The position numbers and the translations under genes are program-made. Positions 1-50,698 of a stretch of 50,698 nt of DNA are shown piece after piece; position 1 is the stretch's first letter; every line of letters begins with the position of its first letter. Below the pieces are notes generated by a model that was not told where the DNA came from, searched no databases, and saw only the letters and a program-made list of their open reading frames with translations. The DNA comes from a virus: positions 1 to 50,698 of IMG/VR virus record IMGVR_UViG_3300008113_005242. One strand, written 5' to 3'.

Positions 1-102
1 ATTATCAGCGAAATAACAGCATCGAGAATACGAGCCAACGGCACAGTGACAACAACACTGAATAATAATACTGGTATACAGAGTTCAAATTATGGCATTT
101 AA
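1..102 (+). CDS. C-terminal end of an unidentified protein (5' partial)
   Basis: Frame 1 is open from the window edge to a TAA at 100-102 and encodes about 33 residues, rich in Thr, Asn and Ser (for example GTVTTTLNNNTG). It overlaps the start of the giant gene by 11 bases, the kind of short overlap seen throughout this window, which supports it being a real gene end. The low-complexity polar composition fits the tail end of a phage structural protein, but no family can be assigned from so little sequence. Confidence 0.5.
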   Translation: MISEITASRIRANGTVTTTLNNNTGIQSSNYGI

Positions 103-3100
103 TAACGATCAAATTGACCCAATTTTACCGATTGCAAATGACGGTGAAAAAACTTCACTGAGTTTTGTACCTAAATATTTTAGAACTAGTTCTAATCGAA
201 AATTTTTAAGTGCCACCATCGATCAGATGATGTCTGAGGGTGAAGTAGAAAAAATAAATGCCTTCATAGGTAGAAAAACTTTCGAGCCGTATCGCGTTTC
301 TGACAAATACCTACAAGGTGCTACAAAACAGCGAGAAGATTATCAATTTGAACCAGCAGTAATTATAAAAGATTCACTGGATAATGTTACATTCTTTAAA
401 GATTATCCAGACTATATTAATCAGTTAGCAAGTTTTAACAGCGGTGACACTGATCATAATAAAATTAACAGTCAAGAATTTTATTCTTGGGATCCGCATT
501 TTGACTGGGATAAATTTGTCAACTACCGAGATTACTATTGGTTGCCACTAGGCCCTGTTAGCGTTCCTATCTCTGGACAATCAGATAACATTACCAGCAC
601 ATATACTATTAAACTTGTTGACGATGGCGATAACCGTGCATATGTGTTTACCCCAGATGGACTAACAAGTAACCCTAATTTAAAATTATACAGAGGACAA
701 ACCTATAATTTTCAAGTGGACTGTCCAGATTTTGGAATTGCATTTAAAACTGTAAGAGAAACAGGCGACAGTAATTTTTATACACAAGGTGTTAGTACTG
801 GAAATCAATATATTGAAAGTGGCAGTATTGAGTTTACTGTGCCTACTGATGCACCTAATATCATTTACTATGTTAGTAAAACTGATGTAAACACTGGTGG
901 TATCTTTAAAATTTATGACGTAACTGATGCATCGAGTATTGATGTTGAAAAAGAAGTACTCGGCAAGCAATCATATCGATCATCGAATGAAGTAGAATTG
1001 TCCAACGGCATGAAAGTATTTTTTCAAGGAAGAGTAACACCAGAAAAATATTCTTCAGGAAACTGGTACGTTGAAGGTGTCGGCACTGCAATCAAGTTGG
1101 TCAAAGAATCAGATCTAGCAACACCGTCTACATATTCGACAAGTACTAGCATTGAATTTGACAACGAGCCTTTTGATAGCCAAGGATTTGAAGTATCGGG
1201 CAATCTTCCAAGCAGTAAAGATTATATTTTAATTAATAGATCTAGTAAAGATTTAAATCCGTGGAGTAGATTCAATCGATGGTTCCACAAAGATGTCATA
1301 GAAGCATCATCTCAAATCAACAATATACCAGCAATACTTGACCAGTCACAACGTGCCACTCGTCCTATTATTGAATTTGAAGCAGATTTAAAATTATGGA
1401 ATTTTGGTCGTCAATTTAAAACTAATGTGACACTGGTCGATTCTTTCACTAGAGATGTTTTCAGCACAATTGAAGGAAGTGTAGGCTACAACATTGACGG
1501 AGTTGATTTGTTGGAAGGCATGCGTGTATTGTTTACCGCAGATCCTGATGTACAGGTTAATGGTAGAATTTTTAAAGTTAAATTTATAACACATCTTGCT
1601 GTTAAAAGATTAACGTTGGTAGAAGAAGTTGACACCAATCCAATAGAAGGTGAAACAGTATTAGTGCTAGACGGTGTAATAAACAAAGGTAAAATGTTTT
1701 ACTATACCGGAAATATATGGAAAGAAGCACAGCAAAAAAATTCAGTGAATCAATCACCTTTATTTGATGTATTTGACGAAACTGGTATTAGTTACGGCGA
1801 CAATGTAGTTTATCCAGGTACTACTTTTGCGGGTACACGAATTTTTGGATACCGCCCTGGCAGTAATATTGACAGTGAATTAAATTTTGGAATTGCTTAT
1901 AAAAATATAGGCAATATCGGTGACATATTATTTGACTTTAATTTACAAAAAGATTCTTTTATCTATAAGAACATTGCAGACATTGTAACAATTACTCTTG
2001 ATAAAGGTTATTTGAAAAAGTCAGTAGATTTGACAAATGTTTCATTTGTCAACGGATGGGTCAAGGCAATCGCTGACAGTCGACAATATGTTGTTCAACA
2101 GTTTGATGGCTCAGACAGAATAAACTATTTCCCTATAGATGTCTATGATCAAAGCGGACTGCTGACTGATCTAGAAACACGAGTTTATATCAACGGTAAA
2201 ATTATCAGTGACCCACTAGATTATGTTATTGAAATTATAAACGATGTTGCGTTTGTCAATTTACGCAAAGATTTATTGCCTACAGAAAGTGTCGTAGTTA
2301 AGAGCACAAGTTCTGCTAAAAAAAATAACAATGGATATTATGAAATTCCCAGCAATTTAGAAAGTAATCCTAGCAATTTAGTTATTGGTGATTGCACACT
2401 GGGAGAAGTAATTAATCATTTAAAAACCATAGGCAATTCTAGACTAGATTTCAACGGTGATATTCCTGGTACAGGAAATTTACGAGACCTATCTAACTTA
2501 TCAGCATATGGTACAAAGATAATTCAGCACAGCGGTCCTTTGACACCGGTTATCTATCATTTTACAAACAAAGATCATAACATAGTAAATGCTCTACGAT
2601 ATTCAAAAGATGAATACAGCAAGTTTAAGCGAAATTTCTTGCGTGTGGCCAGCACACTTGGATTTGATGGCATTACCAGAGTACATTTGGATTTAGTGTT
2701 AAAAGAATTAGTCAAAGACAAGACTAAAACCATGCCGTTTTTCTTCACAGATATGGCGCCGTTTGGTGGAAGTGTGATATTTGATCAAGAAGTCATAGAC
2801 AATTCTATAACAGAATATCCATTGATTTTTGACTTTGACTTGAACACGTTGTCTGACAAAGCAGTTATAGTATATCTAAATGAAGAACAACTATTACATG
2901 GCCGTGACTATGAGTTCTTTAATACAAACTTTATTCGTATTTTAAAACCAATCGTTGCTGAAGATGACCTTAAAGTGGTCCAGTATGAAAACACCAATGG
3001 TTGTTATATTCCTGCAACACCAACAAAATTAGGACTATACCCGTTATATGAACCTAAACTGTATCTCGATGATACACTAGTAACACCACAGAATGTTATT

Positions 3101-6100
3101 CAAGGACACGACGGTAGTATTCTTTTAGCCTACAACGATTATCGAGATGATTTAATTTTAGAATTAGAAAAAAGAATCTACAATAACGTCAAAATAAAAT
3201 ACAATACAGAACTGTTTGACATTTCTAATTTTGTCAGCGGATACTATAGAAAGAATGATTTAACTAAAAAACAGTTAGATGATACTATTCGTCAAGACTT
3301 CTTAAAATGGAGTAGATTCATTTCTGAAGATTATACCAAGCATACATTTTTTGACTCCAATAATAGTTTTACATATAACTATAAAAACTTTTCTGGCAAC
3401 GATGGATCAGAAATTCCAGGACATTGGAGAGGCGTTTACAAATACATGTATGACACTGATCGTCCACATTCTCATCCTTGGGAAATATTAGGATATAGTC
3501 AGCAGCCAGAATGGTGGACAGATGTCTACGGTCCTGCACCATATACACGTGATAATCTTGTGCTATGGAATGATATAGCCGAAGGCATCATTAGAGAACC
3601 AAATAAACTAGTAACACGAAATGCTAAATTTGCAAGACCGTCGATTGTAAATCATATTCCAGTGGATGAAGAAGGTACTTTATTATCTCCATTAGAGTCT
3701 GTTGCTGTTAAAGATTATGTTTTTTATCTTGCCGAAGGTGCATTTAGTTTTGGCGATTCTGCACCAATAGAAAATGCATGGAGACGTAGCAGTGATTATC
3801 CTTTTAGTTTAATTACAGGTATCACAATACTTCGTCCTGCAAAATCATTTGCAACAATATATGACAGAGCCAGACAGATTAGAGACTTCACAGGACAACT
3901 AGTCTATAAAACCAGCAATGGTCTAACCCGATTCACTCAAAGAAATTTAGAATTTCCTAATTCTGTATCTGCTACTTCTAGGATCTTTACCAGCGGCCTA
4001 GTTAATTTTATCAGTGAATATTCGACATCTAAGAGTCAAGATAATTTTGAAACCTATAAAGAAAATTTAACCAATCTTCAAGTTAAATTGTCTACAAAGA
4101 TAGGTGGGTTTATCACTAAAGAAAAGTTTAAATTGGTATTAGATAGTCGTAGTCCGCTGAATCAAAAAAATATTTTTGTTCCTTTTGAAAACTATAATAT
4201 TATTTTAAACACAAGCACACCAGTATCAACTATTAATTATAGTGGTGTGATTATTGAAAAACAACCTAAAAACTTTATTGTTAAGGGGTACAATCTAGCA
4301 CTACCAGAATTTAAATATTTCAAACATATTGAAATAGTAAGTGATCCAGTATCTATCATAGGCGGAATCAGTGAAAGTTTTGTGGAATGGGACAGAGAAA
4401 AGTTTTATAATAAAACTGAAATTGTTCGATATGACAATAACTATTATAGAGTAACAGCAAGCCATACCAGCACTAATACTTTCGAAATAAAATATTTTGT
4501 TAAGTTGCCTAGCCTGCCAATTACAGGTGGCCGAGAAATAATTTCAAGAAGTACATTTGAAACTACAGAATCCACACTGCACTATGGCTCAGAACTTAAA
4601 ACAGTGCAGAACGTAGTTGATTTCCTTGCAGGATACGGCAAATGGTTAACTGCACAAGGATTTAATTTTGATTTTTTCAACACCGAACTTTCAACAGTAA
4701 CTGATTGGAATACTGCAATCAAAGAGTTTGCATTCTGGACCACTCAGAACTGGAGTGCAGGCTCAGTTATCAGTTTAAGCCCAGGCGCAGACGAAATTAA
4801 ATTTACTGCCGATTCAGCAATAGTTGACAACATCAATGACAGTTTTTATGAATACAGCGTTTACAAGCAAGACGGTATTATTCTTGATCCATCTTTTATA
4901 AACACTGTACGTAAAGATAATAACTTTACAATACGACCAAGAAATACTGCTGACGGAATTTACCACGTCACTTTAAACTTAGTTCAAAAAGAACACGTTG
5001 TTTTATTAGACGACGTCACAGTGTTCAACGATGTAATATATGATCAAGTACAAGGGTACCGTCAAGAGCGTATTAAAGTAATTGGTTACAGAACCGGCGG
5101 CTGGCTAGGTAGTTTTAGCATTCCAGGATTTATCTACGACAATGCAGTTGTCACCGAGTGGACACAATGGAAAGACTATGCGCTAAGTGACACTGTCAAG
5201 TATAAAGAATTTTATTATAGTGCTAGACAAAATGTAGCAGGCTCTGAAGAATTTGATCCGACAAACTGGAATAGACTGTTATCCAAGCCCGAGAGTAAAC
5301 TAATCCCTAACTGGGATTATAAAGCAAATCAATTTTTTGATTTTTATGATCTTGACACTGATAGTTTTGACGTTGACCAACAAACTATTGCAAAACACTT
5401 AATCGGATACCAACGTAGAGATTATTTAGAAAACATTATCAACGATGATGTTGCACAATACAAATTTTATCAAGGAATGATCCGCGATAAAGGAACTCAA
5501 AACGTACTAAACAAATTATTTGATCCACTGAGTTCAGCAGATAAAGATAGTTTAGAATTTTATGAAGAGTGGGCAATTCGTCTTGGCACATACGGAGCAA
5601 TATCTGCATTTGAGGAAGTAGAATACAAAATTGACGAATCAAAAATGTTGATTAACCCTCAGCCTTTTGAATTAGTAGATAGTGTTGATAATTCGTTCAA
5701 TGACTTTGTCTATAGAATTACACCTAATCAAGTATATGTACCTAGTGAAAATTATAATCATGCACCATTCCCAAGTCATATTCCAACAGAATACTTTGTT
5801 GATACTCCGGGATACGTTCGCAGAGAAGATGTAGATTTTGTCTTTAATAGCAAAGATGAAATCTCTGCGTTGGAATTTTCGCAGTTATCAGAAGGTACAC
5901 GTCTATGGATCGGCAATGACAAAAATACTTGGGGAGTTTATAGATTCACAGCCGTTTCTGCACGAGTATCTACTGTTGTTCTTTCAGACGAAACAATTCG
6001 TATTACATTTTCTAGCAACAAAGACACTGACCTATTAGTTGATGACTATATTGGAATTGATGCAACATCGCCAATAGACGGCCTTTATAAAATTACCAAT

Positions 6101-9100
6101 GCTGGATATAATTTTATTGAAATAAATGCCGGCGACATTACAGAAGACGATTTGTTGTTGGCCACAGTAGAGAACGCATTCATAATCTATAAATTTAGTT
6201 CTTTAAGACTTAAAGAGCGTTTAGTCAACGGGCAAACACTGCCAGCATCCATTGACAGATTAGACGAAATTGAACTTCCTGTAAAAGAAAACGGCGATCT
6301 AGTATGGATTGATGGAGTAGATAACAACTGGAGTGTATGGTTGTATGAAAACAATTATGCTATAAAACCAGTAACTGACGAAACAGATAATTTTGCAAGT
6401 ACTGTTGCCGTTGATAAAAATGAAACTGTAATGGCTGTCAGGGCCGGCACGGAAACTGATGATCAAGTATTATACTTTACTAGACCCGCTTCCACATTTA
6501 ATTGGGCGTTTGCAGAATCTATTAATGCAGGTGCTACATCTCTATTGAATACAAATGGTTCTTTTGGTCAAGCATTAGCATTGTCATCAGATGGTGTCTT
6601 ATTAGCAGTAGGAGTTCCTGCATCGAATACTAATCGCGGACACGTTTCATTGTTTACAAAAAATTCTGCAAATATTTTTCAATTCACGAAGAATCTTTTA
6701 CCAGGCACACGTCGAGTAGATGAATTGTTTGGTGCAGAATTAGCGTTTACTAACAATAATTTAGTAGTAGTTTCTAAAGGAACTGCTGGTGCGGTATCTC
6801 CTGCAATTTTCCTTTATGATTTAGAAGGTAATGAATTGGATACAGTAACTAGTTTTAGTTCATTATTTGAAATTACAGATATTTCTGTAGGAAATAATTT
6901 GCTGGTCGTTTCATTTGCAAATGAAACAGTTAACGTCTACGATGTATCCAGCAATGAATTAGACTTAATCGATACTGTTACGTTTGGAGATTTAGTTCCT
7001 AATACAAATATTAGTATTTCCACAGGCTCTAATTTTGCAGAATCAGTGGCAATTACCCAAGACGGCAAATACCTTGCAGTCGGAGCCCCGGATTATACAG
7101 GTCTAAATTCACAGCAAGGGTGTGTTGTACTGTTTGAATTAATCAACGAACAGTATGTTGCACAATACATTATCGAAGGTCCGGGCGACATTTCGGCAGG
7201 AAGATTCGGATCAAAGGTTAAATTTAATCTACAAGGTGATCAACTAGTTGTATATGCTTCGGGAATTAAACACGATACAAGTACAACATTTGATAATACT
7301 ACCACAGTCTTCGATAAACGAAAAACTCGATTTGTAGATTTGGAACCAGGCTATGGCTCTGTTTCTATGTTTGACAAATACGATACAAGATTTGTGTTTG
7401 CTGAAACTTTAGAACTCGACAATGCTCTCGGCATACGCTATGGAAATTCTTTAAATTTCCGCAAGTCAGTGTACATAGGGGATCCTGCAAAGTCTCGTGG
7501 GGCAGTATACGAATTCACAAGCCCAACTAAGAGTTGGAGAAAATATCAAACTCCTAGCCCGGCTGTGGATGTTAATAAAATTAAATCCATCTTCTTATAT
7601 GACACCGACACTAGCAAGATTTTACAATATCTAGATTTTGTTGATCCTTTACAGGGAAAAATACTAGGACTAGCAGAACAAGAATTAAGTTATAAAACTT
7701 ATTATGATCCTGCAACATATATCATCGGTACAGAAAATATAAATGTAGATCAACTTACTGGATGGAACGGAAAACAAGTTGGAAAGTTATGGTGGGATCT
7801 TGCCGGTTCTAAATTCATTAATACCTATCAAGGCAGTGTAGTCTTTAAATCCAATAACTGGAATAATAGATTCAACGACACTGATGTTGTAGTATGGGAG
7901 TGGGTCAGTTCAATTTATACACCTAGTGTATGGGATAGTCTTGCAGACACAGAAGAAGGTCTAGCACTGGGCATCAGCGGCACAAGTAAATATGGCGACC
8001 TTGCATATTCTGTGACACAGCAATTCGATGCTATATCTGAATCTATCTCAACAACATATTATTTCTGGGTAAAAAATAAAAAAACTGTTCCTCCTGTTGA
8101 AGGAAGAAACTTCTCAGCACAGGATGTTGCCGCATATATTGCTGATCCTAAGAGTAAAGGCATCAAGTACATTACATTACACGGACCACGACAGTTCAGT
8201 CTAGTCAATTGCAAAGACTTGATCACAGATAAAAAAGTTGCAATTAACTTTAGATACTGGACCATAGACAACACAGAATTGAATATACATAGTCATTATC
8301 AATTACTAGCCGAAGGCGACGAAACAAAACAATTAAACAAATACATTGAAAAGAAATGGTTAGAAAGTTTAATTGGGTTCGACGAGTTAGGTAATGAAGT
8401 ACCAGATCCTAAATTACCGTTAAAACTTAAATACGGAATTTTAAACAAGCCTAGACAAAGCATGTTTGTTAATCGTATTGAAGCATTAAAACAATTCTTT
8501 GAACGTGTAAACCGTACTCTTATCAAAACTAACATCGTCGACGATGTAGATCTGTCTAAATTATACGAAAAAGATCAAGAGCCATCTGTATATTCTTTAA
8601 AATATGATGCTGTAAAAGATCTATATTCTGAATTAAGATTTATCAACGTTGCTCCAAGCCGAACAGCCATACTTGATCCTGTAATTGAAAACGGTAGAAT
8701 AATTCGAGTTAACATTATAGATTCAGGTCGAAACTATAATGATTTAAGTTACGACAGCAGTCAAGGTCGTCCGAAAAAAGGACCATATGTAAACATATCC
8801 GGCATTGGTACTGGTGCAAAACTCAGCACAATTGTCAATGATAAAGGCGAAATTATTAAAGTTGCCGTTGAAAATACAGGCAGTGGATACCAAGAATCTA
8901 CAACATTGACTGTACGTCCATTCACAGCATTAGTAAGAACAGATGAAAACTCAGGCGGCAAATGGGCATTATATATCTGGGACGCAGATAACAAAATCTG
9001 GATTAAGAATCTAGTTCAGACCTACGATGTTGCCAAGTACTGGTCTTTGACAGATTGGTATGCAGATGGTTATAATCAGTTTACAAAAATTAGTATAGTT

Positions 9101-12100
9101 ATTGATTTTTCTTATCAGTTGGCAGGACTAACTGCTGACATCGGTGATATAATTAAAATTAAAAACGTAGGATCATCAGGCTGGTTATTACTAGAAAAAA
9201 ATACCGACAGTACAAATTTATTAGATATTAATTCAAGTTTCAAAGTTATAGGTAGACAAAACGGAACATTGCAATTTAATAAAAATATCTACGAATTTGC
9301 AAACAGCAATGTTGGATTCGATGGACCATTCTACGACATTGATGTATTCGATGACGAGCCTAAAGAAGAACTACGTATTATTGTTGATGTATTAAAGAAC
9401 AATATATTTGTTGATCAACTAACACAAGAGTACAATGCACTATTCTTTGCAAGTTTACGATACGTATTCTCAGAACAGATTTTTGTGGATTGGGCATTTA
9501 AAACTAGTTTTATTAAATCCAAACATAATCTTGGAGAATTAAAACAAAAAGTTACCTATCAAAACGATAATTTAGATAGTTATGAAGACTACATTAATGA
9601 AGTCAAACCTTATAGAACTAAAATTAGAGAGTTTGTCAGCGCCTACGATAAAACTGAGCAGTCTCGTACTCAAGTTTCAGACTTCGACTTACCGTCGATC
9701 TATAATCCAGATACTGGAAAGATAGAAGCAATTACTACACAGATTGATAACAATGTAATTATTGTTGATAACAATATAATTCTTACAGAACCTTATAGCG
9801 ACTGGTATTACAATCTAGGACACTCTATCAAATCTATAGAAGTACGTAATCCAGGTAGCGGATATAAAACTGCACCTCAAGTTATAATTAGTGGAATTAG
9901 TACTATTCAGGCAACTGCTACGGCTTATATAAGCCAAGGCAAACTTATTAAAATTGTAGTAGATGAGCCTGGACAGGGTTATTTAACAACACCAACAGTT
10001 GAACTTGATGGCGGCTTAGAGCCAGATGGCATACCTGCACAAATAAGTATTGAACTTGCAAGAGGACTTGTTAGATCTAACAAAGTTGGAATAAAATTTG
10101 ATAGAGTATCTCCAAGATATCAAATTTCATCGCTGGATGCTACACAACAATTTACAGGATCGGGATCGCAAACTCGATTTGATTTAAAATGGCCTGCGGA
10201 TATTCGTCCTAACACCTACGTTGTTTCTATCAATGGACTAGATATCTTAGACAGCGACTTTACAATAACAAATGTAAAAGACCTTACCTCAGATTATACT
10301 AGATATTTTTCTAGAATCACATTTGATACTGCTCCGTCGAATCAAAGTACTATTATAGTTTCCTATAAAAAGGACACCAGTTTATTAACAGCCGCTGATA
10401 GAATACAATTCTTCTATGATCCAGCAAGCGGACAACTAGGCAAAGATCTTGGTCAATTAATGCAAGGTGTTGACTATGGTGGTGTAGAAATATCAGGATT
10501 GAATTTTGACATTGGATCTGGTTGGGACGCACTACCGTGGTTCGTCGGTGGGTGGGACAGTTTTGACACTGAATTTAAAGATAGATTATTTGTTGGTACA
10601 AATAGAAACTTAGACATTGGATATATTCCTGACGACGGAGTAGAAATCAACGTCTACTTAAACAACGTAAAGATTGATGATTCTAACTACGATCAAGTTA
10701 CTCTAGCACAAGATATTGTTACACAAGAACAAACAACACTTGATGTTTTAGATAATGAACTACAAGACTTGGTACAAATTCGTGCTGATAAAAATGCACT
10801 AAGACAGGCTGCTGTTGACACAGTTGTACTAGAACAAAATGAGTTAGATTCTCTGACCGCTCAGTACAACCAAGCATTGTTAGATAATAACATAGTACTG
10901 GCCATGCAGATTCAAGCCCAGGTTGTTATTCAAGCGAACGTAGTTCTTGCGGCAAACAGTGCATTATCTACAGCAATTGTTCAGTACAATGTATCGGTGA
11001 CCGCAGTTAATAACAAACAAGCGCAAGTAGCCCAACAACAAACTATTCTAAACTCAGCACTATCTGCGCTGAACAGTTTGGATCCAATCACCAACACCAA
11101 TGCTGTGATGAATAGTTTGTACGGTGATGCCAGCACACAAGTTTTTGTATTACCTAACAATGTTCTACTAACATCGAGCGATAAAATTGTTTTACGTGAA
11201 AGCACCAGCGACGGCAGTGTTAAACCAGACAATCAAACATTTGACGTTGATATAACCGGTGGCGATCTTGCTTATACAAGTGCTCGCGGTATTAATCCAG
11301 AAGCAATTAATATCGACGGCGATGCATTTGTATCTTCTTGGTCTAGTCATGCACCAGAAGAAGTGGTGCCAGGGCAAATAGTTGACAGTGTTGACATTCA
11401 AGTGTACAACAAAGTCAGTGACGGTGCTCCAACTATTCTAAATAAATTTTACAAAGTTAAATCAACGTCAGACATTACCTTTGATATAGGTCAACGTCCA
11501 GGAACTGTGGATTCGTTAATAGTTAAAATAGATAATAATATTGCAAGACTATTAACTGATTACGTTGTAGATTATAAAGATCAGCAAATACGATTAATAA
11601 CTGCTCCTGTAGTTGGTACTGAAATTTCTATAACCAGTTTGAGTCAAAACGGCTCAGGCATTTTAGATTTAGATTTCTTTATTGCAGACGGAGTAACTAC
11701 AGATTATGTCACAGCCGCTAGATCGGATGAGGCATACACAGCCTTTGTTACCATAGATGGTGTTACTGAATCTGTAACAACTTTCAATGCTGACGAAACA
11801 TTTGATACACAGGGCAATATTGTAATTAGATTTTCAAATGCACCTGAGTCAGGATCAATTATTAATTATACATTGATCAGAGGTTTCGTCAATACAATTA
11901 GCAAAGTGCAAAAAGAAACAATCTTTCATGACGGTACAACTGCTACATACACATTAGAATATACTCCGGCTATAAGAAAGCCTTTAGAAAGCAATGTCAT
12001 TGTTATTGTTGATGGAAAGATCCTAAAGTCTATTGATAATTATTATTTTGATGTGGTAGGTACTTCTAGAACATACACTGTAAGTCCTGCAGACTATGCG

Positions 12101-13876
12101 TTTAACTCCATAGATCCAAACGATATACAAGTGTTTGTCAACGGACTACCAATTCAGCGAGCCCGGGATTGGAACTGGGTATCTACTAATAATGAATTGA
12201 AATTAAAACGCAATGCGGCAGCAGTTGGCGATGTTGTTACTTTAGCAATTTTTAAAGACGCAAATTATTTAATTGATGGTAACTCGATTACATTCTTAGA
12301 CAGTTATCCAGACAATACATTAATTGATGTCACCACTTTTAATAATCACGATATATTGAACATACAACGATTCAATGATCAAGTAGTCTTTGACTCTAGT
12401 CTAGTACCGGGCACCGTTGAGTATAAAAAATATACACAGTTAGGTGCAGGAAGAATTGAATTGAACAAACAATCTATTGGGCCAGAATATGTATGGGTAA
12501 CAGTCAACGGTGAATTATTAGTGCCAGATGTTGAATACGTTCTTGAAAACAATCTAAAGTATGTTAGAATTTCTAGACCGTTGTTAGTAACTGACATCGT
12601 TGAGGTTATAGTGTTTAGCAGTGAAACAACTCGCTCGGCATTCGGCTATAGAATATTCAAAGACATGGTCAATAGAGTTGTTTACAAACGAGTTGACGAT
12701 TCGACCAGTACAGAGTTGGCACAGCCATTAAATGGATTTGACGCCAAGATTACAGTAGTTGATGCAGATAAACTAGCCACTCCTAACGCTATTAAAAATG
12801 AGCCAGGTATAATTTACATAGACAAAGAACGCATTGAATACTTGAAGAAAACAGGTAATGTTTTAAGTCAACTACGTCGCGGTACACTGGGTACTGGTAT
12901 TAAAAATCAATATCCAGTAGGTACTCGTGTGAGAGATCAAGGAAACGCTAACACAGTACCTTACAACGATGAAACGCAAACAATAGAAGCAATATCTGAC
13001 GGCTACTTAACAGCCAGTGAATTTTATGCAAATTCTTTAGGTGTAATAGTAACTAGTTTTACTTACAACTTTAATAATAACACAGCCTTCCCGCTAGGCG
13101 GGCAAGTGTGTACTGTTATAGGTACAGGGTTCCGTGACAACGTTAAAGTATATGTTGGCGATACAGAATGCCCGACCACGTACATAAGTGAAACTCAGTT
13201 AACATTTATTACTCCAGCAAAGAGTGTAGGAGCATATGATTTAGTAATATTCAATCCTGCAAAGACTACGCCGTTTATTATTCCAGCAACCAGTGTGGTA
13301 GTTCCTGCATCGATTAAATACGTGCAGATTTTACTGCCTTTTGCACCACGTCCAAACCCTGCAACAGAAACTGGTTGGTACAAAAATACTAGAACAATAC
13401 CAGTAACACGCATTCAACCAGGCAGAGGTTATGTAATAGCATCTGTAGGAACTACTAATTTTGGTTCAATAGGTGCTGGAGCAAATGTCGTTGGCACTGG
13501 ATTCATAGCATCAGCCGCAGGCACAGGTACAGGCACAGTTATTGATTATACCAGTATTCCTTATGAATATTGGGAAAGCATGGACATAGAAGTGTTTGTG
13601 GGCGGTAAAAGATTACGTAAGAGTCCAATTGAAGTCTATGACGAAACACTTGGACCAGATAGTCCCAGTGGTAATAAAATGTTAGAAGCAGAATTTGCTG
13701 TAAACAAGAACGTAGGCGCCTATGTTAGATTAACAACACCACCAGAACCTGGAGTTAAGGTCGTAATTCAAAAACGAACTGGTAAAACATGGGTATCTCA
13801 GGGAGTAGCATTATCAGACGCTACCAGCGACCCTGCTAAATTCATCCGCGCCAAGGGCGTAGATTTGTCTGAATAA
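92..13876 (+). CDS. Giant virion structural protein, tail/adhesin-like (4594 aa)
   Basis: One uninterrupted frame of 4594 codons, over a quarter of the window. No signal peptide or membrane segment is evident at the N-terminus. Visible parts are: a Trp/Tyr-rich stretch near residues 1685-1750; FG-GAP or beta-propeller-like blades at about 2145-2470 (recurring patterns such as ALSSDGVLLAVGVP and AITQDGKYLAVGAP); 'GSGY' beta repeats near 2870-2950 and 3250-3310; an Ala/Gln/Leu-rich coiled-coil-like segment at about 3540-3660; an IPT/TIG-like domain near 4330-4395. A short beta module (V-x-V-x-G/N, then DY) recurs through the protein, especially after residue 3370. The position just before tail-collar and tail-fibre-like genes suggests a tail or baseplate appendage contacting the host. 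Giant structural proteins of this type occur in marine T4-type phages, but the exact virion location is inferred, not seen. Confidence 0.85.
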   Translation: MAFNNDQIDPILPIANDGEKTSLSFVPKYFRTSSNRKFLSATIDQMMSEGEVEKINAFIGRKTFEPYRVSDKYLQGATKQREDYQFEPAVIIKDSLDNVTFFKDYPDYINQLASFNSGDTDHNKINSQEFYSWDPHFDWDKFVNYRDYYWLPLGPVSVPISGQSDNITSTYTIKLVDDGDNRAYVFTPDGLTSNPNLKLYRGQTYNFQVDCPDFGIAFKTVRETGDSNFYTQGVSTGNQYIESGSIEFTVPTDAPNIIYYVSKTDVNTGGIFKIYDVTDASSIDVEKEVLGKQSYRSSNEVELSNGMKVFFQGRVTPEKYSSGNWYVEGVGTAIKLVKESDLATPSTYSTSTSIEFDNEPFDSQGFEVSGNLPSSKDYILINRSSKDLNPWSRFNRWFHKDVIEASSQINNIPAILDQSQRATRPIIEFEADLKLWNFGRQFKTNVTLVDSFTRDVFSTIEGSVGYNIDGVDLLEGMRVLFTADPDVQVNGRIFKVKFITHLAVKRLTLVEEVDTNPIEGETVLVLDGVINKGKMFYYTGNIWKEAQQKNSVNQSPLFDVFDETGISYGDNVVYPGTTFAGTRIFGYRPGSNIDSELNFGIAYKNIGNIGDILFDFNLQKDSFIYKNIADIVTITLDKGYLKKSVDLTNVSFVNGWVKAIADSRQYVVQQFDGSDRINYFPIDVYDQSGLLTDLETRVYINGKIISDPLDYVIEIINDVAFVNLRKDLLPTESVVVKSTSSAKKNNNGYYEIPSNLESNPSNLVIGDCTLGEVINHLKTIGNSRLDFNGDIPGTGNLRDLSNLSAYGTKIIQHSGPLTPVIYHFTNKDHNIVNALRYSKDEYSKFKRNFLRVASTLGFDGITRVHLDLVLKELVKDKTKTMPFFFTDMAPFGGSVIFDQEVIDNSITEYPLIFDFDLNTLSDKAVIVYLNEEQLLHGRDYEFFNTNFIRILKPIVAEDDLKVVQYENTNGCYIPATPTKLGLYPLYEPKLYLDDTLVTPQNVIQGHDGSILLAYNDYRDDLILELEKRIYNNVKIKYNTELFDISNFVSGYYRKNDLTKKQLDDTIRQDFLKWSRFISEDYTKHTFFDSNNSFTYNYKNFSGNDGSEIPGHWRGVYKYMYDTDRPHSHPWEILGYSQQPEWWTDVYGPAPYTRDNLVLWNDIAEGIIREPNKLVTRNAKFARPSIVNHIPVDEEGTLLSPLESVAVKDYVFYLAEGAFSFGDSAPIENAWRRSSDYPFSLITGITILRPAKSFATIYDRARQIRDFTGQLVYKTSNGLTRFTQRNLEFPNSVSATSRIFTSGLVNFISEYSTSKSQDNFETYKENLTNLQVKLSTKIGGFITKEKFKLVLDSRSPLNQKNIFVPFENYNIILNTSTPVSTINYSGVIIEKQPKNFIVKGYNLALPEFKYFKHIEIVSDPVSIIGGISESFVEWDREKFYNKTEIVRYDNNYYRVTASHTSTNTFEIKYFVKLPSLPITGGREIISRSTFETTESTLHYGSELKTVQNVVDFLAGYGKWLTAQGFNFDFFNTELSTVTDWNTAIKEFAFWTTQNWSAGSVISLSPGADEIKFTADSAIVDNINDSFYEYSVYKQDGIILDPSFINTVRKDNNFTIRPRNTADGIYHVTLNLVQKEHVVLLDDVTVFNDVIYDQVQGYRQERIKVIGYRTGGWLGSFSIPGFIYDNAVVTEWTQWKDYALSDTVKYKEFYYSARQNVAGSEEFDPTNWNRLLSKPESKLIPNWDYKANQFFDFYDLDTDSFDVDQQTIAKHLIGYQRRDYLENIINDDVAQYKFYQGMIRDKGTQNVLNKLFDPLSSADKDSLEFYEEWAIRLGTYGAISAFEEVEYKIDESKMLINPQPFELVDSVDNSFNDFVYRITPNQVYVPSENYNHAPFPSHIPTEYFVDTPGYVRREDVDFVFNSKDEISALEFSQLSEGTRLWIGNDKNTWGVYRFTAVSARVSTVVLSDETIRITFSSNKDTDLLVDDYIGIDATSPIDGLYKITNAGYNFIEINAGDITEDDLLLATVENAFIIYKFSSLRLKERLVNGQTLPASIDRLDEIELPVKENGDLVWIDGVDNNWSVWLYENNYAIKPVTDETDNFASTVAVDKNETVMAVRAGTETDDQVLYFTRPASTFNWAFAESINAGATSLLNTNGSFGQALALSSDGVLLAVGVPASNTNRGHVSLFTKNSANIFQFTKNLLPGTRRVDELFGAELAFTNNNLVVVSKGTAGAVSPAIFLYDLEGNELDTVTSFSSLFEITDISVGNNLLVVSFANETVNVYDVSSNELDLIDTVTFGDLVPNTNISISTGSNFAESVAITQDGKYLAVGAPDYTGLNSQQGCVVLFELINEQYVAQYIIEGPGDISAGRFGSKVKFNLQGDQLVVYASGIKHDTSTTFDNTTTVFDKRKTRFVDLEPGYGSVSMFDKYDTRFVFAETLELDNALGIRYGNSLNFRKSVYIGDPAKSRGAVYEFTSPTKSWRKYQTPSPAVDVNKIKSIFLYDTDTSKILQYLDFVDPLQGKILGLAEQELSYKTYYDPATYIIGTENINVDQLTGWNGKQVGKLWWDLAGSKFINTYQGSVVFKSNNWNNRFNDTDVVVWEWVSSIYTPSVWDSLADTEEGLALGISGTSKYGDLAYSVTQQFDAISESISTTYYFWVKNKKTVPPVEGRNFSAQDVAAYIADPKSKGIKYITLHGPRQFSLVNCKDLITDKKVAINFRYWTIDNTELNIHSHYQLLAEGDETKQLNKYIEKKWLESLIGFDELGNEVPDPKLPLKLKYGILNKPRQSMFVNRIEALKQFFERVNRTLIKTNIVDDVDLSKLYEKDQEPSVYSLKYDAVKDLYSELRFINVAPSRTAILDPVIENGRIIRVNIIDSGRNYNDLSYDSSQGRPKKGPYVNISGIGTGAKLSTIVNDKGEIIKVAVENTGSGYQESTTLTVRPFTALVRTDENSGGKWALYIWDADNKIWIKNLVQTYDVAKYWSLTDWYADGYNQFTKISIVIDFSYQLAGLTADIGDIIKIKNVGSSGWLLLEKNTDSTNLLDINSSFKVIGRQNGTLQFNKNIYEFANSNVGFDGPFYDIDVFDDEPKEELRIIVDVLKNNIFVDQLTQEYNALFFASLRYVFSEQIFVDWAFKTSFIKSKHNLGELKQKVTYQNDNLDSYEDYINEVKPYRTKIREFVSAYDKTEQSRTQVSDFDLPSIYNPDTGKIEAITTQIDNNVIIVDNNIILTEPYSDWYYNLGHSIKSIEVRNPGSGYKTAPQVIISGISTIQATATAYISQGKLIKIVVDEPGQGYLTTPTVELDGGLEPDGIPAQISIELARGLVRSNKVGIKFDRVSPRYQISSLDATQQFTGSGSQTRFDLKWPADIRPNTYVVSINGLDILDSDFTITNVKDLTSDYTRYFSRITFDTAPSNQSTIIVSYKKDTSLLTAADRIQFFYDPASGQLGKDLGQLMQGVDYGGVEISGLNFDIGSGWDALPWFVGGWDSFDTEFKDRLFVGTNRNLDIGYIPDDGVEINVYLNNVKIDDSNYDQVTLAQDIVTQEQTTLDVLDNELQDLVQIRADKNALRQAAVDTVVLEQNELDSLTAQYNQALLDNNIVLAMQIQAQVVIQANVVLAANSALSTAIVQYNVSVTAVNNKQAQVAQQQTILNSALSALNSLDPITNTNAVMNSLYGDASTQVFVLPNNVLLTSSDKIVLRESTSDGSVKPDNQTFDVDITGGDLAYTSARGINPEAINIDGDAFVSSWSSHAPEEVVPGQIVDSVDIQVYNKVSDGAPTILNKFYKVKSTSDITFDIGQRPGTVDSLIVKIDNNIARLLTDYVVDYKDQQIRLITAPVVGTEISITSLSQNGSGILDLDFFIADGVTTDYVTAARSDEAYTAFVTIDGVTESVTTFNADETFDTQGNIVIRFSNAPESGSIINYTLIRGFVNTISKVQKETIFHDGTTATYTLEYTPAIRKPLESNVIVIVDGKILKSIDNYYFDVVGTSRTYTVSPADYAFNSIDPNDIQVFVNGLPIQRARDWNWVSTNNELKLKRNAAAVGDVVTLAIFKDANYLIDGNSITFLDSYPDNTLIDVTTFNNHDILNIQRFNDQVVFDSSLVPGTVEYKKYTQLGAGRIELNKQSIGPEYVWVTVNGELLVPDVEYVLENNLKYVRISRPLLVTDIVEVIVFSSETTRSAFGYRIFKDMVNRVVYKRVDDSTSTELAQPLNGFDAKITVVDADKLATPNAIKNEPGIIYIDKERIEYLKKTGNVLSQLRRGTLGTGIKNQYPVGTRVRDQGNANTVPYNDETQTIEAISDGYLTASEFYANSLGVIVTSFTYNFNNNTAFPLGGQVCTVIGTGFRDNVKVYVGDTECPTTYISETQLTFITPAKSVGAYDLVIFNPAKTTPFIIPATSVVVPASIKYVQILLPFAPRPNPATETGWYKNTRTIPVTRIQPGRGYVIASVGTTNFGSIGAGANVVGTGFIASAAGTGTGTVIDYTSIPYEYWESMDIEVFVGGKRLRKSPIEVYDETLGPDSPSGNKMLEAEFAVNKNVGAYVRLTTPPEPGVKVVIQKRTGKTWVSQGVALSDATSDPAKFIRAKGVDLSE

Positions 13877-13879
13877 ATA
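13872..13879 (+). promoter_or_regulatory. Candidate T4-like late promoter
   Basis: AATAAATA differs by one base from the T4 late consensus TATAAATA and lies 19 bases before the next start codon. It overlaps the stop codon of the giant gene. A Shine-Dalgarno-like AGGTAG follows before the ATG at 13899. In AT-rich DNA such a match can occur by chance, so this rests mainly on position. Confidence 0.35.
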
Positions 13880-13898
13880 TAAGAAATAGGTAGAAAAC

Positions 13899-14513
13899 AT
13901 GACTAAAGCACCCAATGAAAACGCAGGCTTCCACGTAGAAGGGCATATCAAAATTTGGTATCCTGAAACAGGAGAAGTTGCAATCGACAAGCGTAATGCT
14001 ATACATTACGAAAATATGAGTATCTCTCTTGCAGAAAGTCTTGGCAATGAGGGTAAAGGATTTATCTACGAAATGGCGTTTGGCAATGGCGGCACCACAG
14101 TTGACCCAACTGGTATTATCACATACTTAACACCAAACACAATAGGTATCAACAGTGGACTTTATAATGAAACCTATGCAAAAGTTGTAGATGATCGTTC
14201 AGCAAACAATATTGATCCTGTGCGTAACAAGATTGAAACCCGCCACTTGACTGGCACAAACTACACTGACATTATTATTAGTTGTTTGCTTGACTACGGT
14301 GAGCCAGCAGACCAAGAAGCATTTGATAATGCAACATTTACTGAAAGTCAATATGTATTTGATGAACTAGGATTGCGTAGTTACAATCCTAATGGCCCTG
14401 GCAGACTACTAACCCATGTTATTTTCCATCCAGTACAAAAATCTTTGAACCGATTAATTCAAGTTGACTATACTGTTCGAGTACAAAGTTTAACCGGTTT
14501 CAATGAGGCTTAA
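13899..14513 (+). CDS. Conserved phage structural protein (204 aa)
   Basis: A 204-residue acidic protein with no signal peptide or membrane segment. The opening (GFHVEGHIKIWYPETGE) followed by 'IHYENMSISLAESLGNE' resembles small structural proteins that sit beside tail genes in marine T4-type phages. I recognise the pattern but cannot name the family. It lies 22 bases after the giant gene and 2 bases before the tail-collar gene, so it is probably co-expressed late in infection with both. A baseplate or tail-fibre attachment role is inference from position. Confidence 0.7.
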   Translation: MTKAPNENAGFHVEGHIKIWYPETGEVAIDKRNAIHYENMSISLAESLGNEGKGFIYEMAFGNGGTTVDPTGIITYLTPNTIGINSGLYNETYAKVVDDRSANNIDPVRNKIETRHLTGTNYTDIIISCLLDYGEPADQEAFDNATFTESQYVFDELGLRSYNPNGPGRLLTHVIFHPVQKSLNRLIQVDYTVRVQSLTGFNEA

Positions 14514-14515
14514 TT

Positions 14516-16789
14516 ATGTCATATAGAAATACTACAGGCTACGGACAAGTAATTGGCGAAAACATGTTGCACATGTTGGAAAACTTTGCCAGCCCATCAG
14601 AACCAACTAATCCTATCCAAGGCCAGTTATGGTATGATACAACAGACGGTGTTAATCAACTTAAAGTATATGATGGCACTGGTTGGGGCGCAGCCGGTGG
14701 TCTAAAGAAAGGTAGTACAGCACCAGAATCAGAAAGTAGTATCGCTGGCGATTTATGGGTTAATACTGACACCCAACAATTATATTTGTTCACAGGCTCT
14801 AGTTGGATTTTAGTCGGACCAAACATATCCAGCGGTGCAAAAACTGGAGCAGAACCTGAAATTATTATTGACACATCGAATAATAGTCAGTCTGTGGTTA
14901 GTCAGTTTGCCGGCGGCGAACGAGTAATGATTATTTCTAAAGTGAGTTTTATTCCTAAGGCAGTTATTACTGGCTTTCCAGAAATCAAAGCCGGTGTTAA
15001 TCTCAGCACACTTTATTCCAATTACTACGGTATCTCAGAAAATGCAACATCGTTGCGTGTAGGATCAACATCAGTTCCAACGGCAAACTTTTTACGCAGT
15101 GATGTCACCAGCAGTACTAATTTTGGCATCGACATTCGTAACAGCACTGGCTTGGCAATTGGATCAGATAGGCAAGTTACACTAGGGCTCGAAGGTACTA
15201 TCGGTGTCTTGCTTAATAAAACAACTGGTTCAAGTACTGACATTCGTATTAACAACAATGGAACGATCCGCACTATGGTGCGTGTTGACAGTAACGAGCG
15301 TATTGGTCTAGGTCCTAATAATTTTGCTCCTCAGGAAACAGTAGACATCAACGGAACATTGTTGGTTAATGGAATTTCTAAATTTACCAACGATGAAGAA
15401 TCCCTAAGCCCAACCACTGGAGCAGTAGTTGTAACAGGCGGTGTTGGTGTTTCAGGTACGGTTAATATTGGTGGCAACCTAGTAATTGCTGAAGATCAAG
15501 ATATTATAATCGGCGGAGCAATAGTTCCTAATTTTGACCTTGGCGCAGATATAGGAACAACAGAAAAACGCTTTAATAGAATTATTGCCAGTAGAATGGA
15601 TGCTAGTTTTTACGGATCATTGATAGGTAGCGTTACTGGCAACGTGTCGGGATCTGCCAGTAAACTTGCAAGTTCTACAGTATTTGAATTAACCGGAGAC
15701 GTGGTCAGTAGTCAGGTAGAGTTTGACGGCCAAAGAGGAATTCCAACACTATCAACTTTAACAGCATCGGGAAATGGCACAACAGCAACGTTGACTTTTG
15801 CTCCACAAACAGTACCCCCTTACCCAGTTGGTTCTACAATAACAGTTTCAAACATTGTTCCTATCGCATATAGAGGAACGTTTGTTGTAACAGAAGCCAC
15901 AGTAACTAGTGTAAGTTTTGCAAGTACAGTAACTGGTGACCAAACAACAGTTGGTAGTATTCAAAGTTTAGAGCCGCTAGGCAATAGAAAAAGATTTTTT
16001 ACAAGATTAAGTGATACGTTCATTGCAGATAAACCTCAAGTATCGTCGATTGCTGACAACGATGAATTTGTAGTAAGCAGAGGAGTAGAAGGTCTTAAGA
16101 AGATTAGAAAATCAGATTTGTTTACTGCGATTCCCGGCATTCCAGTAGCAAGTATTATTCCTTACGGTGGTCCAACTGCTCCAGCAGGTTGGTTGCTCTG
16201 TGACGGAGCAGAAATTCAAACATCCGAATACTCAGAATTATTTGAGGCTATTAAATATACCTACGGTGATCCTGCAACACTAGAAGGTCTTGGTACATTT
16301 AGATTACCTGATCTTCGTGGTCGATTCCCACTTGGTGTTGACAACATGAACAACGGTGTTCGTGTACCACAAGGACCAGGCAGCGGCCCAGGTTGGGATC
16401 CTACAGTTGAAATTGAAACTATTGGTTCAAGTGCTAATCGTGTAACTGATCCAAAGGCAGATATCAATCCAGCAAATCCTTACCAAGCAAGACCAGGTGG
16501 CGGCAGTCAAGAAATAACATTACAAAAAACTAATCTTCCTGATCACGAACATGATCTACGAGGCAATGCCGGGAACCCATATTTTGCTTTTAGAAATGCC
16601 CCAGGTGCTCCTGCAGACACTGATGCGGTACCTGGAACAGGTAATCCGCCAGATGATGCAGGACTGGGTCAGTATCTTGGAAACTCAGGCGGCATATTAA
16701 CAGATCCACCAAACACATTTAGCCAGACAGCAGTTAATATATTGAACCCGTTTATGGCCTTAAACTTTATTATCTACACTGGAGCATAA
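14516..16789 (+). CDS. Tail protein with phage tail-collar domain (757 aa)
   Basis: The N-terminal region (ENMLHMLENFAS, then PIQGQLWYDT) is shared with the two genes that follow, so the three are paralogues. The middle is rich in short beta repeats typical of tail fibres. At about residues 540-610 there is a phage tail-collar domain: PYGGPTAPAGWLLCDGAEI, then LPDLRGRFPLG. The C-terminus (NILNPFMALNFIIYTGA) is the usual ending of collar-type fibre proteins. The start is odd. Paralogues have about 28 residues (…DGT-L/V-D…) between the initial M-S/T-Y and the RN-x-x-G-[YF]-G motif, whereas here the two are fused as MSYRNTTGYG. That could be a natural short form or an in-frame loss. Probably a receptor-contact or tail-fibre component. 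Confidence 0.85.
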   Translation: MSYRNTTGYGQVIGENMLHMLENFASPSEPTNPIQGQLWYDTTDGVNQLKVYDGTGWGAAGGLKKGSTAPESESSIAGDLWVNTDTQQLYLFTGSSWILVGPNISSGAKTGAEPEIIIDTSNNSQSVVSQFAGGERVMIISKVSFIPKAVITGFPEIKAGVNLSTLYSNYYGISENATSLRVGSTSVPTANFLRSDVTSSTNFGIDIRNSTGLAIGSDRQVTLGLEGTIGVLLNKTTGSSTDIRINNNGTIRTMVRVDSNERIGLGPNNFAPQETVDINGTLLVNGISKFTNDEESLSPTTGAVVVTGGVGVSGTVNIGGNLVIAEDQDIIIGGAIVPNFDLGADIGTTEKRFNRIIASRMDASFYGSLIGSVTGNVSGSASKLASSTVFELTGDVVSSQVEFDGQRGIPTLSTLTASGNGTTATLTFAPQTVPPYPVGSTITVSNIVPIAYRGTFVVTEATVTSVSFASTVTGDQTTVGSIQSLEPLGNRKRFFTRLSDTFIADKPQVSSIADNDEFVVSRGVEGLKKIRKSDLFTAIPGIPVASIIPYGGPTAPAGWLLCDGAEIQTSEYSELFEAIKYTYGDPATLEGLGTFRLPDLRGRFPLGVDNMNNGVRVPQGPGSGPGWDPTVEIETIGSSANRVTDPKADINPANPYQARPGGGSQEITLQKTNLPDHEHDLRGNAGNPYFAFRNAPGAPADTDAVPGTGNPPDDAGLGQYLGNSGGILTDPPNTFSQTAVNILNPFMALNFIIYTGA

Positions 16790-16795
16790 TCAGAA

Positions 16796-18649
16796 ATGAC
16801 GTATACTATTAATAAAACTGACGGCAACGAATTAACCAAGATTCCAGACGGCACGTTAGATACTTCTGCTACTGCTCTTACCTTAATAGGTAGAAATTCA
16901 GTGGGATTTGGAGAAGCGTTCAATGAAAATTTTGTAAAATTACTTGAAAATTTTGCTTCCACTACTGCACCTGAGAATGCAATTAAAGGTCAAATTTGGT
17001 TTGACACACAAACTAATAGACTCAATGTATTCGATGGAAATATATTTAGAGCAAGTGGTGGCCCTCAGGTTAGTCCTCGAGTTCCAGACCCATTGACCAC
17101 TGGCGATTTGTGGATCAACAACGAAACAAATCAAATGTACATGTATGACGGTACAGACTTAATTTTAGTAGGCCCAATATACACAGCACAACAAGGTGTA
17201 ACCGGATTTAAAATAGATACAGTACTGGATATCGACGGAGTCAGTCACAGTATTTGTCAATTATTTGTTAAAAATGTACTATTAGGTGTCTTTAGTAGCA
17301 CAGCATTTTTTCCTAAATTACCTATCCCTGGTTACGGCACAGTAGACAAGCCAGTAAAAATAGGATTTAATGCATCAACTTTAGCAAATTTAAAATTTGA
17401 TGTTACTGTTACAAGAAGTGAAAGTATTTTACTTGAAGATGGTGTAACATCTAAAACAGCATCTGAACTAGTATTCAACAACGAAGAAAATACATTTACA
17501 GAACGAGTATTCATTCAAAATAATGAAGGCTTAGACATCGGAACAGCCAGTCAGGCAAGACAATACATATTAGCAAATGACTTAATAATTGAAAATCAAA
17601 TTGAAAATAAATCGATTCAATTAAAAGTTAAGTCAGGATCTACTACAGTTTCTGGAATAACCATTGCTGGAAATGGACAGCGTGTTGGAATTTTTAATCA
17701 GACGCCTACATCAACACTTGATATTGCAGGTGATCTAAAAGTGTCTGGTGACATATTTGTTGGCGGGGTAACAACTACTCTAAACACATCTGTACTTGAA
17801 GTAGAAGATAAAAATATTACACTAGGAAATACCCAATTTCCTACGAACTTAACAGCCGCAGGCGGCGGAATTACACTCAAAGGAACCACTGACAAAACGA
17901 TTGTTTATAACAATGTGAGTAACAGTTGGGACCTTTCAGAGAACTTAAAATTGGCATCAGGAAAAACATTTTCCATAAACAACGATCAAATTGTTGCACC
18001 TAACGGATTGGGGCAATATACACTGGGTACAACAGTTGTTACTTCCAGTTTGGTCAGTGTGGGTAATCTGATTTCCTTGCAGATGGCTGGCACAGGTACC
18101 AGCGGCCTGAATTTACAAGACGGCACAATCAGTGTTGCAACTGGTAATATTGGACTTAACCCAGTTGCAGGAGCAATCACAGTAAACGGTAAAAAGATTA
18201 TAGATTTGCCCTTGCCAACTAACCCGCAAGATGCTACCAACAAAGAATATGTAGACGATGCAATATTTGCTCGAGGCATTACACTTAGCATGGACATTAC
18301 TGGTCTAAACAACACAGAAATTGCCGCTATTCTTGATAACATTGCACCTTTTTATAATCCCACAGGCACTCCTGAAGAACAGGAGGGTGTTGCAATCAAC
18401 GGAACAATCCTTCGTTTACACGGTACAATTACCACAGCAACTTCTGCAGACTTGGATTACAGTCCAAACGTGGGCGACGAATTTAGTACAATAGAAGTAT
18501 CCACGCCAACAGGAGTTGCCCAAGTAGTTAGCGATATTGTTACAGGGCAGACGATTTTGGCACCAGCATTAACCGTGTCAATTGCCCGTCAAAACAAGAA
18601 ATTTACAATGACCAGTGGAAATTGGGCATTTACTGAGGATATAGCATAA
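16796..18649 (+). CDS. Tail fibre-like structural protein (617 aa), paralogue of its neighbours
   Basis: Carries the full N-terminal module of the family: MTYTINKTDG, DGTLDTSATALTLIGRN, NENFVKLLENFAS and AIKGQIWFDTQTNRL. The rest is beta-rich and includes the fibre-like stretch STLDIAGDLKVSGDIFVGG and EDKNITLGN near residues 300-350, patterns seen in trimeric phage tail fibres. It has no collar domain, unlike the preceding paralogue. It starts 6 bases after that gene, so it is in the same transcription unit. This intact copy is the reference against which the losses in the other two copies can be judged. Confidence 0.8.
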   Translation: MTYTINKTDGNELTKIPDGTLDTSATALTLIGRNSVGFGEAFNENFVKLLENFASTTAPENAIKGQIWFDTQTNRLNVFDGNIFRASGGPQVSPRVPDPLTTGDLWINNETNQMYMYDGTDLILVGPIYTAQQGVTGFKIDTVLDIDGVSHSICQLFVKNVLLGVFSSTAFFPKLPIPGYGTVDKPVKIGFNASTLANLKFDVTVTRSESILLEDGVTSKTASELVFNNEENTFTERVFIQNNEGLDIGTASQARQYILANDLIIENQIENKSIQLKVKSGSTTVSGITIAGNGQRVGIFNQTPTSTLDIAGDLKVSGDIFVGGVTTTLNTSVLEVEDKNITLGNTQFPTNLTAAGGGITLKGTTDKTIVYNNVSNSWDLSENLKLASGKTFSINNDQIVAPNGLGQYTLGTTVVTSSLVSVGNLISLQMAGTGTSGLNLQDGTISVATGNIGLNPVAGAITVNGKKIIDLPLPTNPQDATNKEYVDDAIFARGITLSMDITGLNNTEIAAILDNIAPFYNPTGTPEEQEGVAINGTILRLHGTITTATSADLDYSPNVGDEFSTIEVSTPTGVAQVVSDIVTGQTILAPALTVSIARQNKKFTMTSGNWAFTEDIA

Positions 18650-18681
18650 TGTGGTGCGAGCGAGCGTATTCCAAAATATAC

Positions 18682-18689
18682 GATAAATA
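18682..18689 (+). promoter_or_regulatory. Candidate T4-like late promoter
   Basis: GATAAATA matches seven of eight bases of the T4 late consensus TATAAATA. It lies in the longest gap of the tail module (64 bases), 24 bases before the ATG at 18714, with a good Shine-Dalgarno sequence (AGGGG, 18700-18704) between them. The combination of gap, motif and spacing makes it more convincing than the one at 13872. Confidence 0.45.
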
Positions 18690-18713
18690 AAATTATACCA
18701 GGGGTGAATATAT

Positions 18714-20167
18714 ATGTCTTATGTTATTAATAGATTTGACGGGCAAGCAATTAGTACTATCGAAGACGGTACTGTAGATCAGACGCGCCACCTAGAGCAA
18801 TTCGCGGACAAATATGGTACGATGTTCCGTCCAAAAAACTCAAATTTTACACAGGTGAAGCACCAGGTGGCGTCAAAGTGTTTAAAACAGCCGGCGGCGT
18901 TGAATATAGTCAAACTGCACCTCTTGGCGCCACAGAAGGCGATCAATGGTTCGACTCTGGGCTAAATCAATTAAAAATTCGTACAAGTACCGACTGGTTA
19001 GTAGTTGGACCACAGACAGCAGGTGCTGGTGTTACCCAGTTAGTATCTAGACAAGTTCGCGGTAATGATGCTAATTTGTATTCTATCATTGCTGCCACTA
19101 TTGGTGGTACTGGAATAGAAGAAGTAACTTACATTATTTCTAAAGCAGAATTTACTCTTGATAACACAACTAATCCTATTGCAGGATATAGTGTTATCAA
19201 GAAAGGTATGACACTACCTAACACAGTTGGAACTCTAACTGAAGGACAACAAGTTACCAGTAGTGCTCACAGATTTTGGGGTATTTCTGCAGCCGCTCAA
19301 GGTATTGTGGACGGTCTAGGTAACTTTGTTTCCGGTGCAAAACTAAAAGAAATTTCAGAAGGTACTAATAATACATTAGTTAACTTCTCATCAGATGATG
19401 GTTTAACAGTTGGTCTAGGACAAGACCTAGCAGTGTACATTGATCCAGACGATCAACAAACACCTATATATGAAAATCAATCAGGACCAAAATTAACTTT
19501 CCGTGCAAGACAAGCCGGTATACCAAAAGACATTGCAGTCATTGACGCAACAACATTAAGTCTTTCTCCAGGAACTGACAGCACCTTCTTCTTGGGAACA
19601 AATTCCAAGAAATGGGCTAACATTTATTCAAACACTTTTACAGGTACAGCCACACAAGCGGCAACATTGCAAGTAGGTGTAGATTTATTCAATAATCCAG
19701 TATTCCGTCAAGCAAGTACTGCGGCAACTGCAAACACAGTGGCCTGTCGTGACAGTTCGGGTAACATTACTGCTACTATCTTCAACGGTACAGCAACAAC
19801 AGCACGTTACGCTGACTTGGCAGAAAAATATCTTGCTGATGCAGAATATGAGCCAGGTACAGTTGTGTGCATTGGTGGAGAGAAAGAAGTTACAGCCGTT
19901 AAGTTTGGTGATTTGGCAGTTGGTGTTGTTTCTACAGACCCTGCATACATGATGAACAGCGAATTAGAAGGTGGAACTTATGTTGCCCTAAAAGGTCGTG
20001 TTCCATGCAAAGTTGTTGGCGCTGTGCGTAAAGGACAGCGTTTAGTCGCATCTGACAATGGCTGTGCCATTGCTGCCGGGTTCCATCAGCATTCTGATGT
20101 TTTTGGTGTTGCATTAGAATCCAGCGACGATGTTGGCATCAAGAAAATAGAAGTATTAGTATTATAA
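18714..20167 (+). pseudogene. Third tail fibre-like paralogue, broken by an internal loss and frame change
   Basis: The gene opens normally (MSYVINRFDG, then EDGTVDQ, residues 1-23). It then leaves frame near 18780, and the first frame reads nonsense to a stop at 18963-18965. The -1 frame from about 18782 restores the family: DAPPRAIRGQIWYDVPSKK, then YTGEAPGGVKVFKTAGG, and runs to 20167. Compared with the intact neighbour at 16796, about 34 residues (TALTLIGRN through LLENFAS) are missing at the switch. The C-terminal part has a fibre-tip-like region (DLAEKYLADAEYEPGTVV) common in T4-type tail proteins. A GTG at 18878 could restart translation in the good frame. Either a true inactivating deletion or an assembly loss; the clean remaining frame suggests it is recent or artefactual. 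Confidence 0.75.
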
Positions 20168-20201
20168 TGATATATAATAAACAAGGTTAAAAGGAAGAAT
20201 T

Positions 20202-21119
20202 ATGGCAGTCGGTGATTTAATTACAGCATTAAGATACAATAACCTACAAAGTAGGATCAACGTTATCATGGGCACAGGATCTGGTAACAGCGGATACGGC
20301 CAGGCTTTGGTCAGCGGTCAAGTTGCAGTAGGCAGTAACGTAGACCTTCTCAGAGTATTAAATTTGCGTACAGATATGGTTAAGGCACGACAGCATCAGA
20401 CTGCTAATAATGAAGCACCTAGTCCAGGCACTGGCGCTTTTCCTCTAGTAACTACAGCAGATCAAGTCACTGATGCATTTGCAGCCAACCTTGAAAGCCA
20501 AATGACCACTATTGAAACCAATAGACTAGCATTAGGCGCAGGCGGAACATTGGGAAATCAATTTACCGATACAACAGACGCTAATACTAGCCAGCGTACT
20601 GCAAGTTGGAACGGTTTGTTAACACACAACGTCACAGTGGCATTTGGTTCAAACGATGCCGCACGTTTTTACTTTAACAGCGGCGGCGACATTCGTTTCC
20701 GTGTTACATTAACTGGCGGAACAAGTGATACTGGCGTTAACCAAATTTTCACAGACTGGTCTAATATGTTTTCTACCATGGGTACTATTACTATGAATCA
20801 TAATAGTACAACTAGATCGGGCTCCTCAGGTACTACACAAGCCATTGGTTTTTATCAGTTAACGACTAGCAACCAAGAAATTTTCCGACGTGTCGGTTCT
20901 GGTAATTATGCTACTAACACATATATCATTAATGCACGTACAGATAACGCAGGTAACGTATTTTTCAACATCCAATTCAATGATAACAAAGGTGGAAATC
21001 CAAACTTCGACGAAGCCGTAACTGGTACTTTAACAAGTCGTATTGATATCCGTCGTGCTACTGGCTCAAACGTAGCAGTAAACGCACCAACTATTACTAC
21101 AACAACAGCCATTACTTAA
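20202..21119 (+). CDS. Virion structural protein, probable tail/fibre component (305 aa)
   Basis: A 305-residue protein rich in Thr, Ser, Asn and Gly, with MAVGDLITALRYNNLQSRIN at the N-terminus followed by a beta-rich body (FYFNSGGDIRFRVTLTGGT) and a Thr-rich C-terminal tail. Composition and position at the end of the late structural block fit a surface-exposed virion or tail-tip protein. A strong Shine-Dalgarno sequence (AAGGAAG) lies about 6 bases before the ATG. No named family recognised. It is the last gene before the regulatory hairpin at 21138. Confidence 0.7.
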   Translation: MAVGDLITALRYNNLQSRINVIMGTGSGNSGYGQALVSGQVAVGSNVDLLRVLNLRTDMVKARQHQTANNEAPSPGTGAFPLVTTADQVTDAFAANLESQMTTIETNRLALGAGGTLGNQFTDTTDANTSQRTASWNGLLTHNVTVAFGSNDAARFYFNSGGDIRFRVTLTGGTSDTGVNQIFTDWSNMFSTMGTITMNHNSTTRSGSSGTTQAIGFYQLTTSNQEIFRRVGSGNYATNTYIINARTDNAGNVFFNIQFNDNKGGNPNFDEAVTGTLTSRIDIRRATGSNVAVNAPTITTTTAIT

Positions 21120-21127
21120 TATTTTTC

Positions 21128-21156
21128 TTGACATCTGTCTCCTAGTGCTATATAAT
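21128..21156 (+). promoter_or_regulatory. Consensus sigma-70 promoter opening the accessory cluster
   Basis: TTGACA at 21128-21133, a 17-base spacer, and TATAAT at 21151-21156: a full match to the bacterial housekeeping consensus in both boxes with ideal spacing. The expected transcription start is about 21163, 20 bases before the ATG at 21183. This is the signature of a strong early phage promoter read by host RNA polymerase. It lies exactly where the late structural genes end and the glycan genes begin, and it is embedded in the hairpin described separately. Confidence 0.85.
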
Positions 21157-21181
21157 ACACAATATAGTCTAGGAGATTTTT
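21138..21181 (+). terminator. Hairpin with T-run: probable terminator that also masks a ribosome binding site
   Basis: TCTCCTAG (21138-21145) pairs with CTAGGAGA (21169-21176), and the inner arms CTATAT (21148-21153) and ATATAG (21162-21167) also pair, around an 8-base loop. TTTTT follows at 21177-21181. Read-through RNA from the structural genes can thus form a terminator-like stem. The 3' arm contains AGGAG, the Shine-Dalgarno sequence of the gene at 21183, so any RNA carrying both arms also hides that site. RNA started at the internal promoter lacks the 5' arm and leaves it free. Confidence 0.7.
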
Positions 21182-21182
21182 A

Positions 21183-21530
21183 ATGGATGAACGTTTATCC
21201 AAAGCATTAGAGTTTGCCAATTATAGCGTAACACTCAATAATCAAAGGCGAGCCCTTAAAGAAAAGTATTTGGCTGACATCATTTACTATCACAACGGCG
21301 GATGCTTTGCTGTCAACAAAGAACTAATCAATTTTGTTAAACTGCTTGTGGATACAGGTAACGACACAGGTGTTATTCTAATTGACGACAACGATGTGCC
21401 AGTTGAAATTGCCAACTTAAATGACTTTTTTGAAACAGTCATGAACAAGTTCTTTACAGCCAGTAATGAATATTATACAGAGTATCAAAAACTGCGTAAG
21501 CAACGTAGTGTGGAAGGCATTACTCAATGA
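21183..21530 (+). CDS. Conserved phage hypothetical protein (115 aa)
   Basis: A small, charged protein (MDERLSKALEFANYSVTLNNQ at the start, EYYTEYQKLRKQRSVE near the end) with a helical look and no membrane segment. Similar short proteins occur near structural genes of marine T4-type phages, but I know no function. It is the first gene after the promoter at 21128. Its Shine-Dalgarno AGGAG (21171-21175) lies in the 3' arm of the hairpin, so its translation is probably limited to RNA started at that promoter. The next gene overlaps it by 4 bases (ATGA). Confidence 0.65.
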   Translation: MDERLSKALEFANYSVTLNNQRRALKEKYLADIIYYHNGGCFAVNKELINFVKLLVDTGNDTGVILIDDNDVPVEIANLNDFFETVMNKFFTASNEYYTEYQKLRKQRSVEGITQ

Positions 21531-22408
21531 GTCGTGGCTGTTTGATCTATGCCTTTAACAACGAAGAAATAGATTACATTACCATGGCTAAGGAAGCCGC
21601 TCGACGAGTTAAGATGTACTTGGGCGTTCCTGTATGCCTGGTAACAGACTCAACTGCGCAAGTTAACAAAGTTGATCCTGATAGAATTTATTTTGATACA
21701 GTAATTGATGTGTGGCAAGACCCTTCTTTAAAGAGTACAGCAGAACTTCTTAATATTCGAAACATTAGACAATTTGCAGACGGAACACTTACACATAAAA
21801 AAAGTAATTTTAAAAATAGTCTGCGCACCAAGACCTACGAACTCACACCCTACGACGAAACACTAGTTATTGACAGCGATTATTTCCTAGCCAACGACAT
21901 TTTAAAAAACTGTTGGATACAAGAGCAAGACTTTTTAATTTATAAAGAAGGTTATGACCTTGCAGGTTATAGACATCATCCAGAGTTTGAAAAAGTAAGT
22001 GACTATACTGTAGACTTTTATTGGGCAACTGCCTTTTGGTTTCGCAAAAGCGAATTAACAAAAACTTTCTTCGATCTGGTAGATCATGTGCGTGATAACT
22101 GGGACTACTATAAACTAGTGTATCAATTTGCCAGTCATATGTATCGCAATGATCACGCCTTTAGTATTGCACTACACATTATGAACGGCTACACTGGAGA
22201 GCAATGGCAAGGTAGAATGCCAGGACGTATGGTGTTTACCTTAGATAAAGATGTGTTAGTTAGTATGGATGACTTGGGATTTCGCATCCTACTTGAAAAA
22301 CAGAATAGACAAGGCGAGTATACACTAATGAAAACAAAAGATGTTAGTGTACACTTGATGAACAAGTTTAGTTTGCATAGAGTTATGAAAGGACTGGCCG
22401 ATGACTAA
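21527..22408 (+). CDS. Glycosyltransferase-like protein, GT-A fold with DxD motif (293 aa)
   Basis: The opening GCLIYAFNNEEIDYITMA followed by VPVCLVTDS is the nucleotide-sugar binding start of GT8-like glycosyltransferases. The metal-binding DxD is present as LVIDSDYFLAND near residues 113-124. An aromatic-rich acceptor region follows (DFYWATAFWFRKSE). No signal peptide or membrane anchor, so it would act in the cytoplasm. It overlaps both neighbours by a few bases and precedes a second protein of the same type. Family assignment rests on motif and layout; the sugar is unknown. Confidence 0.65.
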   Translation: MSRGCLIYAFNNEEIDYITMAKEAARRVKMYLGVPVCLVTDSTAQVNKVDPDRIYFDTVIDVWQDPSLKSTAELLNIRNIRQFADGTLTHKKSNFKNSLRTKTYELTPYDETLVIDSDYFLANDILKNCWIQEQDFLIYKEGYDLAGYRHHPEFEKVSDYTVDFYWATAFWFRKSELTKTFFDLVDHVRDNWDYYKLVYQFASHMYRNDHAFSIALHIMNGYTGEQWQGRMPGRMVFTLDKDVLVSMDDLGFRILLEKQNRQGEYTLMKTKDVSVHLMNKFSLHRVMKGLADD

Positions 22409-23243
22409 AGGGTATGTTGTCCTAGCCCAGAATACTGATACAATTGACTATGTTAGACAAGCCTATGCGCTGGCATTGAGTTTGAAGTTAAGTCAAAAGT
22501 CTGTGTCTAATATATCTATCATTACAGATGACATAGTTCCGGAAGAGTATAAGTCTGTATTTGAAAACGTTATTCCTATTCCGTGGGGAGATGCCGCAGT
22601 TAATAGTAGATTCAAAGTTGAAAATCGTTGGAAGATTTACCACGCAAGTCCTTATGACCAAACTGTTGTATTGGATACAGACATGTTAGTATTAGACGAC
22701 TTGAGTAGTTTCTGGGATACCTTTGAGCATTATGATGTATACTATACAGGCAAGGTATTAGATTATCGTAACAAAACAGTGACCAGTGATTACTATCGCA
22801 AAGCATTTACAGCAAATCAACTACCCAATTTGTATTCTGGTTTACATTATTTCAAGAAAGGTGACTTTGCCAAAGAGTTTTACTCATGGGTTGAAGTTAT
22901 TACCAACAACTGGGAAATGTTTTATGGACACTTTGTTGGCGAACACTATCCAGACCGTGCCAGTATGGATATTACGGCCGCATTAGCCGCAAAGGTAATG
23001 GACGTTGCTGAAAAAGTTACCAACACTAAGCATGATCCTGTGACATTCGTACACATGAAGAGTCAAATACAAGGATGGTCTGAGCCCACGGACAGTTGGA
23101 TGCAGAGTGTTGCAGTATACTTTAATGACGATTGTGAACTAAAAATTGCTAACTATCGTCAACAAGGTGTTTTTCATTATACTGAAAAAGATTTCTTAAC
23201 AGATAAGATAGTTTCAAAATTGGAGGCACTATGTCTGAAATGA
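22401..23243 (+). CDS. Glycosyltransferase-like protein, GT8-like (280 aa)
   Basis: A paralogue-like companion of the preceding gene. It opens with GYVVLAQNTDTIDYVRQAYAL and SNISIITDDIVP and has the metal-binding motif VVLDTDMLVLDD near residues 90-101. The conserved phrase NLYSGLHYFKKGDFAKEFY corresponds to the acceptor-side 'N-S-G' region of GT8 enzymes. It overlaps the preceding gene by 8 bases. The sugar donor and acceptor cannot be read from the sequence. Confidence 0.7.
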   Translation: MTKGYVVLAQNTDTIDYVRQAYALALSLKLSQKSVSNISIITDDIVPEEYKSVFENVIPIPWGDAAVNSRFKVENRWKIYHASPYDQTVVLDTDMLVLDDLSSFWDTFEHYDVYYTGKVLDYRNKTVTSDYYRKAFTANQLPNLYSGLHYFKKGDFAKEFYSWVEVITNNWEMFYGHFVGEHYPDRASMDITAALAAKVMDVAEKVTNTKHDPVTFVHMKSQIQGWSEPTDSWMQSVAVYFNDDCELKIANYRQQGVFHYTEKDFLTDKIVSKLEALCLK

Positions 23244-23833
23244 CTTTAGAACAACTCATTGCCTACCAAGAAGAACTTAGCAAGCCCACTAGTAACTATG
23301 TTTATTTTAATCCAGAGACTGGAGAGATCAAACATATTTCTAACTATTTGATTCCAGAAGAAACAAATTATATTCAAGTTAATAGTGCAGAAATTGCAGA
23401 TATCCGTAGTAATAAAGATAGTCCAGCAGACTATCATGTTGTTATGGATTTTAAAACCAATGAATACATCATGCAAAACATTGCAGATGGTGACATCCGT
23501 AGTTTTAATTGGAATGACGAAGTATACCAGATGCCTAATACAGGCGAAGGCAGTGTTAAATTAGTACAGAACACTACCCAAGGCACTTGGACTTTAACTA
23601 TTAGTGAACAGATAGTGGGAGTCTTATCAGGCCAATCACATCATATCAACTATAATTTGGCATTTTATTCCACTAAACCCGACGATGTTAATGTATTATA
23701 TGGGATATTAAAATTTAGAATACTTGATCTTTTAACCACGGGCACATTTACAATCGAACACAAGTCTGCACTAGTACCTACTAGTGTTTACTGCCGTAGA
23801 GTTTTTGACAGTTACGTACATATACAATCATGA
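23231..23833 (+). CDS. Unidentified phage protein (200 aa)
   Basis: No family recognised. The N-terminus (TLEQLIAYQEELSKPTSNYVYFNPETGEI) and alternating polar and hydrophobic stretches suggest a mainly beta protein without membrane segments. A very good Shine-Dalgarno sequence (GGAGG, 23222-23226) precedes the ATG. It overlaps the preceding gene by 13 bases and the following one by 4, so it belongs to the same operon. It could be a small structural protein or an acceptor modified by the neighbouring transferases; that is speculation from position only. Confidence 0.6.
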   Translation: MSEMTLEQLIAYQEELSKPTSNYVYFNPETGEIKHISNYLIPEETNYIQVNSAEIADIRSNKDSPADYHVVMDFKTNEYIMQNIADGDIRSFNWNDEVYQMPNTGEGSVKLVQNTTQGTWTLTISEQIVGVLSGQSHHINYNLAFYSTKPDDVNVLYGILKFRILDLLTTGTFTIEHKSALVPTSVYCRRVFDSYVHIQS

Positions 23834-24723
23834 AAATAAGAATAGCAGAACAAGATATCATTTACCTCAGTTACGATGAACCCAATGCTGAGAAGAACTA
23901 TGCAGACCTATGCAGTAAGATACCATGGGCCAAGCGTGTACACGGTGTTAAAGGCAGCGATGCGGCGCACAAAGCCTGTGCTGCCTTGAGTGAAACAGAA
24001 TACTTTGTCACAGTCGATGGTGATAACATCGTTGATCCTGAGTTTATCAATGTCGAAATTGATTTAGAAGAATTGGGTTTGACACAAGACCACGTATTTT
24101 CGTGGTGCGGCAAAGTCAATGTTAATAACTTAATGTACGGCAATGGCGGATTAAAGTTATGGACACGTAAGTTTGTTAATAACATGCGTACACACGAAAA
24201 TTCAGACCCAAGCGACACCAAAGGACTTGTAGAGTTTTGCTTTGATGACAGGTATTATCAGTTTAATGAGAACTACTCAACCAGTATTATCAACGGTAGC
24301 CCATTCCAAGCATTTCGTGCAGGGTTCCGCGAAGGTGTAAAGATGAGTTTAGACCAAGGAGCAAAAGTTTCTAGTATTAAAAACATCTGGTGGCAAAACT
24401 ATCAGCGTCTTTTAATATGGTGTAGTGTTGGCAGTGATGTAGAAAATGGTGACTGGGCAATATATGGCGCTCGTGAAGGATGCTACTTAACAAATTGTAC
24501 CGACTGGGACTATGCTAATGTGCGTGACTTTGAGTATCTAACCAAGCGTTGGGAAGAACAATACAGTAAAGTTACTCCAGAAATGTTAAAGTACGAAATT
24601 ATGGGACTTGGAGAAACATTAAAACATGAACTTGACCTTGAGATTTCTTCGTTAGATGATGAAGGTAGCAAGTTTTTTAAGACTGTGTATCAGAATACAC
24701 CTCGAATTATTAGGAGAAAATAA
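23830..24723 (+). CDS. Glycosyltransferase-like protein with DGD motif (297 aa)
   Basis: The opening DIIYLSYDEPNAEKNY, the helix KRVHGVKGSDAAHKACA and the motif YFVTVDGDNIVD (residues 58-69) match a GT-A-like family frequent in marine phages. A near-copy of this layout occurs at 35160 in the same window (YDIVFISYGEPNAE, WVVDGDAEILDD). Ends with a charged helical tail. No membrane segment. The next gene starts on its stop codon (TAATG) with a good AGGAGA Shine-Dalgarno sequence inside this gene. Predicted cytoplasmic sugar transfer; donor and acceptor unknown. Confidence 0.65.
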   Translation: MKIRIAEQDIIYLSYDEPNAEKNYADLCSKIPWAKRVHGVKGSDAAHKACAALSETEYFVTVDGDNIVDPEFINVEIDLEELGLTQDHVFSWCGKVNVNNLMYGNGGLKLWTRKFVNNMRTHENSDPSDTKGLVEFCFDDRYYQFNENYSTSIINGSPFQAFRAGFREGVKMSLDQGAKVSSIKNIWWQNYQRLLIWCSVGSDVENGDWAIYGAREGCYLTNCTDWDYANVRDFEYLTKRWEEQYSKVTPEMLKYEIMGLGETLKHELDLEISSLDDEGSKFFKTVYQNTPRIIRRK

Positions 24724-26135
24724 TGGCAAGTAAAATAGATTTTTATCCTAGTGTTAAAGCCGCATTGGATCAAGTGGGTCCAGGAATGTGTCTTGCTAAG
24801 TGGAATCAAGTGACTATTCACTTGGCCACAGGCCATACACATAGTTGCCATCATCCTAACACACACAAGATTCCACTGCAAGAAATTGCCGCAGATCCTA
24901 GTGCATTACACAACACTGTCTTTAAGAAACAGCAACGTCAACGTATGCTTGACGGCGAACGTCCCGAAGAATGTGGATATTGCTGGAATGTAGAAGACAA
25001 TGTCAAAGAATCAAACATTTTCAGTGATCGTGTTGCCAAGAGTGCTGAAACTTGGAGTCAAAATTTAGACGAAGTGTTGTCTACTGGTGCAGGAAACTTT
25101 AATCCAACTTACATGGAAGTAAGTTTCAGCAACGTCTGTAATTTTAAATGCTCTTATTGTTCTCCAGAAGTATCCAGTAAATGGATGGAAGAAATTGAAC
25201 AGCACGGTGCTTACCCAACTAGTAACAAGTTTAATAACATTGATTGGTTAAAGAGCATTGACAAGATGCCTATACCACACAAGGACTACAATCCTTATGT
25301 TAATGCGTTTTGGCATTGGTGGCCTGAACTATATAAGACACTAAAAGTATTCCGTATCACAGGCGGAGAACCTCTGTTAAGCAAAGATACGTTTAAAGTT
25401 TTAGACTACATTATAGAAAACCCTCGACCAGAACTTGAATTAATGATCAACAGTAATCTTTGTATACCAGATGAACTGTTTAAAAAGTTTATAGAAAAAA
25501 TGAAACGTATTCAAGGCGAAGGCATGATCAAAGACTTTACCTTGTTTACCAGTTGTGAAGCACACGGAAAACGTGCCGAGTACATTAGACACGGATTAGA
25601 TTATGTTAAATGGTTAGAAAACTGTTCTACCTTCTTGGAGCAAGTACCAAATAGTAGACTTGGATTAATGAGTACCTATAATATTTTTAGTGTTACAAGT
25701 TACATGCCTTTTATGAAAGATTTACTGGCATTGAATAGCACTTTTAATCATTACCAGAATCGTGTACACCCATTAATTTTTGATATTCCATACTTGCGTT
25801 ATCCAGAACACTTGAGTATGACTATTCTTACTCCTGATTATTTAAAACAAGTAGAGGAGCAGGTGACTTTCATGTATCAAAATAGACAAACTGCTAACTG
25901 GCAACCACTTGCTGGCAATGGCTTTTACGATTGGGAAGTAGAAAAATTGCAACGTGTTTATCATCTTTTGGAAAGCACATTCAAAGTTGAGGAGCACCTA
26001 CAGCAGAGTACTGTAAATAAACGCAAGGACTTTGTGAGGTTTGTTGACGAGCATGATCGTCGTAGAGGCACAAACTTTTTGGAAACGTTTCCAGAAATGT
26101 CCGAGTTCTACCATATGTGTAAAGCATTGTTATGA
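24723..26135 (+). CDS. Radical SAM protein (470 aa)
   Basis: A radical SAM core with the cluster-binding CNFKCSYC (C139, C143, C146) and the SAM-binding ITGGEPLL near residue 212. The N-terminal region carries a Cys/His set (SCHHPNTH near residue 40 and ECGYCW near 80) that may bind a second cluster or metal, as in 'twitch' or SPASM-type enzymes. Such proteins are common in marine phages but their substrate is not known. The start is set by AGGAGA at 24711-24716 and a 1-base overlap with the upstream gene. Sitting between transferases, it could modify a sugar or a peptide; the sequence does not tell which. Confidence 0.8.
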   Translation: MASKIDFYPSVKAALDQVGPGMCLAKWNQVTIHLATGHTHSCHHPNTHKIPLQEIAADPSALHNTVFKKQQRQRMLDGERPEECGYCWNVEDNVKESNIFSDRVAKSAETWSQNLDEVLSTGAGNFNPTYMEVSFSNVCNFKCSYCSPEVSSKWMEEIEQHGAYPTSNKFNNIDWLKSIDKMPIPHKDYNPYVNAFWHWWPELYKTLKVFRITGGEPLLSKDTFKVLDYIIENPRPELELMINSNLCIPDELFKKFIEKMKRIQGEGMIKDFTLFTSCEAHGKRAEYIRHGLDYVKWLENCSTFLEQVPNSRLGLMSTYNIFSVTSYMPFMKDLLALNSTFNHYQNRVHPLIFDIPYLRYPEHLSMTILTPDYLKQVEEQVTFMYQNRQTANWQPLAGNGFYDWEVEKLQRVYHLLESTFKVEEHLQQSTVNKRKDFVRFVDEHDRRRGTNFLETFPEMSEFYHMCKALL

Positions 26136-26566
26136 AATATATCAGCCACCGAGGAAACTTAACAGGAGTAGATCCTAGCAGAGAAAATAGACCAGACTAT
26201 TTAATAGAAGCCATCGCTGCCGACTTTGACGTCGAAGTCGATGTCTGGTATATTGACGGAAAGATAATGTTAGGGCACGATGCTCCTACCTACAACGTTG
26301 CTTTAAATTTTATTAAGAATGATAGATTTTGGTGTCATGCTAAAAATGCAGAAGCATTAGAATTAATGTTGGCTAATAACGTACATTGTTTTTGGCATGA
26401 AAACGACCAACGTGTACTAACCAGCCAAGGATATGTTTGGACCTACCCATACAAACAAATTATTGACAACGCAGTTGTTGTCATTTTAGATAAGGAACTT
26501 GATTATGCCTATGTCTCACGAGCAATTGCAGTATGTGGCGACTATGTTCAATCCTGGCGTCAATAA
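26132..26566 (+). CDS. Glycerophosphodiester phosphodiesterase-like protein (144 aa)
   Basis: Starts with ISHRGN, followed by FDVEVDVWY and MLGHDAPT: the His-Arg, Glu-x-Asp and His-Asp pattern of the GDPD TIM-barrel active site. At 144 residues it is much shorter than normal GDPD enzymes (about 220-250), but the end (YAYVSRAIAVCGDYV) matches the end of the short forms found in phages, so it is probably complete. Family members cleave glycerol or polyol phosphodiesters, including those in teichoic-acid-like polymers. Here a role in trimming or remodelling a surface polymer is plausible but unproven. It overlaps the genes on both sides. Confidence 0.6.
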   Translation: MKYISHRGNLTGVDPSRENRPDYLIEAIAADFDVEVDVWYIDGKIMLGHDAPTYNVALNFIKNDRFWCHAKNAEALELMLANNVHCFWHENDQRVLTSQGYVWTYPYKQIIDNAVVVILDKELDYAYVSRAIAVCGDYVQSWRQ

Positions 26567-27317
26567 AGTTGCTATTTGCTTTAGTGGACAACTAAGAACA
26601 TGGCGCCAATGCAAAGATACGTGGATTCATATTCTTGAGCACAGCGGCTCTAGAGATAACATAGATATCTTCTGTCACATTTGGGATTTTAATTCCGTCC
26701 CAAATAGCGTGTCTGGTGCAAATAAATCACCAGTGCCTGTTGCAGATAGTGAAATACAAGAAATACTTGATATATTAAAACCTAAAAAATTTTTAGTTGA
26801 GTCGTGTAAGGAATTCTCTCCATTTAGCGATACTCAGGCAATTACACACGGACCATTTATCAGTCAATTTTACGGCATCATGCGTTGTGCTAATTTAAAG
26901 AGGCAATACGAAATTGAAAACAACCTACAATACAAAGCAGTCGTTCGTGCAAGGTATGACGCATTTTATACTCACAACATGACAGAGTTTTATAGAAATA
27001 TTCAACCTATGACTATGCACGGGTTTCATATGGGATGGACTCCTACTGAATTCAAAGGACGCATGGGTGACATATTTTGGATCTCTGACAGCGACACGTA
27101 TGACTTAATTTCTGATTACTATATTAATTTAGGTTATATTGATAAAAAATGGTTTACTAATCCTGGACAAACAACATTTACTCCAGAGTTTGTTTTCTTC
27201 CATTACTTAAAGAAAAATAATATTCGGTTGCAAAACAATCACTGGGATGTTAAACTGTTTAGACAAAGTGCAGAATTAAGTTGTGCAAAAAAGGAGGGCG
27301 GTTTTGAAGTCTGGTAA
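26544..27317 (+). CDS. Glycosyltransferase-like phage protein, 'FSGQLRTW' family (257 aa)
   Basis: Key features are VAICFSGQLRTWRQC at the N-terminus, a central LKRQYEIENNLQYKAVVRARYD resembling the DxD region of a GT-A transferase, and a C-terminal TFTPEFVFFHYLKKN. I chose the ATG at 26544, about 10 residues before the conserved block; an upstream TTG at 26499 would give an unusually long N-terminus. It overlaps the GDPD-like gene by 23 bases. The next gene is a diverged tandem copy. Transferase activity is inferred from family resemblance. Confidence 0.6.
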   Translation: MFNPGVNKVAICFSGQLRTWRQCKDTWIHILEHSGSRDNIDIFCHIWDFNSVPNSVSGANKSPVPVADSEIQEILDILKPKKFLVESCKEFSPFSDTQAITHGPFISQFYGIMRCANLKRQYEIENNLQYKAVVRARYDAFYTHNMTEFYRNIQPMTMHGFHMGWTPTEFKGRMGDIFWISDSDTYDLISDYYINLGYIDKKWFTNPGQTTFTPEFVFFHYLKKNNIRLQNNHWDVKLFRQSAELSCAKKEGGFEVW

Positions 27318-28038
27318 AGTTGCAATATGCATCAGCGGTCAACTTCGTACTGGCATTCTTGGACACGATGTTTTTCGTAGATTTTTTGGCAGTTTAGGTA
27401 ACTATGACGTTTTCTATCATACCTGGACGTTGAAGCCGGACGATAGTTTGAAATTACAGTCCCTGTATAATCCAATAAGATTTGTTGAAGAGCCTCCTAT
27501 TGATGTAGTCGAAGTTGGTAATTTTGGCAGTATGCTTTATAGCATAATGATGGCTAATGAATTAAAGAAACAACACGAGATTGAAAATAATTTTAGATAT
27601 GATCTTGTTATTAAGACTAGATTTGATTTAATTTTTCACGAACATGCAAGATTTCCATTAACACCAGTGCTTCCAAGAACAATATATAGTGCCGGTGGCA
27701 ATGTAGGTATTAACAATACAGACTATGAGCATCATGGTATCAGCGATTTAATTTTTTGGAGTGATAGTCAAAGCATGGATATTGCATCCAACACTTTTAG
27801 ATATTACAAGTACACAGCATTATATAATGATATCTTTCTTAAAGAAGGTGTTAAGATGGATGTCAGCGACTATTATTTAAGTCCTGGCACAATGATATAT
27901 CAAAAGACAATAGAAAAAAATATTGCACATATTAGATGGGTCCAAGGCATTAATGAAATACCTTGGAGAGAAGATGTTGCGCACTTAGACCCAACACAAG
28001 ATTACGATAAAATAAGAGATAGATATGCCAAATTTTAA
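27304..28038 (+). CDS. Tandem paralogue of the preceding glycosyltransferase-like protein (244 aa), TTG start
   Basis: Shares VAICISGQLRTG, then LKKQHEIENNFRYDLVIKTRFD with its neighbour, including the acidic pair expected for donor-metal binding. There is no ATG near the conserved start. A TTG at 27304 sits 6 bases after a perfect AGGAGG (27292-27297), which makes it the best start and leaves a 14-base overlap with the upstream gene. Tandem duplication followed by divergence is likely. Donor and acceptor are unknown. Confidence 0.6.
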   Translation: MKSGKVAICISGQLRTGILGHDVFRRFFGSLGNYDVFYHTWTLKPDDSLKLQSLYNPIRFVEEPPIDVVEVGNFGSMLYSIMMANELKKQHEIENNFRYDLVIKTRFDLIFHEHARFPLTPVLPRTIYSAGGNVGINNTDYEHHGISDLIFWSDSQSMDIASNTFRYYKYTALYNDIFLKEGVKMDVSDYYLSPGTMIYQKTIEKNIAHIRWVQGINEIPWREDVAHLDPTQDYDKIRDRYAKF

Positions 28039-28843
28039 AAGATTAGTTGTCAGCGGAGATAGTTGGACTTACGGTAGTGAAATACGTGATCCTAAACTAC
28101 CAGAGAGTGTTAAAGATTGGGACGAACCAAATGATAGTTATCGCTTGCCGAAAATTTGGCCTACAAAGTTGGGCAATCATATTGGTGTGGATGATGTTGT
28201 AAATCTAAGTTACCCTGCTGCCAGCAATGATAGAATTGTTAGAAATCTTGTAGGGTGGCTTACACAAGAATACCTTGCCCCTAAACGAGATACCAGTGAA
28301 CTTTTTGTTGTTGTGGGATTTACTAGTCCTGAACGTAAAGATTTTTACTACAGAAACATTAATAACAAATTTGAACATTTTTGGTACACGTTATGGCCAA
28401 TGTGGAAGCATCGCTATCCCCAAGAGCCGTTAAATGAATTTGCTGATCTATATGCCGCATATATGTGGAATCCTGAAGAGTATGTGCATAGATATCTTCA
28501 GCAAGTATTTTATTTGCAAACATTGTTTAATAACTACGGCATTAAACACTTATTTTTCCAAGCATTTTATCAGCGTAACGATATGCACATTCGTCAGTGG
28601 ACTGACGATCCTTACAATAGACACTATCAAGGCCAGCCTGACGAGATGGTATGGAACATGATTGATTCTACTCGCTTTATGCACAAGGATGATAAAATTC
28701 ACAGTTTCCACAATTATATTGTTAATAAAGATACTAGTCCTGGACAAAAAGACAGTATTCTAAATATGCATCCTAGTGAACTAGGACATACTTGGTGGGC
28801 CGACCATATGTATGAGTACGGCAAGGAAAATAAACTATGGTAA
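28025..28843 (+). CDS. SGNH-hydrolase-like protein (272 aa)
   Basis: Block I of SGNH/GDSL hydrolases is present as VVSGDSWTYGSE (nucleophile Ser in GDSW). The block III Asn is in AASNDRIVRN. The C-terminal HPSELGHTWWADHM supplies the His of the triad, with HPS in the place of the more usual DxxH. These enzymes remove or move acyl groups on sugars and lipids. It is cytoplasmic by sequence (no signal peptide). It is the first of three consecutive genes of this type. An acetyl-transfer or de-acetylation role in the glycan pathway is plausible. Confidence 0.65.
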   Translation: MPNFKRLVVSGDSWTYGSEIRDPKLPESVKDWDEPNDSYRLPKIWPTKLGNHIGVDDVVNLSYPAASNDRIVRNLVGWLTQEYLAPKRDTSELFVVVGFTSPERKDFYYRNINNKFEHFWYTLWPMWKHRYPQEPLNEFADLYAAYMWNPEEYVHRYLQQVFYLQTLFNNYGIKHLFFQAFYQRNDMHIRQWTDDPYNRHYQGQPDEMVWNMIDSTRFMHKDDKIHSFHNYIVNKDTSPGQKDSILNMHPSELGHTWWADHMYEYGKENKLW

Positions 28844-29613
28844 CAGAAGTCGCAATCTGCGGAGATAGTTTTGCTTGTGGATCTGGTATAGATACAAAAT
28901 ATTGCTTTGAAAGAAGTTTTGGAGCATTAGTTGCCGACTCGTTGGATGCATCTTATAAGATTTATGCACGTAGTGGTTGCTGTAACTATATTATCTATTT
29001 GCAAGTTCAAAAAGTAATAGAAGATTATAAACATAAAGACAAACCTTTAGTATTAATATCAACTACTAACCATAGCAGGTTTACATTTCCGTCTGATCAT
29101 GTTACCAAGTCGTATAATAACTATACATTAGAAGATGTTGAATATGATTTGCATGAACCCTATTGTGACAGGGAAGGTTGGCACCGCAGGGATATACCTT
29201 TCAAACCTAGTAAGACACCTAAATTAATAAGTGAGACTATTAGTAATTTCCTTCATTTTGCTTCAGGGGACGGTCCTAATCTTGCATACCTATTTAAAGA
29301 TGTTGATACAAAATTTGCGGCTATAAAAACATTCTATGAAGAATTGTACGACGATTCGATTAAGCAAACAAATGATACTGGTCTTATTTTAATGATGCAC
29401 GTAATGTTAAAAGAAGCAGGATTTCCGCATGTTATAATGTCCCCAGATCAGCATCAAAATAGATTTATTGGCAAAGAAAACTTCTTACAAAATGACTGGG
29501 GAGTTTATTCTCGCAAGTATCCCGATAAAGGTAACAGCGGGCACTGTGACGAGCGAGGGCATGTCGAAGTAGCAGAAAAAATAATCCACCATATTGAAAG
29601 AATTGTATCGTGA
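28837..29613 (+). CDS. SGNH-hydrolase-like protein, divergent (258 aa)
   Basis: Starts with VAICGDSFACGSGID, a GDSF block I with the Ser nucleophile. The C-terminus has NSGHCDERGHVEVAEKI, consistent with a DxxGH block V. The middle is unlike the flanking SGNH genes and contains ISTTNHSRFTF. It overlaps the upstream gene by 7 bases and the next by 4. Likely an esterase or acyltransferase working on the same product as its neighbours; the substrate cannot be deduced. Confidence 0.6.
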   Translation: MVTEVAICGDSFACGSGIDTKYCFERSFGALVADSLDASYKIYARSGCCNYIIYLQVQKVIEDYKHKDKPLVLISTTNHSRFTFPSDHVTKSYNNYTLEDVEYDLHEPYCDREGWHRRDIPFKPSKTPKLISETISNFLHFASGDGPNLAYLFKDVDTKFAAIKTFYEELYDDSIKQTNDTGLILMMHVMLKEAGFPHVIMSPDQHQNRFIGKENFLQNDWGVYSRKYPDKGNSGHCDERGHVEVAEKIIHHIERIVS

Positions 29614-30296
29614 AATATCTATATGCTAACGGAGATAGTTGGACACACGGCGATGAGATTCCTGATCGCAGTGATATGAATTCTGCCTCAACTCGTTATT
29701 ACAATACATGGCCATGGTTCCTCAGCCAAAATTTAAACATTCCAGTATGTGTAAATGATGCACAAGGCGGCGCCAGTAATGCAAGAATATTTAGAAGGAC
29801 CAACGACTTCATTAATAATTGGATTGGCCAAGGTAAAGATTCTAAAGATCTATTCATATGCATAGGGTGGACCAGTCCTGAACGTTCAGAAGTAAGTAGC
29901 GGCCAAGGCATTTATAGTGTAACAGTACAGCATTGTCTTAAATTACATAACTTACCAGTTGATGAAAAATCTTTAAAAAAATACCACGAAGCATTTTATG
30001 AAAATTACACCGACAGTTATGGAGAACATATCACTGCAATGTATATGATTAATCTGAGAACGCTCTGTAAAGGGCTGGGAATCAAGTATTATGATTTTGT
30101 TGCAGTAGGAGAACCCCCGTATCTATGGCAAGAAATAATTAAGAAAAAGTGGAATTTAGAAATAGAAGACATGTACTTGAAATCTTCATGGTTAGAACAA
30201 GTATGGAAAAATAATTGGCCAATTTATCAGTATAAGCATCCGACTATCGAAACGCACAAAATTTGGGCAGATGAACTTGCAAAGGAAATCAAATGA
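29610..30296 (+). CDS. SGNH-hydrolase-like protein (228 aa), paralogue of the gene at 28025
   Basis: Opens with YANGDSWTHGDEIPD (block I), has GGASNARIFRRT (block III Asn) and ends with YKHPTIETHKIWADEL (His block). It shares GDSWTYG/THG, the SN-x-RI motif and an almost identical 'GWTSPER' / 'GFTSPER' phrase with the gene at 28025, so the two are paralogues separated by a more distant member. It overlaps the next gene by 4 bases. Predicted cytoplasmic ester chemistry. Confidence 0.65.
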   Translation: MKYLYANGDSWTHGDEIPDRSDMNSASTRYYNTWPWFLSQNLNIPVCVNDAQGGASNARIFRRTNDFINNWIGQGKDSKDLFICIGWTSPERSEVSSGQGIYSVTVQHCLKLHNLPVDEKSLKKYHEAFYENYTDSYGEHITAMYMINLRTLCKGLGIKYYDFVAVGEPPYLWQEIIKKKWNLEIEDMYLKSSWLEQVWKNNWPIYQYKHPTIETHKIWADELAKEIK

Positions 30297-31015
30297 ATAT
30301 CATAATGGGACTATGTGGCGATGGTAGTCGTTTTAAAAATGTGGGTGTATCGTTGCCTAAGTTTTTAATGATATATAACGGCGCTCCTATGATTTATCAT
30401 GCAGTTGAAACTATCAAGATACCGGGAAAAATACATTTTGTTGTTAGAGAAGATCAATTATTAGAAAACAAACATTTAGAAAAATTGCTTCTTGGTCTCG
30501 GAGATGAAATTATAGTTTCAAAAGGAAGAACTCGAGGTGCTGCCGAAAGTTTATTGTTGGCAAAAAACTATATCAAAGATTTAAACGCTCCCATGCTAAG
30601 TGCTAATTGTGATCAATATTTGTCATGGAATCCGTTTAATTTAACAGATCAAATGCAACGAGAACCTGATGTAAATTTTATTGTTACCTACAAAGAAACA
30701 AGTCCAAAATGTAGTTACGTTAAGGAGCAAGCCGGATTCGTAGTAGAAGTACGGGAAAAACGGGTAATTAGTAATGATGCAACAATAGGATTTTATCATT
30801 GGGCACATACTCGTGACTTTTTTCAAGACGCCGAACAAATGATAGCAGAAGATCATAAAGAAAATGGCGAGTACTATGTTGCACCTGTTTATAATTATTC
30901 TATACAACGTGGCTTAAAAGTTAAAAAATATGCCATTGATAATGCTGAGTTTTGGCCAGTAGGTACACCAGACGACTTTATGCATTTTACCGGCAACACT
31001 GCATTTTTTGATTAA
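30293..31015 (+). CDS. Sugar nucleotidyltransferase-like protein (240 aa)
   Basis: The start MNIIMGLCGDGSRFKNVG and LPKFLMIYNGAPMI match the nucleotide-binding loop and PK-x-L motif of NTP-transferase (RmlA/GlmU type) enzymes. SANCDQYLSWN near residue 102 supplies the metal-binding Asp. FWPVGTPDDF near the C-terminus is the usual family ending. Such enzymes make NDP-sugars or NDP-cyclitols from 1-phosphates. Immediately upstream of a cupin, an RLP, a kinase and a sedoheptulose-phosphate cyclase-like gene, it is the natural activating step of that cassette, though the substrate is inferred. Confidence 0.75.
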   Translation: MNIIMGLCGDGSRFKNVGVSLPKFLMIYNGAPMIYHAVETIKIPGKIHFVVREDQLLENKHLEKLLLGLGDEIIVSKGRTRGAAESLLLAKNYIKDLNAPMLSANCDQYLSWNPFNLTDQMQREPDVNFIVTYKETSPKCSYVKEQAGFVVEVREKRVISNDATIGFYHWAHTRDFFQDAEQMIAEDHKENGEYYVAPVYNYSIQRGLKVKKYAIDNAEFWPVGTPDDFMHFTGNTAFFD

Positions 31016-31016
31016 T

Positions 31017-31349
31017 ATGAAACACGCACACATTAAAGATTTTGTTAAAGGATGGTTCGTAGGAAACTTCGAACCAAGTTTGCTAAAAGCAGACTTTGAA
31101 GTAGGTGTTGCAAAACACAAAGCGGGTGAATTTCACCAAGACCATTTTCACAAGAAAGCCATTGAGATTAATGTTGTTCTAGAGGGTAGAATGACCATCA
31201 ACGGTGAAGAGTTTGGCCCTGGAGACATTTTTGTATTACACCCATATGAGGTAAGCCAAGCCGAATTTATTACTGATGTCACTGTGGTCATTGTAAGAGA
31301 TCGCAGTGATCCTTCGGACAAATATGAATTCGATATCATTGACAAGTAA
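31017..31349 (+). CDS. Single-domain cupin (110 aa)
   Basis: The cupin core is visible: HQDHFHKKAIEINVVLEG, with the metal-binding His pair and Glu of cupin motif 1 (G-x5-H-x-H-x-E pattern), then EEFGPGDIFVLHPYEV (motif 2, with His). Start chosen at the ATG at 31017 rather than a TTG at 31008. The gene lies 1 base after the nucleotidyltransferase. Small cupins of this sort often are sugar isomerases, epimerases or lyases, or bind sugars. Its last codons overlap the -35 box of the next gene's promoter. Confidence 0.75.
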   Translation: MKHAHIKDFVKGWFVGNFEPSLLKADFEVGVAKHKAGEFHQDHFHKKAIEINVVLEGRMTINGEEFGPGDIFVLHPYEVSQAEFITDVTVVIVRDRSDPSDKYEFDIIDK

Positions 31350-31367
31350 GTTTTAGGATAGTATAAT
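31339..31367 (+). promoter_or_regulatory. Consensus sigma-70 promoter for the RuBisCO-like gene
   Basis: TTGACA at 31339-31344, a 17-base spacer and TATAAT at 31362-31367: again a full consensus match. The -35 box runs into the last codons of the cupin gene. The expected transcription start falls at about the ATG at 31374, so the message would be leaderless or nearly so. No Shine-Dalgarno sequence is available at a normal distance (AGGA lies 16 bases before the ATG). Confidence 0.75.
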
Positions 31368-31373
31368 TAAAAG

Positions 31374-32485
31374 ATGAAACTCTATTATAACGAAGTGCCT
31401 TCGGGGCACTATACTGCTACATTTTATATTGAAAGTAGTACCAATCTTGCAGACGCTTGCGAGGGAGTAGCCATTGGTCAGACTATCGGCAATCCAACAG
31501 TTCGCATACCAAAATGGGAAACTGAGGACCTAGTAGAAAAATATAGTGCTAAAATTATTGGAACAAGACAAGATTTAGAAACAAAAAAAGCAGGAACAGT
31601 TGTAATTGCTTTTCCTTCAGAAAATATTAACTGGGACAAAGACGGATTCAGTCACTTGCTTTGTGTACTCCTAGGTGGACAATGTGACATAGATACTATT
31701 ACAAAATGTCATGTATTAGATATTGACGACTGCGGATTGATTCCTAAACTTGCACCTAAGTTTGGATTATCCGGTATTAGAGAATTTACAGGACAATATA
31801 ACAAGCCGTTACTAGGATGTATTCTTAAACCTAAAATTGGTTTAAATCCAACTGATTATGCAAGTATTGTTAAAGAGATGGTCGATGGTGGCGCTGATAT
31901 TATCAAGGAAGATGAAATCCTTGGAAGCCCACTATTCTGTAGTTTAGAAGACCGTCTTGAAATTGTTCGTAGTGTAATTGGCGATAAGAAAATTATATAT
32001 CTTACTGCCATTAACGGTGACGCCAACACTGTGCTTGAAAAAGCACACACAGTCAGTGCCGCAGGTATCAATGGAGTTCACGTTAATGTGTGGAGTGGAT
32101 TAGGCACGTATCGTGCAGTCCGTAAACAGAACTTGCCTGTTGCTATTCACTATCAAAAGAGTGGTGACAAAGCATTTACTCACGAGGGTAATGCTTATAG
32201 ATTTAGTTGGTAGGTGTTGATACAATTCATGCAGGCATGTGGGGCTCCTATCTAAGTGACGATCCCGTTGAACTTAAAAGACTTATGGACATGTTGACAA
32301 GTCATAATGTTGTGCCTGCACTAAGTTGCGGAATGAATGCTACGCTGATTCCTAAAGTAACAGAAAAGTTTGGTGTTGATTATCTAGCCAACGTAGGTAG
32401 TGCATGTCATAGTCATCCTGATGGTGTATATGCAGGTGTTAAAAAATTAAGAGATGCAATTGATGCAACAGGTAATCACGCTTAA
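31374..32485 (+). pseudogene. RuBisCO-like protein (form IV type), reading frame broken
   Basis: Part one (31374-32213, 279 residues) has LLGCILKPKIGL and GGADIIKEDEI. K152 and K154 match RuBisCO K175 and K177, and K178, D180 and E181 match the carbamylated Lys and two metal ligands (K201, D203, E204). The IH-x of H294 is kept (H259) but the adjacent Arg is Tyr. Part two continues in the -1 frame from about 32207: LVGVDTIHAGMWGSY (H327 equivalent kept, loop-6 Lys absent), then VVPALSCGMN and a C-terminal HPDG. Loss of loop-6 Lys and of the N-terminal Glu (E60) rules out carboxylation. RLPs act as enolases, isomerases or decarboxylases of sugar phosphates. About 7-8 residues are missing at the junction, where TTGG is shared by both flanks. 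It may be a real pseudogene or an assembly loss. Confidence 0.85.
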
Positions 32486-33428
32486 AGGCGGCAGTCTTAA
32501 TTCGACTTCATTACACATAGATGGAGATAAGAAATTTGTAAGAAAACTTATCTCCACTAGTGCTGATAGAGAATATGGATATGTACGCTGGTACAGTCAG
32601 TTAAAAAAATTACAAAGATTCAATGCACTAGTTCCAGGGTGTGTTCCCCAAGTGTATGATGCCGGTATTACAGAAGACGGAGCATACTTCGATATTGAAT
32701 ATATTGATGCAAAAGATATTAAAACATTATTTAAAGAAAATGCACTAACGCGATATCAGACAGAAAGGATGCATAAATCTTTGTGGTTTACTTTTGATAG
32801 ATTACACAGCCACAAGTACGCACCAAACGTTAGTAGTCTTAAACTTTACTTCCAGGAAGAAGTTCTGCAAAAACTCAATGATGCTAGACAGTTTCTAGAG
32901 TTTGAGCAGTTTTATAATTTAGATGTATATGTACATCAAGGCGAAACTTTTAGCGGAATTAAAAATAAAATTGAACAATTTTCTAAATTGTTTGATGAAG
33001 TAATTTCCTCCGAATGCTATGTACACGGTAATCCTACATTGGAAAATATTCTATACAATCCAGATACTGATAAAATCGTGTTCATAGATTTGTACGAAGA
33101 AGGCATAGTCGACAGTCAGTTTATGGATTACAGCCAAGTACTTCAATGTAGCAATAGTTTGTATGGTTTGCTCAATGACGGAGTTCTTAAAGTTAACGGC
33201 AATATTACAGATTTTTCTATAGATCCAGTCCCTGAAAATCTCATATATTTTAATGAGTTATTCAATGACGAATTAAAATACAGATATCCTGCTCACTATA
33301 AATTGGTAAAACTATTTGAAGCAACTCAATTTTTCCGTATGTTGCCTTTTAAATGCCATGCAGATAACATAGAAGCAGCCAAGTTTTTTTACGCCCATGC
33401 TTGCAGTCTAGTAAATAGATTACTATGA
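32463..33428 (+). CDS. Aminoglycoside-phosphotransferase/choline-kinase-like protein (321 aa)
   Basis: The C-lobe has YVHGNPTLENILYN followed by IVFIDLYEEG, matching the APH catalytic loop H-G-D-x4-N and the metal-binding Asp. The catalytic Asp is replaced by Asn (N190), while N195 and D209 are kept. The N-lobe has a plausible nucleotide-binding beta sheet and an invariant Lys (KKFVRKLIST). Start chosen at ATG 32463, overlapping the RLP frame by 23 bases; an ATG at 32454 is possible. In this cassette it would phosphorylate a sugar or cyclitol before nucleotidyl transfer. The Asp-to-Asn change may reduce or alter activity. Confidence 0.65.
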   Translation: MQQVITLKGGSLNSTSLHIDGDKKFVRKLISTSADREYGYVRWYSQLKKLQRFNALVPGCVPQVYDAGITEDGAYFDIEYIDAKDIKTLFKENALTRYQTERMHKSLWFTFDRLHSHKYAPNVSSLKLYFQEEVLQKLNDARQFLEFEQFYNLDVYVHQGETFSGIKNKIEQFSKLFDEVISSECYVHGNPTLENILYNPDTDKIVFIDLYEEGIVDSQFMDYSQVLQCSNSLYGLLNDGVLKVNGNITDFSIDPVPENLIYFNELFNDELKYRYPAHYKLVKLFEATQFFRMLPFKCHADNIEAAKFFYAHACSLVNRLL

Positions 33429-34489
33429 CATGGCGTGTAAAAACTTCTCTTCCTATAGAATTTGAAATCAACAAAGTTCCTGATGCCCTAGACTTTTGGG
33501 TAATTCCAGGTCAGCGTCGTATTGCAATCGTTGATCAAATAGTGTATAATCTATATAAGGAAAGAATTCCCAAAGGTGTAGAATTATTCATTATTGAATC
33601 TACAGAAGCCGAAAAACATTGGGCAAATGCAGAACGTGTATTGGCATTTTTTGAAGAGAAAAATGTCTTACGTAGAAGTGAACCTATTATTGCAATAGGC
33701 GGTGGTGTACTATTAGATTTAGTTGGTTTTTGTTGTAGCATTTATCGCAGAGGTATTCCGTATGTTAGAATCCCTACAACATTGTTAGCCATAGTCGACG
33801 CCAGTGTAGGTGCTAAGACTAGCATTAATCATTTTGGTCGTAGAAATCGTATTGGTAGTTTTTACCCTCCTGTGCAAACTCTTATTGATACGAGTTTTAT
33901 AAAAACACAGGACCGTAGGGAAATTTCCAACGGTATGGCAGAAATATTAAAGTTGGCAATTGTATTAGATCATCGTCTTTTTGAAATGATGGAACTGGCT
34001 CCTCATCAGTTGTTAACACAGAAATTTCAAAATCTTGCTTTAGCAGATCAAATTATTGATCGTGCAATCACTGGTATGACGCAAGAGTTAAATGATAATC
34101 TGTGGGAACGAAATTTAAAACGACCAGTAGACTTTGGACATAGTTTTAGTCCAGTAGTTGAAATGAAGAATGTGCCCAACTTATTACACGGTGAAGCAGT
34201 TATTTTGGATTGTTTGTTGAGCAGTTGCATAAGCAATCTTAGAGGATATCTGTCCAACGAAGAGTTAGAACGTATTTTTACAGTAATTAAAAATTGTGGA
34301 CTTGCTACAGAACACGAAGATTTTTATAACGTTGATTTATTATGGAGTGGTTTAAAAGACGTAATGAATCATAGAAATGATAATCAGTATTTGCCTATAC
34401 CTACTAGTATAGGACGTTGTGAAATTATCAACGATGTTACTTATAGCGAGATTCAACAAGCAACACAGAGATTAAAGAGTTTACAATGA
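33425..34489 (+). CDS. Sedoheptulose-7-phosphate cyclase-like enzyme (EEVS-like, DHQ synthase superfamily, 354 aa)
   Basis: Belongs to the 3-dehydroquinate synthase superfamily: IAIGGGVLLDLVGF, YRRGIPYVRIPTTLL, DASVGAKTSINHFG and RRNRIGSFYPP. Zinc ligands are in place (E173 in GMAEILK, H239 in DFGHSFSP, H255 in LLHGEAV). Three features separate it from true DHQ synthase and match sugar-phosphate cyclases such as 2-epi-5-epi-valiolone synthase: GGGVLLD instead of GGGVxGD, YRRG instead of YQRG, and GH-S/T-FSP-x-x-E, where Pro (P243) replaces the second catalytic His. Such enzymes make C7 cyclitols from sedoheptulose 7-phosphate. It overlaps kinase and dehydrogenase genes by 4 bases each, so they are translated together. 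The exact product cannot be read from motifs. Confidence 0.8.
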   Translation: MTWRVKTSLPIEFEINKVPDALDFWVIPGQRRIAIVDQIVYNLYKERIPKGVELFIIESTEAEKHWANAERVLAFFEEKNVLRRSEPIIAIGGGVLLDLVGFCCSIYRRGIPYVRIPTTLLAIVDASVGAKTSINHFGRRNRIGSFYPPVQTLIDTSFIKTQDRREISNGMAEILKLAIVLDHRLFEMMELAPHQLLTQKFQNLALADQIIDRAITGMTQELNDNLWERNLKRPVDFGHSFSPVVEMKNVPNLLHGEAVILDCLLSSCISNLRGYLSNEELERIFTVIKNCGLATEHEDFYNVDLLWSGLKDVMNHRNDNQYLPIPTSIGRCEIINDVTYSEIQQATQRLKSLQ

Positions 34490-35160
34490 AAACAGTAGTT
34501 ATTACAGGAACAAGTAGAGGACTAGGCCTATCCATTGCTAAGAAGTTTATCAATGCAGGATGGCATGTTATTGGGTTGGGTAGAACGGCCCCTGACAAAT
34601 TAGAAAATTATACGCATTACACAGCAGACATTGCGAATATGAGTCAAGTTTTTTCTACGTTCGATACCATACGTAAAACTAAAACTAATATTGATTTGTT
34701 AGTTAATAACAGCGCGGCATTCCATGCCGGGTCGTTTGACACACTGGAGTACATTGATATCTGCACAATAATAGATACTAATGTTAAAGGTACAATGTAT
34801 GTGACCATGGAAGCATTAAAATCCATGACCGCGGGTAGTAGAGTTATTTTTATTAATAGTGTCGCTGGCATTAGAGAAATACAAAATCAAAGTTTGTATT
34901 GTGCTAGTAAAGCCGCATTGAAAAGTTTTGCTGGCATTATTGGACAAGAACTACGCAGTAGAAAAATCAAAGTTTCTAGCATTCATCCCGGCGGCATCAA
35001 TACCACATTGTGGAATGAACAAAATCCGTATCCATGTGGTCGTGCAGAAGATGCACTAGATCCAAACATAGTTGCTGATGCAGTATTTCATATTGCAGAA
35101 GTTCCACACAATACAGAGATTAAAACAATTACAATGTTCCCAGAAGTGGAGTGGCACTAA
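34486..35160 (+). CDS. Short-chain dehydrogenase/reductase (224 aa)
   Basis: Classical SDR: TGTSRGLG at residues 7-14 binds the dinucleotide, NNSA is in the middle, and S125, Y138 and K142 (YCASK) form the catalytic set. The C-terminal substrate loop contains HPGGINTTLWNE. Length is normal for the family. It overlaps the cyclase gene by 4 bases and the next gene by 1, and would be the natural keto-reduction step after cyclisation. Cofactor preference cannot be decided, though Arg in TSRGLG slightly favours NADP. Confidence 0.85.
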   Translation: MKTVVITGTSRGLGLSIAKKFINAGWHVIGLGRTAPDKLENYTHYTADIANMSQVFSTFDTIRKTKTNIDLLVNNSAAFHAGSFDTLEYIDICTIIDTNVKGTMYVTMEALKSMTAGSRVIFINSVAGIREIQNQSLYCASKAALKSFAGIIGQELRSRKIKVSSIHPGGINTTLWNEQNPYPCGRAEDALDPNIVADAVFHIAEVPHNTEIKTITMFPEVEWH

Positions 35161-35855
35161 TGTACGATATTGTTTTTATTAGTTACGGCGAACCAAATGC
35201 CGAAGCAAATTGGGAACGTCTTAAAAAGCGTTTTCCTTTGGCTAAACGTGTTAAGGATGTTACAGGTATTCATCAAGCACACATTGCCGCGGCAAAAAAA
35301 GCATTTACCAAGATGTTTTGGGTAGTAGATGGCGATGCAGAAATATTAGACGATTTTAACTTTGATCATGAAGTCAGTGAATACGATTTAGATGTTGTGC
35401 ATGTATGGCGCAGTCGTAATCCTATTAACGATTTAGAATACGGCTATGGTGGCGTCAAATTATTGCCACGTAAACTAACATTAGATATGGACATTACTAA
35501 ACCAGACATGACTACTAGTATTAGTACAAAGTTCAAAGCCATGGAACAAGTATCTAATATTACTGCATTTAATACTGATCCATTTAACACCTGGAAATCA
35601 GCATTTAGAGAATGTGTAAAACTTGCCTCTAAAGTAATTGACGGTCAAGTAGATGAAGAAACAGAAGTACGATTAATGACTTGGTGTACCTATGCTGACA
35701 AACGACAGTTTAATGACTGGGCATTCCTTGGCGCGGAAGATGGCAAAATGTATGGAATGATGAAAGCAGGTGATATAGAAGCCTTAAGTAAAATAAATGA
35801 TTTTAAGTGGTTGCATGAATTCTTTTCAAGATATCCCGTTTCAAAAAATAGTTAA
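35160..35855 (+). CDS. Glycosyltransferase-like protein with DGD motif (231 aa)
   Basis: Same family as the gene at 23830: YDIVFISYGEPNAEANWE, KRVKDVTGIHQAH, WVVDGDAEILDD and YGYGGVKLLPRKL occur in the same order. The ATG at 35160 shares a base with the TAA of the dehydrogenase gene; an in-frame ATG at 35151 would lie in the upstream gene. About 65 residues shorter than its paralogue because the C-terminal tail is absent. Probable sugar transferase of the cassette. Confidence 0.65.
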   Translation: MYDIVFISYGEPNAEANWERLKKRFPLAKRVKDVTGIHQAHIAAAKKAFTKMFWVVDGDAEILDDFNFDHEVSEYDLDVVHVWRSRNPINDLEYGYGGVKLLPRKLTLDMDITKPDMTTSISTKFKAMEQVSNITAFNTDPFNTWKSAFRECVKLASKVIDGQVDEETEVRLMTWCTYADKRQFNDWAFLGAEDGKMYGMMKAGDIEALSKINDFKWLHEFFSRYPVSKNS

Positions 35856-36681
35856 GTTCGGACAGCGAACTATGCTGGATCGTCCCTTATTCAACACTAG
35901 TTGGATACTGGGACGTTTTTGTAATTACAACTGTAATCAGTTCCATTGGTCGTTCAGCGGAGGCGAACCTACCGCTTATAAACAGTTACTAGATCTAGTA
36001 AAACATCTAGACGAAACAGAAAGTAGTTATCAGAGTATTCATATGACTACTAATCTAAGTCCTGGATCGAAATGGTGGAACACCTGGTGTACTAATACAT
36101 CACTGTTACAACGTAGAAGTATTACAGCATCTTTCCATGATGAGTTTGCCAAGGAGCAAGAGTTTGGAGACAAGTGTTTACAGTTAATGTATGAACTTGT
36201 TCATGTAACAGTTAATCAAGTTATGGTTCCTGAAAAGTTTTATGAACTATACGAGAGAATGGAACGTTTTCATAAACGTGGTATTAACGTAACACTAAAA
36301 CCGCAAAGCGACCCTACTGCTAGTGGTATTGTAGATGGCTACACTGAAGATATGATTCACAAGATGCAAACAGGATTTCCACAAAGATCCAACGGCGAAG
36401 ACATTTATCAAATTGCGTTATACGATGATAAAAAGGAATACTTATTTGATCAAGCAGAACGCTTTAATGCGTTTGGATTTAATAAATTTACAGATTGGAC
36501 TTGCAATGCAGGATATCAAAGTGTTATAATAAGAGGTACAGAAGTTAAACGAAGTTATAGTTGTCATGATCAATCATTGGGCAATATATTAACAGGGTTT
36601 GATTTGTTTGATACTCCTAAAAAATGTATTACTCCTAGTTGTGTTAGCAGTGCAGATAGTAAAATACCAAAAAGAAAATGA
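35815..36681 (+). CDS. Radical SAM protein lacking part of its cluster motif (288 aa)
   Basis: Starts FQDIPFQKIVKFGQRTML, then LFNTSWILGRFCNYNC (C36, C40) and runs straight into NQFHWSFSGGEPTAYK. In intact members CNYNC is followed by S-Y-C (third cluster Cys) and then about 35-45 residues before FHWSFSGGEPT. Here the third Cys is replaced by F43 and that stretch is gone in frame. A Cys-rich ending is kept (FTDWTCNAGY, YSCHD, KKCITPSCVSS). As written the protein could not bind the radical SAM cluster normally. The start overlaps the previous gene by 41 bases. Loss may be real or an assembly artefact. Confidence 0.7.
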   Translation: MNSFQDIPFQKIVKFGQRTMLDRPLFNTSWILGRFCNYNCNQFHWSFSGGEPTAYKQLLDLVKHLDETESSYQSIHMTTNLSPGSKWWNTWCTNTSLLQRRSITASFHDEFAKEQEFGDKCLQLMYELVHVTVNQVMVPEKFYELYERMERFHKRGINVTLKPQSDPTASGIVDGYTEDMIHKMQTGFPQRSNGEDIYQIALYDDKKEYLFDQAERFNAFGFNKFTDWTCNAGYQSVIIRGTEVKRSYSCHDQSLGNILTGFDLFDTPKKCITPSCVSSADSKIPKRK

Positions 36682-37340
36682 ATAGACTAATAGTATTTGG
36701 ATGTTCTTTAGCCTACGGAGTAGGGTTGAAGGATTGCTGGCCAAACGCTATTAAACCTAGTAAACTAAGTTGGCCACAATTAGTTGCAGACGTAATGGGT
36801 CGAAAATTAATTAATAAATCAGCACCGGGGTCATCTAATAAACGAATATGGTACACACTTAGCAAATTTAAATTTAAACCGGATGATATTGTTATAATTT
36901 CATGGACGTTTCCTAACAGACATTCAATTATTAGTTCTCCGTGGAAAGTACATGATTTACATCATAATCTTATCGACACTGATGTTTCTTCGGAATCATA
37001 TTTTAAAGACATATACTCTACGTACGATTCTTACATTACATCTAAGTTGTTAATAGATCATGCAAATAGATTGTTATTAGAAAAAAATATTACTACACAT
37101 AATTTAATAGTTGAAAAATACTTTAAACATGTAATGGGCGACTATAAGGTACTCCCGTTATATATGGGTGTATACGAAGAACTTTATCCTAGAGCGTTAG
37201 ATGGTGATCATCTAGGACAAGAAGGACATACAGCATTTGCAAGAGATTTACTAAATGCAATTGGTATTAAGCATAATGTAGTTAGTAATACTAAACCTTA
37301 CAGTTTTTTTAAACAATTAAAGAATTTAATATGCAAATAG
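36678..37340 (+). CDS. SGNH-hydrolase-like protein (220 aa)
   Basis: Block I is IVFGCSLAYGVGLKD (GCS in place of GDS), block III Asn is in APGSSNKRIWY, and the C-terminal DGDHLGQEGHTAF gives the Asp and His of block V. This is the fourth SGNH-type protein in the window and the most classical at its C-terminus. It overlaps its neighbours by 4 and 10 bases. Probably an acyl-ester hydrolase or transferase for the glycan product; no secretion signal. Confidence 0.65.
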   Translation: MNRLIVFGCSLAYGVGLKDCWPNAIKPSKLSWPQLVADVMGRKLINKSAPGSSNKRIWYTLSKFKFKPDDIVIISWTFPNRHSIISSPWKVHDLHHNLIDTDVSSESYFKDIYSTYDSYITSKLLIDHANRLLLEKNITTHNLIVEKYFKHVMGDYKVLPLYMGVYEELYPRALDGDHLGQEGHTAFARDLLNAIGIKHNVVSNTKPYSFFKQLKNLICK

Positions 37341-37921
37341 ATACAGAACATCTGCACCACTGGATGCAGGCCATTAGACAAAGTCCAGATCCTATGCGGA
37401 CCATGGATGCCTTTTGGTCAGGTCAACTTAAAAGTAAAGAATGGTTGATAGTTAATCTTAGAGCACATGTAAAAAAGTTTGTTAGTATTGACATTCACGG
37501 TGGATGGGTTGGTGTACTAGCCAGTATGCTATTTCAAAGTGATGTTCCAATTATCAACATCCGTAGCATTGATATTGATCCTGCCTGCGAGCCTATTGCT
37601 GTTAACATGAACAAGATCGAAGAAATAGTAGGCAAATTTCGAGCAGTTACAGCAGATATGTGCGCTATTCGCAGTGATGCAGATGTAGTTATTAACACTA
37701 GTTGTGAACATATAACTCAAGATCAATATGACATATGGTTAAGTGGCATGCCACATAACAGTCTTTTAGTACTACAAAGCAATAATTACAATATAGAAGA
37801 GCATGTTAGGATTGCTAACAGTTTGGAAGAATTTAAACAACAATGCGGCATCAATGTAATTTGGGCCGGAGAGTTGGAATTACCACTATACACTAGGTAT
37901 ATGGTTATAGGAAAACAATAA
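37331..37921 (+). CDS. Class I SAM-dependent methyltransferase-like protein (196 aa)
   Basis: VSIDIHGGWVGVLASMLF is a glycine-containing motif I, INIRSIDIDPACEPIAVN supplies the acidic residue that binds the ribose, and ADVVINTSCEHI matches motif IV. Similar proteins are common in marine phages. No membrane segment. It overlaps both neighbours slightly. Methylation of a sugar or small molecule is the likely activity, but the substrate is unknown. Confidence 0.6.
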   Translation: MQIDTEHLHHWMQAIRQSPDPMRTMDAFWSGQLKSKEWLIVNLRAHVKKFVSIDIHGGWVGVLASMLFQSDVPIINIRSIDIDPACEPIAVNMNKIEEIVGKFRAVTADMCAIRSDADVVINTSCEHITQDQYDIWLSGMPHNSLLVLQSNNYNIEEHVRIANSLEEFKQQCGINVIWAGELELPLYTRYMVIGKQ

Positions 37922-38844
37922 TGAAAATTTTAATGACAGGTACAAGTGGCTTTATAGGACAACACCTAGAGCCATTATTAAAAGAGCAACACGAAATTTA
38001 TTCTTTAAAAAGTGACTTGCTAGATTTTGACGCAGTTACTAAAGAAGTGTTGGACTTTCAGCCTGACATTATTGTACACCTCGCCGCACGTACAGAAGTT
38101 GAAAAGAGTTTTTACGAACAAACAACTTTTAGTCAAATTAATTATGTGGGTAGTGTAAATTTGATCGAAGCCGCATCTAAGGTTCCTACACTGAAAAACT
38201 TTGTGTTTGCCAGCACAATGGAAGTCTACGGTTGGCAACCCATCAGTGATGTCGTACAGAGTGGACGAGTTCCTGAAGTATTTGAAGCATTCGATGAAAA
38301 CACATATCCAAATCCTAATGCACCTTACGCTGTGGCCAAGTATGGAGTTGAGAAATATTTAGAATATGCACATCGTTGTTTAGATTTGCCCTTTACTGCT
38401 ATTAGACAAACCAACTGTTACGGCCGCAAAGATAATGACTTCTTTGTTACTGAACAGTTTATCATGCAGATGCTGACTAATCCACATGAAGTAGAATTTG
38501 GTTATGCAGAGCCTTATCGTAACTTTATCTTTATTGACGACATGTTGAGTGCATGGACTACAATTATTAATAATCCCGCACTGGTAAACACAGGAAAGAT
38601 TTTGACCATCGGGCCAGACAATCCAATTAAGATTAAACACTATGCAGATATGATTGCAACGAAACTTAATTGGACAGGTAAAATTCATTGGCATCGTAAA
38701 CTACATCGTCCTGGAGAAATCTATTGGTTAAACAGTAATCACAACTTGCTTACCAAGTTAACAGGGTGGATACCTCAAGTAACTTTAAGTGACGGATTAG
38801 ATAAAACTATTGAAATTTGGAGAGAGAAATTAAATGTTAAATGA
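37921..38844 (+). CDS. NAD-dependent epimerase/dehydratase, extended SDR (307 aa)
   Basis: TGTSGFIGQHL at residues 7-17 is the extended-SDR dinucleotide motif. HLAARTEVEKSF, FASTMEVYG and Y136-x3-K140 (YAVAK) complete the catalytic core. RQTNCYGRKDND and YRNFIFIDDML are standard for nucleotide-sugar epimerases and dehydratases. Length is normal. It is the clearest nucleotide-sugar enzyme of the cluster besides the nucleotidyltransferase. Likely substrate is the NDP-sugar used by the neighbouring transferases. The next gene overlaps by 11 bases. Confidence 0.85.
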   Translation: MKILMTGTSGFIGQHLEPLLKEQHEIYSLKSDLLDFDAVTKEVLDFQPDIIVHLAARTEVEKSFYEQTTFSQINYVGSVNLIEAASKVPTLKNFVFASTMEVYGWQPISDVVQSGRVPEVFEAFDENTYPNPNAPYAVAKYGVEKYLEYAHRCLDLPFTAIRQTNCYGRKDNDFFVTEQFIMQMLTNPHEVEFGYAEPYRNFIFIDDMLSAWTTIINNPALVNTGKILTIGPDNPIKIKHYADMIATKLNWTGKIHWHRKLHRPGEIYWLNSNHNLLTKLTGWIPQVTLSDGLDKTIEIWREKLNVK

Positions 38845-39955
38845 ATTACAAGTACACTGGGACAACAAAGTTGTTGACTACGATTTAGAAAAGTATAACT
38901 GGCCTGCGTGGGCACTGGGTGTAATTCAAGAAGTCGCTCCGCAAATTAAAGAATTAGAAACAATGCACGAGTTTTTAACTCCTGCAGAAATTGTCAGAGT
39001 AGGACAGCATGTACAAAATGCATGTAGTCGTAGAGATTTTATGGAACGCTTTGATGAGTTTGCCGAAAGCATTGTGCCACAGCGTATTGGCAATAAGCGA
39101 TATATGATTCAACGTCAAGGAACGCTACGAGTTGTCATTCCTAACCAAGCAAAGGTTGGACGTAGGCTTGCATTTCATCAAGGTATTTTCGTAGGCAATG
39201 GACGTGGATGCAGAACTATCTGGACGCCATTTACTCGTGCAGAAAAGACCAACACTATGTGGATGTTGGATCTAGCAGTTAGTCGTGAGATTACTAAAAA
39301 GGTGCTTGCTGAAAAGTGGAGCATGGAAAAGTTTGAAGAAGAAAGTTTAAAACATGCGTGGCCAGTGACATTAGATCCAGGGCAAAGTCATTTATTCTTT
39401 CAAGAACACATTCACGGTAACGTAAATAATGATGAAGGCTACACCCGTGTTAGTATGGACATGCGTATTCTAATTGAAGGTGAAGAATGGGGACGTAGAC
39501 TACCAGGAGGTTTTATGCGTTTACCAGGCGACTACGAAGTTACAGAAGTAATGGATTATACAGGTAAGAGTTTTATTACTTACGCCGGGTGGAATAGTAA
39601 ATTCAGCAAAGACATTCCGTTACCCATGCAACGTGCTATCATCGAACCCTACTGCCAAAAGAATAAGATTTCTTACACAAGTTACGAATTTGAAAACGAA
39701 CACCTTGACTGGCAACCGGGACTTGAGTATTATATTAAAGAACGTCCAGATGGTATTGTGTTATGTAGTATGTATTGTCTAACAGATGATGTTCAACGCC
39801 GCAGTGAAATATTACAACTAGCATTAGACTTAGGTGTTGAACTACACTTTGCCAACGAACTAACAAGTTTAAAAACCAAAAAAGATTTAGAAAAGATCGA
39901 AACTTATCTAAACTTTGCAGTGCCTAAAAAAGGTCTTTACGTCTGGGAAGAATAA
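38834..39955 (+). CDS. Fusion of a 2OG-Fe(II)-oxygenase-like domain and a 'sporadic carbohydrate cluster' domain (373 aa)
   Basis: Residues 1 to about 265 resemble the 2OG-Fe(II) oxygenase-like protein of bacterial 'sporadic carbohydrate clusters': FHQGIFVGNGRGCRTIW (H115), FFQEHIHGNVNN (H192, H194), then GYTRVSMDMRI. The C-terminal 100 residues (KISYTSYEFE, EYYIKERPDGIVLCSMYCL, GVELHFANELTSLK) resemble the small LIC12192-type protein of those clusters, which is normally a separate gene. Finding both in one chain is unusual. The family is linked to surface polysaccharide loci in bacteria such as Leptospira; the reaction is not known to me. Confidence 0.65.
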   Translation: MLNELQVHWDNKVVDYDLEKYNWPAWALGVIQEVAPQIKELETMHEFLTPAEIVRVGQHVQNACSRRDFMERFDEFAESIVPQRIGNKRYMIQRQGTLRVVIPNQAKVGRRLAFHQGIFVGNGRGCRTIWTPFTRAEKTNTMWMLDLAVSREITKKVLAEKWSMEKFEEESLKHAWPVTLDPGQSHLFFQEHIHGNVNNDEGYTRVSMDMRILIEGEEWGRRLPGGFMRLPGDYEVTEVMDYTGKSFITYAGWNSKFSKDIPLPMQRAIIEPYCQKNKISYTSYEFENEHLDWQPGLEYYIKERPDGIVLCSMYCLTDDVQRRSEILQLALDLGVELHFANELTSLKTKKDLEKIETYLNFAVPKKGLYVWEE

Positions 39956-40464
39956 TGAGAGGACATATAACACCTCATTGGGCTAGAGATCAGTTGCCTT
40001 TTGTTAATTACGAAAGTCAGGAAAATATACAACGTGGGTTCTCTCCCATTGATTATGGAGATGTTTACTCACAAGTAGAAGTATCTATGAATATACACAA
40101 AGGTCTACACTCTTTATTTGACATTTTTAAATTAGAAGATTCTTTTAATTGGTTGTCTAATATGATGTATGCTGTGCATTGTATGAAACCCGGGTGTGCA
40201 TTACCAGAACATTCAGACAAGTATCCTTACTTTATTAAAACAACTGGTGCTGATATCAATTCTATACAGCGTATAATTATATTCCTTGAAGATAAAAAAC
40301 CTGGACACAGATTTACACTTAATGGTGTTGATTTAGATAACTGGGTTGCTGGAGATTGGATTAGTTGGATCGGCACTGATAGTCACGGTGCTTACAATGA
40401 AGGTACTGAGAATCGTTACACTTTACAGATTACTGGAATTATTCGCGGATTAAATCCAAAGTAA
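39955..40464 (+). CDS. 2OG-Fe(II)/aspartyl-hydroxylase-like oxygenase (169 aa)
   Basis: Double-stranded beta-helix oxygenase pattern: CMKPGCALPEHSDKYPYF gives the metal-binding His-x-Asp (H86, D88), GTDSHGAYNEGTENRY gives the distal His (H144) and the 2-oxoglutarate-binding Arg. The short length is typical of phage versions. It is the last + strand gene of the large cluster. Its final 26 bases overlap the end of the convergent amidinotransferase gene, with no terminator between. The substrate may be a peptide, sugar or small metabolite. Confidence 0.7.
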   Translation: MRGHITPHWARDQLPFVNYESQENIQRGFSPIDYGDVYSQVEVSMNIHKGLHSLFDIFKLEDSFNWLSNMMYAVHCMKPGCALPEHSDKYPYFIKTTGADINSIQRIIIFLEDKKPGHRFTLNGVDLDNWVAGDWISWIGTDSHGAYNEGTENRYTLQITGIIRGLNPK

Positions 40465-41422
40465 CACAGTGAAACCCGCCACCTAATGTGCGTTGTTGTC
40501 TCGCTGGCAGCATCGCACATTCTATTTTGTGATTCTCTAATGCTTTTCTTAATTCGTGTTGATGATCTGGTATTGCCGCTAGATTAGGATTTACAGAAAA
40601 GATATTCATTGCTACCCATTTACTACTATTGCAGTAACCAGGATAGTGTGCAATTTCTCCAGGATCAGGTGCCCACACAATATCCCAATTTTGTAAAGGC
40701 TTGGGTAATTGATCAACGCTTTTTATTCTACTAGGATTCAGCAACATCAATCCTTCTCTTAGTAATGTAATAGTGCTGTCAATGTGCATGTAACTATACA
40801 CACCTTCCAATGTCCATACACGTTTATTACCTACTAGACTTTGTAGATATTCTGCACCTTGCTTATTACCACTGTTGCTAACAAGATAGATTAAGTCATC
40901 GTTGACACGTAATATGTTTGCGGCATCAAAACACGGTTGCGTTTCATTTAAAGCAAGTGTGTCCTTATCTCCTAGACAGTTTAGATTATACAGTTCGTCG
41001 TTGCGATTTAATGGTGCTTCGATGTATCTTGCACCCAGCATGTGTAAAGGTTGAAAATGTTCGTGCATAGCCAAATACTCTTTGTGTCTTGCACGTAAAG
41101 GTTGTGGCGATGCTAGTATCATATCTCTATAAACTAGCACACTGTCTCTAGGACAATAATTATAATAGTTAGGTAATGGTGTACGTTTTGGTCTTAGTAC
41201 CTCTACACTTTCGCCTTTAAGGAAATTGCAAAACGCTTCTAGATCTTCGTTGGCTTCATCGATTACCTGTTGTGGATAAAGACCTTGTGGTATATTCTTT
41301 TCGTCTTTTTTGTCTGCGTAATTGACTACACGCAAACTGATATCTAAAGGAGGAATAGTCGCACCATCGGCAACTCCTACAATAACACTCTTTAAAGGAC
41401 TCCACTCGTTTTTACTTAACAT
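40439..41422 (-). CDS. Amidinotransferase-like enzyme (327 aa)
   Basis: Matches the glycine/inosamine amidinotransferase family. CPRDSVLVY is the conserved N-terminal P-R-D segment, CFDAANILR carries the catalytic Asp, YMHIDSTITLL the His, and GGGFHCVTLDLIRE the nucleophilic Cys (C319) near the end. These enzymes move the amidino group of arginine to an amine, in creatine, streptomycin or toxin pathways. Directly downstream of a DegT-like aminotransferase, it could convert an amino sugar or aminocyclitol to a guanidino form. Last gene of the minus-strand block and convergent with the oxygenase gene. Confidence 0.8.
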   Translation of the reverse strand: MLSKNEWSPLKSVIVGVADGATIPPLDISLRVVNYADKKDEKNIPQGLYPQQVIDEANEDLEAFCNFLKGESVEVLRPKRTPLPNYYNYCPRDSVLVYRDMILASPQPLRARHKEYLAMHEHFQPLHMLGARYIEAPLNRNDELYNLNCLGDKDTLALNETQPCFDAANILRVNDDLIYLVSNSGNKQGAEYLQSLVGNKRVWTLEGVYSYMHIDSTITLLREGLMLLNPSRIKSVDQLPKPLQNWDIVWAPDPGEIAHYPGYCNSSKWVAMNIFSVNPNLAAIPDHQHELRKALENHKIECAMLPARQQRTLGGGFHCVTLDLIRE

Positions 41423-42011
41423 TTTTGAATACTTTCATTTTTGATAAATCTGGATAGTCATCGTTAGACCATATTTTAGGAGGAGTTTTCATTGCATTAA
41501 CAATTTTATTCAATCCTAGTTCTGCTGTTTCCGGAGTCATATAATAATGATAACCTAACATAGATATATCTTGTTCAGCCCACGGAACATTCGGAATACG
41601 TCCATCGTAACTCATCATTTTTAATACCATAGCCGCTTCAGGGTCGTCGCACAGTATTACACCCCCTCTACCGAGACTAAGGTGTTTTCTAAATTGAAAA
41701 CTTATGCACATCAATGTGTCTTTAATATAACTGTCTTTATGCCAAAGCACTGCGGCATCGATAATTTGTTCTGTTATATAGTAATAGTCCTGCCACGTTT
41801 CTTTTCTAAAATTCCAGTCAAGATCTAATTTTACAAATGTCATAGGAACAGAAAGATATGTATTACTAGGGCAACTTGCTTGTTTTATATTTTTATATCT
41901 TAAACATAATTCAAGAGCATGTGTGCATGAATCTGTGGCTACAGCATATGGTGCAGAATAAAATTCTGCTACTACGTCTTCAAATTTAGAAACTACATCA
42001 AAGTTTGACAT
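41412..42011 (-). CDS. Compact DegT/DnrJ/EryC1-like aminotransferase (199 aa)
   Basis: PYAVATDSCTHALELCL is the cofactor-phosphate binding region, PSNTYLSVPMTF follows as in DegT enzymes, and CISFQFRKHLSLGRGG contains the PLP-binding Lys. YHYYMTPETAELGLNK matches the 'M-x-E-x-x-A-x-x-G' helix. Normal DegT enzymes have 370-400 residues; this one ends after that helix, but similar short versions occur in marine phages, so it is probably complete. It overlaps both neighbours (14 and 11 bases). Likely transfers an amino group to a keto-sugar or cyclitol, or acts with a partner chain. Confidence 0.7.
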   Translation of the reverse strand: MSNFDVVSKFEDVVAEFYSAPYAVATDSCTHALELCLRYKNIKQASCPSNTYLSVPMTFVKLDLDWNFRKETWQDYYYITEQIIDAAVLWHKDSYIKDTLMCISFQFRKHLSLGRGGVILCDDPEAAMVLKMMSYDGRIPNVPWAEQDISMLGYHYYMTPETAELGLNKIVNAMKTPPKIWSNDDYPDLSKMKVFKNVK

Positions 42012-42606
42012 AATCTTTCCTAGGGTCGTCAGCAGGAAACTCGCCAGGCCACATTTCGTACATTGCTAAACTTTTCTTCCATTCGTCTACATTTAGTTCC
42101 CATACATTTTGATCGCATCCTCGATAGTGTGTTTCTTTAACCCACGAAAATCTTCCTAACTCGGCTTGCATAGGAAACCACAAATTATTAACCCGTTGTT
42201 GACTGCCCATTGGATTGGCGTTACTTGTAGCGAAAAATCTTTTACCCTCTCCGGCCCACTGAATACTTATAGGTATAAAAAATTGTGTAGCACAACATTG
42301 TTGTTCTACAATAATTGTTTGCTTAGTATGCGGCCATGGCTTGTGAGTTTCGCTGGTAAATGTACAAGTTCTTGCTAGGATTCTATAAGTGTTAGGACCC
42401 ATAACATCATCAAAACTATGTATACACACTCCTCCGATGAACTTGCCATTGTACTCTAACATCCAACCTGCCCATTCACGCTCGTTAAGAAAACAGTCAA
42501 ACATTGTTTTTTGACTGTGGTTATTTTCATAACCACGTCGTCCTGCTTCGGAGTAGAACTCAGATAAATCTAAATCGGGGCTCCACGGAATAATTTTATA
42601 CGTCAT
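41998..42606 (-). CDS. GNAT-like acyltransferase or related protein (202 aa)
   Basis: The region ERE-W-AGWMLEYNGKFIGGVCIHSF resembles the beta4-beta5 core of N-acyltransferases, and the rest (RILARTCTFTSE, ATSNANPMGSQQ) fits a family of phage GNAT-like proteins. Start set at the ATG at 42606 (MTYKIIPW), which shares a base with the upstream stop codon. The classical acetyl-CoA loop is not obvious, so the assignment is moderate. Placed between an unknown protein and the DegT-like aminotransferase, it could acylate the new amino group. Confidence 0.5.
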   Translation of the reverse strand: MTYKIIPWSPDLDLSEFYSEAGRRGYENNHSQKTMFDCFLNEREWAGWMLEYNGKFIGGVCIHSFDDVMGPNTYRILARTCTFTSETHKPWPHTKQTIIVEQQCCATQFFIPISIQWAGEGKRFFATSNANPMGSQQRVNNLWFPMQAELGRFSWVKETHYRGCDQNVWELNVDEWKKSLAMYEMWPGEFPADDPRKDYVKL

Positions 42607-43913
42607 TAACTTTCCATCCAATTACCGTCTTGATTAGAACAATAAACATCTATTTTATTACGCAATTGATCAAGTTTTTCTTGATCGTGTCTAATGTTAG
42701 AAATGATAAAATAATTCATAATTGTACTAGTGTGTAAGAAAAAACGTTTCTTGTTTGCTAATAACAAATCAATGCTATCGATAAAATCTACACAGTGAAA
42801 TTCAATATCTAATAACTTAATTTTATTCCAGTTTTTAAATACTTGATCATTATCTCTCATTAATAATTCTGCACCGCCCTGAGCACTGTTTAGTCTAGGC
42901 TCCATATCCAAATTTTTAGATCGAGCCCAGTCTTCTGCAAACGTTTGATAATTCACACCATTCCAATTTTTGTAGAGATGTTGTTTGAACTCGATGTTGC
43001 GAGGATTTATATCGTAAAATACAATTTTATTAGCATTACTAGTCAGCGCCATATTTTCTCCAAGCAGTCCGTTGGCCGGAGCAATAACAACATCTGCTTG
43101 TATATGGGGAGCGTTTCCGTCCCATTGCCATACATTTACATATTCAAATGATAAAAATTTTCGTAAGATAGATATTACAAGTCTTTGTGTTTCTTCTAAT
43201 TCGGAAGAAACTGTGAGTGTTTTTAAACATTCTTCAAATAGTTCTGAACCAGTTGTTGGATAACAATATCCCCTTGCGGCAAGTTTAAATCTGTCTTTGT
43301 CCAACTCTAAATTTTCTACTAAATCATCTATGGCTACAAAATCTTTATGAAAATCTGGATACCTCCATTCAGCATCAAAGTTAACTACCCTATAACCTTT
43401 TAGCAACGAATGTTCCATGACTTTTGTCCCAAATCCAATATCTCTTGTTACAACAGTTTCGGATAATCCAATGCTTAACGGAGCATGACCGTCGTTCATA
43501 TCTCCCTGACCTCTAATAAATGCAGGTCCATTGTCTGTATATGTATTTTTAAAATTTAAATCACAGTCTTTAAAAATTTTAGTATTAAGTATAAAACATT
43601 GTTCGTGCAAGTGCGGAGTGCGATCTTCAGGATACCACATTAAATGTCCCATAAGTCCAACATCGTCTGGCATGTTGCGTATTTTCTCCCAGAGATGATC
43701 ACGATTAACAACAATATCTCCAGCCGTTTCAACAAACAACCAATCTGCTTGATCTAGATATTGTGCTATGTCTTCATAGTTGTCTACAACATGCATAGGG
43801 TACTTTCCTTCGCACAATTGATGTTGACCAGCCAACGTCAACTGTAGCATCTTTTTGTCTAACCATTCGCTGTTAGTATAAGTCTTGACTGTGATAAAAA
43901 TAACCTGATTCAT
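42606..43913 (-). CDS. Unidentified two-part phage protein (435 aa)
   Basis: The N-terminal half (VIFITVKTYTNSEWL, ADWLFVETAGDIVV, GLMGHLMWYPEDRTPHLHEQ) has a Rossmann-like transferase look. The C-terminal half contains ADVVIAPANGLLGENMAL and KIVFYDINPRNIEFKQHL, which resemble a SAM- or nucleotide-binding fold. I do not recognise the family. Its start overlaps the upstream oxygenase gene by 41 bases and its end overlaps the GNAT-like gene by 1 base, so it is in the minus-strand operon. A combined glycosyl and methyl transferase is possible but unproven. Confidence 0.6.
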   Translation of the reverse strand: MNQVIFITVKTYTNSEWLDKKMLQLTLAGQHQLCEGKYPMHVVDNYEDIAQYLDQADWLFVETAGDIVVNRDHLWEKIRNMPDDVGLMGHLMWYPEDRTPHLHEQCFILNTKIFKDCDLNFKNTYTDNGPAFIRGQGDMNDGHAPLSIGLSETVVTRDIGFGTKVMEHSLLKGYRVVNFDAEWRYPDFHKDFVAIDDLVENLELDKDRFKLAARGYCYPTTGSELFEECLKTLTVSSELEETQRLVISILRKFLSFEYVNVWQWDGNAPHIQADVVIAPANGLLGENMALTSNANKIVFYDINPRNIEFKQHLYKNWNGVNYQTFAEDWARSKNLDMEPRLNSAQGGAELLMRDNDQVFKNWNKIKLLDIEFHCVDFIDSIDLLLANKKRFFLHTSTIMNYFIISNIRHDQEKLDQLRNKIDVYCSNQDGNWMES

Positions 43914-44559
43914 CTTGTTTTTCCAATGCAGTGGTCATCATGTCTTTCCATTCTGGAGTTGAATCATGATGATGTATAATTAAATGATAACGATCTTCGT
44001 TGCTGTTGTTATAAACACTGTGTTCATAATTGAGATTCATAGCATACGCAGTACCAGGCGGAAAGTCTAAAATATCGCCAGTTCCCCATATCCAGTTACA
44101 TCCCGGTGGGTTAGTCAGTGCCACATTTATCGGCTCTGGACAACTTATTGGACTGTCGTTGTGTAAAGAAATATATCCGCCCGCTTCTAACAACATAAAT
44201 CTTACACGCCCGTATTTTTTACTAGGAAATATATTCTTAAGCCAATTTACAGTTATAGGACACTGATCGGCGATTTCGGTCCAGTGTAAGTCTTTAGCCG
44301 CCTCATTAGCGTTAGCGTATCCATACGCATCCCAACTCATAGGTTTGTCTAAACCTAGTCCGTGTATTGGCAAACTCCACCATCCTTTATGATCGTACCC
44401 GTCGTTATCTCTATAAAGAATAAATTTTGATCGTAGTGCTTTGGCCTCTTCAGCCATTTCTTCAAACGGAACAGGTAAGTCAAGTTTTAAACACTTGGCA
44501 TCACTAAACAAATATTGTCTAGAATTTGGTAAAGGGTCTTTGCTAAAGTTAAAGGTCAT
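43873..44559 (-). CDS. Aspartyl/asparaginyl beta-hydroxylase-like 2OG oxygenase (228 aa)
   Basis: RFMLLEAGGYISLHNDSP provides the His-x-Asp metal pair (H133, D135). NLNYEHSVYNNSNEDRYHLI provides the distal His (H180) and the Arg that binds 2-oxoglutarate. GWWSLPIHGLG is also typical. First gene of the five-gene minus-strand block; its promoter must lie in the 52-base gap to the divergent radical SAM gene. May hydroxylate a protein side chain or a small amino compound. Confidence 0.7.
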   Translation of the reverse strand: MTFNFSKDPLPNSRQYLFSDAKCLKLDLPVPFEEMAEEAKALRSKFILYRDNDGYDHKGWWSLPIHGLGLDKPMSWDAYGYANANEAAKDLHWTEIADQCPITVNWLKNIFPSKKYGRVRFMLLEAGGYISLHNDSPISCPEPINVALTNPPGCNWIWGTGDILDFPPGTAYAMNLNYEHSVYNNSNEDRYHLIIHHHDSTPEWKDMMTTALEKQDESGYFYHSQDLY

Positions 44560-44611
44560 AATATACTTATTTTATTTTACCACGGTGACAAATAAAAGTA
44601 AATATCATGAC
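44560..44611. other. Divergent intergenic region, 52 bases
   Basis: AT-rich gap between two genes pointing away from each other, so it must hold the start signals of both or lie within longer transcripts. I see no good sigma-70 pair on either strand. AGTAAATA at 44597-44604 is a weak late-promoter match toward the right, only 8 bases before the ATG, and no clear Shine-Dalgarno sequence precedes that ATG. Confidence 0.4.
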
Positions 44612-45688
44612 ATGTTTAAATTTAACGAACTTCGTACTATCCATTTAGAAATAACCAATAACTGCCAAGCCAGTTGTCCAATGTGTGCTAGAAATTATCA
44701 TGGCGGACAAGACAATCCTTTATTAAAAATTAATAATTGGACACTTAAAGATTTTCAAGATATATTTACGTCTGAAGTGATTGCTCAAGTGCAAGGCATA
44801 TACTTCTGCGGAAATTTTGGTGACCCGTTGTTGAACAACGATTTTTTAGATATGATCAAATGGATAGTACCTCAAAATCCACATTTAGTTATTAACATTC
44901 ATACCAACGGTGGACTACGCAATACTGCATGGTGGAAAGACCTTGCACAAAGTTTGCCTCAGAATCACATGGTGGTATTTGGACTAGACGGGTTAGAGGA
45001 TACACTACCGTTATATAGAGTCGGAGTTAACTACAACAAAGTTATTCAAAATGCTCGAGCATTTATCACTGCCGGCGGCAAAGCCGAATGGGCATTTATT
45101 AAATTTAAACACAATGAGCATCAAGAAGAAGAAGCAAGACGCATTGCTAAAGCAATGAATTTTGCAGTATTCACTCTTAAAAACTCTAGTAGATTTTTAG
45201 GAGAGCCTAAATATAGAGTGATTGACAAACATGGTGATGTAACGCATTACATTGAACCTCCTACAGATAACAAGATGCATTTTATCAGTAAGGATATGAT
45301 TAACAACTACAAGACCACTGTACTTCCGTTAGAAATTAAATGTAAAGTTCAAAACGATAAAGAGATCTATATAGATGCTTACAAGAATATTATGCCTTGC
45401 TGTTGGCTTGCAAGTATTCCTTATACACAATATGATTATGATAATGTAAACGCATCTTTACGTTACGAGATAAAACGTCAGCATTCTGAGTTAGTTGCTG
45501 ATTTGGGAGACACTAGTGCAGTAACAGTTGGTGTTAAGAATGTAATCGATTCAGATGTGTGGCAATCTGTTTGGGAAACTTACTGGACTACTAAGAAATT
45601 AATCATGTGTGCTAGGATTTGTGGCCAAAGCGCAGAAATATCTCGCCCAGGTGATCAATTCTTAGAAAGACAAAATTTAGACAGTTGA
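44612..45688 (+). CDS. Radical SAM protein with C-terminal Cys cluster (358 aa)
   Basis: LEITNNCQASCPMCARN gives the cluster motif with C18, C22 and C25. YFCGNFGDPLLN takes the place of the usual GGEP. The C-terminal Cys residues (CKVQNDKEIYIDAY, IMPCCWLAS, CARICGQ) look like a SPASM-type auxiliary cluster region, as in enzymes that modify peptides or aminocyclitols. Start set at ATG 44612, directly before the conserved FNELRTIHLEI; upstream in-frame codons belong to the divergent gene's region. Its end overlaps the convergent hydroxylase gene by 12 bases. Confidence 0.8.
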   Translation: MFKFNELRTIHLEITNNCQASCPMCARNYHGGQDNPLLKINNWTLKDFQDIFTSEVIAQVQGIYFCGNFGDPLLNNDFLDMIKWIVPQNPHLVINIHTNGGLRNTAWWKDLAQSLPQNHMVVFGLDGLEDTLPLYRVGVNYNKVIQNARAFITAGGKAEWAFIKFKHNEHQEEEARRIAKAMNFAVFTLKNSSRFLGEPKYRVIDKHGDVTHYIEPPTDNKMHFISKDMINNYKTTVLPLEIKCKVQNDKEIYIDAYKNIMPCCWLASIPYTQYDYDNVNASLRYEIKRQHSELVADLGDTSAVTVGVKNVIDSDVWQSVWETYWTTKKLIMCARICGQSAEISRPGDQFLERQNLDS

Positions 45689-46354
45689 TGTCTTAATGAT
45701 AAACCCTGCTTGTTCTCCTATACGAACAAGTTCATCCATGGCCGCTTGGTCTCGAGGATTTACTAACATTTCTCTGTCAGTTAATTTTTTGATACCAGTC
45801 ATCTTGCCTTCTTTAAGGGCACGATTCATCCATCGTGTAATGGAGATTTGAATAATGTGTTTCCAATCATAGTCACCGCCTTCTACAGTAAAGCGAACCC
45901 ACCCGTCTGTAACATCTGGCAACAGTACTCTGATGTTTAAATGAATACGCTCATGTGCTCCAAAGTTACTAGCAACATGTACGTTACCGGTGTTCATTGA
46001 CCACACAGTTCCGTCTACTGGTAAATGGTACATCTGATTTTCTTCTAAGTCTATGATCCTGCAATACTCGTTGGTAATAATACTCATATGTAACCGATCA
46101 TCGGGATCGCAGTGCGCCATGTAACTTTCTTCGGCTTTTAACTTTAGCAATCGTGCTTCGCCTACATTGCCCAACGCTTCTAAAACATTGCCCAGTGGAG
46201 TTCCTACGAACTCAGGTTTGGTTTGATACGGCCCATTAAATAAACGCCCTTCAGCAGTTTCATTTAATTGGATATACCGTTCGAAATAGGGCAATGCTTT
46301 AACTTGTTCTATAATTGGGTCTATCGGAAATGCATGGTCTAATTTTTTTAACAT
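45677..46354 (-). CDS. 2OG-oxygenase/aspartyl-hydroxylase-like protein (225 aa)
   Basis: ESYMAHCDPDDRLHMS holds the His-x-Asp metal pair (H81, D83). MNTGNVHVASNFGAHERIHL provides the distal His (H126) and Arg (R136). The N-terminus (YIQLNETAEGRLFNGPYQTK) is characteristic of a marine phage and bacterial subgroup. A single-gene minus-strand unit between two + strand genes. No auxiliary domain. Substrate unknown; a hydroxylated amino acid or peptide is the usual product in this superfamily. Confidence 0.65.
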   Translation of the reverse strand: MLKKLDHAFPIDPIIEQVKALPYFERYIQLNETAEGRLFNGPYQTKPEFVGTPLGNVLEALGNVGEARLLKLKAEESYMAHCDPDDRLHMSIITNEYCRIIDLEENQMYHLPVDGTVWSMNTGNVHVASNFGAHERIHLNIRVLLPDVTDGWVRFTVEGGDYDWKHIIQISITRWMNRALKEGKMTGIKKLTDREMLVNPRDQAAMDELVRIGEQAGFIIKTSTV

Positions 46355-46366
46355 TTAAATACCTAT

Positions 46367-47137
46367 ATGAATATAAAACAGTTGTACGATTTAACACCCT
46401 ACACCAATATCCTGCACGAAATAGATGGTGTTTATTTTCCACTTGATAAAGATTGGAAAAACATTGCTATTAGTGTCAGTGGCGGCGCAGATTCTGCACT
46501 ACTTGCTTACTTATTATGCGACTTAATTCAAAAGAACAATTATGATATCACTGTTCATATTATCACGCATGTACGTTGCTGGAAAACTCGTCCTTGGCAA
46601 CGGTACAACAGTTTAGATGTGTATACTGCACTTTTAGAGAAATTTAGACACATACGATTTGTAAGACATGAAAACTTTTTACCACCTGATTTTGAATGGG
46701 GAAATAAAGGCCCCACAATAGTCGATGAGTATGGCGAACTTAATAGCGGAGATATTATTGAAATTAGAGCATTTGCTGAATACATTGGGCACAAAGAAGA
46801 CGTAGATGCTTACTTTAATGCAGTAACACATAATCCAGATATTGAAATCGAGGGATCAATGAGCCGTCGTGATATTGAACCTGTGCCAAATAACGTTAAG
46901 AAGATGATAACAACACATATGGGTAAAGTTAGTTCTCACCCTTTTAGATTTGTTGATAAGAGTTGGATCTATAAACAATATCAGAGTCTAGATATTTTAG
47001 ATTTATACAATCAAACTAGAAGTTGTGAAGGCGAGTTTAATGAAATAACTTATGAAACTTATATACCAGGACAATATGTGCCTAAGTGTGGCAAATGTTT
47101 TTGGTGTTCTGAACGTGCATGGGCAGAAAAACAATAA
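46367..47137 (+). CDS. PP-loop ATPase, QueC-like (256 aa)
   Basis: IAISVSGGADSALLAYLL carries the PP-loop (S38-S43) of N-type ATP pyrophosphatases. The C-terminus has four Cys (C220, C241, C244, C247; KCGKCFWCSERAW) as in the zinc site of 7-cyano-7-deazaguanine synthase. No other deazaguanine gene (QueD, QueE, FolE) is visible in the window, so it may instead amidate or thiolate another acid substrate. Starts 12 bases from the divergent oxygenase gene. The next gene starts on its stop codon. Confidence 0.7.
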   Translation: MNIKQLYDLTPYTNILHEIDGVYFPLDKDWKNIAISVSGGADSALLAYLLCDLIQKNNYDITVHIITHVRCWKTRPWQRYNSLDVYTALLEKFRHIRFVRHENFLPPDFEWGNKGPTIVDEYGELNSGDIIEIRAFAEYIGHKEDVDAYFNAVTHNPDIEIEGSMSRRDIEPVPNNVKKMITTHMGKVSSHPFRFVDKSWIYKQYQSLDILDLYNQTRSCEGEFNEITYETYIPGQYVPKCGKCFWCSERAWAEKQ

Positions 47138-47469
47138 TGGATATCTATCACATCTGGGCAGACAAACAGGGTGACATCAGCGACCTGGACTGGGTCAACA
47201 ACATGAAATCTTTTCTTGATCACTTAGTTGATGAAGACAAGATGGTAAGTTATAGAATTACTAGATGTAAAATGGGATTTCGTAGTATGGATATTCCTGA
47301 GTGGCATATTATGATGGAGTTCAATAATATGGCACAGTTAGAAACAGCATTCCAACGTGTAGCACCGTTAGAAGGTGAACTCGAAGACAAACACCGTAGT
47401 TTTAATCAATTTGTGTCGGGAAACATCCAACACGCATATTACAGGGATTGGCCAGATGGACAAAATTAA
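47137..47469 (+). CDS. Small DUF6614-like protein (110 aa)
   Basis: MDIYHIWADKQGDISDLDWV, then YRITRCKMGFRSMDIPEWHI and HAYYRDWPD resemble the small DUF6614 family, probably a ferredoxin-like dimeric alpha/beta barrel. The function is not known. The ATG at 47137 shares a base with the previous stop (TAATG); an earlier in-frame ATG at 47119 lies within that gene. It overlaps the amidinotransferase-like gene by 14 bases, so the three are probably co-translated. Confidence 0.6.
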   Translation: MDIYHIWADKQGDISDLDWVNNMKSFLDHLVDEDKMVSYRITRCKMGFRSMDIPEWHIMMEFNNMAQLETAFQRVAPLEGELEDKHRSFNQFVSGNIQHAYYRDWPDGQN

Positions 47470-48625
47470 ATTAAATAGTTGGGATGAGTTGCAAAAGTTA
47501 GAAGCAGTTATTGTTGGTAGTGTCTATGACTCTACTTTTTTCGATGGTGTAAAAAATAATAGAATTGCTAGTGTACTTAAAAAGATTGTTGACGAAACTA
47601 ACGAAGATATCGATTACTTTAAAAGTCAATTAAAAAGTCACGGTGTGCAGGTATTGCAAGCATTGCCCAAGGAGTTAGGTTACAAAGATAGTATACTTGA
47701 CTATGTGGATGTTAATGGTAAGATGGGATTTGCCAGTGGTAGACCCGATCTCATTAAAAAGAATATGATCCCTACTAGCCCATTACAAGTCAGAGATGAT
47801 AGTATAGTAATGGGCAATAAGTTATTAATTACTGATAGAACTTTTGAAGTAGAAGGATATGTTAAAAAATTTATAGAATGGTTTGGCGAGGATCAGATTG
47901 ATCTTAGTATCTATAACGGCAAGATGGAGTTTAAACGTAGTGAGTTAAATCTTATTGCCGCAGCCAAAGACAGAGGGTTACCAGAAGATTACTTTATTAA
48001 AAATCCTGACCCCAATGTAATGAGTTTAATGGGATTTTGTAGTCCTAACTTAACACGAATAGGTACCACCTGTATGGTCGACTTATGGCAGAGCGCCGAC
48101 ATCCTGGAGTTTCTGAATGAGCGTTATCCTCAGTTCTCTTATAAAGATGTTTGCATAGGCGGCCATCTAGATGGTATCTTTAGTGTAGTCAAGGAAGGAG
48201 TAGTGATTGCAGGTCCTTGGTTCAAAGGCTACGAAAAGTTATTCCCAGGTTGGGAAATAATCTACTTTAATGATCCTAACTGGGATAACGTTAAGCAGTG
48301 GTACAAACTAAGAGATAAAAATAGAGGGAATTGGTGGGTTCCAGGAGAAGAGAGCAATGATCAGTTCACTGAATTTGTTGAAAGTTTCTTACCTAACTGG
48401 ACAGGATTCTGCGAAGAAACTATTTTTGACTTAAATTGTTTAGTCATTGATGACCGACATGTTGTAGTTAACAGCGACAACCCTGAGTTACTTAAACTAT
48501 TAGAGTCAAAGGGCATTACTCCTATTGTATGTCCGTTACGTAACAGATTCTTCTGGGATGGCGGCTGGCATTGTCTTACATTAGATGTTAAACGTAGTGG
48601 AGGTCAACGTGATTATGGAGTATGA
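47456..48625 (+). CDS. Second amidinotransferase-like enzyme (389 aa)
   Basis: Similar overall plan to the gene at 40439: WDELQKLEAVIVGSVYDST at the start, GGHLDGIFSVVKEG for the catalytic His and DGGWHCLTLDVKR for the nucleophilic Cys (C373). Start at ATG 47456, immediately before the conserved region; the 27 upstream in-frame codons overlap the preceding gene. About 60 residues longer than its paralogue and clearly diverged, so it probably has a different acceptor. Neighbours are a PP-loop ATPase and a small DUF protein. Confidence 0.7.
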   Translation: MDKIKLNSWDELQKLEAVIVGSVYDSTFFDGVKNNRIASVLKKIVDETNEDIDYFKSQLKSHGVQVLQALPKELGYKDSILDYVDVNGKMGFASGRPDLIKKNMIPTSPLQVRDDSIVMGNKLLITDRTFEVEGYVKKFIEWFGEDQIDLSIYNGKMEFKRSELNLIAAAKDRGLPEDYFIKNPDPNVMSLMGFCSPNLTRIGTTCMVDLWQSADILEFLNERYPQFSYKDVCIGGHLDGIFSVVKEGVVIAGPWFKGYEKLFPGWEIIYFNDPNWDNVKQWYKLRDKNRGNWWVPGEESNDQFTEFVESFLPNWTGFCEETIFDLNCLVIDDRHVVVNSDNPELLKLLESKGITPIVCPLRNRFFWDGGWHCLTLDVKRSGGQRDYGV

Positions 48626-49103
48626 AGAATATCTAACCAAATGGGTAGAAGAAGTATTATCAGTTCCACATGATTTGTTAAACAGTTTGCCTATTTGTCC
48701 TTTTGCAAAGTCTGCAATATTAAAGAATCAAGTTAAATTTATTCGCACATCTGATTATGTAAAAGACATAGTAGAAAAATTAACAGCATGGGATGATAAT
48801 GATCATGCTGTACTATTTGTTTGCGATGACGATGTAGATCCTATTAAGTTTGCAGAAGACATCAAACAACTCAACAAACAGTTTCTTCCTCAGGACTTAG
48901 TACTATTAGAAGATCATGTAAGCATTGAGGAATCATTTCACGGCATTAAATTTAATAACGGAAAATATAATATTGTTATTGTACAAAGATTGCATAGTAT
49001 TAATGAAGCCAGCCGTTCTTTAGAACGCGGTGGATATTATATCAACTGGAATGATGATATGTACAATGATGTAGTTAGATGGCGGTTTGAATCAAACACC
49101 TAA
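48615..49103 (+). CDS. Conserved hypothetical protein (162 aa)
   Basis: The segment DLLNSLPICPFAKSAILKNQ contains a CPFAK motif like the one in DUF1415-type proteins, with the remainder (HAVLFVCDDDV, FHGIKFNNGKYNIVIVQ) predicted alpha/beta. Start at ATG 48615, 11 bases after AGG of a GGAGG-type Shine-Dalgarno sequence and overlapping the amidinotransferase gene by 11 bases. Its end overlaps the convergent GNAT-like gene by 12 bases. Function unknown. Confidence 0.55.
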   Translation: MEYEEYLTKWVEEVLSVPHDLLNSLPICPFAKSAILKNQVKFIRTSDYVKDIVEKLTAWDDNDHAVLFVCDDDVDPIKFAEDIKQLNKQFLPQDLVLLEDHVSIEESFHGIKFNNGKYNIVIVQRLHSINEASRSLERGGYYINWNDDMYNDVVRWRFESNT

Positions 49104-49514
49104 TATTTCAAAACCTTGTAGTTTGAACATATAGGACTCAATTGATTCAAAGTACATAAATCGATATCCTCGATTTCGGTAGATTGCACATTCATTCTGC
49201 AAACTATTTAAACCTAGTCTTAGTTTAGGATTGCGATAATCCCATGCATGATGGTCTATAACAATGCTTTCGTTATCCCAAATACGATACATGCTCCATG
49301 CTATTAATCGATCTTGCTCGTAGTAACCAAATACCTCAGTGCCTGGAACTAAGAATCTACCAGGTACCATTGGCATGATACTTTTAAAATTTTTATGCAG
49401 GCAATATGCTTTATAAACTCTGTTGATTTCGTCAACAGGCACTGGATTCAATAAGTGTGCATCCAATGTAACATTGTATGTAGTTTTTGTTAAATCTATA
49501 CGAGCAAATCTCAT
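49092..49514 (-). CDS. GNAT-like acyltransferase (140 aa)
   Basis: The core GTEVFGYYEQDRLIAWSMYRI resembles the beta4-beta5 hairpin of N-acyltransferases, and LRLGLNSLQNECAIYRNRGYRF could form the acyl-CoA-binding helix region. It ends with YMFKLQGFEILG, typical of the C-terminal strand. Short but complete-looking. It overlaps the radical SAM gene upstream by 4 bases, so the two are in one operon read from the right edge. Substrate unknown. Confidence 0.55.
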   Translation of the reverse strand: MRFARIDLTKTTYNVTLDAHLLNPVPVDEINRVYKAYCLHKNFKSIMPMVPGRFLVPGTEVFGYYEQDRLIAWSMYRIWDNESIVIDHHAWDYRNPKLRLGLNSLQNECAIYRNRGYRFMYFESIESYMFKLQGFEILGV

Positions 49515-50443
49515 TGCTTGGTCTTGGTTGCTTTGATATCAGTACCGCAGTGACAGTATTCTCTGGGGCACAAAAACGATTGCCCTAGCATATCGATTGT
49601 AAAATTGTTCCAATTTCCCAAATGTCTAGTTCCACATGTACCTAAACTAATATTACTGGTTGGATTAATTACAATAACCTCACTGCCAACTTCGCAATCC
49701 CATCCTTGAAATTTATTTAAATCATTCTTCATTAATTGATCAGGGTCTAACCTATCTATAGAGCCATCGTTCCACATGATTGTTGAGCCTTGATCTTGCA
49801 ACCAACTATATTTTATCAGCCCTTGTCTAACTTCTTCTTGAGTAAAATTTAAAATGGGTGCAGTATTTTCGTAAAAGTCTAATTGTTCCTGTGTATAGTC
49901 ATGGTAGAACCATCCAGAGTTACTCCAGTTATTAAGAGGTTTTAAGATAATAATTTTGATTCTTAGAATTTTCTTTAGTTCCTCGAACCAAGACATAGAT
50001 AACTCCCAATGTCTTGGATCCGCCATCAAATAGACAACAGCATAACTGGAATGTGATATTGCTTTAATTTTATCTAAATCCAATGTGTGTTCACTAGGAT
50101 GTAAGGTCACGTTCCAATTATCGACCAATTGTGTTGCTTCTTCGTAGAATCTAACAGTTCTAGAAAGATTACTATCTGAGATTACACTAAAATTACGCTT
50201 TTTTAACTCGCTCAGTATATCTAAATATTGTGGATGAACAGTAGGTTCTCCCCCAGTGAAACTAAACACTGGATTTCTATCTTTAATCTTATCTAAAAAA
50301 GTTTGTAATTCATCTAAATTAATTTGATGACTTTTACCTTGATTCAACTCAGTAGGACAATAAGAACACTTGTAGGTACAGGCGGTAGTTATTTGCCAAA
50401 TTACTTTTAATTTTTTAGGAGAAATTATTTTTATTGGTATCAT
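49511..50443 (-). CDS. Radical SAM protein with C-terminal Cys cluster (310 aa)
   Basis: TTACTYKCSYC gives the cluster motif with C22, C26 and C29. FSFTGGEPTVHPQYL (GGEP at 64-67) binds SAM. The C-terminus has several Cys (WDCEVGSEVIVINP, GTCGTRHLG, FLCPREYCHCGTD), consistent with an auxiliary SPASM-like cluster. Length and layout are normal. It follows a small gene that overlaps it by ATGA. Likely a sugar- or peptide-modifying enzyme; this window gives no substrate clue beyond its glycan and acyl neighbours. Confidence 0.8.
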   Translation of the reverse strand: MIPIKIISPKKLKVIWQITTACTYKCSYCPTELNQGKSHQINLDELQTFLDKIKDRNPVFSFTGGEPTVHPQYLDILSELKKRNFSVISDSNLSRTVRFYEEATQLVDNWNVTLHPSEHTLDLDKIKAISHSSYAVVYLMADPRHWELSMSWFEELKKILRIKIIILKPLNNWSNSGWFYHDYTQEQLDFYENTAPILNFTQEEVRQGLIKYSWLQDQGSTIMWNDGSIDRLDPDQLMKNDLNKFQGWDCEVGSEVIVINPTSNISLGTCGTRHLGNWNNFTIDMLGQSFLCPREYCHCGTDIKATKTKQ

Positions 50444-50698
50444 AATAAATGCGCTAAGTCTGGGAACACAGTTTTACTATCAGTTCCTCGAATCCTGTCT
50501 AGGTTTCTCATGTACTCTTGGAAGTCTGGTAGCAAGTGGCTGTGATCCTGTGCTTCTACAAACTTCAAGATAGCCTCGTATCGTTTCCAGCCATACGGGT
50601 TTACCTTCCAAAAATTGTCGTCTTGTCGATAATTGTTCCATAACCAGTCCTTAAACTCCATAAAATTTTCACGCACCTGTTGCTTGTCTTCTGCGGGC
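50440..50698 (-). CDS. Small unidentified protein, 5' end beyond the window
   Basis: The frame is open from the right edge of the window down to the TGA at 50440-50442. The visible part includes MEFKDWLWNNYRQDDNFW, GWKRYEAILKFVEA and LLPDFQEYMRNLDRIRGTD: a Trp- and Asp-rich helical protein. Candidate internal starts are GTG at 50676 and ATG at 50661, but the frame stays open upstream of them. Overlaps the radical SAM gene by 4 bases, so it may be a partner or a modified precursor of that enzyme; this is speculation. Confidence 0.5.
   Translation of the reverse strand, partial: PAEDKQQVRENFMEFKDWLWNNYRQDDNFWKVNPYGWKRYEAILKFVEAQDHSHLLPDFQEYMRNLDRIRGTDSKTVFPDLAHLL

What the first reader, a model, noticed from the sequence alone, without database searches (positions are those of the whole stretch)
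30293..35160. Candidate phage pathway to an NDP-activated cyclitol or pseudosugar
Nucleotidyltransferase, cupin, RuBisCO-like protein, kinase-like protein, sedoheptulose-phosphate cyclase-like enzyme and dehydrogenase lie in one strand-consistent run, mostly overlapping by 1-4 bases. The set covers ring closure, reduction, phosphorylation and activation, and is followed at once by a transferase. Aminotransferase and amidinotransferases elsewhere in the window would extend the chemistry.
Basis: inference. Interest (0 to 1): 0.85.

Follow-up and report, generated by a model that had tools for sequence, protein, structure and literature searches.

The report
Phage gene cassette for activated cyclitol
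This stretch of an uncultured phage genome carries a gene set that probably turns a common seven-carbon sugar phosphate into a ring-shaped sugar mimic and attaches it to a nucleotide, joined to a second, separable gene set built around a relative of the CO2-fixing enzyme RuBisCO.

Summary
The six genes are there, on one strand, in a tailed-phage fragment. The RuBisCO-like gene (RLP) is broken in this record by a 28-nt deletion; relatives carry it intact. The cyclase is not a DHQ synthase: its profile matches ValA (EEVS) at 350 bits, DDGS at 268, DHQ synthases at 187 or less, and 35 of 37 distinct viral cyclases keep the EEVS residue pair. Comparison splits the run into two modules. (1) Nucleotidyltransferase-kinase-cyclase-SDR: same order on 40 of 40 viral contigs that carry all four, 24 of them without RLP. 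(2) Nucleotidyltransferase-cupin-RLP, often with a GDPD-like gene: 63 viral contigs hold RLP without cyclase, kinase or SDR, and related sets lie in SAR11, Patescibacteria and archaeal contigs. The window merges both around one nucleotidyltransferase of the module-2 lineage. Best reading: sedoheptulose-7-P -> cyclitol ketone -> cyclitol -> cyclitol phosphate -> NDP-cyclitol, used by phage transferases; the RLP probably serves a second, unknown sugar-nucleotide route. Main weakness: the kinase family has Asn where APH kinases have their catalytic Asp.

The parts
30293..31015 (+). Nucleotidyltransferase (NTP_transferase fold), probable sugar/cyclitol-1-phosphate nucleotidyltransferase, shared by the two modules
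   Evidence: PF00483 22.4 bits; profile best PDB match 4evw NDP-sugar pyrophosphorylase 143 bits; clade-1 relatives lie in the RLP-associated NTP clade
31017..31349 (+). Small cupin, RLP-module partner, possibly isomerase or epimerase
   Evidence: phrog_24762 103.9 bits, unknown function; weak cupin matches in PDB; NTP-cupin-RLP order in 71 of 71 contigs where the three lie together
31374..32485 (+). RuBisCO-like protein (RLP) gene, broken in this record by a 28-nt deletion (ORFs 31374-32213 and 32207-32485); intact in relatives such as L002
   Evidence: PF00016 in both ORFs; deletion seen against L002-L005; model of the intact relative is RuBisCO fold, TM 0.87 to 2d69; KPK and KxDE motifs in 76 of 76 distinct long RLPs
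32454..33428 (+). APH-fold putative cyclitol kinase; Asn in place of the catalytic Asp (HGNPTLEN)
   Evidence: PF01636 28 bits; AlphaFold model pLDDT 91, best PDB fold match APH(3')-Ia, TM 0.46; HGNPTLEN in 37 of 40 distinct sequences, no match in the other 3
33425..34489 (+). Sedoheptulose-7-phosphate cyclase, EEVS-like
   Evidence: ValA 4p53 best PDB match (259 bits single sequence; 350 bits profile); EEVS residue pair kept in 35 of 37 distinct viral cyclases
34486..35160 (+). Short-chain dehydrogenase/reductase, probable reductase of the cyclitol ketone
   Evidence: PF00106 130 bits; cofactor motif and YxxxK-type motif each in 33 of 34 distinct relatives
35151..35855 (+). ORF with no confident family match, in the same cluster (F11) as ORF 23830-24723; candidate transferase
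   Evidence: no Pfam match, one sub-threshold NCBIfam match; cluster F11; follows the cassette in clade-1 relatives
26132..26566 (+). Short GDPD-like protein, member of the RLP module by co-occurrence, placed apart in this window
   Evidence: profile matches the N-terminal part of GDPD enzymes, 27 bits; present in 50 of 63 RLP contigs without cyclase

Best explanation
The run is two sugar-nucleotide modules merged around one nucleotidyltransferase. The cyclitol module (nucleotidyltransferase, APH-fold kinase, EEVS-like cyclase, SDR) takes host sedoheptulose 7-phosphate. The cyclase closes it to a C7-cyclitol ketone such as 2-epi-5-epi-valiolone; the SDR reduces the ketone; the kinase phosphorylates the new hydroxyl; the nucleotidyltransferase makes an NDP-cyclitol that phage transferases put on a virion or host-surface glycan. 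The other module (nucleotidyltransferase, cupin, RuBisCO-like protein, GDPD-like protein) makes a second, unknown NDP-sugar, with the RLP acting as an enolising isomerase of a sugar phosphate. Shown here: identities at family level, gene order, separability, EEVS-type residues, folds. Inferred: every substrate, step order, nucleotide and final acceptor.
For: Cyclase profile: ValA 350 bits, DDGS 268, best DHQ synthase 187. EEVS pair Asp/His in 35 of 37 distinct viral cyclases; the two exceptions, L177 and L178, join the DHQ synthases in the tree. Same order and strand on 40 of 40 contigs with all four genes, 24 without RLP; in those 24 the NTP and kinase frames overlap. In L146 the four genes stand between phage genes: a cell-wall hydrolase upstream and, further downstream, a DNA ligase. 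Two nucleotidyltransferase lineages (clade-2 ones 21-23% identical to the window's; apart in the tree) go with the same kinase-cyclase-SDR trio, which argues that activation belongs to the trio. RLP module: NTP in 60, cupin in 56, GDPD in 50, kinase and SDR in 0 of 63 RLP contigs without cyclase; NTP near the RLP in 16 of 18 close cellular relatives. 0 of 20 cyclase records hold an RLP and 0 of 26 RLP-only records a cyclase; the same queries found 8 of 8 and 6 of 6 known carriers.
Against: The kinase family has Asn at the position of the APH catalytic Asp, a change that usually abolishes activity (general knowledge), so the phosphorylation step may not be as drawn. The window's nucleotidyltransferase is of the RLP lineage, so it may serve only the RLP product. 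No epimerase, dehydratase or phosphatase as in acarbose is assigned. The SDR substrate cannot be read from sequence. No phage record matches the intact RLP or the kinase, and the 14 phage records that match the cyclase are at most 33.2% identical. No transcription or product data.
Confidence: 0.58

Rival explanations
1. All six genes are one pathway: RLP and cupin act on the cyclitol or its precursor before activation.
For: 16 of the 40 contigs with all four cyclitol genes also carry the RLP, and there the RLP and cupin sit between the nucleotidyltransferase and the kinase.
Against: No RLP on 24 of 40 four-gene contigs nor in 20 of 20 whole cyclase records tested; RLP without cyclase on 63 contigs. 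Insertion of the kinase-cyclase-SDR trio beside a resident RLP module explains the order.
Confidence: 0.13
2. The kinase-like protein is not catalytic in the usual way; the cyclitol is made and reduced but activated by another route or used otherwise, and the nucleotidyltransferase serves a normal sugar.
For: Asn replaces the catalytic Asp: HGNPTLEN in 37 of 40 distinct sequences, no match to the pattern in 3; nearest fold match only TM 0.46.
Against: Other motifs are kept: F[IV]D[LP]YEE in 39 of 40, LKGGS in 34 of 40; kinase and nucleotidyltransferase frames overlap in all 24 four-gene contigs without RLP.
Confidence: 0.2
3. The cyclase is a 3-dehydroquinate synthase and the genes support the shikimate pathway.
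For: Pfam and NCBIfam name it DHQ synthase; aroB model 211 bits.
Against: 211 bits lies below the aroB cut-off of 305; ValA and DDGS outrank every DHQ synthase; Asp and His replace the residues of DHQ synthases at two sites; no other shikimate family among the window ORFs scanned with Pfam.
Confidence: 0.03
4. The cyclase uses sedoheptulose 7-phosphate but makes another ring (2-epi-valiolone or a desmethyl-4-deoxygadusol-like ring), and the end product is a different pseudosugar or a mycosporine-like compound.
For: 20 of 37 distinct viral cyclases have Val, as in DDGS, and 17 Thr, as in ValA, after the active-site Lys. Methyltransferase-like families lie in several of these clusters.
Against: Both positions that separate EEVS from DDGS carry the EEVS residues. 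No ATP-grasp match among the window ORFs scanned with Pfam; the relatives were not scanned for it.
Confidence: 0.2

Closest known systems
ValA / EEVS of validamycin and AcbC of acarbose (C7-cyclitol pathways)
   Same: Cyclase family and the two EEVS residues; pathway logic of cyclase, reductase, kinase, nucleotidyltransferase (acarbose passages in PMC9200736)
   Different: In tailed phages; four genes; APH-fold kinase with Asn; no assigned epimerase, dehydratase or phosphatase; among phage carbohydrate-type genes
AroB-related cyclase clusters TIGR04425 in cellular genomes
   Same: A DHQS-like cyclase directly beside an SDR in the 5 regions opened
   Different: Phage cyclase scores 171 bits against a 400-bit cut-off; none of the 5 regions (4 with a cyclase over the cut-off) has a match to the phage kinase
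RuBisCO-like proteins (OiaX, MtnW and other form IV)
   Same: RuBisCO fold; OiaX is the best NCBIfam match for the window's first RLP ORF (94.7 bits); KxDE and KPK kept
   Different: About 380 residues; loop-6 lysine not conserved in the alignment to form III RuBisCO; a HYQKSGDK motif in 59 of 76; linked to a nucleotidyltransferase, cupin and GDPD-like gene
AmgK-MurU type pairs (APH-fold anomeric kinase plus nucleotidyltransferase; recalled)
   Same: An APH-fold kinase paired with an NTP_transferase
   Different: Phage kinase lacks the catalytic Asp; AmgK and MurU were not compared here

Membership tests
[quoted passage not shown]
   350 bits ValA, 268 DDGS, 187 best DHQS
[quoted passage not shown] 287/366 in chain 4p53) | tested here: met
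   35 of 37 distinct viral cyclases, the window's represented by an identical relative; DDGS has Ala and Thr
[quoted passage not shown] | not tested
   The paper is not held; 14 positions of my own choice were tabulated, not that list
[quoted passage not shown]
   needs an assay
3-Dehydroquinate synthase (AroB) | Reaches the aroB equivalog cut-off | tested here: not met
   211 of 305 bits
TIGR04425 AroB-related phospholyase | Reaches the family cut-off | tested here: not met
   171 of 400 bits
NDP-C7-cyclitol pathway (validamycin/acarbose type) | Cyclase, reductase, kinase and nucleotidyltransferase encoded together | tested here: met
   same order on 40 of 40 contigs that carry all four
NDP-C7-cyclitol pathway (validamycin/acarbose type) | Kinase with intact catalytic residues | tested here: not met
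   HGNPTLEN, Asn for Asp, in 37 of 40 distinct sequences, no match to the pattern in 3
NDP-C7-cyclitol pathway (validamycin/acarbose type) | An NDP-cyclitol is made | not testable with these tools
   needs an assay
RuBisCO (carboxylase) | Loop-6 lysine | tested here: not met
   alignment to form III RuBisCO shows no lysine at the GK site
RuBisCO-like protein | RuBisCO fold with metal-site Lys, Asp, Glu | tested here: met
   TM 0.87 to 2d69; KxDE 76 of 76
OiaX (3-oxo-isoapionate-4-phosphate decarboxylase) | Reaches NF042437 cut-off | tested here: not met
   94.7 of 700 bits, from the window's N-terminal ORF alone
APH phosphotransferase | APH fold | tested here: inconclusive
   Pfam 28 bits over a 23.2 cut-off; Foldseek's seven best are APH enzymes but TM is only 0.40-0.46

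The most novel reading that the evidence does not exclude
Uncultured tailed phages encode a complete four-gene route from sedoheptulose 7-phosphate to an NDP-activated carbocyclic pseudosugar, and independently a second nucleotide-sugar route that uses a RuBisCO-fold enzyme as a sugar-phosphate isomerase; some phages have merged the two around one nucleotidyltransferase. Where an aminotransferase follows (clade 2) the product could be an aminocyclitol. Pseudosugars on virions or host surfaces would resist glycosidases of the host or of competing phages.
Probability: 0.4. Interest if true: 0.88.

Novelty: new variant of a known kind. Interest (0 to 1): 0.72.

Why it matters
Sedoheptulose-7-phosphate cyclases are known from antibiotic and sunscreen pathways of bacteria, algae and animals; a phage version tied to nucleotide activation would mean that viruses build carbocyclic sugar mimics of their own. 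The RLP module would link the RuBisCO fold to nucleotide-sugar synthesis, and it is also found in SAR11 and other cellular contigs, so it points to an undescribed surface-sugar route in abundant bacteria. I found no earlier report of either in the ten literature searches listed under Tried and rejected. Both can be tested with a handful of purified enzymes. One global survey of viral metabolic genes excluded contigs carrying LPS islands (passage in PMC11360552), which may be why such cassettes go unreported.

Tried and rejected
DHQ synthase/shikimate: rejected on bit scores, residues and tree.

Single six-gene pathway: weakened by separability.

Programmed frameshift in the RLP: rejected, since the break is a 28-nt deletion absent from all four near-identical contigs L002-L005. 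Whether it is real or an assembly fault is not settled; the window also lacks 106 nt in the radical-SAM gene, and L003, L004 and L005 show gaps of their own against the window, so faulty assembly is plausible.

A PDB search then showed a clear C-terminal match.

Cellular source of the cyclase: no match at E <= 1e-65 in 398 Pseudomonadota and 296 Bacteroidota genomes; the same query matches 6 of 6 viral carriers at E <= 1e-181. These are samples of two phyla only, and Actinomycetota, where EEVS is known, were not searched. TIGR04425 matched 313 of 349 genomes at E <= 1e-60, presumably ordinary DHQ synthases; 4 of 349 passed the cut-off.

Kinase relatives in cells: 8 of 398 genomes at E <= 0.001. 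Two loci (L179, L185) have an APH-type domain with HGD beside a nucleotidyltransferase; in the other short loci no such neighbour was seen.

Phage records: no match to the intact RLP or the kinase, none to the 15-kb region by DNA. Of the 14 records matching the cyclase (at most 33.2% identity) four are annotated, all as 3-dehydroquinate synthase, two of them on records named Salmonella enterica. The GDPD-like protein matches 16 Synechococcus phage records. In the five regions opened its direct upstream neighbour is a gene labelled HAD hydrolase (DSL-LC03, S-CAM9), a nucleotidyltransferase (B23), or a small protein labelled phosphoheptose isomerase with a sub-threshold HAD match (S-SM2, Bellamy), the last two with an aldolase before it. 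None of the proteins of these regions that I ran against the RLP profile matched it, so the GDPD link is wider than the RLP module.

Literature: searches listed no paper on a viral sugar-phosphate cyclase cassette or on an RLP beside a nucleotidyltransferase, judged from titles and abstract openings; only open-licence papers are held. Passages of PMC1821046 report new groups of 65 RuBisCO homologues in ocean data that cluster with no known form; these may include the viral RLPs, not tested. Passages only were also seen of PMC4426668, PMC5133447, PMC9200736, PMC11360552 and PMC12360287.
Full report
What the window is. The window is one 50,698-base virus record classed as a linear fragment. ORFs 14516-16789 and 16796-18649 match tail-fibre, tail-collar and virion structural families, and 18878-20167 a tail-fibre family, so it is a tailed phage. 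From 20202 to 40464 runs a same-strand series of ORFs, several with carbohydrate-type matches; the six genes lie about 10 kb downstream of the tail genes.

The six genes. Coordinates and family matches are in the parts list. The RuBisCO-like gene is broken: against L002, L003, L004 and L005 the window lacks 28 nt inside this gene, and 106 nt inside the radical-SAM gene at 35934, while the aligned stretches are otherwise about 99-100% identical; some of those contigs have gaps of their own. The intact relative has one 379-residue ORF.

The cyclase. A single-sequence search of PDB chains ranks ValA (4p53, 259 bits) over DDGS (5tpr, 197) and the best DHQ synthase (147). A profile of 14 viral cyclases gives 350, 268 and 187. 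The aroB model gives 211 of the 305 bits needed. In an alignment of 37 distinct viral cyclases with five solved ones, 35 have Asp and His at the two places where DDGS has Ala and Thr and the three DHQ synthases have Asn and Val or Ser. The two exceptions, L177 and L178, group with the DHQ synthases in a quick tree; ValA and DDGS lie on the side of the other viral cyclases. The site numbers are recalled: the passages seen of PMC4426668 say only that two fingerprint sites separate EEVS from DDGS. I conclude that the enzyme works on sedoheptulose 7-phosphate; the exact ring product is inferred.

Two modules. A scan with one cyclase found 14 viral loci, a scan with an alignment 54. An RLP scan found 93 relatives, of which 80 were kept. 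Of 54 distinct cyclase contigs, 46 carry both kinase and SDR, 4 kinase alone, 2 SDR alone and 2 neither; several are cut by contig ends. On 40 of 40 contigs holding all four genes the order and strand are the same; 24 of the 40 have no RLP. Of 63 RLP contigs without cyclase, 60 have the nucleotidyltransferase, 56 the cupin, 50 the GDPD-like gene, none the kinase or SDR. Where nucleotidyltransferase, cupin and RLP lie together their order is the same in 71 of 71. Whole-record searches found no RLP in 20 of 20 cyclase records and no cyclase in 26 of 26 RLP-only records; the same queries found 8 of 8 and 6 of 6 known carriers. Several contigs are near-copies, so the counts are not independent events. 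After thinning by RLP identity, 33 loci (the window and its excerpt L001 both included) gave NTP in 32, GDPD in 27, cupin in 26, and kinase, cyclase and SDR in 7 each.

Which nucleotidyltransferase. In a quick tree of 59 sequences the five clade-1 enzymes (with RLP and cyclase) nest inside the RLP-associated group, while nine cyclase-only phages have a separate, distant enzyme. L146 has the RLP-type enzyme but no RLP. Several long branches make the deep joins unsure. So the kinase-cyclase-SDR trio goes with two nucleotidyltransferase lineages. In L146 the four genes follow a cell-wall hydrolase gene and a small ORF and precede, with other ORFs between, a DNA ligase gene. Two ORFs further upstream on the other strand have no Pfam match, though by eye their GxLGD starts recall glycosyltransferases, so the spot is not proven free of glycan genes. 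This is the nearest thing to a minimal unit, and it is a single case. Two clade-2 contigs over 130 kb carry a terminase, while four other records tested, fragments all, do not.

The kinase. The model (pLDDT 91) has its best fold matches in APH enzymes, at low TM (0.40-0.46), and no convincing PDB sequence match. The motif reads HGNPTLEN in 37 of 40 distinct sequences, with no match to the pattern in three: Asn where active APH enzymes have Asp. This is the weakest step of the proposed route.

The RLP. The model of the intact relative (pLDDT 91) matches RuBisCO from Pyrococcus horikoshii (TM 0.87). KPK and KxDE are present in 76 of 76 distinct long sequences, HYQKSGDK in 59. The loop-6 lysine is not conserved, so CO2 fixation is unlikely; enolisation or isomerisation of a ketose phosphate is the natural guess. 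A scan of cellular genomes gave 41 loci: 18 at 36% identity or more, the other 23 at 21-26%. Of the 18, 16 have a nucleotidyltransferase close by, 12 a GDPD-like gene scoring 100 bits or more and 5 the cupin; L097 and L108, short pieces, have none. Some of those contigs may themselves be viral. In L035 and L053 the nucleotidyltransferase is fused to a HAD domain (90.9 and 86.5 bits), as in cyanophage DSL-LC03.

The wider chemistry. The window also holds a DegT aminotransferase match and an amidinotransferase (47375-48625; C-terminal match, E 9e-9). Searching that protein in 29 records gave matches in 8 of 12 clade-1, 0 of 6 clade-2 and 5 of 11 RLP-only records, most of the weaker ones confined to the C-terminus, so it does not travel with the cyclase. 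In two clade-2 phages a DegT aminotransferase (235.5 and 230.8 bits) stands two genes after the SDR, which leaves an aminocyclitol open there.

Comparison with known pathways. The acarbose route (passages of PMC9200736) runs cyclase, 7-kinase, epimerase, further redox steps, 1-kinase, 7-phosphatase, nucleotidyltransferase to GDP-valienol, then a pseudoglycosyltransferase. The phage unit keeps the logic with four genes. Cellular TIGR04425 clusters also place an SDR next to a DHQS-like cyclase, but the five regions opened show no match to the phage kinase.

Verdict. A real, conserved phage cassette whose most likely product is an NDP-cyclitol, joined in this phage to a separate RuBisCO-like module of unknown product. 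Enzymatic proof is missing for every step.

Noticed in passing
window 26132-26566: Short GDPD-like protein with HRG..EN..E.D..GHD motif; a regular companion of the RLP module, and in cyanophages next to HAD-type or nucleotidyltransferase genes without RLP.
   Followed up: partly
window 47375-48625 and 40442-41422 (minus): Amidinotransferase by its C-terminus and a probable weak relative; full-length relatives in some clade-1 and RLP-only records, none in the 6 clade-2 records tested.
   Followed up: partly
window 35797-36681: Radical-SAM gene lacks 106 nt present in near-identical relatives, close to its CNYNC motif; second private deletion in this record.
   Followed up: partly
window 38834-39955: Matches in one ORF to two 'sporadic carbohydrate cluster' families, SpoChoClust_2 (2OG-Fe(II) oxygenase, 70.7 of 150 bits) and SpoChoClust_1 (48.6 of 55 bits), both below their cut-offs. 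No paper holds that name in the library.
   Followed up: partly
window 28025-30296: Three proteins in a row upstream of the cassette, two of them matching DUF6071; the long clade-1 loci carry two or three of them.
   Followed up: no
window 92-13876: Single ORF of 4594 codons upstream of the tail-fibre genes.
   Followed up: no
L098, L099, L100, L101, L102, L104: Pelagibacter-labelled loci with two different nucleotidyltransferases flanking the RLP and a GDPD-like gene in front.
   Followed up: partly
L169 10437-11768 and L175 10445-11767: DegT-type aminotransferase two genes after the SDR in clade-2 phages; could make an aminocyclitol or serve another sugar.
   Followed up: partly
L035 4306-5676, L053 5951-7321: HAD domain fused to the nucleotidyltransferase of the RLP module.
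   Followed up: partly
L022 between cyclase and SDR: Cyclase and SDR frames are 835 nt apart here; an ORF with a weak match to the F4 family lies between (as L147).
   Followed up: no
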